A stretch of DNA of 53,347 nucleotides, from the NCBI GenBank assembly GCA_030590945.1, contig JAUVBY010000005.1, forward strand, positions 1-53,347. The letters run 5' to 3'. The position numbers and the translations under genes are program-made. Within the stretch, counting starts at the first letter, position 1; each line of letters opens with the position of its first letter. The notes beneath the pieces are model-generated. The model had not been told where the DNA came from and searched no databases. It worked only from the letters and a program-made list of their open reading frames with translations. Below, piece after piece: positions 1 through 53,347 of this stretch. Origin of the DNA: Gammaproteobacteria bacterium. GTDB lineage: Bacteria; Pseudomonadota; Gammaproteobacteria; Arenicellales; Poriferihabitantaceae.

Positions 1-241
1 ACCGATTGTGCATACTGGCGCTATCCGCACTTGAATTGGTAATGTTGGTAACAGGGACACCCGCACTGGTGAGTTCTGCACCCATAGTGTTTTCAGCCAA
101 GGCCTGTTGCTTGGCATCTAGCAGGACATGTACGTCCACTCCTAAGTTATGTTTGGCAATCAACATATCTTTCACCGGGGCCAGACGAAGATTGAATAAA
201 GCCATGTAGATACTGGTGGAATCGATTTGGTCCGTTGTTTG
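1..241 (-). pseudogene. Truncated phospholipase D-like (PLDc) domain frame, running off the window start
   Basis: Minus-strand frame reads QTTDQIDSTSIYMALFNLRLAPVKDMLIAKHNLGVDVHVLLDAKQQALAENTMGAELTSAGVPVTNITNSSADSASMHNR, resembling PLDc '..GVDVRVLLD..N...L..AGIPV...MHNK'. An in-frame TAG at 242-244 abuts a repeat, so the N-terminus is missing. Confidence 0.5.
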
Positions 242-257
242 CTAATCAGATCAAGAA

Positions 258-366
258 GAAGTGTATCCGTAATGATTTTGGTTCGAAGCCGCTCTTGCCG
301 GGTGGCGTGGTCTTTATGCTGCTTAGGATTCGGCCATGACGCAATTTTCTGAGACGAGTTCAATTT
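258..366. repeat. Dispersed repeat copy 1 (related copy near 18535-18630)
   Basis: 'gtatccgtaatgattttggttcgaag...gtctttatgctgcttaggattcggccatgacg..atttt..gagacgagttcaatttagt' matches 18.54 kb 'gtatccgtaatggttttggttcgaag...gctttatgctgcttaggattcggctatgatgtgatttt..aagacgagctcgatttagt', with a short internal deletion in copy 2. Confidence 0.75.
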
Positions 367-526
367 AGTCTAACCGTACCATATATATCGCTGGTTACCG
401 GGGAAACAGAAAAGCCCCTGATGCCCAGATTTTAGTGAGGATGGCTGTTGACGGCCATGACCCCTGAAAACGTGCACAGTCAGTTATAATTACCACCTTT
501 TATAGCTAGCTTCGTTTGCAACAAAT

Positions 527-2416
527 ATGATTTCAAGGTTTTTTGACTGGCTGGAGCGTTTCAGCGAACCTTTTCCAGACTCCTTGCCCGGCAAGCCTCC
601 CAGTTCTTTTGGTGGTTTTGTCTTCCATTATGCGCGACCATTTTGGCGTTTATTGTTGATAAGCGCGATTCTGTCGACCACTATTGCCTTGATTGAGGTC
701 TCTCTTTTTTCGTTTATCGGCAGTCTGGTCGACTGGTTGGGGAATAGCGAGCAGGAAACCTTTTGGCAGGATCATAAGTTTGAATTAATAGGGATCGGTT
801 TTGTGGTGCTGGTCTTATTACCGATCCTCAAGTTTAGCTATGAGTCGATCGTTCACCAGGGTTTGCTTGGAAATTTTGCGATGCGCACACGCTGGCAGGC
901 ACACCGTTATTTGCTTCGTCAAAGCGTGGAATTTTTTCAGGATGATTTTGCCGGACGCATTGCAGCAAAAATGATGCAAACGTCGCTTGGCGTTCGTGAA
1001 GCGGTAATGAAAGTAACAGAAGTATTGCTCTACGTGATGGTCTATTTCATCGGCGGGGTATTGTTATTCGCATCCAGTGATATACGATTAACCGTGCCGA
1101 TGCTGATCTGGCTGGCGGGTTATATATTATCTCTGCGCTATTTTATACCAAAGCTGAGATTAATCTCCAAGGAGCAGGCAGAGGCAAGATCCATGGTAAC
1201 CGGGCGGGTGGTAGACAGCTATACCAATATTGCCACGGTAAAAATGTTTGCTCATGCGAATTATGAAGATGATTATGCACGTGAAGGCATGGATATCTTT
1301 CTCGACTCTGTTTACAGGCAAATGCGTCTGGCCACAATATTGTCAACGACTCTGAGCACCATGAATGCCCTTTTGTTATTTTCAATGGCCGCCGTGGCGA
1401 TTAGTTTATGGCAAATTGGCGCAATTACCGCAGGCTCAGTTGCCTTTTCAATTGGCCTGGTTATCCGCTTACAGGGCATGTCGCAGTGGATTATGTGGGA
1501 AATATCAGGTCTGTTCGAAAATGTGGGCGTAGTCATGGACGGCATTGAAACTATTTCAAAGGATGTATCTATCGTTGATCGCGAAAATGCAAAACCACTC
1601 AAAGTCAAACAGGGAAAAATTGAATACAAAAACATCCATTTTAATTATGGAAAAGAGCGAGCGGCGGTAGATCATAAGCCAGTAGCAACTGGCATCATTG
1701 ATGATCTTTCACTGCTGATTCGCCCGGGTGAAAAAATTGGTATCGTTGGTCGTTCAGGGGCGGGGAAATCAACCCTGGTAAGTCTGTTATTACGCTTTTA
1801 TGATCTTGAAAAAGGCTCAATCAACATCGACGATATTGATATTGCGAGCATCTCCCAGGACAGTTTGAGAGCGCAAATAGGCATGGTTACTCAGGATACT
1901 TCCCTGTTGCATCGGTCCGTGTTCGACAATATTCGCTATGGTCGGGCAGATACCACCATGGAAGAAGTCATCGCTGCGGCTAAAAAAGCCAAAGCGGATG
2001 AATTTATTCACAACCTTGAGGATCCGAGTGGCCGGCGTGGCTATCAGGCGCACGTAGGCGAAAGGGGCATTAAATTATCGGGTGGGCAACGCCAGCGGAT
2101 CGCCATTGCCAGGGTGTTGTTAAAAGACGCGCCAATTCTGGTGCTGGATGAGGCTACCAGCGCGCTGGACTCGGAAATTGAGGCCGCGATTCAGGAGAGT
2201 CTTTATAGCTTGATGCAGGGCAAGACCGTGATTGCTATCGCTCATCGCCTTTCAACGATTGCGGCGATGGATAGATTGATCATCATGGATGATGGCAAAA
2301 TTGTCGAACAGGGAAGCCACCAGTCTTTGATTAAAAACAATGGTTTATATGCTGATTTATGGGCCAGGCAGTCGGGTGGTTTTCTGATATATGATGGCGA
2401 CCTCCAGTCAGCTTGA
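527..2416 (+). CDS. ABC transporter, fused TMD-NBD (MsbA/ABCB-type exporter)
   Basis: 629 aa; Walker A GRSGAGKST, signature LSGGQRQRIAIAR, Walker B ILVLDEATSALD, H-loop AHRLSTI; N-terminal membrane domain. Confidence 0.93.
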   Translation: MISRFFDWLERFSEPFPDSLPGKPPSSFGGFVFHYARPFWRLLLISAILSTTIALIEVSLFSFIGSLVDWLGNSEQETFWQDHKFELIGIGFVVLVLLPILKFSYESIVHQGLLGNFAMRTRWQAHRYLLRQSVEFFQDDFAGRIAAKMMQTSLGVREAVMKVTEVLLYVMVYFIGGVLLFASSDIRLTVPMLIWLAGYILSLRYFIPKLRLISKEQAEARSMVTGRVVDSYTNIATVKMFAHANYEDDYAREGMDIFLDSVYRQMRLATILSTTLSTMNALLLFSMAAVAISLWQIGAITAGSVAFSIGLVIRLQGMSQWIMWEISGLFENVGVVMDGIETISKDVSIVDRENAKPLKVKQGKIEYKNIHFNYGKERAAVDHKPVATGIIDDLSLLIRPGEKIGIVGRSGAGKSTLVSLLLRFYDLEKGSINIDDIDIASISQDSLRAQIGMVTQDTSLLHRSVFDNIRYGRADTTMEEVIAAAKKAKADEFIHNLEDPSGRRGYQAHVGERGIKLSGGQRQRIAIARVLLKDAPILVLDEATSALDSEIEAAIQESLYSLMQGKTVIAIAHRLSTIAAMDRLIIMDDGKIVEQGSHQSLIKNNGLYADLWARQSGGFLIYDGDLQSA

Positions 2417-2513
2417 ATACAGGAAAGGGAGGCAGTCGAGGGTTCTGGCCAGCATGGCGCGCCATATCTATATCATAGGCCGTTAAAAGAATAAATATTG
2501 TGGCCAGGCCTCT

Positions 2514-2963
2514 CTAACGTAAAGCCTTGCTCAACAGTTTGTCCAGGTGGTTAGCAAAATTTTGTCGATCTCTTTGGCTTAAAGGTGGAGGCCCGCCCGT
2601 TTGTATTCCGCTGGCGCGAAAGGTATCCATGAAATCCCGCATGTTAAGACGCCCACGAATGTTCTCCTTGTTATACATCTCACCACGCGGATTGAGTGCG
2701 TACGCGCCTTTTTCAATCACTTCAGCGGCCAGCGGGATATCGCCTGTGATGACCAGATCCCCTTTTTCCAGGCGACCCATAATTTCATTATCCGCTACGT
2801 CAAACCCGCCCGGAACCTGCACGAAACGGATATTAGAGCGCGCAGGGATACGCAGTGCATGATTTGCGATCAACGTGAGAGGCAGGCCCGTCCGTTCTGC
2901 TGCGCGAAACAGTATCTCTTTAATCACCGCCGGGCAGGCGTCTGCATCAACCCAGATATTCAT
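2514..2963 (-). CDS. UPF0178/YaiI-YqxD family protein
   Basis: [25 protein letters not shown]...[12 protein letters not shown]...[16 protein letters not shown]...[13 protein letters not shown] is typical of YaiI/YqxD. Confidence 0.93.
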
Positions 2964-3278
2964 ATCTATATTGCTATTGCCATAATGAAGTGTAGCTTAT
3001 ATTTAAAATATTAGAGTTTTTTGCCTTTATTTAAGAGTGGCAAATCAATTCGACAATAACGTCTAAACCTGACATGTCTTATCTCTGATTTACGGCCATA
3101 GCATAGCGAGCGCCAATTGCGCATAACACCATGCCACTGCAGGTCACGGCCATATACTGCTGTAAATCCATTTAAAGCTGCCGGTGCTTTTCTACAGGAT
3201 TAGGCTTCGACAACCGAGCCAGGTTTCTTCATGTTCTCTACTTTAAAATCATAAGTGCAGGCATAACAGTTTCCCGGT

Positions 3279-3704
3279 TCAGGGTACAGGCAATGCCTTC
3301 TCATGGACATCAATCGAATCCGGGTAGCATATGTCTGGACGCGCCGACTCTGTCCAGATATGTGCAGTGATACCAAACCAGTGCGGATCGTCAAAATTGC
3401 CTCCCGAAATTCCGCGAACACCCGGGCGCATTTCCAGTGTCCAGCTTACGGTCGAACCGCATACGGTGCAGAATTCGTTTCGCAACCACCGACCGCTTTC
3501 TGATGAATGAAATTCGAAAGTTTTTAGTTCTCCCTGCAATATTTCGACATTTTCCTCTCTGAAGTACACCCCGATTCCGTAGGCTGCACCGGTCCTCTGT
3601 TTGCAGGTTCTGCAATGACAGGCAATGGCCCGAGCCGGCTCACCGGTTGTTTTAAACCGGACTGCACCACACTGGCAACCACCTTCGTGAACTCTTTTTG
3701 ACAT
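3279..3704 (-). CDS. GFA (glutathione-dependent formaldehyde-activating/CENP-V-like) family Zn protein
   Basis: GGCQCGAVRF...CHCRTCKQRTG...EFCTVCGST Cys pattern; likely start MSKRVHEGGCQCG at 3704. Confidence 0.88.
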   Translation of the reverse strand: MSKRVHEGGCQCGAVRFKTTGEPARAIACHCRTCKQRTGAAYGIGVYFREENVEILQGELKTFEFHSSESGRWLRNEFCTVCGSTVSWTLEMRPGVRGISGGNFDDPHWFGITAHIWTESARPDICYPDSIDVHEKALPVP

Positions 3705-3885
3705 AATTTTAACCCCTCCCGTCTTTATTCTGTTACGTGCTGACTTTATCAGCTTATCTGGAAACAAGGTCAGCAAATGGTTAGCAGAATAGTTCTTGCT
3801 TGAAATTTTGAATTTATTTCAAGAGAGAGTTCCCACGAGCGCGGGGAATACACCTACACGTCCACCACGCGGCGACGGTCATTCA

Positions 3886-4503
3886 TCACCTTGTTTCTTC
3901 CCGCCGCTTTAACCATAACATCCCGACCATCTGCTCGCGATCGATCTGCTCCAGGCCTTCCTCGATCGATTTGATCGCCTGCGTGGTTTCGGGCAATACG
4001 ATGTGTTCCAGTGCATTTACGCGTTGCTGAACTGATTTGAATGCCCGGCTCATGCGTTGCAGGTTGTTTTCAGTTTGTGCAAGCTCAAAAGCACGGGCCT
4101 GAAGTTCGCTAAATGCACTTATCGCCATTTGCAACTCGGGTGAATGGTTCCAGCTGTCGGTAATCATGGGGGATGATGGCTCGGGTAGCGTTAGCGCTTC
4201 CAGCCAGCCAACCCCAACGTGGTTTAGCATTTCCCAATCCGGTTTTTTACTCAGGCCCTGCACCGAAAACCCCAGAAGCGAGGTGGACCCGTGGCGCAGA
4301 ATCACGTATTGTAACGCTTGCCAGGCTTTTTGATATTGCTGCTCGAAGGCATCTAGCAATGTTTCACAGCGCCTGATCAAGTCAAGCAGTTCCCGGGCCA
4401 GGATATCACGACGCTCTTCGAGGACGCTCTTGCCTTCAGTGACTAATAACAGCTCTTCGCGACGCTCCAGCAATGCGGTTTTCGAAGGAATATCACGCAT
4501 CAC
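3886..4503 (-). CDS. V/A-type ATPase subunit D
   Basis: PSKTALLERREELLLVTEGKSVLEERRDILARELLDLI coiled-coil start; follows subunit B. Confidence 0.87.
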   Translation of the reverse strand: MMRDIPSKTALLERREELLLVTEGKSVLEERRDILARELLDLIRRCETLLDAFEQQYQKAWQALQYVILRHGSTSLLGFSVQGLSKKPDWEMLNHVGVGWLEALTLPEPSSPMITDSWNHSPELQMAISAFSELQARAFELAQTENNLQRMSRAFKSVQQRVNALEHIVLPETTQAIKSIEEGLEQIDREQMVGMLWLKRREETR

Positions 4504-5890
4504 GCAGGGGTATTATATGCCGGGCAATCTGAGCGTCGGAAAGCCGCGATAGCGCTTCATCCGGCAGACTGGATAATAACTGCCAGCCAATTGCCATGGT
4601 TTCAGCCAGGTCTCGGCGTTTATTTTGCTGCTGGATAAACCGGGTATCCATCTGCTGACCACACTGAAGAATCTTGCGATCAATATCGCTCAATCCTTCT
4701 TCGCCCACCACGCTGGACAACAGCCGGATTCTATGTGCCTGCGCGTAAATAGCATACAACTGCTGCGCTTGTGCAGGATGATCCGGGTCGGTCAGGCCTT
4801 CACCGATGCCGTCACTCATCAGGCGTGACAGTGATGGCAGCAATTTGATAGGCGGAAAAATATTGCGCCGCTGTAAATCCCGGTCCAGCACGATCTGCCC
4901 CTCGGTGATATAACCGGATAAATCCGGGATCGGGTGGGTCAGGTCATCGTTCGGCATGGTCAGAATCGGTACCTGGGTGATCGAACCTTTGCGGCCAATG
5001 ATGCGACCGGCGCGTTCATACAGACTGGCAAGATCCGAATACATATAACCCGGGTAACCCTTGCGGCTTGGGATCTCACCATGGCTGGCCGATACTTCGC
5101 GCAAGGCTTCACAATAGTTGGTGATGTCGGTCAGGATAACCAGCACGTGGCGATCTTCTTCATAGGCCAGGTATTCCGCTGCAGTCAGCGCCATGCGTGG
5201 CGTTAGCAGGCGTTCTGCGCTGGGATCAGAGGCCAGGTTCAGATACAGCACGATACGTTCCAGGGCCCCGAAATCTTCCATCTCACGCCGGAACTGATCG
5301 GCCACTTCATAGGTGACGCCAATCGCACCAAAGACCACCGCAAAATTGTCCTCGTCCTGTCCGGGCAAACGGGCATAGCGCGCGATATGCGTCGCCAGCC
5401 GATTGTGATCCAGGCCACTACCGGAAAATACCGGTAGCTTTTGCCCGCGCACCAGTGAGTTCAGAGCGTCAATCGCGGAAAAACCAGTTTCAATAAACTC
5501 TGTGGGGGGCTCGCGGCGGACCGGGTTGATTGAACTGCCGTCAATACGCATGCGTTTATCCGGGTTGATTGCCGGCCCTCCATCCAGGGGCTCACCCACC
5601 CCGTTAAATACCCGGCCCAGCATGCCCTTTCCGACATCCAGCATAATCGGTTCATCCAGAAAACGTACACCGCTTTTACCCAGCGCCAGGCCATCGGTGC
5701 CCTGGAAAGTCTCCACCACCACCTGGTCCTGATCAATTGCAACTACGCGCCCCAGGCGAGTTTCGCCATCGCCAGTTACCACTTCCACGCGATGATTCAA
5801 ACCCACGTTGCCGGTTTTGCGAACAAACACCAGCGGTCCCCTGATGCCGGTCAGGCCGCGATGCGTAAGATGGGCATTAGAATCAATCAT
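4493..5890 (-). CDS. V/A-type ATPase subunit B
   Basis: HVLVILTDITNYCEALREVSASHGEIPSRKGYPGYMYSDLASLYERAG; likely start MIDSNAHLTHRG at 5890, overlapping the subunit A stop. Confidence 0.94.
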   Translation of the reverse strand: MIDSNAHLTHRGLTGIRGPLVFVRKTGNVGLNHRVEVVTGDGETRLGRVVAIDQDQVVVETFQGTDGLALGKSGVRFLDEPIMLDVGKGMLGRVFNGVGEPLDGGPAINPDKRMRIDGSSINPVRREPPTEFIETGFSAIDALNSLVRGQKLPVFSGSGLDHNRLATHIARYARLPGQDEDNFAVVFGAIGVTYEVADQFRREMEDFGALERIVLYLNLASDPSAERLLTPRMALTAAEYLAYEEDRHVLVILTDITNYCEALREVSASHGEIPSRKGYPGYMYSDLASLYERAGRIIGRKGSITQVPILTMPNDDLTHPIPDLSGYITEGQIVLDRDLQRRNIFPPIKLLPSLSRLMSDGIGEGLTDPDHPAQAQQLYAIYAQAHRIRLLSSVVGEEGLSDIDRKILQCGQQMDTRFIQQQNKRRDLAETMAIGWQLLSSLPDEALSRLSDAQIARHIIPLRDA

Positions 5891-7640
5891 TAGACAGCTC
5901 TGAAATGGTTCTTTCGAGGTCCTGAGAAAGCGTTTCCAACGCAGTAAGGTTCGTGTTTTCGATATCATCCCCCATACGCTTTAGCCGGCGAAGAATCGGC
6001 AGGCCGATTAGCTTATCCGGGTCCATTCCAGAATTAACCGCCTGCTCAACGCTGTCCAATAGCTGATCAATCACGCCCAGCATGGCAGCCTGTTTTTCCG
6101 GCGGGCAATATCGATCCTGCTCTGAAAATGCAGACTGGCGTAGAAAACCTTCTACCAGCACATCGGCACAGACCAGCAAACCACGTTCCACTGCAGGCAA
6201 AGCATCGCGCCCGACGATGCGTATCAGGCGTTCCAGCCTTGCCTGTTCCTGTAACAGTTGTATCATCCGGTCTCGCCGAGCCTCCCAGCGCAGCCCCCCT
6301 TTTTTTCGCCACCAGGGCGCGAGCTGGGCAGCGTATTCCGAGTAACTGTCCAGGGGGTGGATAGCGGGATAAAAACGTGCTTGCGCCCTGGCGGTGTCGA
6401 GGGCCCACAGGCTTTTTACAAAACGTCGCGTGTGGGCCGTCACCGGCTCGGAAAAATCCCCGCCGGGGGGCGAAATTGCGGTGATGACCGTCAACGAACC
6501 TTCTTCATTTTCCAGGGTATGCACATAACCTGCACGTTCGGTAAATTCAGCAAGACGCGAGGGCAAATAAGAGGGGTAACCCTCTTCTGCAGGCAGTTCT
6601 TCCAGACGCCCTGATATCTCCCGCAGCGCCTCGGCCCAACGCGACATGGAATCGGCCACCAGCGCCACGTGCAACCCCTGATCACGGTAGTATTCGGCCA
6701 TCGTAATGCCGGTATAAATCGATGATTCACGCGCTGCGACGGGCATGTTCGAGGTATTGGCGATAATAATCGTGCGTTCAAGCAGTTTTCGTCCGGTACG
6801 AGGATCATCGAGCTCAGGAAACTCACGCAGTACCGCCGCCATTTCGTTGCCACGCTCGCCACAACCGATATAAATGATGATATCCGCGTCACACCATTTA
6901 GCGATGGTTTGCTGGAGGATGGTTTTACCCGCACCGAAACCGCCTGGTAGTGCACATACGCCGCCTTTGGCTGCGGGGAAAAAGGTATCCAGTACACGTT
7001 GCCCGGTGATCAGCGGGCGCTCGGTGCGCAGCCGTTTGGCAAAAGGTCGTGGTGTGCGAGTTGGCCAGCGTTGCATCATGGTGACAGGGTGTTCCACCCC
7101 CTGCTCATCGGTGATTCTGGCGATTGGTTCTTCAACGGTGAACTCGCCCGCATTAGCTATCCAGGTAATTTTTCCACGCAACTGCGGGGGCAATAATATC
7201 TTGTGCTCCAATGCCGGAGTTTCCTGCACCACCCCCAGCACGCCCCCACCACAGAGGCGGGTACCGGCGACAATAGCGGGCGCAAATGTCCAATTCCTGT
7301 CCCTGTCCAGGCCGGAAATATGCACGCCGGTAGTAACATAATCGCCGTGGGCTTCAGCCATCTTATCCAGTGGGCGCTGAACGCCATCAAACATTTTACC
7401 CAGCAGGCCCGGGCCGAGTTCAACTGTCAGCGGCGCACCTTCACCGACTACTTTCACACCCGGTCGCAGGCCGGTGGTATCTTCATAAACCTGCAGGGTC
7501 ACGGCGTCATGTTCAAGGCGAATAACTTCGGCAGCCAATTTGGCTTCGCCAATGCGCGCCGCTTCTTTCATCGCAAAACCGGCACTGGGCCTGGCTTTGA
7601 CCACCGGGCCGTTGATCCAGAACAGGGTTGCTTTGTTCAT
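5883..7640 (-). CDS. V/A-type ATPase catalytic subunit A
   Basis: P-loop GGFGAGKTILQQTIAKW, IIYIGCGERGNEMAAVLREFPEL, DSMSRWAEALREISGRLEELPAEEGYPSYL. Confidence 0.95.
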   Translation of the reverse strand: MNKATLFWINGPVVKARPSAGFAMKEAARIGEAKLAAEVIRLEHDAVTLQVYEDTTGLRPGVKVVGEGAPLTVELGPGLLGKMFDGVQRPLDKMAEAHGDYVTTGVHISGLDRDRNWTFAPAIVAGTRLCGGGVLGVVQETPALEHKILLPPQLRGKITWIANAGEFTVEEPIARITDEQGVEHPVTMMQRWPTRTPRPFAKRLRTERPLITGQRVLDTFFPAAKGGVCALPGGFGAGKTILQQTIAKWCDADIIIYIGCGERGNEMAAVLREFPELDDPRTGRKLLERTIIIANTSNMPVAARESSIYTGITMAEYYRDQGLHVALVADSMSRWAEALREISGRLEELPAEEGYPSYLPSRLAEFTERAGYVHTLENEEGSLTVITAISPPGGDFSEPVTAHTRRFVKSLWALDTARAQARFYPAIHPLDSYSEYAAQLAPWWRKKGGLRWEARRDRMIQLLQEQARLERLIRIVGRDALPAVERGLLVCADVLVEGFLRQSAFSEQDRYCPPEKQAAMLGVIDQLLDSVEQAVNSGMDPDKLIGLPILRRLKRMGDDIENTNLTALETLSQDLERTISELSND

Positions 7641-8257
7641 GATTTCAGAATGGTTGTATCGACCTGATGCAGGCGCGGTGTCAAGCGCGCCAGTACAGCC
7701 GCTTCAATGGTATGGCTTTGGGCGCCAATCAAGCCATCCAGCTCAAAATCAGCCCAGCGTATGATTAAGCCTGGCTCGGGCAATGGTTCATCAAAATCAA
7801 GGCTGAGCCTGTTTTGCTTAGCCCATTTTGTGATCTGTTCAAGGGTTTTGGGCAGTGCAGTCTCAGATATCGCAAGCCGCAGGGGGGTATCATCATTTCG
7901 CTCAAACGCCGCCTGCAGCCAGAAACGACACCAATGCCACTGCCACTCCGGTTCCGCCCAGGCCGAGTGCATCCTTTCCAGTACCTGCTGGTTGATACCG
8001 GACTGAAGTTGCTTCAAGCTCTGCCAGCGTTTACGACGAATCCGCGCCTGAACGCGCGACATTTCCTTGTGTTGGCGCACGGAAAGCTCCTGTCTTAAAC
8101 GCACATTGGTGTCGCGCTGCAAGTGCTGAGCCTCGGCATAGGCCTCACCGATAATACGCTTAATTTGCACATCCGCATCAGTCTGGATTTGCTCAATCTC
8201 CCGGTCGCGGTCAGCTTCAATCGTGGCTAAAAAAGGCTGCGTGGCATCGTGGGTCAC
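7637..8257 (-). CDS. V/A-type ATPase subunit E-like
   Basis: Charged helical N-terminus, C-terminal LDFDEPLPEPGLIIRWADFELDGLIGAQ; operon position between F and A, 4-nt overlap. Confidence 0.75.
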   Translation of the reverse strand: MTHDATQPFLATIEADRDREIEQIQTDADVQIKRIIGEAYAEAQHLQRDTNVRLRQELSVRQHKEMSRVQARIRRKRWQSLKQLQSGINQQVLERMHSAWAEPEWQWHWCRFWLQAAFERNDDTPLRLAISETALPKTLEQITKWAKQNRLSLDFDEPLPEPGLIIRWADFELDGLIGAQSHTIEAAVLARLTPRLHQVDTTILKS

Positions 8258-8562
8258 CAGGAGAGCCCCAGGCTGATTTTAGCTGCAGCAATAGTCGCTC
8301 GGGCAGGTGTCGTATACTCACCGGCTTCAGGTAAACACAGCACTGGTGGAACGGGTGTTCGTCGCTGATAACGATTCAAGCGCGCTGCGATCAACCCGGC
8401 GTGCGACTGGCTGATCATAATCAGATCAGCCTTTTCACTGGCTTGTTGAAAACTACTCCACACTGAATCAGCCCGCGCTTCTGGCGTAAAAACCTGGGCA
8501 CCGGAGAGACGAAACCCGGCGGCCATCAATTTATCACCGATATACACCACGCGAGCTGTCAT
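8254..8562 (-). CDS. V/A-type ATPase subunit F-like
   Basis: VVYIGDKLMAAGFRLSGAQVF...KADLIMISQSHAGLI; overlaps both neighbours. Confidence 0.8.
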   Translation of the reverse strand: MTARVVYIGDKLMAAGFRLSGAQVFTPEARADSVWSSFQQASEKADLIMISQSHAGLIAARLNRYQRRTPVPPVLCLPEAGEYTTPARATIAAAKISLGLSW

Positions 8563-8909
8563 AACTTGTTTAGAATCATGATTGAAATAATAAGGCCGTA
8601 GATCGCGATGCCTTCAGCCAGGCCGACCAGCACCAACATGCGGCCGAACAGGTCGGGCTTTTCAGCCAGCACTCCAACCGCAGCGGCCCCCACCGAACTG
8701 ACCGCAATACCGGCCCCCAGTGAAGATGCAGCCGTGGTAATCGCTGCCCCTAAAAAACCCCATTTTATAGCCTCATCGGACAGGGAACTACCTTGCACTG
8801 CTGCCATTGCAAGTTCGGGAAACAACGATAAAATCGCATAAAGCACGGTGGCGATAGATGCAGCAAATGCGGCGCTGAACAGCATAAAACGAATTTTAGT
8901 TTGTCGCAT
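8559..8909 (-). CDS. V/A-type ATPase proteolipid subunit K (c)
   Basis: Signal-like N-terminal helix, then a two-helix hairpin GAAITTAASSLGAGIAVSSVGAAAVGVLAEKPDLFGRMLVLVGLAEGIAIYGLIISIMI with an acidic residue in the second hairpin helix. Confidence 0.9.
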   Translation of the reverse strand: MRQTKIRFMLFSAAFAASIATVLYAILSLFPELAMAAVQGSSLSDEAIKWGFLGAAITTAASSLGAGIAVSSVGAAAVGVLAEKPDLFGRMLVLVGLAEGIAIYGLIISIMILNKL

Positions 8910-8926
8910 AATATTTCCTCTATTAA

Positions 8927-10813
8927 TCAGGGTGTAACGGACTCAGTTAAGGGTTTGAAGGGTCGGCCTGCACCCTCCATGAAACGTCTGAAGAACTCGA
9001 ACATCACCAGGCGAGTGGTTTGAATGGACACCACTAGTCCTTCCAGCGCAATAACCAACACATTGCCGAGTACAAATATCATAGATTGAAGAACAGCATT
9101 ATCGGGAATCGTCGTCAGCACCATAACAGCACTGCTCAATCCACAGTGCGCCAGGGTAAACGCGCCCATACGAATAAAAGACAGCATATTAATGGCAAGC
9201 TGCACCCCATCTTCCAGTAGCTTGAATATGGCCAGCAACGCGCCGGTCGGACCCGCCTGACGAAAAGAAAAGACAACCGCAATCAACAACGCGCTCATTG
9301 CCAGCGAACCTGATAGTGCTGTATTCCAGAACAGAGCAGGCAAGGCCAAACCCAAACAGATCAACGGCAATTGCCGGGCAAGCCATGTCGCCGTGCGCCG
9401 CTCCCACCAGGCCTGTACGCCCCCCAGCACCATACTGGAAAGCAGCATGAAAGCGCCAAATAGCAGCGCTGCGCTCATAATTGTTAGCGGATAATCCAGG
9501 GGGTGTAACCACAACGGCGTGATTAAGCCCTCATAGCAGAATATCGTGCCGTGTAAAAAGCCAAAAATAACCGCAGAGATTCCAGCCGGAATTAACAACG
9601 CCAGAATCGGCAGGCGATTTTTCAAAGCATAACCCAGCAATACCAGTACCAGCCCCTGACCGACATCCCCGAACATAAAGCCAAACATAATCGGCGTGGC
9701 CAAGCCCAGCATCGGTGTGGGATCGATCTGATTCATGCGAGGCACACCAAAGCCCCTTACAAAGTACTCGAACGGCTTAAGCCAGGCGCTGTTATTTAGC
9801 AACACAGGCGGTTCACCGTGCTCCTCAGGTTCCTCCTTGCGCAATAAATACGGGCTGGCACTGTCCTGCAATGCAGTTTCCAGAACTTCCAGTTTTTGTT
9901 CTGGAACCCAGCCACAAATCTGCACGAAGCGTTGGTCACACCAGGCCTGGTTCATCACTTCTGACAGCCATAACCAGCGTTGTAACTGGCCGTTCCAGAG
10001 CACAATCTGATCTACGGCCGAGTACTGGTCTATTTCACTTTTCAGCGTATCAAGCTGCGCTTGCCAGGATTGCATGTTCCTCTGTAATAAGCGTAACGCC
10101 TGCTGTGGTGAGCCCGACAGTTCAGCCGGTATTTTTGCAAACTGGGCGCCTGTCACGCGCAGACTACGCTCAAGTGCAGCGCTGTCTTTTATGGGCATGA
10201 GCCCGACAAAAACAGTATCCGGCTCTTCAGAGGCATATTTTTTCACGGGCAGGGGGAAGCTTTGCAGCAACACTTTACTGTTTTCCTGTAGAGAAATTAA
10301 ACCGCTGGCCGTGCCAATCCCTATAAAGGGCTTATGCCTGGTGCTTTTGCTAAAAGGCTCGAGTGATAAACTGTTATCTGAAATATAATGCGAAATATGC
10401 TTCAGGCAATGGGCAAGAAATCGCCATTCAAGAAGTTGTGTATCGAGGATTTTACTTTTTTCTGTGAGCGGGTGAATATGCTCTATCCAGCTTTTAATCG
10501 ACCGTCGTATTAGTGGCAATGCCTGGTCCAGTGAAACAGACATCTGACTTCCCCCCCCCTCAAGCCTACCCGCTTCGGGTAGATAAGCCTGATAATTTCG
10601 AATATCAGCATGCAAACGAAGTAGCCCGGCTTTTTGTTGCCCGGAAACAGCGCATTCTTTGCCTTCGGGGGCGGGCTGCATTTCAAAGGTCTGTGAGGCG
10701 GCCAGCAGACCAATAACGTTCGCGATGGAACGCCTGTCCATCAAAATATCCACCCAGGCCATTCGAGCCGTGCGCCACATCAGGCCAGGCCCCTTAACAG
10801 TGACGCGGGCCAT
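8927..10813 (-). CDS. V/A-type ATPase subunit I (a-type stator)
   Basis: 628 aa; soluble N-terminal half, then TMs with PTPMLGLATPIMFGFMFGDVGQGLVLVLLGY and LSFIRMGAFTLAH. Confidence 0.9.
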   Translation of the reverse strand: MARVTVKGPGLMWRTARMAWVDILMDRRSIANVIGLLAASQTFEMQPAPEGKECAVSGQQKAGLLRLHADIRNYQAYLPEAGRLEGGGSQMSVSLDQALPLIRRSIKSWIEHIHPLTEKSKILDTQLLEWRFLAHCLKHISHYISDNSLSLEPFSKSTRHKPFIGIGTASGLISLQENSKVLLQSFPLPVKKYASEEPDTVFVGLMPIKDSAALERSLRVTGAQFAKIPAELSGSPQQALRLLQRNMQSWQAQLDTLKSEIDQYSAVDQIVLWNGQLQRWLWLSEVMNQAWCDQRFVQICGWVPEQKLEVLETALQDSASPYLLRKEEPEEHGEPPVLLNNSAWLKPFEYFVRGFGVPRMNQIDPTPMLGLATPIMFGFMFGDVGQGLVLVLLGYALKNRLPILALLIPAGISAVIFGFLHGTIFCYEGLITPLWLHPLDYPLTIMSAALLFGAFMLLSSMVLGGVQAWWERRTATWLARQLPLICLGLALPALFWNTALSGSLAMSALLIAVVFSFRQAGPTGALLAIFKLLEDGVQLAINMLSFIRMGAFTLAHCGLSSAVMVLTTIPDNAVLQSMIFVLGNVLVIALEGLVVSIQTTRLVMFEFFRRFMEGAGRPFKPLTESVTP

Positions 10814-11577
10814 TGATAGGCACGCAATAGCAGTACCGCGCGTACGCGCTCAAACTGGATGCTCTCCAGCAGACCATAAATTAATACCGTGCCGGCATGA
10901 AAAGGGTCGCCGGCAAGCAGGCATTTTAGCCGTTCAAACAAGGCTTTGCGCTGCGCCCAGACCTGATCGGGTGGCAGGGCATTCGCAAGCTGCTGGTGAT
11001 GCTCCACCAGCAATTGCGTGATGCGTGTTATTACCCGGCGTTCGTGGCCCTTTACGACCGGAGTCTGTGATTGAAACCGCGCTGCCCAACAGCTTTCTGG
11101 TGTACATTCATCATCAAGATATACGGCGTAGTCGCCCTCCCGGAGAGCCGCAAAACGCTGCGCCGTACTTTGCAAAAGCACGGGCAGAAAAGGTGAACCC
11201 GGCAGCAGCATCCTCTTGTCCGCGTTGACAGACAATAATAATCGAATCTGTAGCACATGAGGCAATTGTGATAACCATTTGCCGGTGTCTTTCCAGCGAT
11301 CGGGCAGATGTTGTTTTATAAATAAGCTTACCTCCAGCAAGCTGATCAGACAACGCCTTTCGATTTCTTCGGGTGCCGGACTACGAGGGAACCCTTTTAC
11401 CCAGTGCAACAAACCCGAGGTCGCCATGGTTTCAATCGTGGTTTCAAGATCACCGGCATTGATGATTTTCTGCCAGCCGACATCATCCGGCATGCTGCCG
11501 AGTCGCCCCCGAATTCGGGCATGGGGAAAAGCATATTCACTGACAGCTCGATCAGACACCGGGCTTTTCCTCCCCAA
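10780..11577 (-). CDS. Putative V/A-type ATPase subunit C-like (divergent)
   Basis: Located between the G/H-like and I subunits; N-terminal YAFPHARIRGRLGSM resembles 'YayarvRa..s.L' of subunit C. Assignment mostly by context. Confidence 0.55.
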   Translation of the reverse strand: MGRKSPVSDRAVSEYAFPHARIRGRLGSMPDDVGWQKIINAGDLETTIETMATSGLLHWVKGFPRSPAPEEIERRCLISLLEVSLFIKQHLPDRWKDTGKWLSQLPHVLQIRLLLSVNADKRMLLPGSPFLPVLLQSTAQRFAALREGDYAVYLDDECTPESCWAARFQSQTPVVKGHERRVITRITQLLVEHHQQLANALPPDQVWAQRKALFERLKCLLAGDPFHAGTVLIYGLLESIQFERVRAVLLLRAYQWPASLLRGLA

Positions 11578-11890
11578 AAGCTGGGGGCGACAACGATAAA
11601 AATACGGCTTGTATGATTTGGTTCCGGTCAGTCTCAGATAAACAGGTAAACTGATTCAGATTCATTTCTGCCTCATCAACCATAGCATCAATTTTTTCGG
11701 CCAGATCTCGCTCGCATAGCGCCTCATAAAGCTTTGCCACTTTACCGGTGCGTATTTCATTGCGATTAACGATTTGCCGCGCCTGCTGCTGTGCCTGACG
11801 GACACGAGTCTGAGCAGCCTGCTCCTCGTGATCAATCTGCCGCTGGGCTTTTGCCTCGGCATCCAGAACAGTCTGAATCGGATTTGTCAT
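11552..11890 (-). CDS. Putative V/A-type ATPase peripheral stalk subunit G/H-like
   Basis: Coiled-coil VLDAEAKAQRQIDHEEQAAQTRVRQAQQQARQIVNRNE; first gene of the operon. Confidence 0.7.
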   Translation of the reverse strand: MTNPIQTVLDAEAKAQRQIDHEEQAAQTRVRQAQQQARQIVNRNEIRTGKVAKLYEALCERDLAEKIDAMVDEAEMNLNQFTCLSETDRNQIIQAVFLSLSPPAFGEEKPGV

Positions 11891-12110
11891 CTGTGTACCC
11901 TATGCTATGGTTTCCACCAACCTGCACTCTCTATTATTATATTCATATGAGCTTACACTATTATGACATGCGTCAAATCTGGATATCTTCAGGTTAACTT
12001 CGGTGGGCCAATCAAAACATGACCGCCCGCCTCGGGCAACTGCTGCTACCCAATTTCCAAAAGCAGCTGCTCTAAGGTTTCAATATTGATCAGAAACGAC
12101 TTGAGCAGCG

Positions 12111-13427
12111 TTAGAGGGCAACGCCCATCACATAGGATGGGAGCCAGGTAACGATCTCAGGGAATATGCACAGGATAATGATGGCAACAACCATGCACAA
12201 CATAAAGGGGAACGCCCCTTTGAGGATAGTTGGCAAGGATATCTCCGGGGCGATACCATTAATTACATAGAGATTCAGACCAACCGGCGGGGTGATCAGT
12301 CCGATTTCCATATTAATGGTGAAAATCACCGCAAACCAGTAAGGGTCAAAGCCAAGTTGCGTAATGATTGGCAGTAGGATAGGTGCTGTCATCAAAATCA
12401 CTGCCACCGGTGGAAGAAAAAAACCGGCGACCAGCAGAAACACGTTGATCATTGCCATAATAACCCAGCGATTGGCATCGAGAGAGGCAATTTGCTCAGC
12501 CACGGACTGGGTGACGTACAGAGAGGAAAGCGTGTAACTGAAGAGTGCGGAAGCGGCGATAATCATCAGGATCATCACGCTTTCTTTCATGGAGTCAGAG
12601 ATAATAGCCCATATTCTGGCAGGCTGATAAACCTTGTAAATTACAGCGACCAGAATAAGCACGAACAGAGCCCCAACTCCGGCAGCTTCGGAAGGCGTTG
12701 CTACTCCACCATAAAGAACAAACAAGACCCCGGCTATAATGATCAAAAAGGGTATGACACGAGGTAACACCTCTAGTTTTTGTCTTAAGGTATAACCGGT
12801 ATTTGTCGCGCTGAAATCAAAACCATTGCGCTTGGCTGTATAAAGCGACCATGCCATGAAAAGGATTGTGAGTAACAAGCCTGGCATTAAACCGGCCAGG
12901 AACAGACGACCAATAGAGGTTTCTGTGGCAATTCCGTAAACTATCATGGTGATCGAGGGTGGGATCAGGATACCAAGTGTACCGCCTGCTGCTATGGCTC
13001 CGGTTGCCAAACCATCGGGGTAACCTCGTTTTCGCATTTCGGGAATGCCCATCTTGCCTATCGCGGCGCATGTGGCCGGGGATGAGCCACTTAGGGCGGC
13101 AAAAATAGAGCACGCCCCGATATTGGAGATAATTAAACCACCGGGTACCCGGTGCAACCACCGATCAAGGGCCTCATAGAGATCTCTGCCCGCAGGGCTG
13201 GAGGCGATAGCAGCCCCCATAACAATAAACATTGGAATGGAGACTAGAGAAAATTCTGAAATACCTGAGAAGAACGTCTCGGCGAGAATATCAAGAGAAT
13301 CAAAACCTTCGAAAATGACAAGAAATCCGATGGCCGTCAGGCCAAGACCAAAAGCAACGGGAATACCGGTTGCCAGAATGACAATCGTTGTTATGCCAAT
13401 GAGAATACCAATTTCTAAAGGGGACAT
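12111..13427 (-). CDS. TRAP transporter large permease (DctM)
   Basis: 438 aa hydrophobic; GIPVAFGLGLTAIG, GAIAAGGTLGILIPPSITMIVYGIATETSIGRLFLAG, INMEIGLITPPVGLNLYVI. Confidence 0.93.
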   Translation of the reverse strand: MSPLEIGILIGITTIVILATGIPVAFGLGLTAIGFLVIFEGFDSLDILAETFFSGISEFSLVSIPMFIVMGAAIASSPAGRDLYEALDRWLHRVPGGLIISNIGACSIFAALSGSSPATCAAIGKMGIPEMRKRGYPDGLATGAIAAGGTLGILIPPSITMIVYGIATETSIGRLFLAGLMPGLLLTILFMAWSLYTAKRNGFDFSATNTGYTLRQKLEVLPRVIPFLIIIAGVLFVLYGGVATPSEAAGVGALFVLILVAVIYKVYQPARIWAIISDSMKESVMILMIIAASALFSYTLSSLYVTQSVAEQIASLDANRWVIMAMINVFLLVAGFFLPPVAVILMTAPILLPIITQLGFDPYWFAVIFTINMEIGLITPPVGLNLYVINGIAPEISLPTILKGAFPFMLCMVVAIIILCIFPEIVTWLPSYVMGVAL

Positions 13428-13430
13428 GAT

Positions 13431-13964
13431 TTAATCCTCCTCGCCATGCATTGCACTATGGTATTCAACAGGAAATGGCATTTGGTGCCCTGTTGTCAGG
13501 GCAATAATATCAGCCAGGTATTGTAAGCAGAGTAATCCTATTCCAAAGGGAACTGAGATATAGGGGATCCAGAGGGGCAGGGACCAGATCGTATCCGTCC
13601 GCCAGCCCTCTGTAAGAGCCTCATAAAACAGCTCGAAACCCTTCCAGGCTAGCACAGCACAAAACAAAAGTCCTAAAATACTGGCAATATAGGATAGAAC
13701 TAATTTTCCACGATCACCGAGATAATGAGGCAACAGGTCAACCCTAACATGACCTTTAACCAGCAAGACGTAAGGGCTTCCTATGAAAGTGGAGGCGACG
13801 AGAGAATAAATAACGAATTCGGTTTGCCAGATCGTTGAAGCACCTAGAAAATAACGCATGACGACCATTTGGCAGACGACAAGTATTGCTGAACCGATAA
13901 GTAAAGCCGCTATAACCCCGCAAGCCTTTGAAATATGGTAAATTAAATGGATAAAACTTCTAAT
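13431..13964 (-). CDS. TRAP transporter small permease (DctQ); apparent ATT start or upstream frame problem
   Basis: First in-frame ATG (13868) would delete TM1. The open frame continues upstream as IRSFIHLIYHISKACGVIAALLIGSAILVVCQMVVMRYFLGASTIWQTEF, with ATT at 13964 and a TAG at 13977-13979. Confidence 0.75.
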   Translation of the reverse strand: MRSFIHLIYHISKACGVIAALLIGSAILVVCQMVVMRYFLGASTIWQTEFVIYSLVASTFIGSPYVLLVKGHVRVDLLPHYLGDRGKLVLSYIASILGLLFCAVLAWKGFELFYEALTEGWRTDTIWSLPLWIPYISVPFGIGLLCLQYLADIIALTTGHQMPFPVEYHSAMHGEED

Positions 13965-13993
13965 GACAGGGTTTCCCTAATTCACAGGTGAAG

Positions 13994-14033
13994 AAAACCC
14001 GGAAAACATAACGAACGGATGTTTCCCGGGTTT
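13994..14033 (-). terminator. Stem-loop between dctP and dctQ (attenuator/mRNA stabiliser)
   Basis: Inverted repeat AAAACCCGGAAAACAT-aacgaacgg-ATGTTTCCCGGGTTT just downstream of the DctP stop; no clear U-tract. Confidence 0.6.
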
Positions 14034-14041
14034 GATGTTCT

Positions 14042-15058
14042 TTAGTCGACTGAAAGAGCCTTGGCGATCAGTTCTTTGCCGCCGGGTACTTTTTCAGAGA
14101 AAATTTTGTATGAGGTTTCTTTGGCAATTGCTTTCCAGGCAGCAGCCTGTTCGCCGGTCATAGTGACGACTTCAACGCCAGCTTTTTTGTAGACATCGAC
14201 CATCTTGGTATCAAGGCCTGCAGCTTTTTCTGACATATATTCTTCTGCTACTTTGCCTGCTGCCATTAAAGCATCCTGTTGAGCGCTATTAAGCTTGTCC
14301 CAGCTTTTTTTGGACATCAGGATCGGCTCATACATGAACCACAGGGCATAATCGCCAGGAGCTGTCAGGCACTTGACCTGTTCGTAAATACGGTAGGAAA
14401 CAAAGCTGCCTGAGCTGGTGTTGGCTGCGTCAAGAACGCCAGTTTGCATTGCCTGATAAATGGCCGAGCTGGACATGGATGAAATTGATGCGCCTGCACC
14501 GACCAACATTTGCTCAAACGCAGGGCCTGCAGCACGTGTAACCTGACCCTTCATAGTCTCAGGGCCAAGGATGCAGTTTTTCTTTGAGGCAAATCCGCCA
14601 GCGAGCCATGCATCAGAAAGTACAATGACGCCAGCATCATTGATGATTTTTTTGATGTCATCCATGAACGGTGAATTATTTAAACGCAGGGCATGTTCAT
14701 GGTTTTTGACCAGACCCGGCATTAACGTTGCGCTAAACTGGGGGTGACGGCCACTGGCATAATCAAGCGGAAAAGCCGAAATATCGAGCTGGCCCTTGAC
14801 CATAGCACCCCATTGCTCTTTTGGCTTAAATAATGACTTGCCGGGATAGACCTTAATATCCAGCCCAACATTGGCCTTCGCAACTTCCCTGGCAATGATC
14901 TGCACCATCTCGTCACGTGCATCACCTTTCCCGCCCGGCCATTGATGTGATGCCTTAAGTGTTTCTGCTGAAACGAAAGTACTGAGTGAGGCGGCAACGG
15001 CAAATGCAGTAACGCCCATAATAGTTTTGATATAGGTTTTCAAGATGTCTCTCCTCAT
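14042..15058 (-). CDS. TRAP transporter substrate-binding protein (DctP)
   Basis: Signal peptide AFAVAASLSTFVSA; ETLKASHQWPGG..., KGQVTRAAGPAFEQMLVGAGAS...SSAIYQAMQTGVLDAANTSSGSF. Confidence 0.93.
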   Translation of the reverse strand: MRRDILKTYIKTIMGVTAFAVAASLSTFVSAETLKASHQWPGGKGDARDEMVQIIAREVAKANVGLDIKVYPGKSLFKPKEQWGAMVKGQLDISAFPLDYASGRHPQFSATLMPGLVKNHEHALRLNNSPFMDDIKKIINDAGVIVLSDAWLAGGFASKKNCILGPETMKGQVTRAAGPAFEQMLVGAGASISSMSSSAIYQAMQTGVLDAANTSSGSFVSYRIYEQVKCLTAPGDYALWFMYEPILMSKKSWDKLNSAQQDALMAAGKVAEEYMSEKAAGLDTKMVDVYKKAGVEVVTMTGEQAAAWKAIAKETSYKIFSEKVPGGKELIAKALSVD

Positions 15059-15171
15059 TAGATGGTTGCCTGTTCGTTAAGGCCTATTTGATTATTAATA
15101 AAGCAATATGATACTTGTTCATGTGGCCATATTTAGGCTAATCTATCGGAGGAGCGTACACAAGTCAATTT

Positions 15172-15187
15172 AAACTGTATACAGTTT
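15172..15187. promoter_or_regulatory. Candidate GntR-family operator
   Basis: Perfect 16-bp palindrome AAACTGTATACAGTTT in the TRAP/gntR divergent intergenic region, ~30 bp upstream of the regulator ATG. Confidence 0.65.
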
Positions 15188-15216
15188 TGAAGAGTTGAAA
15201 ATAGCGGAGATATTTA

Positions 15217-15888
15217 ATGACATCGTTAAAACGCTCAACAGAGCTCAAAAATACTTTGGAGCAGGAAATTGTAACGGGGGTTATGTTGCCAGGAGCAAAA
15301 CTTGATGAAGTGTCTCTGGCGCAGCGGTTTGGTGTGTCGCGCACGCCTGTTCGCGAAGCATTAATGTATTTATCATCGATAGGCCTGGTTGAAATCAGGC
15401 CTCGTCGAAGTGCAATCATAGCGACGATTGGAATACGGGAGCTCATTGATATGTTTGAAGTTATGGGTGAACTGGAGGCTTTTTGCGGTCGTCTCTCAGC
15501 CCGCAGGTTAAGCAATGAGCAGCGACAAAAACTTAAATCTATTCATGGAAGTTCCCTCTCGTATGTCAATTCGGGGGACCATGAAAAATATTATGCTGTT
15601 AACGTGGATTTTCATGAAATGATATACCAGGGTAGTCAAAATTTATTTTTAGCTGGCCAGACAAGGGTACTTAGAAATCGTTTATCACCTTATCGTCGTT
15701 TGCAGCTTCGTACCCATGATCGACTTTCTGCGTCATTTGAAGAACATAGCCAAATCCTTGATGCGATTTTAGAAGGTAATGCCGATCTGGCGGCATCGCT
15801 TTTACAATCGCATGTCACGATACAAGAGGGTACATTTAATGATTTTGTTGCCAGTTTGCCGGCTGATCTGATACGGGAACGTTCGTAA
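15217..15888 (+). CDS. GntR family (FCD-type) transcriptional regulator
   Basis: wHTH VTGVMLPGAKLDEVSLAQRFGVSRTPVREALMYLSSIGLVEIRPRRSAIIA, then helical FCD domain. Confidence 0.94.
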   Translation: MTSLKRSTELKNTLEQEIVTGVMLPGAKLDEVSLAQRFGVSRTPVREALMYLSSIGLVEIRPRRSAIIATIGIRELIDMFEVMGELEAFCGRLSARRLSNEQRQKLKSIHGSSLSYVNSGDHEKYYAVNVDFHEMIYQGSQNLFLAGQTRVLRNRLSPYRRLQLRTHDRLSASFEEHSQILDAILEGNADLAASLLQSHVTIQEGTFNDFVASLPADLIRERS

Positions 15889-15956
15889 ATCTCTGGTCTG
15901 ATTTCCAAAACGAATAAGGCCACCTATTTTGATAAAAGGAAAATGCAGCTTAAGTT

Positions 15957-17441
15957 ATGAATGAAAACCTCTATGAGTTAATCCGCAGTCGCTTTCCTGA
16001 AGATGGTTCAAAGCCTTTTTTGCAAGTAACGATTGGAGAAAACCTTCTCTACGGAGAGTTGGAAAATGAAACATCCCGTATTGCCGGGTTTTTAAGGAGT
16101 TTAAATGTAAGAAAAGGCGAACGGGTTGCAGTACAAATTGATAAGTCAACAAATGCCGTTGTTCTCTATTTGGCATGCCTTCGCGTCGGAGCCATTTATT
16201 TGCCGCTTAATACGGCGTACACAGCGAATGAAGTTTCCTATTTCCTTGAAAATACTGAGCCTCAGCTCGTAGTGTGTCGGCCAGAGACAGTTGTTCAGAT
16301 TGAACCTGTCGCAAAAAAAGCCGGGGTTGCTCATATCCTGACGATGTCGGCTGAGGGCCATGGAAGCTTTACAGATCAGGCAAGCGGGGCTCAAGCAGAT
16401 AGCTATGTCGAGCAGATGCAAGCCGATGATCTTGCAGCAATTTTATATACGTCCGGAACCACAGGCCGCTCAAAAGGCGCGATGCTCACACACAAAAATC
16501 TGTCCTCAAATGCTTTGTCTCTTCACAGGATTTGGGGCTGGCAGGAGGGTGATGTTTTGTTGCACGCCCTGCCTATTTTCCATGTCCACGGTTTGTTTGT
16601 CGCTCTGCATTGTGCGTTGCTGAATGGTTCAATGGTACTTTTTCAACGGGGTTTCAAGCCGGAAATGATCCTGAAATTGCTTCCCCAGGCCACAGTCATG
16701 ATGGGCGTGCCCACATTCTATACCCGGTTACTTGATACGGCCGGATTTAGCAGAGAAGTTTGTTCAAATATTCGCCTGTTCATATCAGGCTCAGCCCCCT
16801 TGCTTGTCGATACATTCAATAGTTTTGAGACAAGAACCGGGCACCGTATCCTGGAACGTTATGGCATGTCAGAAGCTGGAATGATCACCTCAAATCCTCT
16901 GGACGGGGACCGGGCGCCGGGAACGGTCGGTTATCCTCTGCCCGATGTTCAGGTGAGAACGTCCGAGCAAGGGGTTCTTGAAATTACTGGCCCTAATGTC
17001 TTTAAAGGATATTGGCGGATGCCGGAGAAAACGGCTGAGGAATTCTCGCCCGATGGCTGGTTTATAACGGGTGACTTGTGTGAAATTACAGATGAGGGGC
17101 GGGTATCAATCGTTGGTCGATCAAAGGATCTCATAATCAGTGGCGGTTATAATATTTATCCCAGGGAAATTGAAAATGAAATTGATTTGCTTGATGGGGT
17201 TGTTGAATCTGCGGTGATCGGTGTTTACCACCCTGATTTTGGCGAGACCGTTGTCGCTGTTGTCGTTACAACCGACATCGCCTCAACCAGCGAGGCAAAG
17301 GTAATTGCCGGGCTCGATGGTAAACTTGCGCGGTTTAAACTTCCCCGGAGAGTATTCCTGGTCGATGAGCTTCCCCGAAATGCTATGGGGAAAGTTGGAA
17401 AAGCGATCCTTCGCGAACAACATGATGGTCTTTTCAGGTAA
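15957..17441 (+). CDS. matB: Malonyl-CoA synthetase-like acyl-CoA ligase
   Basis: ANL enzyme LYTSGTTGRSKGAMLTHKNLSSNALSLHRIWGW...LPIFHVHGLFVALHCALLNGSMVLFQRGFKPEMIL...ERYGMSEAGMITSNPLDG..APGTVGYPLP, typical of MatB; adjacent to TRAP/GntR. Confidence 0.85.
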   Translation: MNENLYELIRSRFPEDGSKPFLQVTIGENLLYGELENETSRIAGFLRSLNVRKGERVAVQIDKSTNAVVLYLACLRVGAIYLPLNTAYTANEVSYFLENTEPQLVVCRPETVVQIEPVAKKAGVAHILTMSAEGHGSFTDQASGAQADSYVEQMQADDLAAILYTSGTTGRSKGAMLTHKNLSSNALSLHRIWGWQEGDVLLHALPIFHVHGLFVALHCALLNGSMVLFQRGFKPEMILKLLPQATVMMGVPTFYTRLLDTAGFSREVCSNIRLFISGSAPLLVDTFNSFETRTGHRILERYGMSEAGMITSNPLDGDRAPGTVGYPLPDVQVRTSEQGVLEITGPNVFKGYWRMPEKTAEEFSPDGWFITGDLCEITDEGRVSIVGRSKDLIISGGYNIYPREIENEIDLLDGVVESAVIGVYHPDFGETVVAVVVTTDIASTSEAKVIAGLDGKLARFKLPRRVFLVDELPRNAMGKVGKAILREQHDGLFR

Positions 17442-17484
17442 TTCTTATGCCTGCAGGAGCATGCTATTTCGAAGTCAAATCGTG

Positions 17485-17562
17485 TCATACCGGAGGAGGG
17501 GGCATTGTCAGAAGAAACGGCTTGTCACATTGATGGTGTTGAAGTAGCTTGTCGGGAGGAAT
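17485..17562. repeat. IS-remnant repeat copy (related to 18478-18540)
   Basis: 'ggaggagggggcattgtcagaagaaac...ggtgttgaagtagc' versus 'ggtcgggcggcattgtcaggagaaac...ggtgttgaagtagc', same orientation on both sides of the P460 gene. Confidence 0.65.
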
Positions 17563-17638
17563 AAAATTTCACCATTTTGCTATTTCAAGTCTCATCCAAC
17601 TGAAGACCGTACTCGCCATATGGCAACGGATACGCGAC

Positions 17639-18214
17639 TTAATAGTTTGGCTGTGATACATCGCAACGCGGATCATTCTTTTGAGCCCAGCGAATCAGAA
17701 ATCCCGGGACCGGCAAAGGGTCACAACCGTGGTTGTCTTCACAAATAAAATCCCATTGCGGTTCCGCTTTCTTGTGGCACTCATAACAATTACCGCCAAA
17801 TTTATTTTTTACCTCGGTGGTGCCACGCACTTTAATTTTCGACCCTTTTTTAGACACCTTAAGCTCAAAGAATTCCCAATCATTGGTCTGTTCGCTCCAT
17901 CCTTTATGATGTTTGATCATTGCTTCAGTCGGGACCAACTGAACGATGGAACCGGGTGGATAAAATCCCCCTTCTGCTTGCATCGCTACGGCAACCGTAT
18001 CGTCAATTTCACCTAACAGGTTTCCAACAAAGAATCCGCGTACCGAGAGCATATTCTCCAAACATATAAAACTATCCGCCGTGACAGGAATCGCTTTACT
18101 ATGATCGATGACAGGCTGCACGGAAGGTTGTAACGCTTGACCCGCGTTGGCCGCATAACTACTGACTAAGAGTAAGCACGGACAAAATACGGAAATAATA
18201 TTTTTTATAAACAC
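17639..18214 (-). CDS. Cytochrome P460-family protein (c-type heme)
   Basis: Signal peptide; FVGNLLGEIDDTVAVAMQAEGG..PGSIVQLVPTEAMIKHHKGW...DWEFFELKVSKKGSKIKVRG..EVKNKFGGNCYECHKKAEPQWDFICEDNHGCDPLP with CxxCH. Confidence 0.82.
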   Translation of the reverse strand: MFIKNIISVFCPCLLLVSSYAANAGQALQPSVQPVIDHSKAIPVTADSFICLENMLSVRGFFVGNLLGEIDDTVAVAMQAEGGFYPPGSIVQLVPTEAMIKHHKGWSEQTNDWEFFELKVSKKGSKIKVRGTTEVKNKFGGNCYECHKKAEPQWDFICEDNHGCDPLPVPGFLIRWAQKNDPRCDVSQPNY

Positions 18215-18276
18215 TAGATTAATAGCTGGTTATTGTTCAAATCGATTACGCAACAATTGGTATGGAAATTCGTTTC

Positions 18277-18507
18277 TCAAGGTGAATCACTGTCGTTCCA
18301 CGCGATATGTCTGTGATTGGCGGTGGCCCATTCGTCATGAATTTCAATCAGAATGGCGCTCACCAATTGTAACAGAACCTCTCGGTTAGGAAAGGCTCTG
18401 ACCAGGCGAGTTTTCCGCTTAACTTCTTGTTGAACCGTCCGTTCAAGACTGTTGGAAGTTCTCATTTTCTTTTTGTGCCGGTCGGGCGGCATTGTCAGGA
18501 GAAACAA
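18277..18507 (-). pseudogene. IS256-family transposase C-terminal fragment
   Basis: RHKKKMRTSNSLERTVQQEVKRKTRLVRAFPNREVLLQLVSAILIEIHDEWAT resembles the IS256/Mutator C-terminus (RTTNxLERLNxExKRRTRVVxIFPNxxSxLRLVxAxLxExxExW); the rest of the gene is absent. Confidence 0.8.
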
Positions 18508-18630
18508 CTTACCGCGTTAAAGGTGTTGAAGTAGCGTATCCGTAATGGTTTTGGTTCGAAGTGGTGTGGGCTTTATGCTGCTTAGGATTCGGCTATGATG
18601 TGATTTTCGAAGACGAGCTCGATTTAGTGA
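18478..18630. repeat. IS-remnant repeat block (relatives at 17485-17562 and 258-366)
   Basis: Left part matches the 17.5 kb copy; right part (from ~18535) matches the 258-366 copy. Confidence 0.7.
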
Positions 18631-18728
18631 ATATCCGAACAGAGCTACATGCGACAAAATGCCACTTTTAAAGATATAGTCGATCATATATATTAGAGTT
18701 TCTTAATATTATTATATGTTTATTCGTA

Positions 18729-19280
18729 ATGAAGATCTCAGTGGCTGTTACACTTTTGCTTGGTTTACTGCTTAGCGGTTGTGGTGACTCAGGAGGCTCG
18801 ACTTCGTCCGGTGCGGGTTCAACATACTCCGAAGGTAGCACCACTGCATTGAGTCCCCGGGAAGCGGAAGACCTGACATACATGAGAGAGGAAGAAAAAC
18901 TCGCCAGAGACGTATACAGGACGCTCTACCTGCATTGGAACCTTCAAATATTCAACAACATCTCAAACTCGGAACAGAGCCATATGGATGCGTTGCTCTC
19001 GATGATCGTGAAGTTTGGTATTCCTGATCCTGTTACTAATGACAGTACGGGCAGCTTCCAGAACAAGGATCTGGCAGCTCTATATCATAGCCTTGTATCT
19101 AAGGGTAAAGGAAGCGAACAAGCCGCAATCGGGGTTGGCAAAGAGATAGAAATACTCGACATTAACGATCTAAAGCAGGCAATTTCTGTGTCGTCAAACG
19201 ATGAACTGAACCAGGTGTATCAGCGCTTATTAAACGCCTCATACAAGCACCTTGATGCCTTCAGTTCTTACGGTGGATAA
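18729..19280 (+). CDS. DUF2202 ferritin-like lipoprotein
   Basis: Lipobox LLLSGCGD; LTYMREEEKLARDVYRTLYLHW...FNNISNSEQSHMDALLSMIVKFGIPDP...YQRLLNASYKHLDAFSSYG is characteristic of DUF2202. Confidence 0.9.
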   Translation: MKISVAVTLLLGLLLSGCGDSGGSTSSGAGSTYSEGSTTALSPREAEDLTYMREEEKLARDVYRTLYLHWNLQIFNNISNSEQSHMDALLSMIVKFGIPDPVTNDSTGSFQNKDLAALYHSLVSKGKGSEQAAIGVGKEIEILDINDLKQAISVSSNDELNQVYQRLLNASYKHLDAFSSYGG

Positions 19281-19371
19281 ATTGAGATAATTAAACACTA
19301 CAAGCTCAAAGCCTGCCTAAAATAGGCGTTGAGCAATGTTAATCAACCTCGATCCCCTTTTTCTCCTGTTT

Positions 19372-20685
19372 TTATACACCGGCACCTTTTTCTACTGGTA
19401 TATCGGCAGTTACTTTTAATCCACCTAAATTAGAGTGCAGGAAAGTCAATTTACCTTGATAACTATTGAGTATTTCTTTGCATATACTGAGGCCAAGACC
19501 GTGTCCTTTTGTTGTTTCATCCAGTCGCACACCGCGGTTTTCAATTTTATTGATATCAGAAGAATCTAAGCCTTCGCCATCATCTTCAACAATGAGAACA
19601 TAATGCTGTGAAGCCTTTACAAATTTTAAACGCACTTCGTGCCGGGCGAATTTACAGGCATTATCCAGCAGGTTTCCTACAAGTTCCAGCATGTCGTCCC
19701 GGTCTAAGTCCAATCGTTGAATAAGGCTACCCTGATCCAGTTTGATCTGGATGTCGGGATATATCTTTCTCATGACTTCAACCAGAAACGGCAACTCTTC
19801 GGCAGGATTAAATTCGCCACCCGCATTATGTGAACCGGATATTTTCGCGCGCCTGAGCTCCCGGTCGATAATATATTTTATATCTTCCAGCGGCTCAAGA
19901 GACGGATCAATGCCCTCCTCCTGTTGGATCGCCAATAACTGAACGGGGCGCTTTAACTCATGCGCCAGATTCCCGATTGCGTGACGGGTGCGTTTAATTC
20001 GATTACGCAACTGGTCAACCAGGCTTTCGATCTCGCGTACCAAGGGCATAATCTCACTGGGTATATCAAGGCCTGATTCTTCCGTTTCTTTATGCCGTAT
20101 CGCTGACAGATTCTGGCGTAACGCTTCAAAAACCTGAAATGATTTTTGCAGCGTACGTGCTTGTAGAAAGGTTAACAATATCGCGGTAAACAGGACCAGT
20201 AAGATCGCGTAACCGGTGTATCCAAGTAATTGACGCTGGACCGGCTGAATATCTTCCGCTATCCAGACCATGATGGCCTGGCCTTTTTTATTCGCCTGCT
20301 GAGTCCAGATCAGCCACGTTTCTTTTCCGGGGCCTTGTTCTTTATAAGAACCAGATACCCATAAAGCACTGTCAGCTACTGGAAAACGGGTGTCAAAAAG
20401 TGAACGTGACGTAATGATCTGATCGTTAACACTGATACGATAATAGTGGCCTGATTTGACCCGGTTATAGACTGTTGACATCTGGCTGGCTTCAAGCTGC
20501 CATCGCCCGTTTTCATCCTGCTGAACCACGCTGATCAAGCTTTCTGCATCATGCTGCAATCGCGTTAGGACATAGTCCTGAAGGATTTGTTGCATGGAAA
20601 AATACATGATAATCAACAGACCGGACATCACCAGAAGCATGTTTGCCGTCATGTTTCGAGTGATGGTTTTTTTCAAGGAATACAT
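19372..20685 (-). CDS. Sensor histidine kinase (QseC/PhoQ-like)
   Basis: Two TMs, H-box AIGNLAHELKRPVQLLAIQ, N-box LVGNLLDNACKFAR, G-boxes VEDDGEGLD and KGHGLGLSI. Confidence 0.92.
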   Translation of the reverse strand: MYSLKKTITRNMTANMLLVMSGLLIIMYFSMQQILQDYVLTRLQHDAESLISVVQQDENGRWQLEASQMSTVYNRVKSGHYYRISVNDQIITSRSLFDTRFPVADSALWVSGSYKEQGPGKETWLIWTQQANKKGQAIMVWIAEDIQPVQRQLLGYTGYAILLVLFTAILLTFLQARTLQKSFQVFEALRQNLSAIRHKETEESGLDIPSEIMPLVREIESLVDQLRNRIKRTRHAIGNLAHELKRPVQLLAIQQEEGIDPSLEPLEDIKYIIDRELRRAKISGSHNAGGEFNPAEELPFLVEVMRKIYPDIQIKLDQGSLIQRLDLDRDDMLELVGNLLDNACKFARHEVRLKFVKASQHYVLIVEDDGEGLDSSDINKIENRGVRLDETTKGHGLGLSICKEILNSYQGKLTFLHSNLGGLKVTADIPVEKGAGV

Positions 20686-20700
20686 GGTCGATTCAGCTTA

Positions 20701-21363
20701 CTAATAATTCAGGCGGTATCCCTGACCACGATAGGTTTTGATGGACGATTTACCAAGAACACTTCGTAAGCGGTTAACATAAACCTCGATCACGTTACTG
20801 TCTCTAATTTGTTCTTCTTCGTATACATGTTCACTCAGCTCTGTTTTTGAAATTATTTTATCCGGATTTAACATCAGGTAGCGAAGAAAACGGAACTCAA
20901 TCGCTGTCAATTGAGTTTTATCACCATTAGTCAGGGTGATAGTTTGGGCGCCCGGGTCCAATAATAGGCCATGATATTCCAGGCTATTATCAGAGCGGCC
21001 AAATTGGCGGCGCAAGATCGCTTCCAGACGTGCGACCAGCTCTTCGAAATGAAAAGGCTTGCCCAGATAGTCATCCGCCCCTGCTTTTAAACCATCTACA
21101 CGGTCCTGCCATGAATCACGGGCGGTGAGTATTAAAACCGGCGTCTTTAATTTTTGCTGACGCCAGTACTTAAGTACTTCAAGGCCTGATTTCTGCGGCA
21201 AGCCAAGATCAAGAACTATGCCGTCAAAATCCTCTTCCAGAGCGAGAAATTCAGCGTCGATTCCATTATTGACCCACTCGGTCACATAACCGGATTTCTT
21301 TAGCTTGGGTCGAAGATATTCGGCTAGATTAATATCATCTTCCGCGAGCAATAACCGCATCAT
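20701..21363 (-). CDS. OmpR/PhoB-family response regulator
   Basis: Receiver LLLAEDD...GIVLDLGLPQKSGLEVL...KPFHFEEL plus winged helix LTAIEFRFLRYLMLNPDKIISKTEL...VIEVYVNRLRSVLG...TYRGQGYRL. Confidence 0.95.
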   Translation of the reverse strand: MMRLLLAEDDINLAEYLRPKLKKSGYVTEWVNNGIDAEFLALEEDFDGIVLDLGLPQKSGLEVLKYWRQQKLKTPVLILTARDSWQDRVDGLKAGADDYLGKPFHFEELVARLEAILRRQFGRSDNSLEYHGLLLDPGAQTITLTNGDKTQLTAIEFRFLRYLMLNPDKIISKTELSEHVYEEEQIRDSNVIEVYVNRLRSVLGKSSIKTYRGQGYRLNY

Positions 21364-21662
21364 TCAAGCTCCTGTTTAAGTAACTGTCCATTACTGGCAT
21401 CGACATTAATTTCAAGAACCCGGCCATCATCACGAAGAAACTCCATTTCGTAAATTATTTTCCCATGCTCTCTTTCGACTTCAAGATCAAGAAGCTTACC
21501 GTATTCTTTTTCAGGATACTGCGCCAACATGGCCTCAAGTGACAGGATTTTTCCTTCCTTTACCAGCTGGACAATTTCTGAGCGACTAAAATCACTGTCA
21601 GCATGGGTGAAGGCACTAATCGTGCCAGCGACCAACACCAGGAATATCGATATTATCTTCAT
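21360..21662 (-). CDS. PepSY-domain periplasmic protein
   Basis: Signal peptide; SRSEIVQLVKEGKILSLEAMLAQ...GKLLDLEVEREHGKIIYEMEFLRDDGRVLEINVDASNGQLLK. Confidence 0.88.
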   Translation of the reverse strand: MKIISIFLVLVAGTISAFTHADSDFSRSEIVQLVKEGKILSLEAMLAQYPEKEYGKLLDLEVEREHGKIIYEMEFLRDDGRVLEINVDASNGQLLKQELE

Positions 21663-22200
21663 CAAAATCACCTTGTTCTGCATTTATATGACAAGTGTTG
21701 CACTGACTGAGTGAACCCACTTCATCATTGCCTTCAATAAATCGGGAAGGAATCTCATCATGCTCATGGATAAAATAAGGTAGTTGCGTAATTCGAATGG
21801 GCCACTGATTACCCAGGTTTCTCAACATTTTACGATAGTTAACAGATTGGCTGCTTTGTACCAGATAATTTTCTATCGCCTGTCTGCTTTGATTATCGAG
21901 TTCAGCATTTTCCCCAAAATGATCCTCCAGCCCGGCGATCACTTTTTGCCAGCTTTTGGCTGGCAACAATACCGCCGGATAGGCAATATGGCAACTGCCA
22001 CATTCTTCCTGATACAGCGGTGAGAGTTTTGTGGATAGTCGCTGATCATAAGAATCGTCATCGGAGCCGTGGTCATAAGATCCGTTCTGAAAATACTCTG
22101 TACTACCGGAAGCCGCGCTTTTGCCTATGCCGTACAGGCCTAATGTCAGAATTCCTCCCAGTAGTATATATCCTGCTACCTTACTTTTTGTATAACTCAT
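21616..22200 (-). CDS. Diheme cytochrome c (DHC family)
   Basis: Two CxxCH motifs (CGSCHIAYPAVLLPAKSWQKVIAGLEDHFGENAELD and CNTCHINAEQGDFDEDNIDIPG), typical of DHC. Confidence 0.92.
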   Translation of the reverse strand: MSYTKSKVAGYILLGGILTLGLYGIGKSAASGSTEYFQNGSYDHGSDDDSYDQRLSTKLSPLYQEECGSCHIAYPAVLLPAKSWQKVIAGLEDHFGENAELDNQSRQAIENYLVQSSQSVNYRKMLRNLGNQWPIRITQLPYFIHEHDEIPSRFIEGNDEVGSLSQCNTCHINAEQGDFDEDNIDIPGVGRWHD

Positions 22201-22218
22201 GTTTTCACCTCAATTGAT

Positions 22219-22608
22219 TTACTGGCTCGCGAGCCAGGTTAAAATATCGGCCTTTTCCTGTACGCTACAGATTCGGCCGAAAGTCCATTTACAGTTTCTC
22301 AAAAACCACTTTTCAACCTTAATGCTGTCCTGATAACGACCAGGGCTGGCCGAAGGAGCCATCGGGTTTATGAGCTTTCGGGTCTTTATGTGTTTACCCA
22401 TATCGTGTGGTTTAGCCCCATGACAACTGCTGCAACTACGATTGTTGTTGCTGGCATACCAAAGTTGCTCTCCTGCTGCGGCATCCGCCTGTGACACTCC
22501 CTGCTGCTGATAGGTCTGGAGATGTTTGTCAACTGAATTAGCCTGTGCAGTGCTTGTGGCAATATATAAAAGAGCAATACCGAAAAAGTGTAAAAATTTA
22601 TTTTTCAT
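22219..22608 (-). CDS. SHP-type cytochrome c (sphaeroides heme protein, DUF1924)
   Basis: CSSCHG plus WFLRNCKWTFGRICSVQEKADILTWL signature; next to DHC and cytochrome b; likely start MKNKFLHFFG at 22608. Confidence 0.88.
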   Translation of the reverse strand: MKNKFLHFFGIALLYIATSTAQANSVDKHLQTYQQQGVSQADAAAGEQLWYASNNNRSCSSCHGAKPHDMGKHIKTRKLINPMAPSASPGRYQDSIKVEKWFLRNCKWTFGRICSVQEKADILTWLASQ

Positions 22609-22609
22609 T

Positions 22610-23230
22610 TTATTCAGCTTCCTGGGAATCAACATCTGCCCAATGTTCGCGCTTGTTCTTTCTACCGGTAATCATGGCTTTAACCAGGTTTTCACGCTCT
22701 AACAGGCTGCTAATCAGCACACCGAAGACATGTGCAAGCACAAGCAACATGGTGAAATTTGCGAAAAATTCATGGATCTCTTCCACCCAACCAGCATGCC
22801 AACCAGAGAAAAACGTGCTGGCCAGCGGGCCCTGCCCTTCGCTGGCAATTAAGATCATGCCCGTGAAGGAAACCATAATGACACTGATTAACAAGGCAAC
22901 CACCATAACGGCGGCCACGGGGTTATGCCCAAGATAATGTGGCACCTTAAAAGAAAGCATGGCTTTCAGATAAGAAATTACAGTAGTCAGTGATTTAACA
23001 AACGTACTAAATCGTGCAAGTCGTGAACCAAGCACGCCCCAGAACAGGCGAAACATGATAAGCAGGAAAACAGCGTAACCGGCCTGAACATGAATACTGA
23101 GCCAATCATCTTCGCTTATGAAGGCAACTAAAAAGAAAAATACCAGGCTCCAGTGAAACACCCGAACCAACGGATCCCAGGTTTTGACCGTTTCCAGGCG
23201 TAGATTGTTATCAGGCATAAAGCTATGCAC
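22610..23230 (-). CDS. Cytochrome b561-type membrane protein
   Basis: VKTWDPLVRVFHWSLVFFFLVAF...GHNPVAAVMVVALLISVIMVSFTGMILIA...VHEF-type C-terminus with His pairs in TMs. Confidence 0.9.
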   Translation of the reverse strand: MHSFMPDNNLRLETVKTWDPLVRVFHWSLVFFFLVAFISEDDWLSIHVQAGYAVFLLIMFRLFWGVLGSRLARFSTFVKSLTTVISYLKAMLSFKVPHYLGHNPVAAVMVVALLISVIMVSFTGMILIASEGQGPLASTFFSGWHAGWVEEIHEFFANFTMLLVLAHVFGVLISSLLERENLVKAMITGRKNKREHWADVDSQEAE

Positions 23231-23519
23231 CTCGTAAATGAATTGGGCGCAAGCATACAGACCAAGTGTTAAATGAAACTTAAAAAGTCCACGTAAATAT
23301 TACGAACAGAGACAAAGATCGCAGAACCAGTTAGGTTTTGGCAAACGGAGTTTTCATAGTGGCTGCTTTATATGATGCTACACCCGCATCAGTTAAATCG
23401 AGTTAAGGGCAGGGCGCAGCCATTTCCTGGGATTTTTGTCCGTGTCATATAGCCGCGATCACCAGCACTGTTCTATAGCTGCGACAACTAGCGGCAACAA
23501 ATTTTTCAGATAAAACCAT

Positions 23520-24431
23520 CTATGAATGCTTGTATTTGAATAAATCAGGATCAATTTTGACAGTGGTTAACATACCAAGTCCATGTAGTATTAATTGCTC
23601 GTTTTTTGGAAGGTGATGCAATCGTTTAAAAAGAGCAATGAGCTCTTTATGGCCTTTCTGCCTGGCTTGACGATATAAATCCAACTGTTTCTGTCGAGGT
23701 ATTCCCATCGTATTGCTTGTACCCGTTCCGTCGATGCGTTTCTTCCATTTTCTCAACCAGGTGCTAAAGTCGACACAGTCAAAATGCAATAACTGGAGCT
23801 GGTCGCTTTTTTCAACAGCTAGAATGCCATGGTGTTTTTGTGCATCGTGAATACTGTACTGTTTGATCTCAGGGGTGATCCGGACTGCCATTTTGGAGGC
23901 ACCGTACCCTCGAAAATATCTATTCTCAAAAAATGCATTTGAGCAACCCTGTAATTTTGCTGCCTGGATACTGCGTTTTTGTGATTGTTTTTTAAATAGC
24001 TGCGGTATAAAAATATGCTCACAGTACATATGTTGTGATACGGCTTCTAATAGAGTGAACCTTATGGCCTCTGCATCAGTATTGGCAAGTACCTGTTTTA
24101 TGTCTACTAGCGGATTGATTAACTCGTCGTTATCTATATGTATAAGCCAATTGCATTGTTTGGCGGCTGCCATTTTGGCCCCATTATTTACATTGACAAG
24201 TTGCCGGGCTGCAATAAAATCAGGCCGGCCCCCATTTATATTCCAATACGAGGCTGAACAGGCAATGCATGTTACATTGCTATGTTGTGTAAACGCTTTA
24301 ACTCCTTCATCAGCAGGATCATCGAAAAATAAGATGATCTCATCTATTCCAATATTGAGATGGTAATGTACGTAATGAAGTAAGTCTTCTAATGGTGTTC
24401 TAACGGTTGATACGATGGCTGTTTTGACCAT
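23520..24431 (-). CDS. Glycosyltransferase family 2-like protein
   Basis: MVKTAIVSTVRTPLEDLLHYVHYHLNIGIDEIILFFDDPAD...WLIHIDNDELINP; start at 24431 preceded by AAGGAG. Confidence 0.8.
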   Translation of the reverse strand: MVKTAIVSTVRTPLEDLLHYVHYHLNIGIDEIILFFDDPADEGVKAFTQHSNVTCIACSASYWNINGGRPDFIAARQLVNVNNGAKMAAAKQCNWLIHIDNDELINPLVDIKQVLANTDAEAIRFTLLEAVSQHMYCEHIFIPQLFKKQSQKRSIQAAKLQGCSNAFFENRYFRGYGASKMAVRITPEIKQYSIHDAQKHHGILAVEKSDQLQLLHFDCVDFSTWLRKWKKRIDGTGTSNTMGIPRQKQLDLYRQARQKGHKELIALFKRLHHLPKNEQLILHGLGMLTTVKIDPDLFKYKHS

Positions 24432-24597
24432 TTTATACTCCTTGAATAAATAACCGTATATAAAGCTGCGCCCGGGCATAGGAAGCACGTTGACATAATA
24501 ATGACCCATAACTAATTAAGGTATTGATACATCATCGTCTCCATTGTAATGTAGGATATTTGTTGAAAAGTGTGTAGTATTTTCATTAGGGGAAACG

Positions 24598-25587
24598 ATG
24601 GTCGAATTTGAGGTTGATGTGTATCTGCCGTTTGTTGACGGCAACGATAAAACCTACGTCAGTAAGATGCTGGCATGCGCAGACAGGCTACAGGATTACG
24701 GACAGGGAACCAGTGGTTTGTGCAGAATCAACAATTTCGAACAACTCCGATTAGCCGTACGCAGTATTGCATATTGCCTGCCGTGGATTCGAACACTTCA
24801 TCTTGTATTTCACGATGAATCACATATCCCGGGTTGGTTGAATCGGGACCATCCTAAAATACGAACACATTGCCATCGAGACTATTTTGACTCGCGTATC
24901 AAATTACCGACTTTCAGCAGTTTTACTATTGATACACAGATAGGCCGAGTACCGGGCCTGGCTAATCATTTTATTTATATCGAGGACGATCAGTTTTTCT
25001 GTCGTAAAATTAATAAGTCAGAATTATTTAGTGACAACGGTATGCCCAAATTCGGACATTTTGTTTCCCCTGAAGGAATGAAGGGTTGGCAGAATATGGA
25101 AAGTTTTGACAGGAACGCTCGACTAATCTGGCCCAATACTTATAAATTCTGCAATCAGATCTGGAAAAATAAGTTTGGCGTGAGCGGTGATGTTGAGGTC
25201 ACTATGGCTGACGATCACCGTCCGTTTCCCTTTTTAAAATCAATATTTGAAATAACCAACACCACTTTTAGTGAGCTTTATGACAGGAGCCTGCGGCAGC
25301 GCTTTCGTCGCAGCAATGTGCTGTCTTTACATGCCTACCTTTGGGGAATGGTGTGGAATCAAATGATGATCAACAGGCTGGTATGGCGGCTATCCAGGTT
25401 TAATCTTCCGGGTGGCGCACCTGAAAATCACGTGTATCAAAACTTCCACTCATGTTGCCTCAATGACGAAACGAATTTTAAAGATAGCGACGAGCAATTT
25501 AGCGGTACACAGGAAACCGTGTTAATAATTGAGGCTTTAATGTTAAGCCTGTTCAAAGAAAAATCCTGTTTTGAGGTTGAAGCATGA
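24598..25587 (+). CDS. Stealth-family sugar-1-phosphate transferase
   Basis: CR1-like VDVYLPFVDGNDKTYV; CR2 LPWIRTLHLVFHDESHIPGWLNRDHPKIRTHCHRDYF...LPTFSSFTIDTQIGRVPGLANHFIYIEDDQFF. Confidence 0.85.
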   Translation: MVEFEVDVYLPFVDGNDKTYVSKMLACADRLQDYGQGTSGLCRINNFEQLRLAVRSIAYCLPWIRTLHLVFHDESHIPGWLNRDHPKIRTHCHRDYFDSRIKLPTFSSFTIDTQIGRVPGLANHFIYIEDDQFFCRKINKSELFSDNGMPKFGHFVSPEGMKGWQNMESFDRNARLIWPNTYKFCNQIWKNKFGVSGDVEVTMADDHRPFPFLKSIFEITNTTFSELYDRSLRQRFRRSNVLSLHAYLWGMVWNQMMINRLVWRLSRFNLPGGAPENHVYQNFHSCCLNDETNFKDSDEQFSGTQETVLIIEALMLSLFKEKSCFEVEA

Positions 25588-25976
25588 TCCGGGTTTACAC
25601 GACGGGTGTTTTTGATTTATTTCACGTCGGCCATCTCAGGGCTCTGCGTAAAGCCAAATCACTGGGCGATTATCTGTTGGTCGGGGTGCACAATGATCTC
25701 GTCACATCTAATTATAAACGATGTCCCGTAATACCTTATGAACAGCGAATCGCGATTGTTTCAGCCATTGATTGCGTCGACGAAGTAATCGAAGGCCCAC
25801 TCGAATCATCTCTCCAGTTCTATGAGCAACATCATATTGATATTCATTGCCAGGGCGATGATGCCGGCACGCACTATTGGGCCGCCAAGCAGCTTGGACT
25901 GATACAGTTTTTAGGGCGTTCCAGGGAGATAGATACCAGCCAAATCATCAGGAGAATAACTGAGGAATACCGTTAA
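25584..25976 (+). CDS. Cytidylyltransferase-family protein (glycerol-3-P / ethanolamine-P type)
   Basis: RVYTTGVFDLFHVGHLRALRKAKSLGDYLLVGVHND HxGH motif; ATG overlaps the previous stop. Confidence 0.88.
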   Translation: MIRVYTTGVFDLFHVGHLRALRKAKSLGDYLLVGVHNDLVTSNYKRCPVIPYEQRIAIVSAIDCVDEVIEGPLESSLQFYEQHHIDIHCQGDDAGTHYWAAKQLGLIQFLGRSREIDTSQIIRRITEEYR

Positions 25977-26075
25977 AATGCGTCTGCTTTCGTGAGCGGT
26001 ACAGTAGCGCAGAGTAAGGTTAACGACCGATATTAGACAAGCAATGATAAATACAAGCAACACCATGGTAAATTA

Positions 26076-27755
26076 TTGCCGGGGCATCTTGGTGCCAAAT
26101 TGAAACTTGATATTCTTTTTTGGTTTTATAAGGATTTCGAGATCTGTAGAGAACGGCTCGAGCAATTACGTGGGCTAAATAAAGACATAAAGATTTTTGC
26201 ACTTTATGGAGGGGCACTAGAAGAAGAACAGGGTGCCAGAAATTCATTGGCAGATATTGTTGATGATTTTTATTATTTTCCGCATGAAAAAGCCCCGGAC
26301 TGGAAATGGAAACATGGGGACCAGTTAATAGTTGACTGGTTTTCCAGTCGTGGAAAGGATCTTGACTGGGAAACAATATTTGTTCTCCAGTGGGATATGT
26401 TAGTGCTCTCTCCTCTGGAAGAAATTTTTTCTGATTTAGAGCCTGGTCAGATAGTTTTATCGGGCTATAGGCCGATAAGTGAAATAGTTGAGTGGTGGCC
26501 CTGGGCAAAGCCACCATTATCAAGTGATTTAGATAAATTTAAAGCATACCTAAAAGTTGAATTAGGCTACCAGGAAGACTTATATGCGTGTTTGTTTGTT
26601 ATTGCATGCCTGCCGCGTGATTTTCTATACAATTATTCTGAATTAAGTAATCCGGAAATTGGATTTTTAGAATATAAATTGCCAACAATGGCAAATTATT
26701 TTAAAACACCAGTATTTTCTTCCACACAGACTACACCATGGTGGGCAAGCGACCCTTTAACAGCAGATGCCCCGGAATCGGAAAAAGTTATCAATGCAGT
26801 TGGAATTGAAATTTCCGAATCAGTTATTTTTAGTGAGCTGGAAAAACAAAATGGAAAAAGAATATTTCATCCTTTTTATGGAAAATATTCTAGCCATAGA
26901 ACCGACTCCACGAATTCCAGGTATGCTGAATTAATATCCCATGCCAACCAGTTATATGAGCTGAGTGACCATGAAAAGGCGATCAGGGTATTTGACGAAG
27001 CGGTAGAGTATGCGGTTCACCATAAGCTACCGCAGAGAATTGTTTGTACGCAGCGCAGTAGTTATAAAGATTACTATGTGATTTCGATGGATGCCCCTGC
27101 GGTTGCTTACTTTCCTGTATCCAAATGCGCGTGTTCAACCATTAAGGCATGGCTTATGTCTGTTGATCACACCCGCCGCACTGCACCAGGGCTTCACCAG
27201 GCGCTTGCTGTCGATGATCATCCTCACGACTACTGGGGTTACGACGCGGACCTGGACTTAGGCAAGTATCAGCATCACCGAAAATTTGCGGTGGTTAGAG
27301 ATCCGCTTGAAAGATTCGTCTCGTTTTACACCAATTTTCTTGACCGGATATCACGGGGCTGGTTTCATGAAGATAATTCATGCGATTCTTATATCAATAA
27401 GACCACCGATATTAACGATTTTGTAGACTATTTCTGCGATCGACCGATACATCATTATTATATTCTCCAGCATACTATGCCTCAGCATGTCAGTCTCAGA
27501 GAAGTATTTCCGTCCCTGGATGAGATATTTACCACCGATGAGCTTGGTAAGGCAAAGGAATTTCTTGAAGATACGTTCGAAATGGCGTTACCAGCATTAC
27601 GGCAAAACGCATCCCACTCAAAACACAAGACCACAACCGCTGTAGAATTGAACCGTGCCTCAGTGGAAAAGCTTATGCATTACTATGCACAAGACTACAA
27701 ATTACTTGAAAACTATTTTGATCCACTGGAAGCCGCTGACAGGTTTGCCCGCTAA
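26076..27755 (+). CDS. Bifunctional GT-like domain plus sulfotransferase (Sulfotransfer_2-like) fusion
   Basis: N-terminal half has GT-A features (IFVLQWDMLVLSPL). C-terminal half has VAYFPVSKCACSTIKAWL (5'-PSB-like) and FAVVRDPLERFVSFYTNFL (3'-PB-like). Start in the track is TTG; true start uncertain. Confidence 0.72.
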   Translation: MPGHLGAKLKLDILFWFYKDFEICRERLEQLRGLNKDIKIFALYGGALEEEQGARNSLADIVDDFYYFPHEKAPDWKWKHGDQLIVDWFSSRGKDLDWETIFVLQWDMLVLSPLEEIFSDLEPGQIVLSGYRPISEIVEWWPWAKPPLSSDLDKFKAYLKVELGYQEDLYACLFVIACLPRDFLYNYSELSNPEIGFLEYKLPTMANYFKTPVFSSTQTTPWWASDPLTADAPESEKVINAVGIEISESVIFSELEKQNGKRIFHPFYGKYSSHRTDSTNSRYAELISHANQLYELSDHEKAIRVFDEAVEYAVHHKLPQRIVCTQRSSYKDYYVISMDAPAVAYFPVSKCACSTIKAWLMSVDHTRRTAPGLHQALAVDDHPHDYWGYDADLDLGKYQHHRKFAVVRDPLERFVSFYTNFLDRISRGWFHEDNSCDSYINKTTDINDFVDYFCDRPIHHYYILQHTMPQHVSLREVFPSLDEIFTTDELGKAKEFLEDTFEMALPALRQNASHSKHKTTTAVELNRASVEKLMHYYAQDYKLLENYFDPLEAADRFAR

Positions 27756-27767
27756 ATGATGCTGGCC

Positions 27768-29981
27768 TTAGCGATAGAACGCCCGGTAAACGGGGTCTTC
27801 GTTAGCTACCAGTCCCGGCTGGCTGAATGGTTTTGGAAAAATGAGATACCTGGAATCGATTCTGCACAGGTATTGATCGATAGCATAGTTCTTCTTCAGC
27901 CATGCAGGCATATCAAGCTCGTTATCAGGAACTTCGTCCAGAATCTGTTTATAAACTGACTGATGGTATGCAATAGCGTGAGTGCATGTCAGCCTGAATT
28001 CTGGCACCTCTACCAAATTGGAACAGCCCTCAGCGAGACTCGGTTCGTAATGTTGTTCGGCGCCCCCCAGGTATAAAACTTTCCATGATTTTTGTTTTAG
28101 TTCTTTCAATCCCATGGAAAGAAACAGCTCTGCACCGGATAACATCATTGCATCATCCTCAAACACCAGTACACTTTTATAACCAAAGCGTGCCGCACGT
28201 TCGATAATGTTGCGATGCGAAAGTGTGCAGCCGATGTGATGCTGTTCCGGTGTATGCACGGCGGGAAAGCGTTGTACTTTATCCGCGATCCCAAGCTGTT
28301 CGAAGCGCTTTTCCATCTGTTCCCATTTATCTGTCTGATGGTCCAGGTTCAAACATACGATCTGATCAAATTCTGAAAAAGGTGAGTGCTTCTCCCGCTC
28401 GACCAGGTTGACGGTTTCTAGTGTCTCTGCACTGCCAATATAATCGCTGAAATAATCAACAACTTGTCGGGTATCCAGGCCAACTTCTTCAAAGCCGATC
28501 AGGTAGTTTCTAATTCGGTGGCTCCAGTCTAAGGTATAGCGAGCACCATGTGGCCGGGCAAAACGATGCGACCACCTGAGAAAAGGCAGGCACAGGCATC
28601 GCCCGCCAGCATTTCTAATTTTCTGGTGAATATAGCCCTCTTCGCCACCAAAACCACGAAACCGTTTATTAAACCCGGGCCAGGTTTCTTTGCGGCAGGC
28701 AAAGACACCCAGTCCCTGCATCTGAATTTCAAAAGGGGGGGCATCCGGGTCAGTTGCACGATCATCAAGGCCCCACACGCCATACATTCCATGGCTCCAC
28801 TTCGGATCAAACTGGCTGGCATGCAGTTCACCTGAATTATTCAGTAACGGCCCCTGAAGCAGGTCTTTACTGTTCGGGTTAGCTTCGATATAGCCGACCA
28901 GGCGATCAAGCGCATTGCTTGTGAACATGACGTGGCAGTCCATGCATAGTACCCAGTCAGCAGTAGCGGTATGAAACAATACGTCTCTCACAGCAGTACT
29001 GGATAAATCATCAAAGGCGATGTATCGAATATTACGGTTCTCGCCTGCCAATGCTTGCAGGTGTTTTGCTGCAGGGCCTTCGGGGTGGTTATCGAGAATT
29101 ACTATTTCAGCCTTATGAAATACCTCGGGGTGGTATAGTTGCAATGCGACAATAGAGAAATAAACTCCGTCATAATCATCGTATGTGGCCATGCCGATCG
29201 TCAGCAGGGGAGCTTCATCAGGCTGATTCAACTGCTCCGGCTTTTCTGGCGGGCCCAACAAAAATATCGACAAGCGCTTTACCATGCGTTCGATAGAATA
29301 CCCGGGTCCCGGGTCTTTCTTCAGCAGGGTGTGTAAAGATACATCGAGGTCAAAGGCTGCGTCGGGTATTGCCAGCCATTTTGGAATCAGAGGGGTCTGT
29401 GCGGGCCGGTTTGAAATGATGTAATCGTAATCGCTGGCGAGCGTTTTGGTGGGATTATCTGATACGAGAATGCTAAGGCAGTCATCTCTGCCCAGGGGTG
29501 GTGCTTCGTTGGCGAAGCTAAATATGATTTCGGCATCATCTGCTGAATCGGTAATCGTAAGCGTTTCAGTCAGGTGCGACAATAACCAGACTACGTAACT
29601 TTCTCGATAATCCAGGTGATCTGGAAAGTGAATAAAATGGACATTTAGATCAAGCAGCGGTTTCGCCGGTGCCGAGGTTTGCTTCTGCTGCCAGGCCAAC
29701 GGAGTAACGCCGCTTTCGGGCAATGATTTGGTGCTCGCTAAACCCAGTGAAATCAGACGCTCAACGTGCGCCTGGCATTTCTCTTTTGACGTTTCCGGAT
29801 AGCGAGCGTGGACCTGTTCCGTGATTTGTTCGGTAGATTTTTCCCCGTCTATGAGGAACCATACCCAGATTCCGAGGCTGTCAAGTTCCCATTCCTGTGT
29901 GGGATTAAATGAAATCAGGCGATATTCGTTCTCAGTGTTGCGCCGTACCACGCAATGCGTGCGAGTGATCGTCATAGACAA
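27768..29981 (-). CDS. PqqD/RRE-like domain - GT2 glycosyltransferase - GT25 glycosyltransferase fusion (737 aa)
   Basis: N-terminus YRLISFNPTQEWELDSLGIWVWFLIDGEKSTEQITEQVHARYPETSKEKCQAHVERLISLGLA is PqqD-like; middle LTIGMATYDDYDGVYFSIVAL...LCMDCHVMFT is GT2; C-terminus IVCLNLDHQTDKWEQMEKRFEQLGI...GCTLSHRNII...VLVFEDDA is GT25. Confidence 0.82.
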   Translation of the reverse strand: MSMTITRTHCVVRRNTENEYRLISFNPTQEWELDSLGIWVWFLIDGEKSTEQITEQVHARYPETSKEKCQAHVERLISLGLASTKSLPESGVTPLAWQQKQTSAPAKPLLDLNVHFIHFPDHLDYRESYVVWLLSHLTETLTITDSADDAEIIFSFANEAPPLGRDDCLSILVSDNPTKTLASDYDYIISNRPAQTPLIPKWLAIPDAAFDLDVSLHTLLKKDPGPGYSIERMVKRLSIFLLGPPEKPEQLNQPDEAPLLTIGMATYDDYDGVYFSIVALQLYHPEVFHKAEIVILDNHPEGPAAKHLQALAGENRNIRYIAFDDLSSTAVRDVLFHTATADWVLCMDCHVMFTSNALDRLVGYIEANPNSKDLLQGPLLNNSGELHASQFDPKWSHGMYGVWGLDDRATDPDAPPFEIQMQGLGVFACRKETWPGFNKRFRGFGGEEGYIHQKIRNAGGRCLCLPFLRWSHRFARPHGARYTLDWSHRIRNYLIGFEEVGLDTRQVVDYFSDYIGSAETLETVNLVEREKHSPFSEFDQIVCLNLDHQTDKWEQMEKRFEQLGIADKVQRFPAVHTPEQHHIGCTLSHRNIIERAARFGYKSVLVFEDDAMMLSGAELFLSMGLKELKQKSWKVLYLGGAEQHYEPSLAEGCSNLVEVPEFRLTCTHAIAYHQSVYKQILDEVPDNELDMPAWLKKNYAIDQYLCRIDSRYLIFPKPFSQPGLVANEDPVYRAFYR

Positions 29982-30168
29982 ATCATGTCAATTTTATTAT
30001 TTAAGGTAAGCACTATCTGTGCCGATTTTCAAAGCACAGTTATAATGTTGACGAACTGGAAAAGGGGTTGCCATCACTATGGCAACCAGGGTCTCGATGT
30101 ACGCGGGCTTTTCTTGTGTTTATCTAGGCTGAAATATATCGGCTAATCAGAGTGAAGCAGGTGGTCGT

Positions 30169-30486
30169 TTATGGGCTTACTGTATTGCATATGAGCCTGG
30201 TAGTTCCTCCAGAATAGGTCGTATAGCAGGAAGTGCTAATCATGGGCGGCTTAGTAGCAGCAACGGTAGTAACAATATTGTCATCGCCAGATGAGTCTGA
30301 ATCGCTCGTTGTATTAGCGTGAGCAGGTAGAATGATGCTATCGACCAGGGGCTTTTTCCAGGTTTCAGGCAGGTTCTGTGCGGCGGCGATTGCTGCAGCA
30401 CTTCCGCCAATGGACTTTAATGCGCCGCGTCGCTTGGTTGATTGAATATTCTTGTCAGCGGTTTGCTTCTTAGTATCGTCTGTCAT
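30169..30486 (-). CDS. Small Tat-leader-like, Ser/Thr-rich protein (candidate modified peptide/secreted substrate)
   Basis: 105 aa from MTDD at 30486 (AGGAC upstream); STKRRGALKSIGGSAAAIAAA twin-Arg region, then LPETWKKPLVDSIILPAHANTT, then a Ser/Thr-rich tail with two Cys. Same strand and directly upstream of the PqqD-GT fusion. Confidence 0.72.
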   Translation of the reverse strand: MTDDTKKQTADKNIQSTKRRGALKSIGGSAAAIAAAQNLPETWKKPLVDSIILPAHANTTSDSDSSGDDNIVTTVAATKPPMISTSCYTTYSGGTTRLICNTVSP

Positions 30487-30671
30487 TGTCCTGTCCGTTT
30501 TTAGATTAATAAGATATGCAGCCAATACTAGCCTGAAACAAGTATCCAATCAAATCATAAACGCACTTTTTTCAAGCTAGTGGCTTATTTGAGATGATTG
30601 CGATGTATATTTATTATCACCGGCACGAGGATGTTGCAGATGCAGATATTCCAATGCAAGCGAATCGACCA

Positions 30672-33600
30672 TTATAAAGAACTCTTTGGCAAGGGTTGAT
30701 CAACCAGATTGAGCGCCAGCCGAATGGTTCCCGCTTCTCCCTCATATTGGCGAACGCCTTCTTGTATTAGCTCAATAAGCAGATCGATCTGCCCGGGTTG
30801 CGAGGGCGCCACTACAGGTAATTCAATCTTGCCAGTCTCACCGGGCAGCAAGGCCGGAAGGGGTACACGGCCATCCAGTTGTGACACTATTTGTCCCTCG
30901 GGCGTGTACCACTCGTTCCCCAGTGTCAGCCCGTTATCTTCTCCCCTGGCCCACGCTACAGTGCTCGCATTTTGCACCTCTACCTGCAAAACATAGTGGC
31001 TGCCTGCCGGCAAGGCCTCAGGGGGATCGATCACCCGGAGCTTTACCTGTTTTGCCCCCTTAGGGAGAAGGTAAAGCGGCTTTTTGAGTGCACGTGCAAT
31101 TTGCTGTTCGAGAGCAGTGACGAGGCTCTGGATGTTCGGTTCATCAAAGAACTGCGAATGAGAGCCTGAAATAATCTCCACCTCGTAATCTGAAAAGGCC
31201 CGGCTCCAGGTCAATTCCGGGTAGCGAAACCGGCTATAGGGGTTGGCATGACTGTCGCGACCGAATAGCAGGGTAACCGGTCCGCCGTAGGACTGGGGCC
31301 GGTAGTTCCATTCCATCAGGATAAGGCTGGAAACCTCGTGCTGCCGTCGCAGAAGATGTTGCGCAATCGCCAGTGCGATTCTGCCACCCTGGCAGTTGCC
31401 ACCGAGCAGTAGCGGTCCTGTCGGTTGCAGGGCAATAATTTCCTCGACATAACCAAGCGCAAGCGTCTGGATGTTAAGTTCTGCATAGCTCATCATAGCG
31501 CTGCCTGATCGCATCCCGTAGACGGGCTGATCCTCATCCAGATAGGCGGCGAGTTGCGAGAGCTCGTACTGTGATTGCAGCACCCAGAACAAAGGCGGTT
31601 TCGTGCCACCCGTGTTGTGTCCAATGACCAGACTGTCGGGAGTTGCTCTTTCCCCCCGCCAGCTACCGACATAACTTAGAAGCTTGTCGTAAAGGCCGGG
31701 AACGAGCTGCCAGGGGCCAGCGGCGGGCGAAGCAGGTTGAGGTTCTTTGGCAATGGGCCGGGTTTTCGTTTTGTCCAGCTTCTTTGCAAGTTCAGCTATT
31801 GTGGGATGAGTAAAAAAATATTGCAATGGCATCGCCTGACCAAGCGTTTCTTCAATTCGCGTCACCAGGTGAGCCGAAAGCAGTGAGTGTCCACCCAATG
31901 AAAAAAAATCATCATGTATGCCCGGCAGAGAATCGAGCATCAGCACTTCCTGCCAAATGTTTGCCAGCGTTTCCTCTATAGCTGTGCCCGGAGCTGTGTA
32001 TTCACTGTCCAATATCGAACGGTCCAGCTCAGGAGCCGGCAATGCCTTGCGGTTAAGCTTGCCACTGGGTGTAAGCGGCATCGCGTCTATCGGCATAAAT
32101 AATTCCGGGATCATGGCCCTGGGCAAGTGTTCAGAAAGTGCCCGGCGCAGGCTTTCAGTGGTAGGCAGGTTAGAATCTTCAAGCACAATATAGGCCACCA
32201 GACGTTTCTCGCGGGTGTGATCCTCGCTCACCAGGACAGCAGCCTGCTTAATCTTAGGATGCTGGTTCAGTATGAACCTGATCTCCTCAAGCTCAATACG
32301 TACGCCGTGAATTTTCACCTGGTTGTCCCAGCGCCCTAGAAAATCCAACATGCCATCTGGTCGGTAGCTGCCCCGGTCGCCGGTATAATACACCCGATTC
32401 TGAGGATCATCATGAAACGGATTCACCTGAAACCCAGATTGCTCAATTTCAGTGTCAACCAGGTAGCCAAGAGTTCCGAAGGGACTGCACAACACAATTT
32501 CCCCTGTTTCTCCGACTCCTGCAAGCGCCCCGCCCCGGTTAAGAATTAAGGCTTGAGTCTGGGGTAGTGGGCGGCCTATTGCCTGAAAACCGGGTAGCGG
32601 CTGCCCTTTGATGACCTGGAAGCATTTTGCCATTGTAGTTTCTGTCGGGCCGTACAGATTAACGATGCTACAACGATCCGGTAACAGGGCGCGCCAGTCT
32701 TTGACAGCCGTGTCTGTCAGGGCCTCGCCTGCGAAAAAAAGCAGTCGTAAGCCTGCCAAAGATGCTTGTTTCGGTGCGTCTAGCAACCAGGATTGTGCGA
32801 CCGAGGGTACGGTATGCATGATGGTAATGGCGCGTTGTTGTAGCCAGCGTAAAATGTTTGATTCCTCATCCTCCAGTGGAAGGCACAATACTGCACCACT
32901 GGTGAGTGGCAGGAAAATGTCCCGTAAAACCACGTCGAAGGAAATATTCGTTAACTGGGCAATCCGGTCATCCACACCCACATCGAATTGTTTCTGTTGC
33001 CAGGAGATAAAATGCCCCAGGCCCTTGTGAGAGCCGAGTATGCCCTTTGGTGTGCCGCTGGTGCCGGAGGTAAAAAAGATATAGGCCGGATCATCAGGCC
33101 CGGGGATGGTTAGATCAATCCAGGTATCCTTATCTGTAGCAGCTTCTATTGTTGGTCGACCGGTATCGGCTGCAAGCGCCAGGACGGGAATATTCTCACT
33201 GGTTTTTTGGCTCTCTTCCAGAGCGTTTCCAACTACGATCTGCATACTGGCCTGACCTGTTTTCAGCATAGTTGCGCGTCTTTTAGCTGGTAGATCAGGA
33301 TCGACCGGTAGCATTACGCCACCGCTTCTAAGGATGCCCAGCATGGCCGCGATCAGGCCGAAACTGCGTTTGCCAGTCACCGCAACAGCCTCCCCTTTAG
33401 CGATGCCTCGACAGTGTATCAACTGGGCAATCAGTTCTGATGTATGATCCAGTTCGGCATAGCTCCAGAACTGTTCACCCTGGCTTACTGCCGCCCGTTT
33501 CGAGTACTTCGCGGCACACGCTTCGAACATTATTGTAACCGGTTGTTGAGGCGGTTCTTCCAGTATGTGTTCAGGGTCAGGCAGCAACTCACAGGATTTA

Positions 33601-36600
33601 GCGTCAACCAGTGAAAATGACTGGATCGACAGGTCGGGGGCTGCGACAATCTGTTCCAGTAAATAGCCATACTGGCGCAACATACAGTCTATATGACTGG
33701 CATCGAAGAGCTCCGTCTGATAAACGAAACTGAGCTGAATACCTTCCTGGGAAGGAGAGATATATAATTCCAACGGGAATTTGGAGATGGTGGCACTAGA
33801 AGCTTCCCGGCGCCTGTCCAGATCGGCAAAACGAGCGTTTTTTTGATCCCGCCCTTCACGAAAATTAATCATCACATTGAAAAATGGGGTGCGCGAAGCA
33901 TGGCGTTCGGGTTGCAACGTTTCCACTAATTTTTCAAACGGCAGGTCCTGGTGTGCATAAGCGTCCAACGCCATTTCACGAATTCGGCCGAGCAAATCAA
34001 TAAAGGGTGGATTGCCGCTTAGGTCGGTTCGTAAAACTAGTGTGTTAACAAATAAACCAAGCAGACCTTCGTGTTCAGGACGCGTGCGCCCGGCGATCGG
34101 AGTGGCGATGACGATATCTTCCTGGCCCCGGTAGCGGTGTAACAGTGTCTTGAATGCGCCGAGAAGAGTCATAAACAAGCTTACGCCTGTTGTCTGACTT
34201 AAGGCCTTTAATTTTTTACTCAACCCGGGGGTCAGCTTGAGGGATTGCTGTGCTCCGTGAAAGTTTTGTTCCTGTAGCTGTAAGCGATCAAAAGGTAATT
34301 TCAGCATCGGCGAATCATTCAGTTTTTTCCGCCAATAGGAAAGTTGTTCGTCCAAATCACCGCTTTGAATTTTCCGGTGTTGCCACAACGAGTAGTCTGC
34401 ATACCGAAAGGGCAGTGGTGGCAGAGGCGACGGCTGACCAGTACTGTATGCCGTATAAAGTTTTTCGAGTTCCTGCATCATCAAATCCATGCTCAACCCG
34501 TCGGTAATAATATGATGTATCACCAGTATCAGTACGTGCTGCCCGGGGTCCAGGCACAACAGTTTTACGTGGATAAGAGGCCCTTTTTCCAGGTCAAAAG
34601 TTGTTTCTGCAGCCTCCTGGACGTGCTGTTTGATTTGTTCATCCATTGCCTCGACATCAAGTTCAATTACAGGCAAAGGTAATTCCATTTCTGGTGCAAT
34701 AATTTGTACAGCGATACCATGGGGTGCAGCAAAGCTTGTACGGAGCGTTTCGTGGCGTTGCACCAGTGTGTTAAAAGCCCGTTGCAACGCTTTCTTATGC
34801 AGCGTTCCGCTCAAACGCAAAGCCAGCCTGATATTGTATGTGGAGACATCCGGGTAGAGGCGATCGAGAAACCAGAGTCGTTGCTGGGCAAAGGACAGCG
34901 GCGGGGCTTTACGTTCTGGTTCACGTACAGCTGTTATGCCATGTTTCTGCTGTGGCTGCATCGATAATGGCCCGGATTGCTCCAATTCCCCGGCAACTTC
35001 TGCGATGGTGGGGTGGATATAGAAAAACTGTAAAGGTATTACCAGTTTAAGGCTTTCTTCTATTCGAGTGACCATCTGAACGGCGAGTAATGAGTGTCCA
35101 CCGAGCGCAAAAAAGTCGTCGTGTATACCAGGAGGAGTATCGAGTGACAGTAGTTTCTGCCACAGCTTCACCAGAGTTTTTTCCACCGTCGTGCGTGGGA
35201 GTGCATACTCACTATCCTGCATTAAATGCTGCAGTTCAGGGATGGGTAGAGCCTTGCGGTCCAGCTTGCCACTGGAGGTGAGGGGCAATGCATCCAGAGG
35301 CACAAAAATTCCCGGGATCATGGCATTGGGCAGGCGCTCGGCAAGTGCCCGGCGCAAGGCCCTGGTAGTTGGTGGGTCGGTCTTTTCTAAAACAATATAC
35401 GCAACCAGGCGTTTATCGCCACCCTGGTCTTCACGCACCAGAATGGCCGCCTCTTTTATTCCAGGGTGTTTTGCGAGTACTATCCTGATTTCCTCGAGCT
35501 CCATGCGCACACCGTGAATTTTCACCTGGTCGTCCAGACGCCCCAGAAAATCCAGCGCACCGTCAGGTCGGTAACAGCCCTTATCGCCCGTGTAATATAT
35601 AGTCTCCTGTACGTCATCCCGGAACGGGCTTGTCCTGAATCCTGAATCGGCTTCCTCTGAAGCGGCAAGGTAACCCAGGGTATTAAAAGGGCTGCGTATC
35701 ACTATTTCGCCCGCCTCACCAATTCCTGCGAGGGCTCCATCTTTATTCAAAATCAGGGATTGAGTTTGGGGATACGCCTGGCCTATTGGCTGGATTCCGG
35801 GTGGTATTTGTTTACCCACGATATGGAAGCATTTTGCAACGGTGGCTTCTGTCGGCCCGTATTGGTTGACGATGGTGCAACTACCGGGCACCCTGGTGCG
35901 CCACTCTTCCACTACCGTATCCGCTAACGCTTCACCCCCAAATGAAATTAGACGCAGGGCCGGTAAGGATACGTCTTCGGGCAAATCAAGTAGCCAGGAT
36001 TGCGCAACTGAGGGAACAACGGCCATTGCCGTTATTGCCTGTCGCTGAAGCCAGCGAACAACCTCTGCTTCCTCCTTATGCGATGGCAGGCAGAGGACAC
36101 TTGCACTGGTTAATGGCAGGAAAATATCAAACAGAGCAGCGTCGAAGGAAATACTCGAGAGCTGGGCAACCCGGTCGTCTTTGCCGATGTTGAACTGATT
36201 CTGCTGCCAGGAGATATAGTGCCCAAGCCCTTTATGAGAGCCAAGTATGCCTTTTGGCTTGCCAGTGGAGCCGGAGGTAAAAAAGATATAGGCAGGGTCA
36301 TCGGGCTCAGGAACGGGTAGATCGACCCGTCCTTCGCTATGATCAGGGGGTTTTGTTGTTACTTCCCCGGTAGCGCTCTCCAGTTCCAGATTGGGGAAAT
36401 CTACGCCAGCCAAATTGCTCTCATCCTGTGCATTTCCGACAACGATCTGCATCCGGGCATGTGCGATTTTAAGCATGGTCGCGCGTCTTTTAGCTGGCAA
36501 TTTAGCGTCAACCGGCAACATCACGTTGCCACTTTTGAGGATGCCCAGCATGGCTGCGATCAAGCCGAAGCTGCGCTCGCCGGTAACAGCGACAACGTCT

Positions 36601-39600
36601 CCCTTATCGATACCTTGACAATGCAGCAATTGGGCGATTGAATCTGATGTGCGATCCAGTTCCCTATATGTCCAGCTCAGCTCGCCCTGGCTTACGGCTT
36701 CCCGTTCGGGGTGTTGCCTGACACAGTTAGTGAAAGCTACCGTAACAAGCTGTTGAGTGGGTTCTTCCAGCGACCGGGCAGGATCCGGCAGCAGTTTGCG
36801 GGACTCAGTATCGACCAGTGAATAGGACTGGACTGGCTGATCGGGAGCGACGACAATCTGTTCCAATAAATAGCCATATTGGCGCAACATACAGTCTATG
36901 TGTTCGGCATCGAAGAGATCCGTCTGATAAACCATGCTGAGCATAATGCCTTCCAGGGAAGGGATTATGCCCAATGCCAGGGGAAACTTGGAGGTGGTCA
37001 TCCCGGTGTCTTCCGGGCGTATGCCCAGATCGGCGAAACGGGTGCGTTTCTGATCCTGATCCTCGTGAAAATTGATCATCACGTTGAAGAAAGGAGTGCG
37101 CCCAATGTCACGTTCCGGCTGTAACTTTTCGACCAGTTTTTCAAACGGAAGCTCCTGGTGTGCATACGCGCTCAATGCCATTTCCCGAACTCGACCGAGC
37201 AATTCGATAAAGGTTGGGTTACCGCTAAGGTCAGTACGTAGTACCAGCGTGTTAACAAAAAAACCAAGCAGGCCTTCGTGTTCAGGCCGTGTGCGCCCGG
37301 CGATCGGTGTAGCAATCACGATATCTTCCTGATCCCGGTAACGGTGCAAGAGTGTCTGGAATGCGCCGAGAAAGGTCATAAAAAGGCTTACGCCTGTTGT
37401 TTGACTCAAAGCCTTCAGATTCTTGCTCAGCTCGGCAGGCAGTTTAAGCGATCGTCTTGCACCCTGAAAGTTTTGTTTCAGTGGGTAGGGCCGGTCGATT
37501 GGCAGTTCCAGCATTGGTGACTCTTTTAGCTGTAATTGCCAGTAGGCAAGTTGTTCGTCGAACTTTCCAGCTTGCAATTGCTGGTGTTGCCAGACTGCAT
37601 AGTCTGCATACTGAAAGGGCAATGGCGTCAGGGGTGACGGTTGACCACTGCTGTACGCAGAATAGAGGGTTTCGAGTTCCCGCATCATCAGAGTCTGGCT
37701 TATACCATCCGTAATGATGTGGTGTAATACGAGTATCAGGACATGCTGCCCCGGATCAATGCGCAATAGTTTTGCGCGGATTAATGGCCCCTGTGCTAAA
37801 TCAAACAGTGTTTGTGCAGATCTTTTTATGTGCTGCTGGATTTGTACTTCAATGTGCTGATCTATCCCGGCATCCAGATCAATCACCGGCACGGGCAACT
37901 CCATTTCCGGCGCAATGATTTGCACGGCCTGACCGAGGGTTGTGGCAAAGGATGTACGCAGCGTCGCGTGGCGTTGAGCTAGCGTATTAAATGCTCTTCG
38001 CAGTGCATCCTTATGCAGCGCTCCGCTCAAACGGAAAACTCGCATAGTGTTATAGATGTATGAGTCGGGGTATAGGTGGTCAAGAAACCAGAGCCGTTGT
38101 TGGGAAAAGGACAAAGGAGGTGCTGCACTGCCGGATCGAGCTTCGATTTTCTCGACAGGCTTCTGCTGGTGCTGTATCAATGCCTGCCCGGATGAATCCA
38201 GTTCCTTTGCGACTTCAAAAACCGTGGGACGGGTGAAAAAATCTTGCAAAGATAAGGTCTGGTTCAGGGTCTCTTCAATTCTTGCCACCAGATGCACAGC
38301 GAGCAGGGAGTGACCGCCCAATGTGAAAAAGTCGTCGTGTATGCCCGGAGCTACATCAAGTTTTAACACCTCCTGCCACAGGTCCACAAGGTATTTCTCC
38401 ACTGAGGTGTTTGGGGGCACGTATTCACTGCTCAACATTGAGCGGTTCAGTTCGGGGGCCGGCAGCGCCTTGCGATCAAGTTTGCCGCCAGGAGTGAGCG
38501 GCATCGCCGCCAGTGGAATAAAAATGCCCGGGATCATGGTATTGGGCAGATGCTCGGCAAGCGCCAGGCGCAGGGTTTCGGTAGTGGGTGGATCATCACG
38601 ATCGAGAACAACATAGGCTGCCAGGCGCTTATCTCCGGGATGCTCTTCATGCACCAGAATTACTGCATCTTCGACTCCGGGGAGGCCTTTCAGAAGGGCC
38701 CTGATCTCCTCAAGTTCGATGCGTACGCCGTGAATTTTCACCTGCTCGTCCCAACGACCAAGAAAATCCAATGTACCATCAGGTTGGTAACATCCCCGGT
38801 CGCCGGTGTAATACACAATATCCTGAGTATCATTTCGAAACGGGTTTACTTTAAACCCCGAAGCGCTGTCCCCGGAAGCCGCAAGATAACCCAGGGTGCC
38901 AAAGGGGGTTCGTAGTACGATTTCACCTTCCTCGCCAACCCCCGCCAGCGTTCCATCCCGGTTCAGAATCAAAGCCTGAGCTTGTGGCAGAGCGCGGCCA
39001 ATTGATTGAGTGCCGGGTTGTAGCGGCCCATCCAGAATATGAAAGCATTTTGCCAGCGTGGTTTCGGTTGGCCCATACTGGTTAACGATGGTGCAATCAT
39101 CCTTTAGCCGGGTGCGCCACGCCCTGACTACTGTATCCGTCAGAGCTTCGCCTCCAAATGAGAGTAAACGCATGGCGGGCAGTAATATCCCGTTCGGAGC
39201 ATTGAATAGCCAGGATTGTGCAACCGAAGGCACGGTATGAGTGAACGTAATGCCCTGGCGCTTCAGCCAGGGCAATACATCAGACTCTTCCTTCGCCAGC
39301 GGCAGGCAGAGCACCCCGGCACTACTCAGAGGTAGAAAAATATTCCGTAGACCTCCATCGAAGGAAAGGCTGCTTAGTTGAGCGACTCGATCATAGGTGC
39401 CATCGGCAAACTGTGTTCTTTGCCAGGAAATAAAATGCCCCAGGCCTTTGTGAGAGCCAAGTATGCCCTTTGGTGTGCCGGTGGTGCCGGACGTAAAGAA
39501 GATATAGGCAGGGTCATCGGGTTGGGGCGTTGGCAGCTCAGCCCATTCATCGCGGTGAACGGGTGAAATAACGGCTGCCAAACCAGTATCGGCGTCTAGT

Positions 39601-41468
39601 TGTAGAACGGGAATATGTCTTACGGTCGATTTATTCACGACCCGGTCGTTAGTAATCACAATCTGCTGCCTGGCCTGTGCGATCTGTAGCATGGTTGTGC
39701 GTCTTTTGACAGGCAGACCTGAATCAACCGGCAGCATCACCCCGCCACATTTAAGAATCCCCAGGATGGCAACAATCTGGCCGAAGCTTCGCTCACCTGT
39801 AATTGCAACAGCGTCGCCCCTGGCGATGCCGAGTTGGTGCAGAATTTGAGCAAGCTCGTTTGACGCCTGATCCAGCTGCGAATAAGACCAGTGTCGCTTG
39901 CCATGGCTCACCGCTTCCCGTTTCGGGTATTGCTCAACATTTTCAGCGAACAGGGCTGTAACGGTTGGCTGGACAGGCGCTTCCAGCACCCGGGACGGGT
40001 CCGGTAACAATTTACGCGACTCGGCATCAATTAGTGAATAGGAGAGAATGGGTTGTTCCGGATTTACGACAAGTTGTTGCAGAAAATAACTATATTGGCG
40101 CAGGATACTGTCTACACGCCCGGCATCAAAAAAAGCCGTCTGGTAGTCCATCCTGAGTTCAAAGCCTTTGCTGGAAGGTGATATATATAATGCCAGTGGA
40201 AATGTGCAGACGGTAACGCGTGGCTCTTCCTGGCTTACGTCTATATCCGCAAAGTCTGTCCATTGGTCCAGTCCTTCGCGGAAATTAATCATCACATTGA
40301 AGAAGGGGTTGCGTGCAGCCTGGCGTTCCACTTGCAACTTTTCAACCAGTTTGGCAAAAGTGAGGTCCTGGTGTTCAAAAGCGTCCAGCGCGGTTTCCCG
40401 AACCCGGCCTAGCAGTTCGATAAACGTCGGGTTGCCGCCTAAATCGGTACGTAGTACCAGTGTATTGACGAAATAACCGAGCAGGCTGTCGAGCTCAGGT
40501 CGCGTGCGCCCGGAAATTGGAGTAGCGATGACAATATCTTCCTGTCCTCGATAGCGGTGTAACAATGCCTGGAACGCCCCCAGAAAGGTCATGAACAAGC
40601 TTACGTTCGCTGATAGACTTAAGGCCTTTAGTTTTTCGCCAAGCCCGGCGGGCAGTTTAAGCGTTCGCTTTGCCCCGTGAAAATTCTGTTCCGATGGATG
40701 CGAACGATTGCCTGGCAACTCCAGCATTGAAGCGTTCTTCAGTTTTGATCGCCAGTAGGCAATCTGCTTATCGAACTTTCCAGCTTGCATACTCTGGTGT
40801 TGCCACGCAGCATAGTCAGCGTACTGGAGCGGTAACGGCGCCAGAGGTGAGGCCTGGCCATTGCTGTATGCTGCGTACAGGGCAGCGAGTTCCTGTATGA
40901 TCAAGTTCAGGCTTAAGCCATCCGTAATGGTGTGGTGTATTACCAGGACCAGCACATGTTGATCTGGTTCAATGCGTAGTAGTTTTACACGGATTAATGG
41001 TCCCCGGGCTAAATCAATTGGTTCTTGCTCAGCTTTTTTCGTTTGCTGATCAATTTGCTGATTAATTTGCTGCTTTGTTCCGGGGTCCAGATCAATCACC
41101 GGCACCGGTAATTTCATTTCCGGCGCAATGATTTGTACAGGCTGGCCGTGGGACGTGGCAAAGGAAGTACGCAATGTCTCGTGGCGTTCGACAAGTGTGT
41201 CGAACGCTTGCTGAAGTACTTTTTCCTGCAGCATACCGGTCAGGCGAAAAGCTCGTGTGACGTTGTAAATCGTAACGCCAGGGTAGAGTCGATCAAGAAA
41301 CCAGAGTTGTTGCTGGGCGAACGACAAAGGAGGCGCTTCATTGCCTGATCGAGGTGCGATTTTTGCGCTGGTTTTCTGTAGTCTCCGTTTCAGTAATTGT
41401 AGTCGCGCGGGAGAGAGTCGCGCCAGCACTTCCGGTGAGTTAGGGCGGGGTGGGTTGCCTGGTTTCAT
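30672..41468 (-). CDS. Trimodular NRPS: (C-A-PCP)x3-TE plus C-terminal Ig/NBR1-like beta domain
   Basis: Three C domains (HHTITDG, HHIITDG, HHIITDG), three A domains (FFTSG[TS][TS]G[TK]PKG; NQYGPTE/NLYGPTE; YYTGD[RK]G), three PCPs (FF[TAS]LGGHSLL), TE motif GGNCQGG with later GSHSQFF. Likely start MKPGNPPRP at 41468. Confidence 0.95.
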   Translation of the reverse strand: MKPGNPPRPNSPEVLARLSPARLQLLKRRLQKTSAKIAPRSGNEAPPLSFAQQQLWFLDRLYPGVTIYNVTRAFRLTGMLQEKVLQQAFDTLVERHETLRTSFATSHGQPVQIIAPEMKLPVPVIDLDPGTKQQINQQIDQQTKKAEQEPIDLARGPLIRVKLLRIEPDQHVLVLVIHHTITDGLSLNLIIQELAALYAAYSNGQASPLAPLPLQYADYAAWQHQSMQAGKFDKQIAYWRSKLKNASMLELPGNRSHPSEQNFHGAKRTLKLPAGLGEKLKALSLSANVSLFMTFLGAFQALLHRYRGQEDIVIATPISGRTRPELDSLLGYFVNTLVLRTDLGGNPTFIELLGRVRETALDAFEHQDLTFAKLVEKLQVERQAARNPFFNVMINFREGLDQWTDFADIDVSQEEPRVTVCTFPLALYISPSSKGFELRMDYQTAFFDAGRVDSILRQYSYFLQQLVVNPEQPILSYSLIDAESRKLLPDPSRVLEAPVQPTVTALFAENVEQYPKREAVSHGKRHWSYSQLDQASNELAQILHQLGIARGDAVAITGERSFGQIVAILGILKCGGVMLPVDSGLPVKRRTTMLQIAQARQQIVITNDRVVNKSTVRHIPVLQLDADTGLAAVISPVHRDEWAELPTPQPDDPAYIFFTSGTTGTPKGILGSHKGLGHFISWQRTQFADGTYDRVAQLSSLSFDGGLRNIFLPLSSAGVLCLPLAKEESDVLPWLKRQGITFTHTVPSVAQSWLFNAPNGILLPAMRLLSFGGEALTDTVVRAWRTRLKDDCTIVNQYGPTETTLAKCFHILDGPLQPGTQSIGRALPQAQALILNRDGTLAGVGEEGEIVLRTPFGTLGYLAASGDSASGFKVNPFRNDTQDIVYYTGDRGCYQPDGTLDFLGRWDEQVKIHGVRIELEEIRALLKGLPGVEDAVILVHEEHPGDKRLAAYVVLDRDDPPTTETLRLALAEHLPNTMIPGIFIPLAAMPLTPGGKLDRKALPAPELNRSMLSSEYVPPNTSVEKYLVDLWQEVLKLDVAPGIHDDFFTLGGHSLLAVHLVARIEETLNQTLSLQDFFTRPTVFEVAKELDSSGQALIQHQQKPVEKIEARSGSAAPPLSFSQQRLWFLDHLYPDSYIYNTMRVFRLSGALHKDALRRAFNTLAQRHATLRTSFATTLGQAVQIIAPEMELPVPVIDLDAGIDQHIEVQIQQHIKRSAQTLFDLAQGPLIRAKLLRIDPGQHVLILVLHHIITDGISQTLMMRELETLYSAYSSGQPSPLTPLPFQYADYAVWQHQQLQAGKFDEQLAYWQLQLKESPMLELPIDRPYPLKQNFQGARRSLKLPAELSKNLKALSQTTGVSLFMTFLGAFQTLLHRYRDQEDIVIATPIAGRTRPEHEGLLGFFVNTLVLRTDLSGNPTFIELLGRVREMALSAYAHQELPFEKLVEKLQPERDIGRTPFFNVMINFHEDQDQKRTRFADLGIRPEDTGMTTSKFPLALGIIPSLEGIMLSMVYQTDLFDAEHIDCMLRQYGYLLEQIVVAPDQPVQSYSLVDTESRKLLPDPARSLEEPTQQLVTVAFTNCVRQHPEREAVSQGELSWTYRELDRTSDSIAQLLHCQGIDKGDVVAVTGERSFGLIAAMLGILKSGNVMLPVDAKLPAKRRATMLKIAHARMQIVVGNAQDESNLAGVDFPNLELESATGEVTTKPPDHSEGRVDLPVPEPDDPAYIFFTSGSTGKPKGILGSHKGLGHYISWQQNQFNIGKDDRVAQLSSISFDAALFDIFLPLTSASVLCLPSHKEEAEVVRWLQRQAITAMAVVPSVAQSWLLDLPEDVSLPALRLISFGGEALADTVVEEWRTRVPGSCTIVNQYGPTEATVAKCFHIVGKQIPPGIQPIGQAYPQTQSLILNKDGALAGIGEAGEIVIRSPFNTLGYLAASEEADSGFRTSPFRDDVQETIYYTGDKGCYRPDGALDFLGRLDDQVKIHGVRMELEEIRIVLAKHPGIKEAAILVREDQGGDKRLVAYIVLEKTDPPTTRALRRALAERLPNAMIPGIFVPLDALPLTSSGKLDRKALPIPELQHLMQDSEYALPRTTVEKTLVKLWQKLLSLDTPPGIHDDFFALGGHSLLAVQMVTRIEESLKLVIPLQFFYIHPTIAEVAGELEQSGPLSMQPQQKHGITAVREPERKAPPLSFAQQRLWFLDRLYPDVSTYNIRLALRLSGTLHKKALQRAFNTLVQRHETLRTSFAAPHGIAVQIIAPEMELPLPVIELDVEAMDEQIKQHVQEAAETTFDLEKGPLIHVKLLCLDPGQHVLILVIHHIITDGLSMDLMMQELEKLYTAYSTGQPSPLPPLPFRYADYSLWQHRKIQSGDLDEQLSYWRKKLNDSPMLKLPFDRLQLQEQNFHGAQQSLKLTPGLSKKLKALSQTTGVSLFMTLLGAFKTLLHRYRGQEDIVIATPIAGRTRPEHEGLLGLFVNTLVLRTDLSGNPPFIDLLGRIREMALDAYAHQDLPFEKLVETLQPERHASRTPFFNVMINFREGRDQKNARFADLDRRREASSATISKFPLELYISPSQEGIQLSFVYQTELFDASHIDCMLRQYGYLLEQIVAAPDLSIQSFSLVDAKSCELLPDPEHILEEPPQQPVTIMFEACAAKYSKRAAVSQGEQFWSYAELDHTSELIAQLIHCRGIAKGEAVAVTGKRSFGLIAAMLGILRSGGVMLPVDPDLPAKRRATMLKTGQASMQIVVGNALEESQKTSENIPVLALAADTGRPTIEAATDKDTWIDLTIPGPDDPAYIFFTSGTSGTPKGILGSHKGLGHFISWQQKQFDVGVDDRIAQLTNISFDVVLRDIFLPLTSGAVLCLPLEDEESNILRWLQQRAITIMHTVPSVAQSWLLDAPKQASLAGLRLLFFAGEALTDTAVKDWRALLPDRCSIVNLYGPTETTMAKCFQVIKGQPLPGFQAIGRPLPQTQALILNRGGALAGVGETGEIVLCSPFGTLGYLVDTEIEQSGFQVNPFHDDPQNRVYYTGDRGSYRPDGMLDFLGRWDNQVKIHGVRIELEEIRFILNQHPKIKQAAVLVSEDHTREKRLVAYIVLEDSNLPTTESLRRALSEHLPRAMIPELFMPIDAMPLTPSGKLNRKALPAPELDRSILDSEYTAPGTAIEETLANIWQEVLMLDSLPGIHDDFFSLGGHSLLSAHLVTRIEETLGQAMPLQYFFTHPTIAELAKKLDKTKTRPIAKEPQPASPAAGPWQLVPGLYDKLLSYVGSWRGERATPDSLVIGHNTGGTKPPLFWVLQSQYELSQLAAYLDEDQPVYGMRSGSAMMSYAELNIQTLALGYVEEIIALQPTGPLLLGGNCQGGRIALAIAQHLLRRQHEVSSLILMEWNYRPQSYGGPVTLLFGRDSHANPYSRFRYPELTWSRAFSDYEVEIISGSHSQFFDEPNIQSLVTALEQQIARALKKPLYLLPKGAKQVKLRVIDPPEALPAGSHYVLQVEVQNASTVAWARGEDNGLTLGNEWYTPEGQIVSQLDGRVPLPALLPGETGKIELPVVAPSQPGQIDLLIELIQEGVRQYEGEAGTIRLALNLVDQPLPKSSL

Positions 41469-41475
41469 AGTAATC

Positions 41476-43188
41476 TCATTTACCAGGAGAGTATGGTGGC
41501 TCACCGAATTCCGGGTCAGTGATGACGTCAATCAGCACCGGGCCATGGCTATCAAGGGCTTTTTGAAAAGCATCGTCTATCTGTTCTGAGCGCGTTACCC
41601 TGATACCCGTGCCCCCCAGGGCTTCCATTATTTTATCGTAACGGACACCGTCCTGGAACTGGCAAACGTGTTCGGGGTAATCCCGGCCGAAAACAGCATT
41701 TTGCCGGACAGCCCCGCCGATGCCGCTATTATTGATGATAATTATGATAGCCGGAATCCGGTGTCGTACCATTGTTTCGAGTTCTATCAGGCTCAGGCCG
41801 GCGGCAAAATCACCGCATACTGAGATCACTGGCCGTTCCGGGTTCGCAAGTTTTGCACCAATGGCATAAGGAATGCCGCCCCCGATACAACCATTACTGC
41901 CTGGAGTCAGCCGGCTAACGGGGGTTTCTGCCGCGAGCAGTGCCTGTGAGGCTCGCAGGCTGGTATTACCATGATCAAATATGGTGATGGCATTGACGGG
42001 CAGAAGTTTTCCCAGCCTGGCCATCCAGTGATATGGGCTGGCGGGCGTGGATTCCTGCTGGCTTAAACGCTGTACTGTTTTTTCTTCTTCTGATCGCGCT
42101 ATGTCCAGGTCTTTGAGGCGTAACGAGTCATAATTTGTTGGTGATCCACTGTCAGCCATTTCCAGTAAGCCGTCAACAATGGCCTGCAGGCCAACACGCG
42201 CATCGACGCCAAGCGCAATGCCTCGATTAGCCGTTTTTGCGGCTTCAACAAGGTCAATATTAATACTGATAACGGGCGTGCTGGCAGGAAATTCAGAGCC
42301 AAAGCGGAACGTCCAGTCCAGCCTGGCACCTACCAGAAGAACGGCGTCAGCGTTTGAAAGCATGGCGGCGCGTACGCTGGTGAAATTGAGCGCATGACTG
42401 TCAGGCAAATAACCACGTCCCATATGAGAGGCTGCGAAGGGGATGCCGAGAGCGCCGGTCAGCTGGTCAAGCAACGCCTCTGCACCGGACCAGCGCAGGC
42501 CTTTACCAATCAACAGAGCTGGGCGCCGGGCCTGTGCCAGTATAGTAATGGCGGCTTGCAGATCTGACGCAACAGGCTCTGCCGGATGTGAGTTTATTTC
42601 AAAAGGACTTGTATTGGCGGCGGCTCTGCCTTCCAGCGCCTCCTGGCTGAGGTCCAGATAGACCGGGCCGGGGCTAACTTCCATAGTTCGTGCGCAGGCC
42701 CAACGGATAGTGCTGTCGATTTTTTCGGTTTCGGCTACCTGAGTCCGATCTCTGGTAATGGGCGTGAACAGGCTGGCCGCATCCAGGGCCTGGAAAACCC
42801 GGGGATCAGTGAGTGAGGAAGCCTGGCGACCACCGATCACCACGAGCGGCCAACCGTTTTCCAGCGCAACGGATAGCCCGGTTGTACAGTTTGTGACAGC
42901 CGGGCCCGCGGACACAATTACAGCGGCTTTGAGTGATCCGGCTACATAATTATGGGCGAGAGCGGCAAACATTGCACCCTGCTGGCTGCGCATACCCATT
43001 ACTCTCAAACCTTTGCTGGCGCAGGCAGCAAAGGTTTGATCAACCGGGCTGCCAGTAGTGCCATACACATGGGTAATGCCGCAGGCGCTAAGGCTGTTTG
43101 CAACGAGCTGATGCCCGCTAAAGGCGCGGACAGCCTGTTGGCGCCGCAGGAGCAGTGCGCGCCTGGCTGGGTCGAGTTTATTCAGCAT
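41476..43188 (-). CDS. ThDP-dependent enzyme, oxalyl-CoA decarboxylase/2-hydroxyacyl-CoA lyase-like, NRPS-associated
   Basis: SAGPAVTNCTTGLSVALENGWPLVVIGG; ThDP region VCGDFAAGLSLIELETMVRHRIPAIIIIINNSGIGG; C-terminus FGRDYPEH..RYDKIMEALGGTGIRVTRSEQ. N-terminal LDPARRALLLRRQQA resembles NRPS linker helices. Confidence 0.85.
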   Translation of the reverse strand: MLNKLDPARRALLLRRQQAVRAFSGHQLVANSLSACGITHVYGTTGSPVDQTFAACASKGLRVMGMRSQQGAMFAALAHNYVAGSLKAAVIVSAGPAVTNCTTGLSVALENGWPLVVIGGRQASSLTDPRVFQALDAASLFTPITRDRTQVAETEKIDSTIRWACARTMEVSPGPVYLDLSQEALEGRAAANTSPFEINSHPAEPVASDLQAAITILAQARRPALLIGKGLRWSGAEALLDQLTGALGIPFAASHMGRGYLPDSHALNFTSVRAAMLSNADAVLLVGARLDWTFRFGSEFPASTPVISINIDLVEAAKTANRGIALGVDARVGLQAIVDGLLEMADSGSPTNYDSLRLKDLDIARSEEEKTVQRLSQQESTPASPYHWMARLGKLLPVNAITIFDHGNTSLRASQALLAAETPVSRLTPGSNGCIGGGIPYAIGAKLANPERPVISVCGDFAAGLSLIELETMVRHRIPAIIIIINNSGIGGAVRQNAVFGRDYPEHVCQFQDGVRYDKIMEALGGTGIRVTRSEQIDDAFQKALDSHGPVLIDVITDPEFGEPPYSPGK

Positions 43189-43192
43189 CACC

Positions 43193-45064
43193 CTAGGGTT
43201 CAACCGATGCCTCAAGCAGTCGCGCTACCTCTTCATCAGAGAGGTTTTCGATCTCCATGGCCAATTGTTCCAGTTCTTCATCACGGATAGCCTGAGTCGC
43301 CTCCACATGACCGGCAAGTTCCTGCACAGTCGGGTGCTGGAAAAGACTCGGGCTGGGGAGTTCCAGGTCTAGTTCAGCATTAATTTTCACAATTACGCTA
43401 GTGCCGCGTAGTGAGTCGCCTCCCAGGAAAAAAAAGTTATCGTGAATGCCGATTTGGTCGTGTTCAAGTACGGTAGAAAATATATTGACCAGCAGTTGCT
43501 CCGTTTCAGTTTTGGGGGCGACATAACGCCCTTCAAGCTGAGAGGCCAGTTTTTCTGCCAGGCCTAGGCGTTGAATCTTTCCGGTTGCATTTTTTGGCAG
43601 TGTATCCAGAATCAAAATTTCCGACGGGACCTTAAAAGCAGCCAAATTCTGAAAGGCGAATTCCCTTAGTTGGCTACTGGTAGTGTCTTTGCCCCGGTAT
43701 AAAACGACCGCAGCATTCAGGTCTTCGCCCAATAAGGGGTGGGGGATTGCGAAGGCGACCGCCTGGGCTACTGACGGGTGCTCTAACAATGCCTCATCCA
43801 CTTCGCGAGGGGAGATTTTTTCACCCCCCCGGTTGATTATCTCTTTGAGTCGCCCGGTCAGAAATAGATAGCCATCCCCATCGAACCTGCCCTGGTCTCC
43901 TGTACGCAGCCATCCGGATGTAAATGCTGCCGCCTCGGGCTGATTTTCGTAACCCGAGGTTATATTTCTACCGCGAATTACGACTTCCCCCTCTATTTCG
44001 GCGTCAAGCAGGGTTCCGTTAGCATCCATTATGGAGACTTCCGGCCCTATCGGTAGCCCTACAGAACCGGGTTTACGTTGCTTTGGCGGCAAGGGGTTAC
44101 AAGCGATCTGATGCGATCCTTCGGTCATACCGTAGGCTTCTACCACCGGGGCTGAAAATAGTTCTTCCAGTTCTATTAGCGAGGTCGGTGGTAGTGCTGA
44201 AGAAGAAGAACGAATGAAGCGGAAGTTATGTTTCGAAGAGAGCTTCCGGTACTGAGCACCAATCTGAAGTACGGACTGGTGAATCGTAGGGACTGCCGTA
44301 TACCAGGTCGGTTGAAACTCTTCTACCCATTGGAAAAAGCGCTCGCTGTCGTAGCCCGGAGAGCAAATTATGCTCCCGCCGCTTAACAGGGGTGAGAGCA
44401 TAGCCGCAACAAATCCATGAATATGAAATAGAGGCATTACGCTCAGGCAACGATCCCGGGGGCTCAGATGCAATGTCGCTACGATATTAGCTGCCGAGGC
44501 GCACAAGTTCTCGTGAGTAAGCGGCACGATTTTTGGCCTTGATGTGGTGCCTGACGTATGAAGTACAAGCGCAATGTCGGCACCCGATACGGGGCCTGAC
44601 TTATTGTCGGGCGCGGAATTTTCCCTGGTGAAGCGAAAGGAGCCGGCCGGTGAGCGCGTGTCTACTGAGATATCAATTACTCGCAGCCCAAGTTCTCGCG
44701 CCGCCTCCCTGGCAGGGTTTTCTGTATCTTCGAATATAATTAATGCATCAACCCTGAGATCATCCAGATAAAAAAGGAATTCTTTCTTCTTATAGTCAGG
44801 ATTAAGGGGTGCACATACTGCATTTGAGGCAATGCTTAGACAGCAGGTAACCATTTCGGGTCCGTTGGGTAAAACGACCGCAATTCGACTTTGCGATGTC
44901 AGACCCATTGCCGCCAATTGCCGGTTGCAATATTCAACCTGTCTGTACAAGGTTGCATAGTCAAGCGAAAGCCTGCCCGGGGCAAACAAAGCGACTGAAT
45001 CTGGTTGCTGTTTCGCTTTTTCCAGCAAGATGAAATTGATGCTGGAATGTGTTTGCGTACCCAT
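43193..45064 (-). CDS. AMP-dependent ligase (oxalyl-CoA synthetase-like) fused to a peptidyl carrier protein; predicted NRPS loading protein
   Basis: LHTSGTTSRPKIVPLTHENL, LPLFHIHGF-like MPLFHIHGF, TWYTAVPTIHQ, FIRSSSSALPP, VEAYGMTEGSHQIACNPLP, INRGGEKISPREVDEALLEHP; PCP FFFLGGDSLRGTSVIV; C-terminal tail EIENLSDEEVARLLE. Confidence 0.87.
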   Translation of the reverse strand: MGTQTHSSINFILLEKAKQQPDSVALFAPGRLSLDYATLYRQVEYCNRQLAAMGLTSQSRIAVVLPNGPEMVTCCLSIASNAVCAPLNPDYKKKEFLFYLDDLRVDALIIFEDTENPAREAARELGLRVIDISVDTRSPAGSFRFTRENSAPDNKSGPVSGADIALVLHTSGTTSRPKIVPLTHENLCASAANIVATLHLSPRDRCLSVMPLFHIHGFVAAMLSPLLSGGSIICSPGYDSERFFQWVEEFQPTWYTAVPTIHQSVLQIGAQYRKLSSKHNFRFIRSSSSALPPTSLIELEELFSAPVVEAYGMTEGSHQIACNPLPPKQRKPGSVGLPIGPEVSIMDANGTLLDAEIEGEVVIRGRNITSGYENQPEAAAFTSGWLRTGDQGRFDGDGYLFLTGRLKEIINRGGEKISPREVDEALLEHPSVAQAVAFAIPHPLLGEDLNAAVVLYRGKDTTSSQLREFAFQNLAAFKVPSEILILDTLPKNATGKIQRLGLAEKLASQLEGRYVAPKTETEQLLVNIFSTVLEHDQIGIHDNFFFLGGDSLRGTSVIVKINAELDLELPSPSLFQHPTVQELAGHVEATQAIRDEELEQLAMEIENLSDEEVARLLEASVEP

Positions 45065-45380
45065 TTTTAACTCATATTCTGTCAAATTTAAATCGATACT
45101 ATCACACAAGAATTGATGCGAATATGCATTCCTTGTTCAAAAGAAGAATCGGGACGCCGGAAATTTATGTAAGTAGGAAAATATGTCGAATTGTTGTCTC
45201 AACACGATGTCCATCGCTATTCTTAACCACGTTTACACGGTGTCGTTGTTGAAATTAGCGAACCGGGAAGCCAGCACGCCGAATGGAAAATATTAGTGCA
45301 GGTGATCCTTATGCATATGCTGATATTATGATTTAATACCTGAGTTAGAGCTGAGCTATAATCACTTATGATCAAAAATT

Positions 45381-45665
45381 ATGGTCGATAAACAGCCTGT
45401 CGTGCACCTGTTAATCGAAGGGCATGTACAGGGTGTCGGCTTTCGTTACTCTACACAGCAGCAGGCAAGCTTGCTGAATCTGTGTGGCTGGGTAAAAAAT
45501 CGCCACGATGGGCGGGTTGAACTTGTTGCGCAGGGTGAGCGAGGAGACATCGATGCCTTTCTCAAATGGTGTCATTCGGGCCCCGGATACGCGCGCGTGA
45601 CCCGGTGTGTTGAGCTTTCGCCGCCTGACTCAGCTGACTGGACCTCCTTTTTGATCAAGCGCTAA
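45381..45665 (+). CDS. Acylphosphatase
   Basis: [65 protein letters not shown]. Confidence 0.95.
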
Positions 45666-45717
45666 ATGAAAATGGCGCAAATGCGATCAATAGCATTCAC
45701 AGCAAAGGTTTAGCACT

Positions 45718-46464
45718 ATGCCTGATACCCTGGTGATTCAATCGCATCGTGATCCATTGCCGTATGCCTGGCTGCAAGCGTGTTTGAGCTCGGTGCAAGG
45801 CTGGGCGGCAGGCAATCGATTTGATTACCGGTTTTTGGGTGATGAATTATTTGATCTGCTGGATGGACAAATTATTCAGCGAACGCAAGGGCAAGTTGTC
45901 ATCGCCACTGATCTTGCGCGTTTATTGCATATACAAAAGGCGCTGGAGCAGGGCTATCAATGCGTAATCTGGTTAGATGCAGATTTTCTGGTGTTTAATC
46001 CAACAGAATTTAAACCAGTGGATATGCCGTACGCGTTGGGGCGCGAGGTTTGGGTTCAGCTGAATAATAAGGGCCGTTTACAGGCCTATTTTCGGGTGCA
46101 CAACGCGTTTTTGATGTTTCGTCTCGGCAACCCTTTTCTTGCATTTTATCTGGATACAGCGCAGCGCCTGCTAGTGCAGAATACGGGCAGCATGCCGCCG
46201 CAATTTATCGGCCCGAAACTGTTAAGTGCCTTACACAATATCTGCCAATGCCCGGTACAGGAAACTGCTGCGATGTTGAGCCCGTTGACAATCAAGGGCA
46301 TATTGAACGATGATCCCAATACGATTGATTTGTTTTGCCGGCGTTCGCTACAAATGCCAGTCGCGGCCAATCTATGCATCTCTTCTGTATCCAGAGGCGA
46401 TATCTCCAGCCAGGAAATGCAGCTTGTTATTGACGGCTTGCTTTCTCGGAAATCGCTGACGTAA
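45718..46464 (+). CDS. Glycosyltransferase-like (GT-A fold) protein
   Basis: IATDLARLLHIQKALEQGYQCVIWLDADFLVFNPTEF with a DxD-type motif. Confidence 0.55.
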   Translation: MPDTLVIQSHRDPLPYAWLQACLSSVQGWAAGNRFDYRFLGDELFDLLDGQIIQRTQGQVVIATDLARLLHIQKALEQGYQCVIWLDADFLVFNPTEFKPVDMPYALGREVWVQLNNKGRLQAYFRVHNAFLMFRLGNPFLAFYLDTAQRLLVQNTGSMPPQFIGPKLLSALHNICQCPVQETAAMLSPLTIKGILNDDPNTIDLFCRRSLQMPVAANLCISSVSRGDISSQEMQLVIDGLLSRKSLT

Positions 46465-46524
46465 AATCGGGACAAGGAAACAATCCTGTATGTATGCCGG
46501 TCATCCCCAACAGAGTGAATTAAT

Positions 46525-47244
46525 ATGAACCTGTCTGATTTTAAAGCCCTCACTTTTGATGTATACGGTACTCTGATTGACTGGGAAAGCGGGATGATTG
46601 AAGGCCTTAAGCCACTCACCCGCAGGCTTCAGGAGGTGCCGTCACGAGATGAAATTCTTCAGGCGCATGCGCGACATGAATCAGTTCAGCAACACTATAC
46701 GCCGGCTAAACCTTACAGGGACTTGCTGCCCATTGTATATCGTCGTCTTGCAGAAGAATGGGGTGCATCGGCGAGTTGGGACGAATGCCTGGAGTATGGC
46801 CGGTCGGTGAAGAACTGGCCGGCGTTTGCCGATTCGGTTGAGGCCCTGAAGTATTTGAAAAAACATTTCAAACTGGTAGTGTTGAGCAATATTGATAACG
46901 ATAGCTTTGTGCACAGTAATGCAAAGCTGCAGGTCGACTTTGACGCGATTTATACCGCCGAAGATGTGGGCTCATATAAACCGGCGCCGCGTAACTTTGA
47001 ATACATGCTGGACAAACTTAAGAGTATTGGGGTCACCCGTGAGCAGGTATTACATACGGCTGAGAGCATGTTTCATGATCACGAACCCGCCAATAAATTT
47101 GGCCTGGCAAGCTGCCATATTTATCGCCGCCATGCAAAAAAGGGTTTCGGTGCAACCATGATTCCAGAGAAAATGCCGGTTGTGGATTTTCGCTTTAACA
47201 GCATGGCAGAACTGGTTACGGCGCATAAAAAAATATTTAAGTAA
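46525..47244 (+). CDS. HAD superfamily hydrolase, haloacid dehalogenase type II-like
   Basis: ALTFDVYGTLIDWESGMIEGL...LVVLSNIDNDSF...DVGSYKPAPRNFEYML. Confidence 0.88.
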   Translation: MNLSDFKALTFDVYGTLIDWESGMIEGLKPLTRRLQEVPSRDEILQAHARHESVQQHYTPAKPYRDLLPIVYRRLAEEWGASASWDECLEYGRSVKNWPAFADSVEALKYLKKHFKLVVLSNIDNDSFVHSNAKLQVDFDAIYTAEDVGSYKPAPRNFEYMLDKLKSIGVTREQVLHTAESMFHDHEPANKFGLASCHIYRRHAKKGFGATMIPEKMPVVDFRFNSMAELVTAHKKIFK

Positions 47245-47255
47245 GGTTTTATTCA

Positions 47256-49098
<1,843 letters not shown>

Positions 49099-49258
49099 TT
49101 TCTCAAGCTGCTCTAGCGTGTCCCCTCCAGCACTACCGCCGCTCTGCTACCAGCCCCGGCTCTGTTTGATTGCTTAGGCGCTGAGCTTTCTGCTACAATG
49201 GCTCGATAAGTATTAGAATATTTGAAAACACAATAAAAGTAGTTTGGAGGAATGACTA

Positions 49259-49480
49259 ATGTCTGAGCGAATTCACGGCACCGTCAAATGGTTCGATCAC
49301 CGTAAAGGTTTTGGTTTTATAGAGCTACCGGACAATGAGAAAGAAGTCTTCGTTCATTATCGGGAAATTCAGGGTGAGGGGTTTCGTACTTTGTATGAAG
49401 GTCAGAAAGTCGAGTTTGACCTGATTGAGCGAGACCGCGGCCTGGCGGCCGAGAACGTGGTTGCGGAGGCGCGCGAGTAA
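49259..49480 (+). CDS. Cold-shock domain protein (CspA-like)
   Basis: [49 protein letters not shown]. Confidence 0.94.
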
Positions 49481-49506
49481 AGGGCAGCCTAAACCCTTCC
49501 GGTGTT

Positions 49507-51468
49507 TTAACGACCTTTACGGAGTTTCCGAATCAAAAAGCGCGCGGGGTGTAAGGCGTGTTGTATGCTGACGGGTGCGGGCGATGCATAACCCATCAAC
49601 GTGTGGGTGAGCAGGTTAGCGCAATACCCTGCGCTGGTTAAACCGCGTGAGCCCAGGCCTGAAAGCATAAATATACCGGGCTGATAGCAAGCTGCAGAGT
49701 ATGATTTGTAATGTTTGCCCTGATGTAAATCTGCGTATTCCCTTTTATAAAAAGCCTCATCGGCAAGCGGCCCGACGATCGGCCACCGATCTGTTGTCGT
49801 GGCGCGTACGCTCGCGTGGCCTGGCTTGATATGCCTTAAACCACTGGCAAGTTGGGGCAGATTTGCATGCAAATTATCAAGGTCTTGCCGGGTTTCGGAT
49901 TCACGAAGTTTGTCGCTGTGATCGCCACGAACATAGCTCGCCCCGAAAACAACATCTCGTGGTTGGCTGGGCGCGTTTAATATGTACCCTGCGTGTCGAA
50001 TTGCATGCGTCAGTGATTGATCCGCAGATAGTCGGGCTGTTGAAGTCTGACCTCGCACCGGCGTGATAGGCGTAGTGCTGGAAAAATCGCCGGCCTGATA
50101 ACCGTTGGCCAGCACCAGCGCGCCTACATCCAGTGATTCGCCCGTCGATAAACTTAATTGCGGATGATTGCCCGCGTAAGAAATCGCAATCAATGAAGTT
50201 GCCAGCTTCAGCCTGATATTCGGGTGATCAAGCAAGGCTCGACACAAATCAATCGGTGAAATGCATCCGGCCCGATCTATGCGCAGGCTGGCATAGGCCA
50301 CCTTTTCGCCAAGTAGCCCCGATGTTTCATCTGCATCGATCAGCTTAACCAGGTCTGTGTGCAAATCCTGCCGCGCGCTGATGCTTTTGAAGCGTGATAA
50401 AAGCGACTGCTTATACGCTAATTGCATAAGCCCGTCGGGTGTAAATTTAATTGCATGGCCAAGTTTATTTAGCGCGTTTATTTGCCGTAGCTGATATTCA
50501 AATGCGGCGAGATAAAAGGCCTCCTCTGCTCCTGCTGAAGCGGTCAATTTTGGTGCAATCAGGCCTGCCGGGTTGCCGCTGGCCGCCGCCGCGATTTTAT
50601 CCCGTTGCTCAATCACTACGACATTGATGCCGCGTTGTGCAAGGTGCCAGGCAGACTGTGCTCCCGCTATGCCAGCACCGATAATCGCCACATTTTTCGG
50701 CGGTTTAGTTGCTTTTCCAGTTACAAACCAGGGAGCATTATTCAAATGGTATTGCCGCCTGCTCGAGCCTGAGTCTTTCTTTGCCTTGAGCGCGCACAGC
50801 ATTTCGCGTTTGCGACCAAACCCTGCGCGTTTACGGACCTCAAAGCCGGCGGAAATTAAATTGCGTCGCACTTCTCCGGCAGCGGTGAAGGTGGCCAGCG
50901 AGGTGCCGGTTCGTGATTGCAAAGCGATATTGTTCAGCGCTTCTTTTGTCCACATGGAGGGGTTCCTGGACGGCGCGAACCCATCCAGGTACCAGGCGTC
51001 CGGGTTCAGTTGATAGTGGCTTAAGCAGGACTCCAGGCGATCGAAAATCAGGTGAAGCTGTACGCGGCCCCGCTCAAAACTCAGGCTGTGACAGCCTGAA
51101 TCCCGCTCCGGATACTGTTCAAGCAGTTGCTCTGAAAATTTCGTCAGATCCGGCCAGTGGGTATGAATTTCGACCAGTTGAGCTGCGCGCAAGGGATAGG
51201 CTTCGATAGCAAAATAATCCAGGGTTTCACAATGTACTGAATCATCTAACCATGCTTGCATTGTAATCAGGAAATTTAACCCCGTCCCGAAGCCGGTTTC
51301 TGCGATGCAAAAGTGCGATTTACCCTGCCATCGTGCGGGTAAATCATTGCCGCTCAGGAACACGTACTTGCTTTCGGCGGCCCCATCGTCCGTGTTGTAA
51401 TAAATATCTTCGTAGCGCGAGGAGTATACCCGCCCGTCCTTTATTTCAACTTGAGCATAAGGAGGCAT
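49507..51468 (-). CDS. mnmC: Bifunctional tRNA (mnm5s2U34)-methyltransferase/FAD-dependent cmnm5s2U34 oxidoreductase
   Basis: FCIAETGFGTGLNFLITMQAW, WYLDGFAPSRNPSMWT, then FAD domain NVAIIGAGIAGAQSAWHLAQRGINVVVIEQ. Confidence 0.95.
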   Translation of the reverse strand: MPPYAQVEIKDGRVYSSRYEDIYYNTDDGAAESKYVFLSGNDLPARWQGKSHFCIAETGFGTGLNFLITMQAWLDDSVHCETLDYFAIEAYPLRAAQLVEIHTHWPDLTKFSEQLLEQYPERDSGCHSLSFERGRVQLHLIFDRLESCLSHYQLNPDAWYLDGFAPSRNPSMWTKEALNNIALQSRTGTSLATFTAAGEVRRNLISAGFEVRKRAGFGRKREMLCALKAKKDSGSSRRQYHLNNAPWFVTGKATKPPKNVAIIGAGIAGAQSAWHLAQRGINVVVIEQRDKIAAAASGNPAGLIAPKLTASAGAEEAFYLAAFEYQLRQINALNKLGHAIKFTPDGLMQLAYKQSLLSRFKSISARQDLHTDLVKLIDADETSGLLGEKVAYASLRIDRAGCISPIDLCRALLDHPNIRLKLATSLIAISYAGNHPQLSLSTGESLDVGALVLANGYQAGDFSSTTPITPVRGQTSTARLSADQSLTHAIRHAGYILNAPSQPRDVVFGASYVRGDHSDKLRESETRQDLDNLHANLPQLASGLRHIKPGHASVRATTTDRWPIVGPLADEAFYKREYADLHQGKHYKSYSAACYQPGIFMLSGLGSRGLTSAGYCANLLTHTLMGYASPAPVSIQHALHPARFLIRKLRKGR

Positions 51469-51568
51469 ACTTGCACCGAACGGGTAATTTAAATGCGGGG
51501 ATAGTGGCTAAATCTGGCGGATTCATAGGCTTGAATGATACAATGTCAGGCATTAAAAATTTAGAGAT

Positions 51569-51877
51569 ATGGCGATGGAAATAGATGATTTACACCAGCA
51601 GTTTCCTCTGGATGCACAGCCGGTACAAAATGAAGGGTTTAGCGTGAATAAAATCCCGTGCTGCTGGATTATTACAAATGATGAGGACGGAAAACGTATT
51701 AAACTGAACGATTCCAGCATGCTAATCTGGCAATTGTGTGAAGCAGACAATACGGTTGGCGATATTATTGGTGCCTTGCAGGAGCAGTTCCCCGACGTCG
51801 AAGGCATGGACAAGGACATTCAACGGGCGCTGGATGAATTGCTGGAAGAAGAGCTGATTACAATGCAGCCTGCCTGA
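51569..51877 (+). CDS. Orphan PqqD-family protein
   Basis: CCWIITNDEDGKRIKLNDSSMLIWQLCEADNTVGDIIGALQEQFPDVEGMDKDIQRALDELLEEELI matches PqqD pattern 'LN.t...IW.l.dG..tv.eIi..L...F'. Confidence 0.8.
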   Translation: MAMEIDDLHQQFPLDAQPVQNEGFSVNKIPCCWIITNDEDGKRIKLNDSSMLIWQLCEADNTVGDIIGALQEQFPDVEGMDKDIQRALDELLEEELITMQPA

Positions 51878-51893
51878 GGATTGCTTTTGGAGT

Positions 51894-51914
51894 CGGGGCT
51901 TCAGCCCCGGTTTT
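51894..51914 (+). terminator. Rho-independent terminator after the PqqD gene
   Basis: CGGGGC-TTCA-GCCCCG followed by GTTTT. Confidence 0.8.
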
Positions 51915-51927
51915 AAGCCCCCGTCAA

Positions 51928-52437
51928 TCAACTAAAGTTAAACGCCACCGATAGACGCACTTCATCCGACAGGTTTTTACTCACCGCATGGCGCGTTTGT
52001 GGCGCAAAAAAAATCCATTGTCCTTCGCCGGGTGTATGCTCAATAATTTGTTCGCCATCATGGATGAGCAGTTTTCCCGAGTTTCGCGGAACGCTCACAT
52101 AATATACGCCGGATAGCCGTTCATCGTGGTCATCATGGCTGTGCAGGCTGGTGTCGGCACCGGGGCCCATGGCATTAAACCAGCATCCCATCTTTTTGAC
52201 CGGCGGGCCTAGTATTCTATCAGCGCGAGCACGCGCATCGGTTTTGAGTTTGCTAAGCAGCGGCACATGTTGTTCATCCAAATAAATGTTCTCGAACCGG
52301 CCATTGAAAAAATGTGTTTTTTTAATATTGTCCAGGTTTTTTGCCGTAGTGTATTGCGCGAATAGCCCCGCATTGAAGTATTGATCAAACGCGCCCGGAT
52401 GAACCAGAAATTCGCCCCGCGACAGTAGATGCGTCAT
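51928..52437 (-). CDS. Putative 2OG-Fe(II) oxygenase (TIGR02466-like)
   Basis: MGCWFNAMGPGADTSLHSHDDHDERLSGVYYVSVPRNSGKLLIHDGE...GQWIFFAPQTRHAVSKNLSDEVRLSVAFNF; HxH/D...H pattern. Confidence 0.8.
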   Translation of the reverse strand: MTHLLSRGEFLVHPGAFDQYFNAGLFAQYTTAKNLDNIKKTHFFNGRFENIYLDEQHVPLLSKLKTDARARADRILGPPVKKMGCWFNAMGPGADTSLHSHDDHDERLSGVYYVSVPRNSGKLLIHDGEQIIEHTPGEGQWIFFAPQTRHAVSKNLSDEVRLSVAFNFS

Positions 52438-52442
52438 GAGAA

Positions 52443-52919
52443 CTAACTTCGATCGGGCGCCACGGCAAACTGAATTTTGTTTATTCCAAGTTGCGATATA
52501 GCATCCATGAGGTGAATAATGCGCCCGTGGCTGGCGTCTTTGTCTGCCTGGATGACAATCGTTGGAGAGACGCCGGCCATACCGGGGCTGTCGTTTCGTA
52601 GTGATTCTATGGCCCGGTTTATTTGATTCGCTAAATCCCGGCGTCTTTCGCTATCAGATTTCCCGCCGCCGGATACGTTTTTAAAGCGGGTCTGGTCTGT
52701 TTCTATGATAATTTCGTTCAGCTTGCTAACCGTGATTCTGACGGTAAATTCAGTGGGCTGTGCCTGTTCTGAACTGGCTTCAGGAAGGCTTAGATCGATT
52801 ACGTTATCCTTGTTGAAGGTTGTGGTAATCATGAAAAAAATCAGCAGCAGAAATACTACATCGATCAGCGGCGCGAGATTAAGGCTGACGTCCTCTTCCT
52901 CGGGCCGGCAAAATTTCAC
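52443..52919 (-). CDS. ExbD/TolR-family protein
   Basis: LNLAPLIDVVFLLLIFFMITTTF; periplasmic VIQADKDASHGRIIHLMDAISQLGINKIQFAV. Confidence 0.94.
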   Translation of the reverse strand: MKFCRPEEEDVSLNLAPLIDVVFLLLIFFMITTTFNKDNVIDLSLPEASSEQAQPTEFTVRITVSKLNEIIIETDQTRFKNVSGGGKSDSERRRDLANQINRAIESLRNDSPGMAGVSPTIVIQADKDASHGRIIHLMDAISQLGINKIQFAVAPDRS

Positions 52920-53347
52920 GCTTCGGGTTCCAGATTTTGTTCGGCTTGAGCTTCGATATCAGCATCGGCTGTTGCTTCGGTCTGCGCTTGCGCCTCGACA
53001 GCTTTGGTGTGTTCAATTAAGGTAAACAAGCGAAATACTTCGCGCTCCATATCGATGGAGAGTGATTGAATATGAGCTTTGAAATGCCGGTAGAAAAGTA
53101 GAGATGGTATCGCGACGGTCAGCCCGGTGGCAGTCGTTACCAGTGCCTGAGAAATACCTTCGGCCAGTTCCTGCGGTTGCCCGACCCCTACCACGGTTAT
53201 CGCGGCAAAGACTTTTATCATACCAACTACGGTTCCCAGTAGCCCTAACAACGGCGTAATAGCAGCGATTGAACCCAGAGTATTGAGGTACTTTTCCATC
53301 TCATGAACCTGATGCCGGCCACTGTCTTCAACCGTGGCTTTGAGTTC
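52916..53347 (-). CDS. MotA/TolQ/ExbB proton channel family protein (5' end beyond the window)
   Basis: LGSIAAITPLLGLLGTVVGMIKVF...GISQALVTTATGLTVAIPSLLFYRHF; frame stays open to the window edge (ELKATVEDSGRHQVHEMEKY). Confidence 0.93.
   Translation of the reverse strand, partial: ELKATVEDSGRHQVHEMEKYLNTLGSIAAITPLLGLLGTVVGMIKVFAAITVVGVGQPQELAEGISQALVTTATGLTVAIPSLLFYRHFKAHIQSLSIDMEREVFRLFTLIEHTKAVEAQAQTEATADADIEAQAEQNLEPEA

What the first reader, a model, noticed from the sequence alone, without database searches (positions are those of the whole stretch)
27768..30486. Tat-leader Ser/Thr-rich small protein next to a PqqD(RRE)-GT2-GT25 fusion: candidate leader-guided glycopeptide system
Seen: a 105-aa protein (twin-Arg KRRGALKSIGGSAAAIAAA; LPETWKKPLVDSIILPAHANTT; tail SDSDSSGDDNIVTTVAATKPPMISTSCYTTYSGGTTRLICNTVSP) lies directly upstream and on the same strand as a 737-aa protein that reads as PqqD-like, then GT2, then GT25. 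Known: PqqD/RRE domains bind leader peptides of RiPP precursors; GT2 and GT25 transfer sugars. Inference: the RRE recruits the small protein so its Ser/Thr/Cys-rich tail can be glycosylated by two fused transferases. RRE fused to two glycosyltransferases with no radical SAM or cyclase is not a standard RiPP arrangement.
Basis: partly seen in the sequence, partly recalled or inferred. Interest (0 to 1): 0.8.

Follow-up and report, generated by a model that had tools for sequence, protein, structure and literature searches.

The report
Bacterial mucin-style protein glycosylation system
A small exported, threonine-rich protein sits beside an enzyme that joins a leader-peptide-binding domain to two sugar transferases, one folding like the enzymes that start sugar chains on animal mucins; the same pairing recurs in many bacterial phyla, suggesting an undescribed bacterial way of coating exported proteins with sugars.

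Summary
In detail: a 105-aa protein with a twin-arginine leader lies 188 nt upstream of a 737-aa PqqD(RRE)-GT2-GT25 fusion. (1) The leader (RR...WxKPVVDSVxLPAHA) is a recurring N-terminal signal on many different proteins, up to about 20 per genome. All 23 of 60 related genomes with clear leaders also have PqqD domains. (2) The GT2 domain is a distinct family in at least six phyla. Of 80 loci found through it alone, 56 carry this leader or another twin-Arg, Thr-rich ORF, usually within 4 kb. (3) Leader proteins beside it have mucin-like Thr/Pro tails (median 26% Thr against 10% elsewhere). (4) In five loci RRE, twin-Arg signal and Thr-rich tail are one protein beside the GT2. (5) The modelled GT2 domain's 50 best PDB matches are all mucin-type polypeptide GalNAc-transferases; the whole enzyme's best match is collagen galactosyltransferase COLGALT1. 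(6) WxxP is an experimentally supported RRE recognition motif. Best reading: RRE-guided cytoplasmic O-glycosylation of Thr/Ser tails before Tat export. RRE-GT fusions were noted before, but I found no description of this substrate class or mechanism. No biochemistry was done; donor sugar and role are unknown.

The parts
30169..30486 (-). Gene of the 105-aa substrate candidate (Tat leader plus Ser/Thr-rich tail)
   Evidence: ORF; leader homologues
30316..30432 (-). Leader, residues 19-57: RRGALKSIGG...LPETWKKPLVDSIILPAHA; twin-Arg signal ending in an A-H-A signal-peptidase-like site
   Evidence: Alignment A1: R, W, P, L, P, H, A invariant in 28 sequences; TatC present in the genome
30349..30360 (-). 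WKKP, proposed RRE recognition motif (WxxP)
   Evidence: 49 of 49 leaders beside the GT2 family have WxxP, against 7% of shuffled leaders (the profile was seeded with W-containing leaders); WxxP experimentally supported for the RRE StsC (PMC12710340)
30172..30315 (-). Mature tail, residues 58-105 (48 aa): 23% Thr, 40% Ser+Thr, two Cys; proposed acceptor region
27768..29981 (-). 737-aa RRE-GT2-GT25 fusion, proposed modifying enzyme
29724..29972 (-). PqqD/RRE domain (residues about 4-86)
   Evidence: Pfam PqqD 8.8e-7; RRE order of elements in the model; RRE profile matches PqqD and the lasso RREs TbiB1 and TfuB1 in PDB
28377..29204 (-). GT2 domain (residues 260-535) with DxH, GGEE and W-x-H-R-F motifs
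   Evidence: A2, A5; top 50 PDB matches are all ppGalNAc-transferases, TM about 0.7; PDB sequence hit to GalNAc-T10, E 0.0012
27774..28364 (-). GT25 domain (residues 540-736)
   Evidence: Pfam; whole-enzyme best PDB match is COLGALT1, a GT25 enzyme
26076..27755 (+). Sulfotransferase-containing protein, convergent neighbour; possible decorating enzyme
   Evidence: Sulfotransfer_2 6e-13; sulfotransferase beside or fused to the same GT2 family in L048 and L049
24598..25587 (+). Stealth-family protein (probable sugar-phosphate transferase); possible accessory
   Evidence: Pfam Stealth_CR2 7.8e-29
25584..25976 (+). Cytidylyltransferase-like protein; possible accessory
   Evidence: Pfam CTP_transf_like 3e-18
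23520..24509 (-). GT2_4-family glycosyltransferase; possible accessory
   Evidence: Pfam 7.8e-10

Best explanation
This is an RRE-guided protein O-glycosylation module. In the cytoplasm the N-terminal RRE (PqqD fold) of the 737-aa enzyme binds the W-x-K-P-x-V segment of the small protein's leader, as lasso and sactipeptide RREs bind YxxP/WxxP leaders. The GT2 domain, folded like the mucin-type polypeptide GalNAc-transferases, then puts a first sugar on Thr/Ser of the tail, and the GT25 domain adds a second sugar or acts on other residues. The protein is next exported by Tat, whose signal lies in the same leader, and is cut after LPAHA to release a mucin-like peptide. Shown here: the domains, fold matches, recurrence of the module, Thr-rich acceptor tails, natural RRE-substrate fusions, TatC in the genome. 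Inferred: binding, sugar transfer, order of events, export and cleavage. Unknown: donor sugars, linkage, biological role.
For: All 23 of 60 related genomes with clear leaders have PqqD, against 8 of 37 without (Fisher 3.6e-10). Thr-rich twin-Arg ORFs are 12-fold denser within 4 kb of the GT2 than beyond it in the same contigs (p 2e-15). Tail Thr is 26% beside GT2 and 10% away (p 1e-11). RRE + twin-Arg signal + Thr-rich tail are one ORF beside the GT2 in L135, L140, L143, L146 and L152. GT2 fold: top 50 PDB matches all ppGalNAc-Ts; catalytic motifs align with GalNAc-T10; whole enzyme best matches COLGALT1. The RRE profile matches PqqD, TbiB1 and TfuB1. WxxP is an experimentally supported RRE motif (PMC12710340). 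In the same order RREs are fused to many other sugar-modifying enzymes.
Against: No biochemical evidence. Most leader proteins (about 135 of 149) are not within 5 kb of a PqqD gene, so cis pairing cannot explain them. 24 of 80 GT2 loci show no recognisable leader or Thr-rich peptide within 6 kb (several are short contigs). 32 of 80 have no RRE detected within the sequence held. In 46 of 80 an HprK-like kinase domain is present, so phosphorylation could be part of the chemistry. The window's own tail is only moderately Thr-rich. Three related genomes have one weak leader match each and no PqqD.
Confidence: 0.72

Rival explanations
1. The leader is only a specialised Tat signal peptide. The RRE-GT enzyme acts on another acceptor (surface polysaccharide or the product of the neighbouring NRPS), and the pairing with the small gene is incidental.
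For: The leader is a plausible Tat signal with an AHA cleavage site; most leader genes are far from PqqD genes; an NRPS ends 186 bp upstream; GT25 is the LPS-glycosyltransferase family.
Against: The pairing recurs in 56 of 80 loci; no NRPS was seen in the homologous loci inspected; RRE-substrate natural fusions exist; the GT2 fold is of the polypeptide-modifying type; W and P are invariant in the leader, which a Tat signal does not need.
Confidence: 0.13
2. The modification of the Thr/Ser tails is mainly phosphorylation or nucleotide/phospho-sugar attachment by the HprK-like kinase and NTP_transf_5 enzymes that travel with this GT2 family; the GT domains act later or on the phosphate.
For: An HprK-like domain is fused to the GT2 in 36 of 80 loci, and NTP_transf_5 lies nearby in 29; HprK-related kinases phosphorylate a lasso peptide (paeninodin; own knowledge).
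Against: The window enzyme has no kinase domain, and 34 of 80 loci have no HprK-like domain within the sequence held. GT2 being the constant element is no argument, since the loci were chosen by it.
Confidence: 0.1
3. A secreted small glycopeptide natural product (bacteriocin-like, a glycocin analogue) made by this cluster.
For: Short precursor, two Cys, RRE, neighbouring NRPS and sulfotransferase genes.
Against: The same leader is carried by many 150-350-aa proteins of varied sequence; tails beside GT2 are repetitive Thr/Pro, like structural mucins rather than antibiotics; no dedicated ABC exporter-protease adjoins in the window.
Confidence: 0.05

Closest known systems
RRE (PqqD)-dependent RiPP pathways, notably lasso peptides (TbiB1, TfuB1) and StsA/StsC
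   Same: PqqD-fold domain; leader with Y/WxxP spacing; precursor gene beside the enzyme; RRE either discrete or fused
   Different: The leader is also a Tat signal; it is shared by many proteins in one cell; acceptors are mucin-like tails or whole domains; the enzymes are glycosyltransferases
RRE-glycosyltransferase fusions noted by RRE-Finder (PMC7470986; PMC12710340)
   Same: RRE fused to a PF00535 glycosyltransferase
   Different: Those reports list the fusions; in the parts read here they name no Tat leader, Thr-rich substrate or polypeptide GalNAc-transferase-like fold
Mucin-type polypeptide GalNAc-transferases (GT27)
   Same: Fold (TM about 0.7), DxH and GGE motifs, Thr/Pro-rich acceptor candidates
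   Different: About 15% identity in the structural alignments; no lectin domain; bacterial and apparently leader-guided through an RRE; donor unknown
COLGALT1/GLT25D1 collagen galactosyltransferase
   Same: Best whole-enzyme PDB match; GT25 enzyme acting on protein
   Different: 14% identity; no RRE; acceptor is hydroxylysine in collagen
HprK-related kinase A system (NCBIfam TIGR04352)
   Same: HprK-like domain, discrete PqqD and NTP_transf_5 gene travel with this GT2 family in many loci
   Different: HprK domains score below the TIGR04352 cut-off, and the window enzyme lacks one

Membership tests
RRE-dependent RiPP / RRE-guided modification | PqqD-fold RRE in or beside the modifying enzyme | tested here: met
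   Pfam PF05402 8.8e-7; RRE order of elements in the model; profile hits to PqqD, TbiB1, TfuB1
RRE-dependent RiPP / RRE-guided modification | Ribosomal precursor with a conserved leader carrying an RRE recognition motif, beside the enzyme | tested here: met
   Leader A1 with invariant W..P; WxxP in 49 of 49 leaders beside GT2; adjacency
RRE-dependent RiPP / RRE-guided modification | Leader-dependent modification and leader removal shown | not testable with these tools
   Needs co-expression and mass spectrometry
Polypeptide GalNAc-transferases (GT27) | GT-A fold with DxH and (W)GGE...H motifs | tested here: met
   Foldseek top 50 all ppGalNAc-T; motif alignment with GalNAc-T10; invariant D96, H98, E196, H220 in A5
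Polypeptide GalNAc-transferases (GT27) | Assignment by sequence to the family, with lectin domain | tested here: not met
   Pfam assigns Glycos_transf_2 and no lectin domain; so it works like one at most and is not filed as GT27
Tat substrate | Twin-Arg n-region, hydrophobic stretch, AxA-type cleavage site, TatC in the genome | tested here: met
   A1 consensus RRKLLK...LPAHA; TatC 1.6e-71; export itself untested
HPr-rel-A cassette (TIGR04352) | HprK-related kinase A above the curated cut-off | tested here: not met
   Window enzyme has no such domain; relatives score 27-100 bits against a cut-off of 200
Glycocins | GT2 S/O-glycosyltransferase (SunS type) with a double-Gly leader and ABC exporter-protease | tested here: not met
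   Leader is twin-Arg with AHA, not double-Gly; no dedicated ABC exporter-protease adjoins

The most novel reading that the evidence does not exclude
A previously unrecognised, widespread class of RRE-guided post-translational modification. One Tat-type leader marks many cellular proteins for cytoplasmic glycosylation by interchangeable RRE-fused enzymes (GT2/GT27-like, GT25, GT32, GT90, GT10, sulfotransferase, LicD, hydroxylases) before export, giving bacterial mucins: a RiPP-style logic used for a general surface-glycoprotein system rather than for one natural product.
Probability: 0.5. Interest if true: 0.93.

Novelty: new variant of a known kind. Interest (0 to 1): 0.84.

Why it matters
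It would give RRE-glycosyltransferase fusions, so far listed without a defined substrate, a testable substrate class and motif. It would show RiPP leader-recognition logic used for a multi-substrate protein glycosylation route coupled to Tat, so that cytoplasmic glycosylation precedes export of finished proteins. It would also offer bacterial enzymes that initiate mucin-type O-glycosylation on programmable leader-tagged proteins, and a bacterial counterpart for the animal ppGalNAc-transferase fold.

Tried and rejected
Small-protein Pfam/NCBIfam search: only sub-threshold chance hits. A leader found only beside this gene was rejected: it is on many proteins. The claim that the leader occurs only beside PqqD was rejected: 14 of 149 are within 5 kb. 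Leader distribution in a 150-genome phylum sample: only the window's own genome matches at 1e-6, so it is specific but rare, while PqqD is common (81 of 150); PqqD alone therefore does not predict the system. The idea that the leader motif is lost when RRE is fused in cis was not pursued: a P-[VS]-[VI]-like core persists. Glycosylated NRPS product: no NRPS in the homologous loci inspected. Paper searches for PqqD domain + glycosyltransferase, PqqD + twin-arginine, LPAHA, HPr-rel-A and threonine-rich + twin-arginine + glycosyltransferase + mucin-like gave nothing relevant; subscription papers and preprints are not covered. Plasmid search found only distant GT25 matches.

Full report
Observation. 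The two genes are as described. Pfam confirms PqqD, GT2 and GT25 above cut-off in the 737-aa protein. An AlphaFold model built on 56 sequences (pLDDT 84.9, pTM 0.74) gives an N-terminus with strands followed by three helices, the order of PqqD-type RREs, then two high-confidence transferase domains. A profile of the RREs met here matches PqqD (5sxy, 3g2b) and the lasso-peptide RREs TbiB1 (5v1u) and TfuB1 (6jx3) in PDB.

The leader is a shared signal. Searching the 105-aa protein in 60 related genomes found not one orthologue but dozens of proteins that share mainly residues about 14-66. Their consensus is RRKLLKxxxAGxG...LPxxWxKPVVDSVxLPAHAQTS, with R, W, P, L, P, H and A invariant in 28 sequences. 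Cargoes are diverse and mostly without Pfam domains; exceptions in a sample of ten are a Peptidase_S74 chaperone and a Gly-rich domain. The own genome has about eight. All 23 genomes with clear leaders have a PqqD domain, against 8 of the other 37 (Fisher 3.6e-10); three of those 37 have a single weak leader match each. Relatedness and genome size confound this test. In 150 genomes spread over the phylum only the window's own genome has the leader at 1e-6, so the profile is specific.

The GT2 family and its partners. The GT2 domain is conserved at about 45-58% identity to the window's across very different fusions. A scan of 85,462 species genomes with this domain alone gave 80 loci in Gamma- and Alphaproteobacteria, Desulfobacterota, Acidobacteriota, Actinomycetota, Bacteroidota and others. 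In these, 33 have the leader, 48 an RRE (12 in the GT2 ORF itself), 46 an HprK-like domain (36 fused) and 29 an NTP_transf_5 gene within the sequence held. Counting any twin-Arg ORF with at least 8 Thr in 20 residues, 56 of 80 loci carry a substrate candidate. The density of such ORFs is up to 20 per 100 kb at 1-2 kb from the GT2 and about 1 per 100 kb beyond 4 kb of the same contigs (12-fold, p 2e-15). A few listed ORFs are probably spurious reading frames, which affects near and far alike.

The tails are mucin-like. Many leader proteins beside GT2 end in runs such as TTTTTTTTTT or PTTTAAPTTTAAP after the AHA site; Alphaproteobacteria often have two to four tandem short ones. Median Thr is 26% beside GT2 (50 tails) and 10% for leader proteins elsewhere (36 tails), p 1e-11. 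Tandem paralogues are not independent, but the per-locus median is 29%. The window's tail has 23% Thr and 40% Ser+Thr.

Natural fusions. In five loci (Microthrix L140 and L143, another actinomycete L135, Acidobacteria L146, Fraserbacteria L152) one ORF beside the GT2 holds an RRE, then a twin-Arg signal, then a Thr-rich tail. A recogniser fused to its substrate is strong genetic evidence that the two work together.

Fold of the transferase. The GT2 model (pLDDT 94.8) has as its 50 best PDB matches only polypeptide GalNAc-transferases, several crystallised with mucin peptides (TM about 0.63-0.74, about 15% identity, E 1e-14 to 2e-11). An independent sequence profile reaches GalNAc-T10 (E 0.0012) with DxH aligned on DxH and GGEE...GGR...P..R..H on GGE...GGR...P..R..H. 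The whole enzyme's best match is human collagen galactosyltransferase COLGALT1. Both act on protein acceptors. Pfam does not place the domain in GT27, so I say it works like one, not that it is one.

Recognition motif. YxxP is the characterised lasso motif. For the discrete RRE StsC, changing W-V or K-P of its WxxP leader motif abolished retention (PMC12710340, read). The window leader has W-K-K-P. All 49 leaders beside GT2 have WxxP, against 7% of shuffled leaders, though the profile was seeded with W-containing leaders. The actinobacterial leaders seen lack W and keep a P-V-[VI] core.

Breadth. In the same order RREs are fused to GT90, GT10, GT11, GT4, GT32, a galactosyltransferase-like domain, sulfotransferase, LicD and 2OG-Fe(II) oxygenase. 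One leader peptide with a Pro/Thr-rich tail (L084) sits beside an O-fucosyltransferase-family gene and a protein combining hydroxyproline-arabinosyltransferase, GlcNAc-transferase and 2OG-oxygenase domains, again a protein-glycosylation tool set. In the window a sulfotransferase, a Stealth protein, a cytidylyltransferase and another GT adjoin and could decorate the glycan; this is inference.

Mechanism. Nucleotide-sugar enzymes act in the cytoplasm and Tat exports finished proteins, so a leader that is both RRE ligand and Tat signal would couple modification to export. This is inference; each step is testable.

What is known. RRE-GT fusions were reported as unexplained (PMC7470986; PMC12710340). 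I found no report of the Tat leader, the Thr-rich substrates or the GalNAc-transferase-like fold, within an open-access library that lacks preprints and most subscription papers. Novelty is therefore rated as a new variant of RRE-guided modification, with a real chance that it deserves its own class.

Noticed in passing
window 51569-51877 (+): A second, stand-alone PqqD/RRE gene (102 aa). Its relative in G001 (L058:4466-4810) is flanked by three small proteins with a shorter form of the leader (RRNLLKGAAWSAPVVLAISLPKHAQAT).
   Followed up: partly
window 51928-52437 (-): 2OG-Fe(II) oxygenase (PF13759) convergent with the stand-alone RRE gene; an RRE-oxygenase fusion occurs in a relative (L188), and a 319-aa RRE protein resembling one by eye lies next to a leader gene in the own genome (L042).
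   Followed up: partly
window 30672-45109 (-): Three-module NRPS (3 C, 3 A, 3 PCP, TE) with a ThDP-dependent enzyme and an AMP-ligase-like protein; it ends 186 bp upstream of the leader gene.
   Followed up: partly
L084 (G030:C18:18100-28300): Leader peptide with a Pro/Thr-rich tail beside a protein O-fucosyltransferase-family gene and a 1170-aa protein with HPAT, GlcNAc-transferase (PF11397) and 2OG-Fe(II) oxygenase domains: a eukaryote-like hydroxyproline glycosylation kit in a bacterium.
   Followed up: partly
L172, L173 (Rhodococcus, incl. R. erythropolis): The GT2 family next to a twin-Arg protein with Gly/Pro/Ser/Thr repeats and a discrete RRE: a culturable host for tests.
   Followed up: partly
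L047 (G000:C12): Own genome: HprK-like protein, stand-alone PqqD and a protein resembling a radical SAM enzyme in a row, resembling SynChlorMet/HprK-type peptide-modification cassettes.
   Followed up: no
window 3886-11890 (-): Genes that read as a V/A-type ATPase operon; assigned by eye only.
   Followed up: no
L042:8881-10164 (-): 427-aa protein beside a leader gene with an RRE-like N-terminus by eye and no Pfam match; possible further RRE-fused enzyme type.
   Followed up: no
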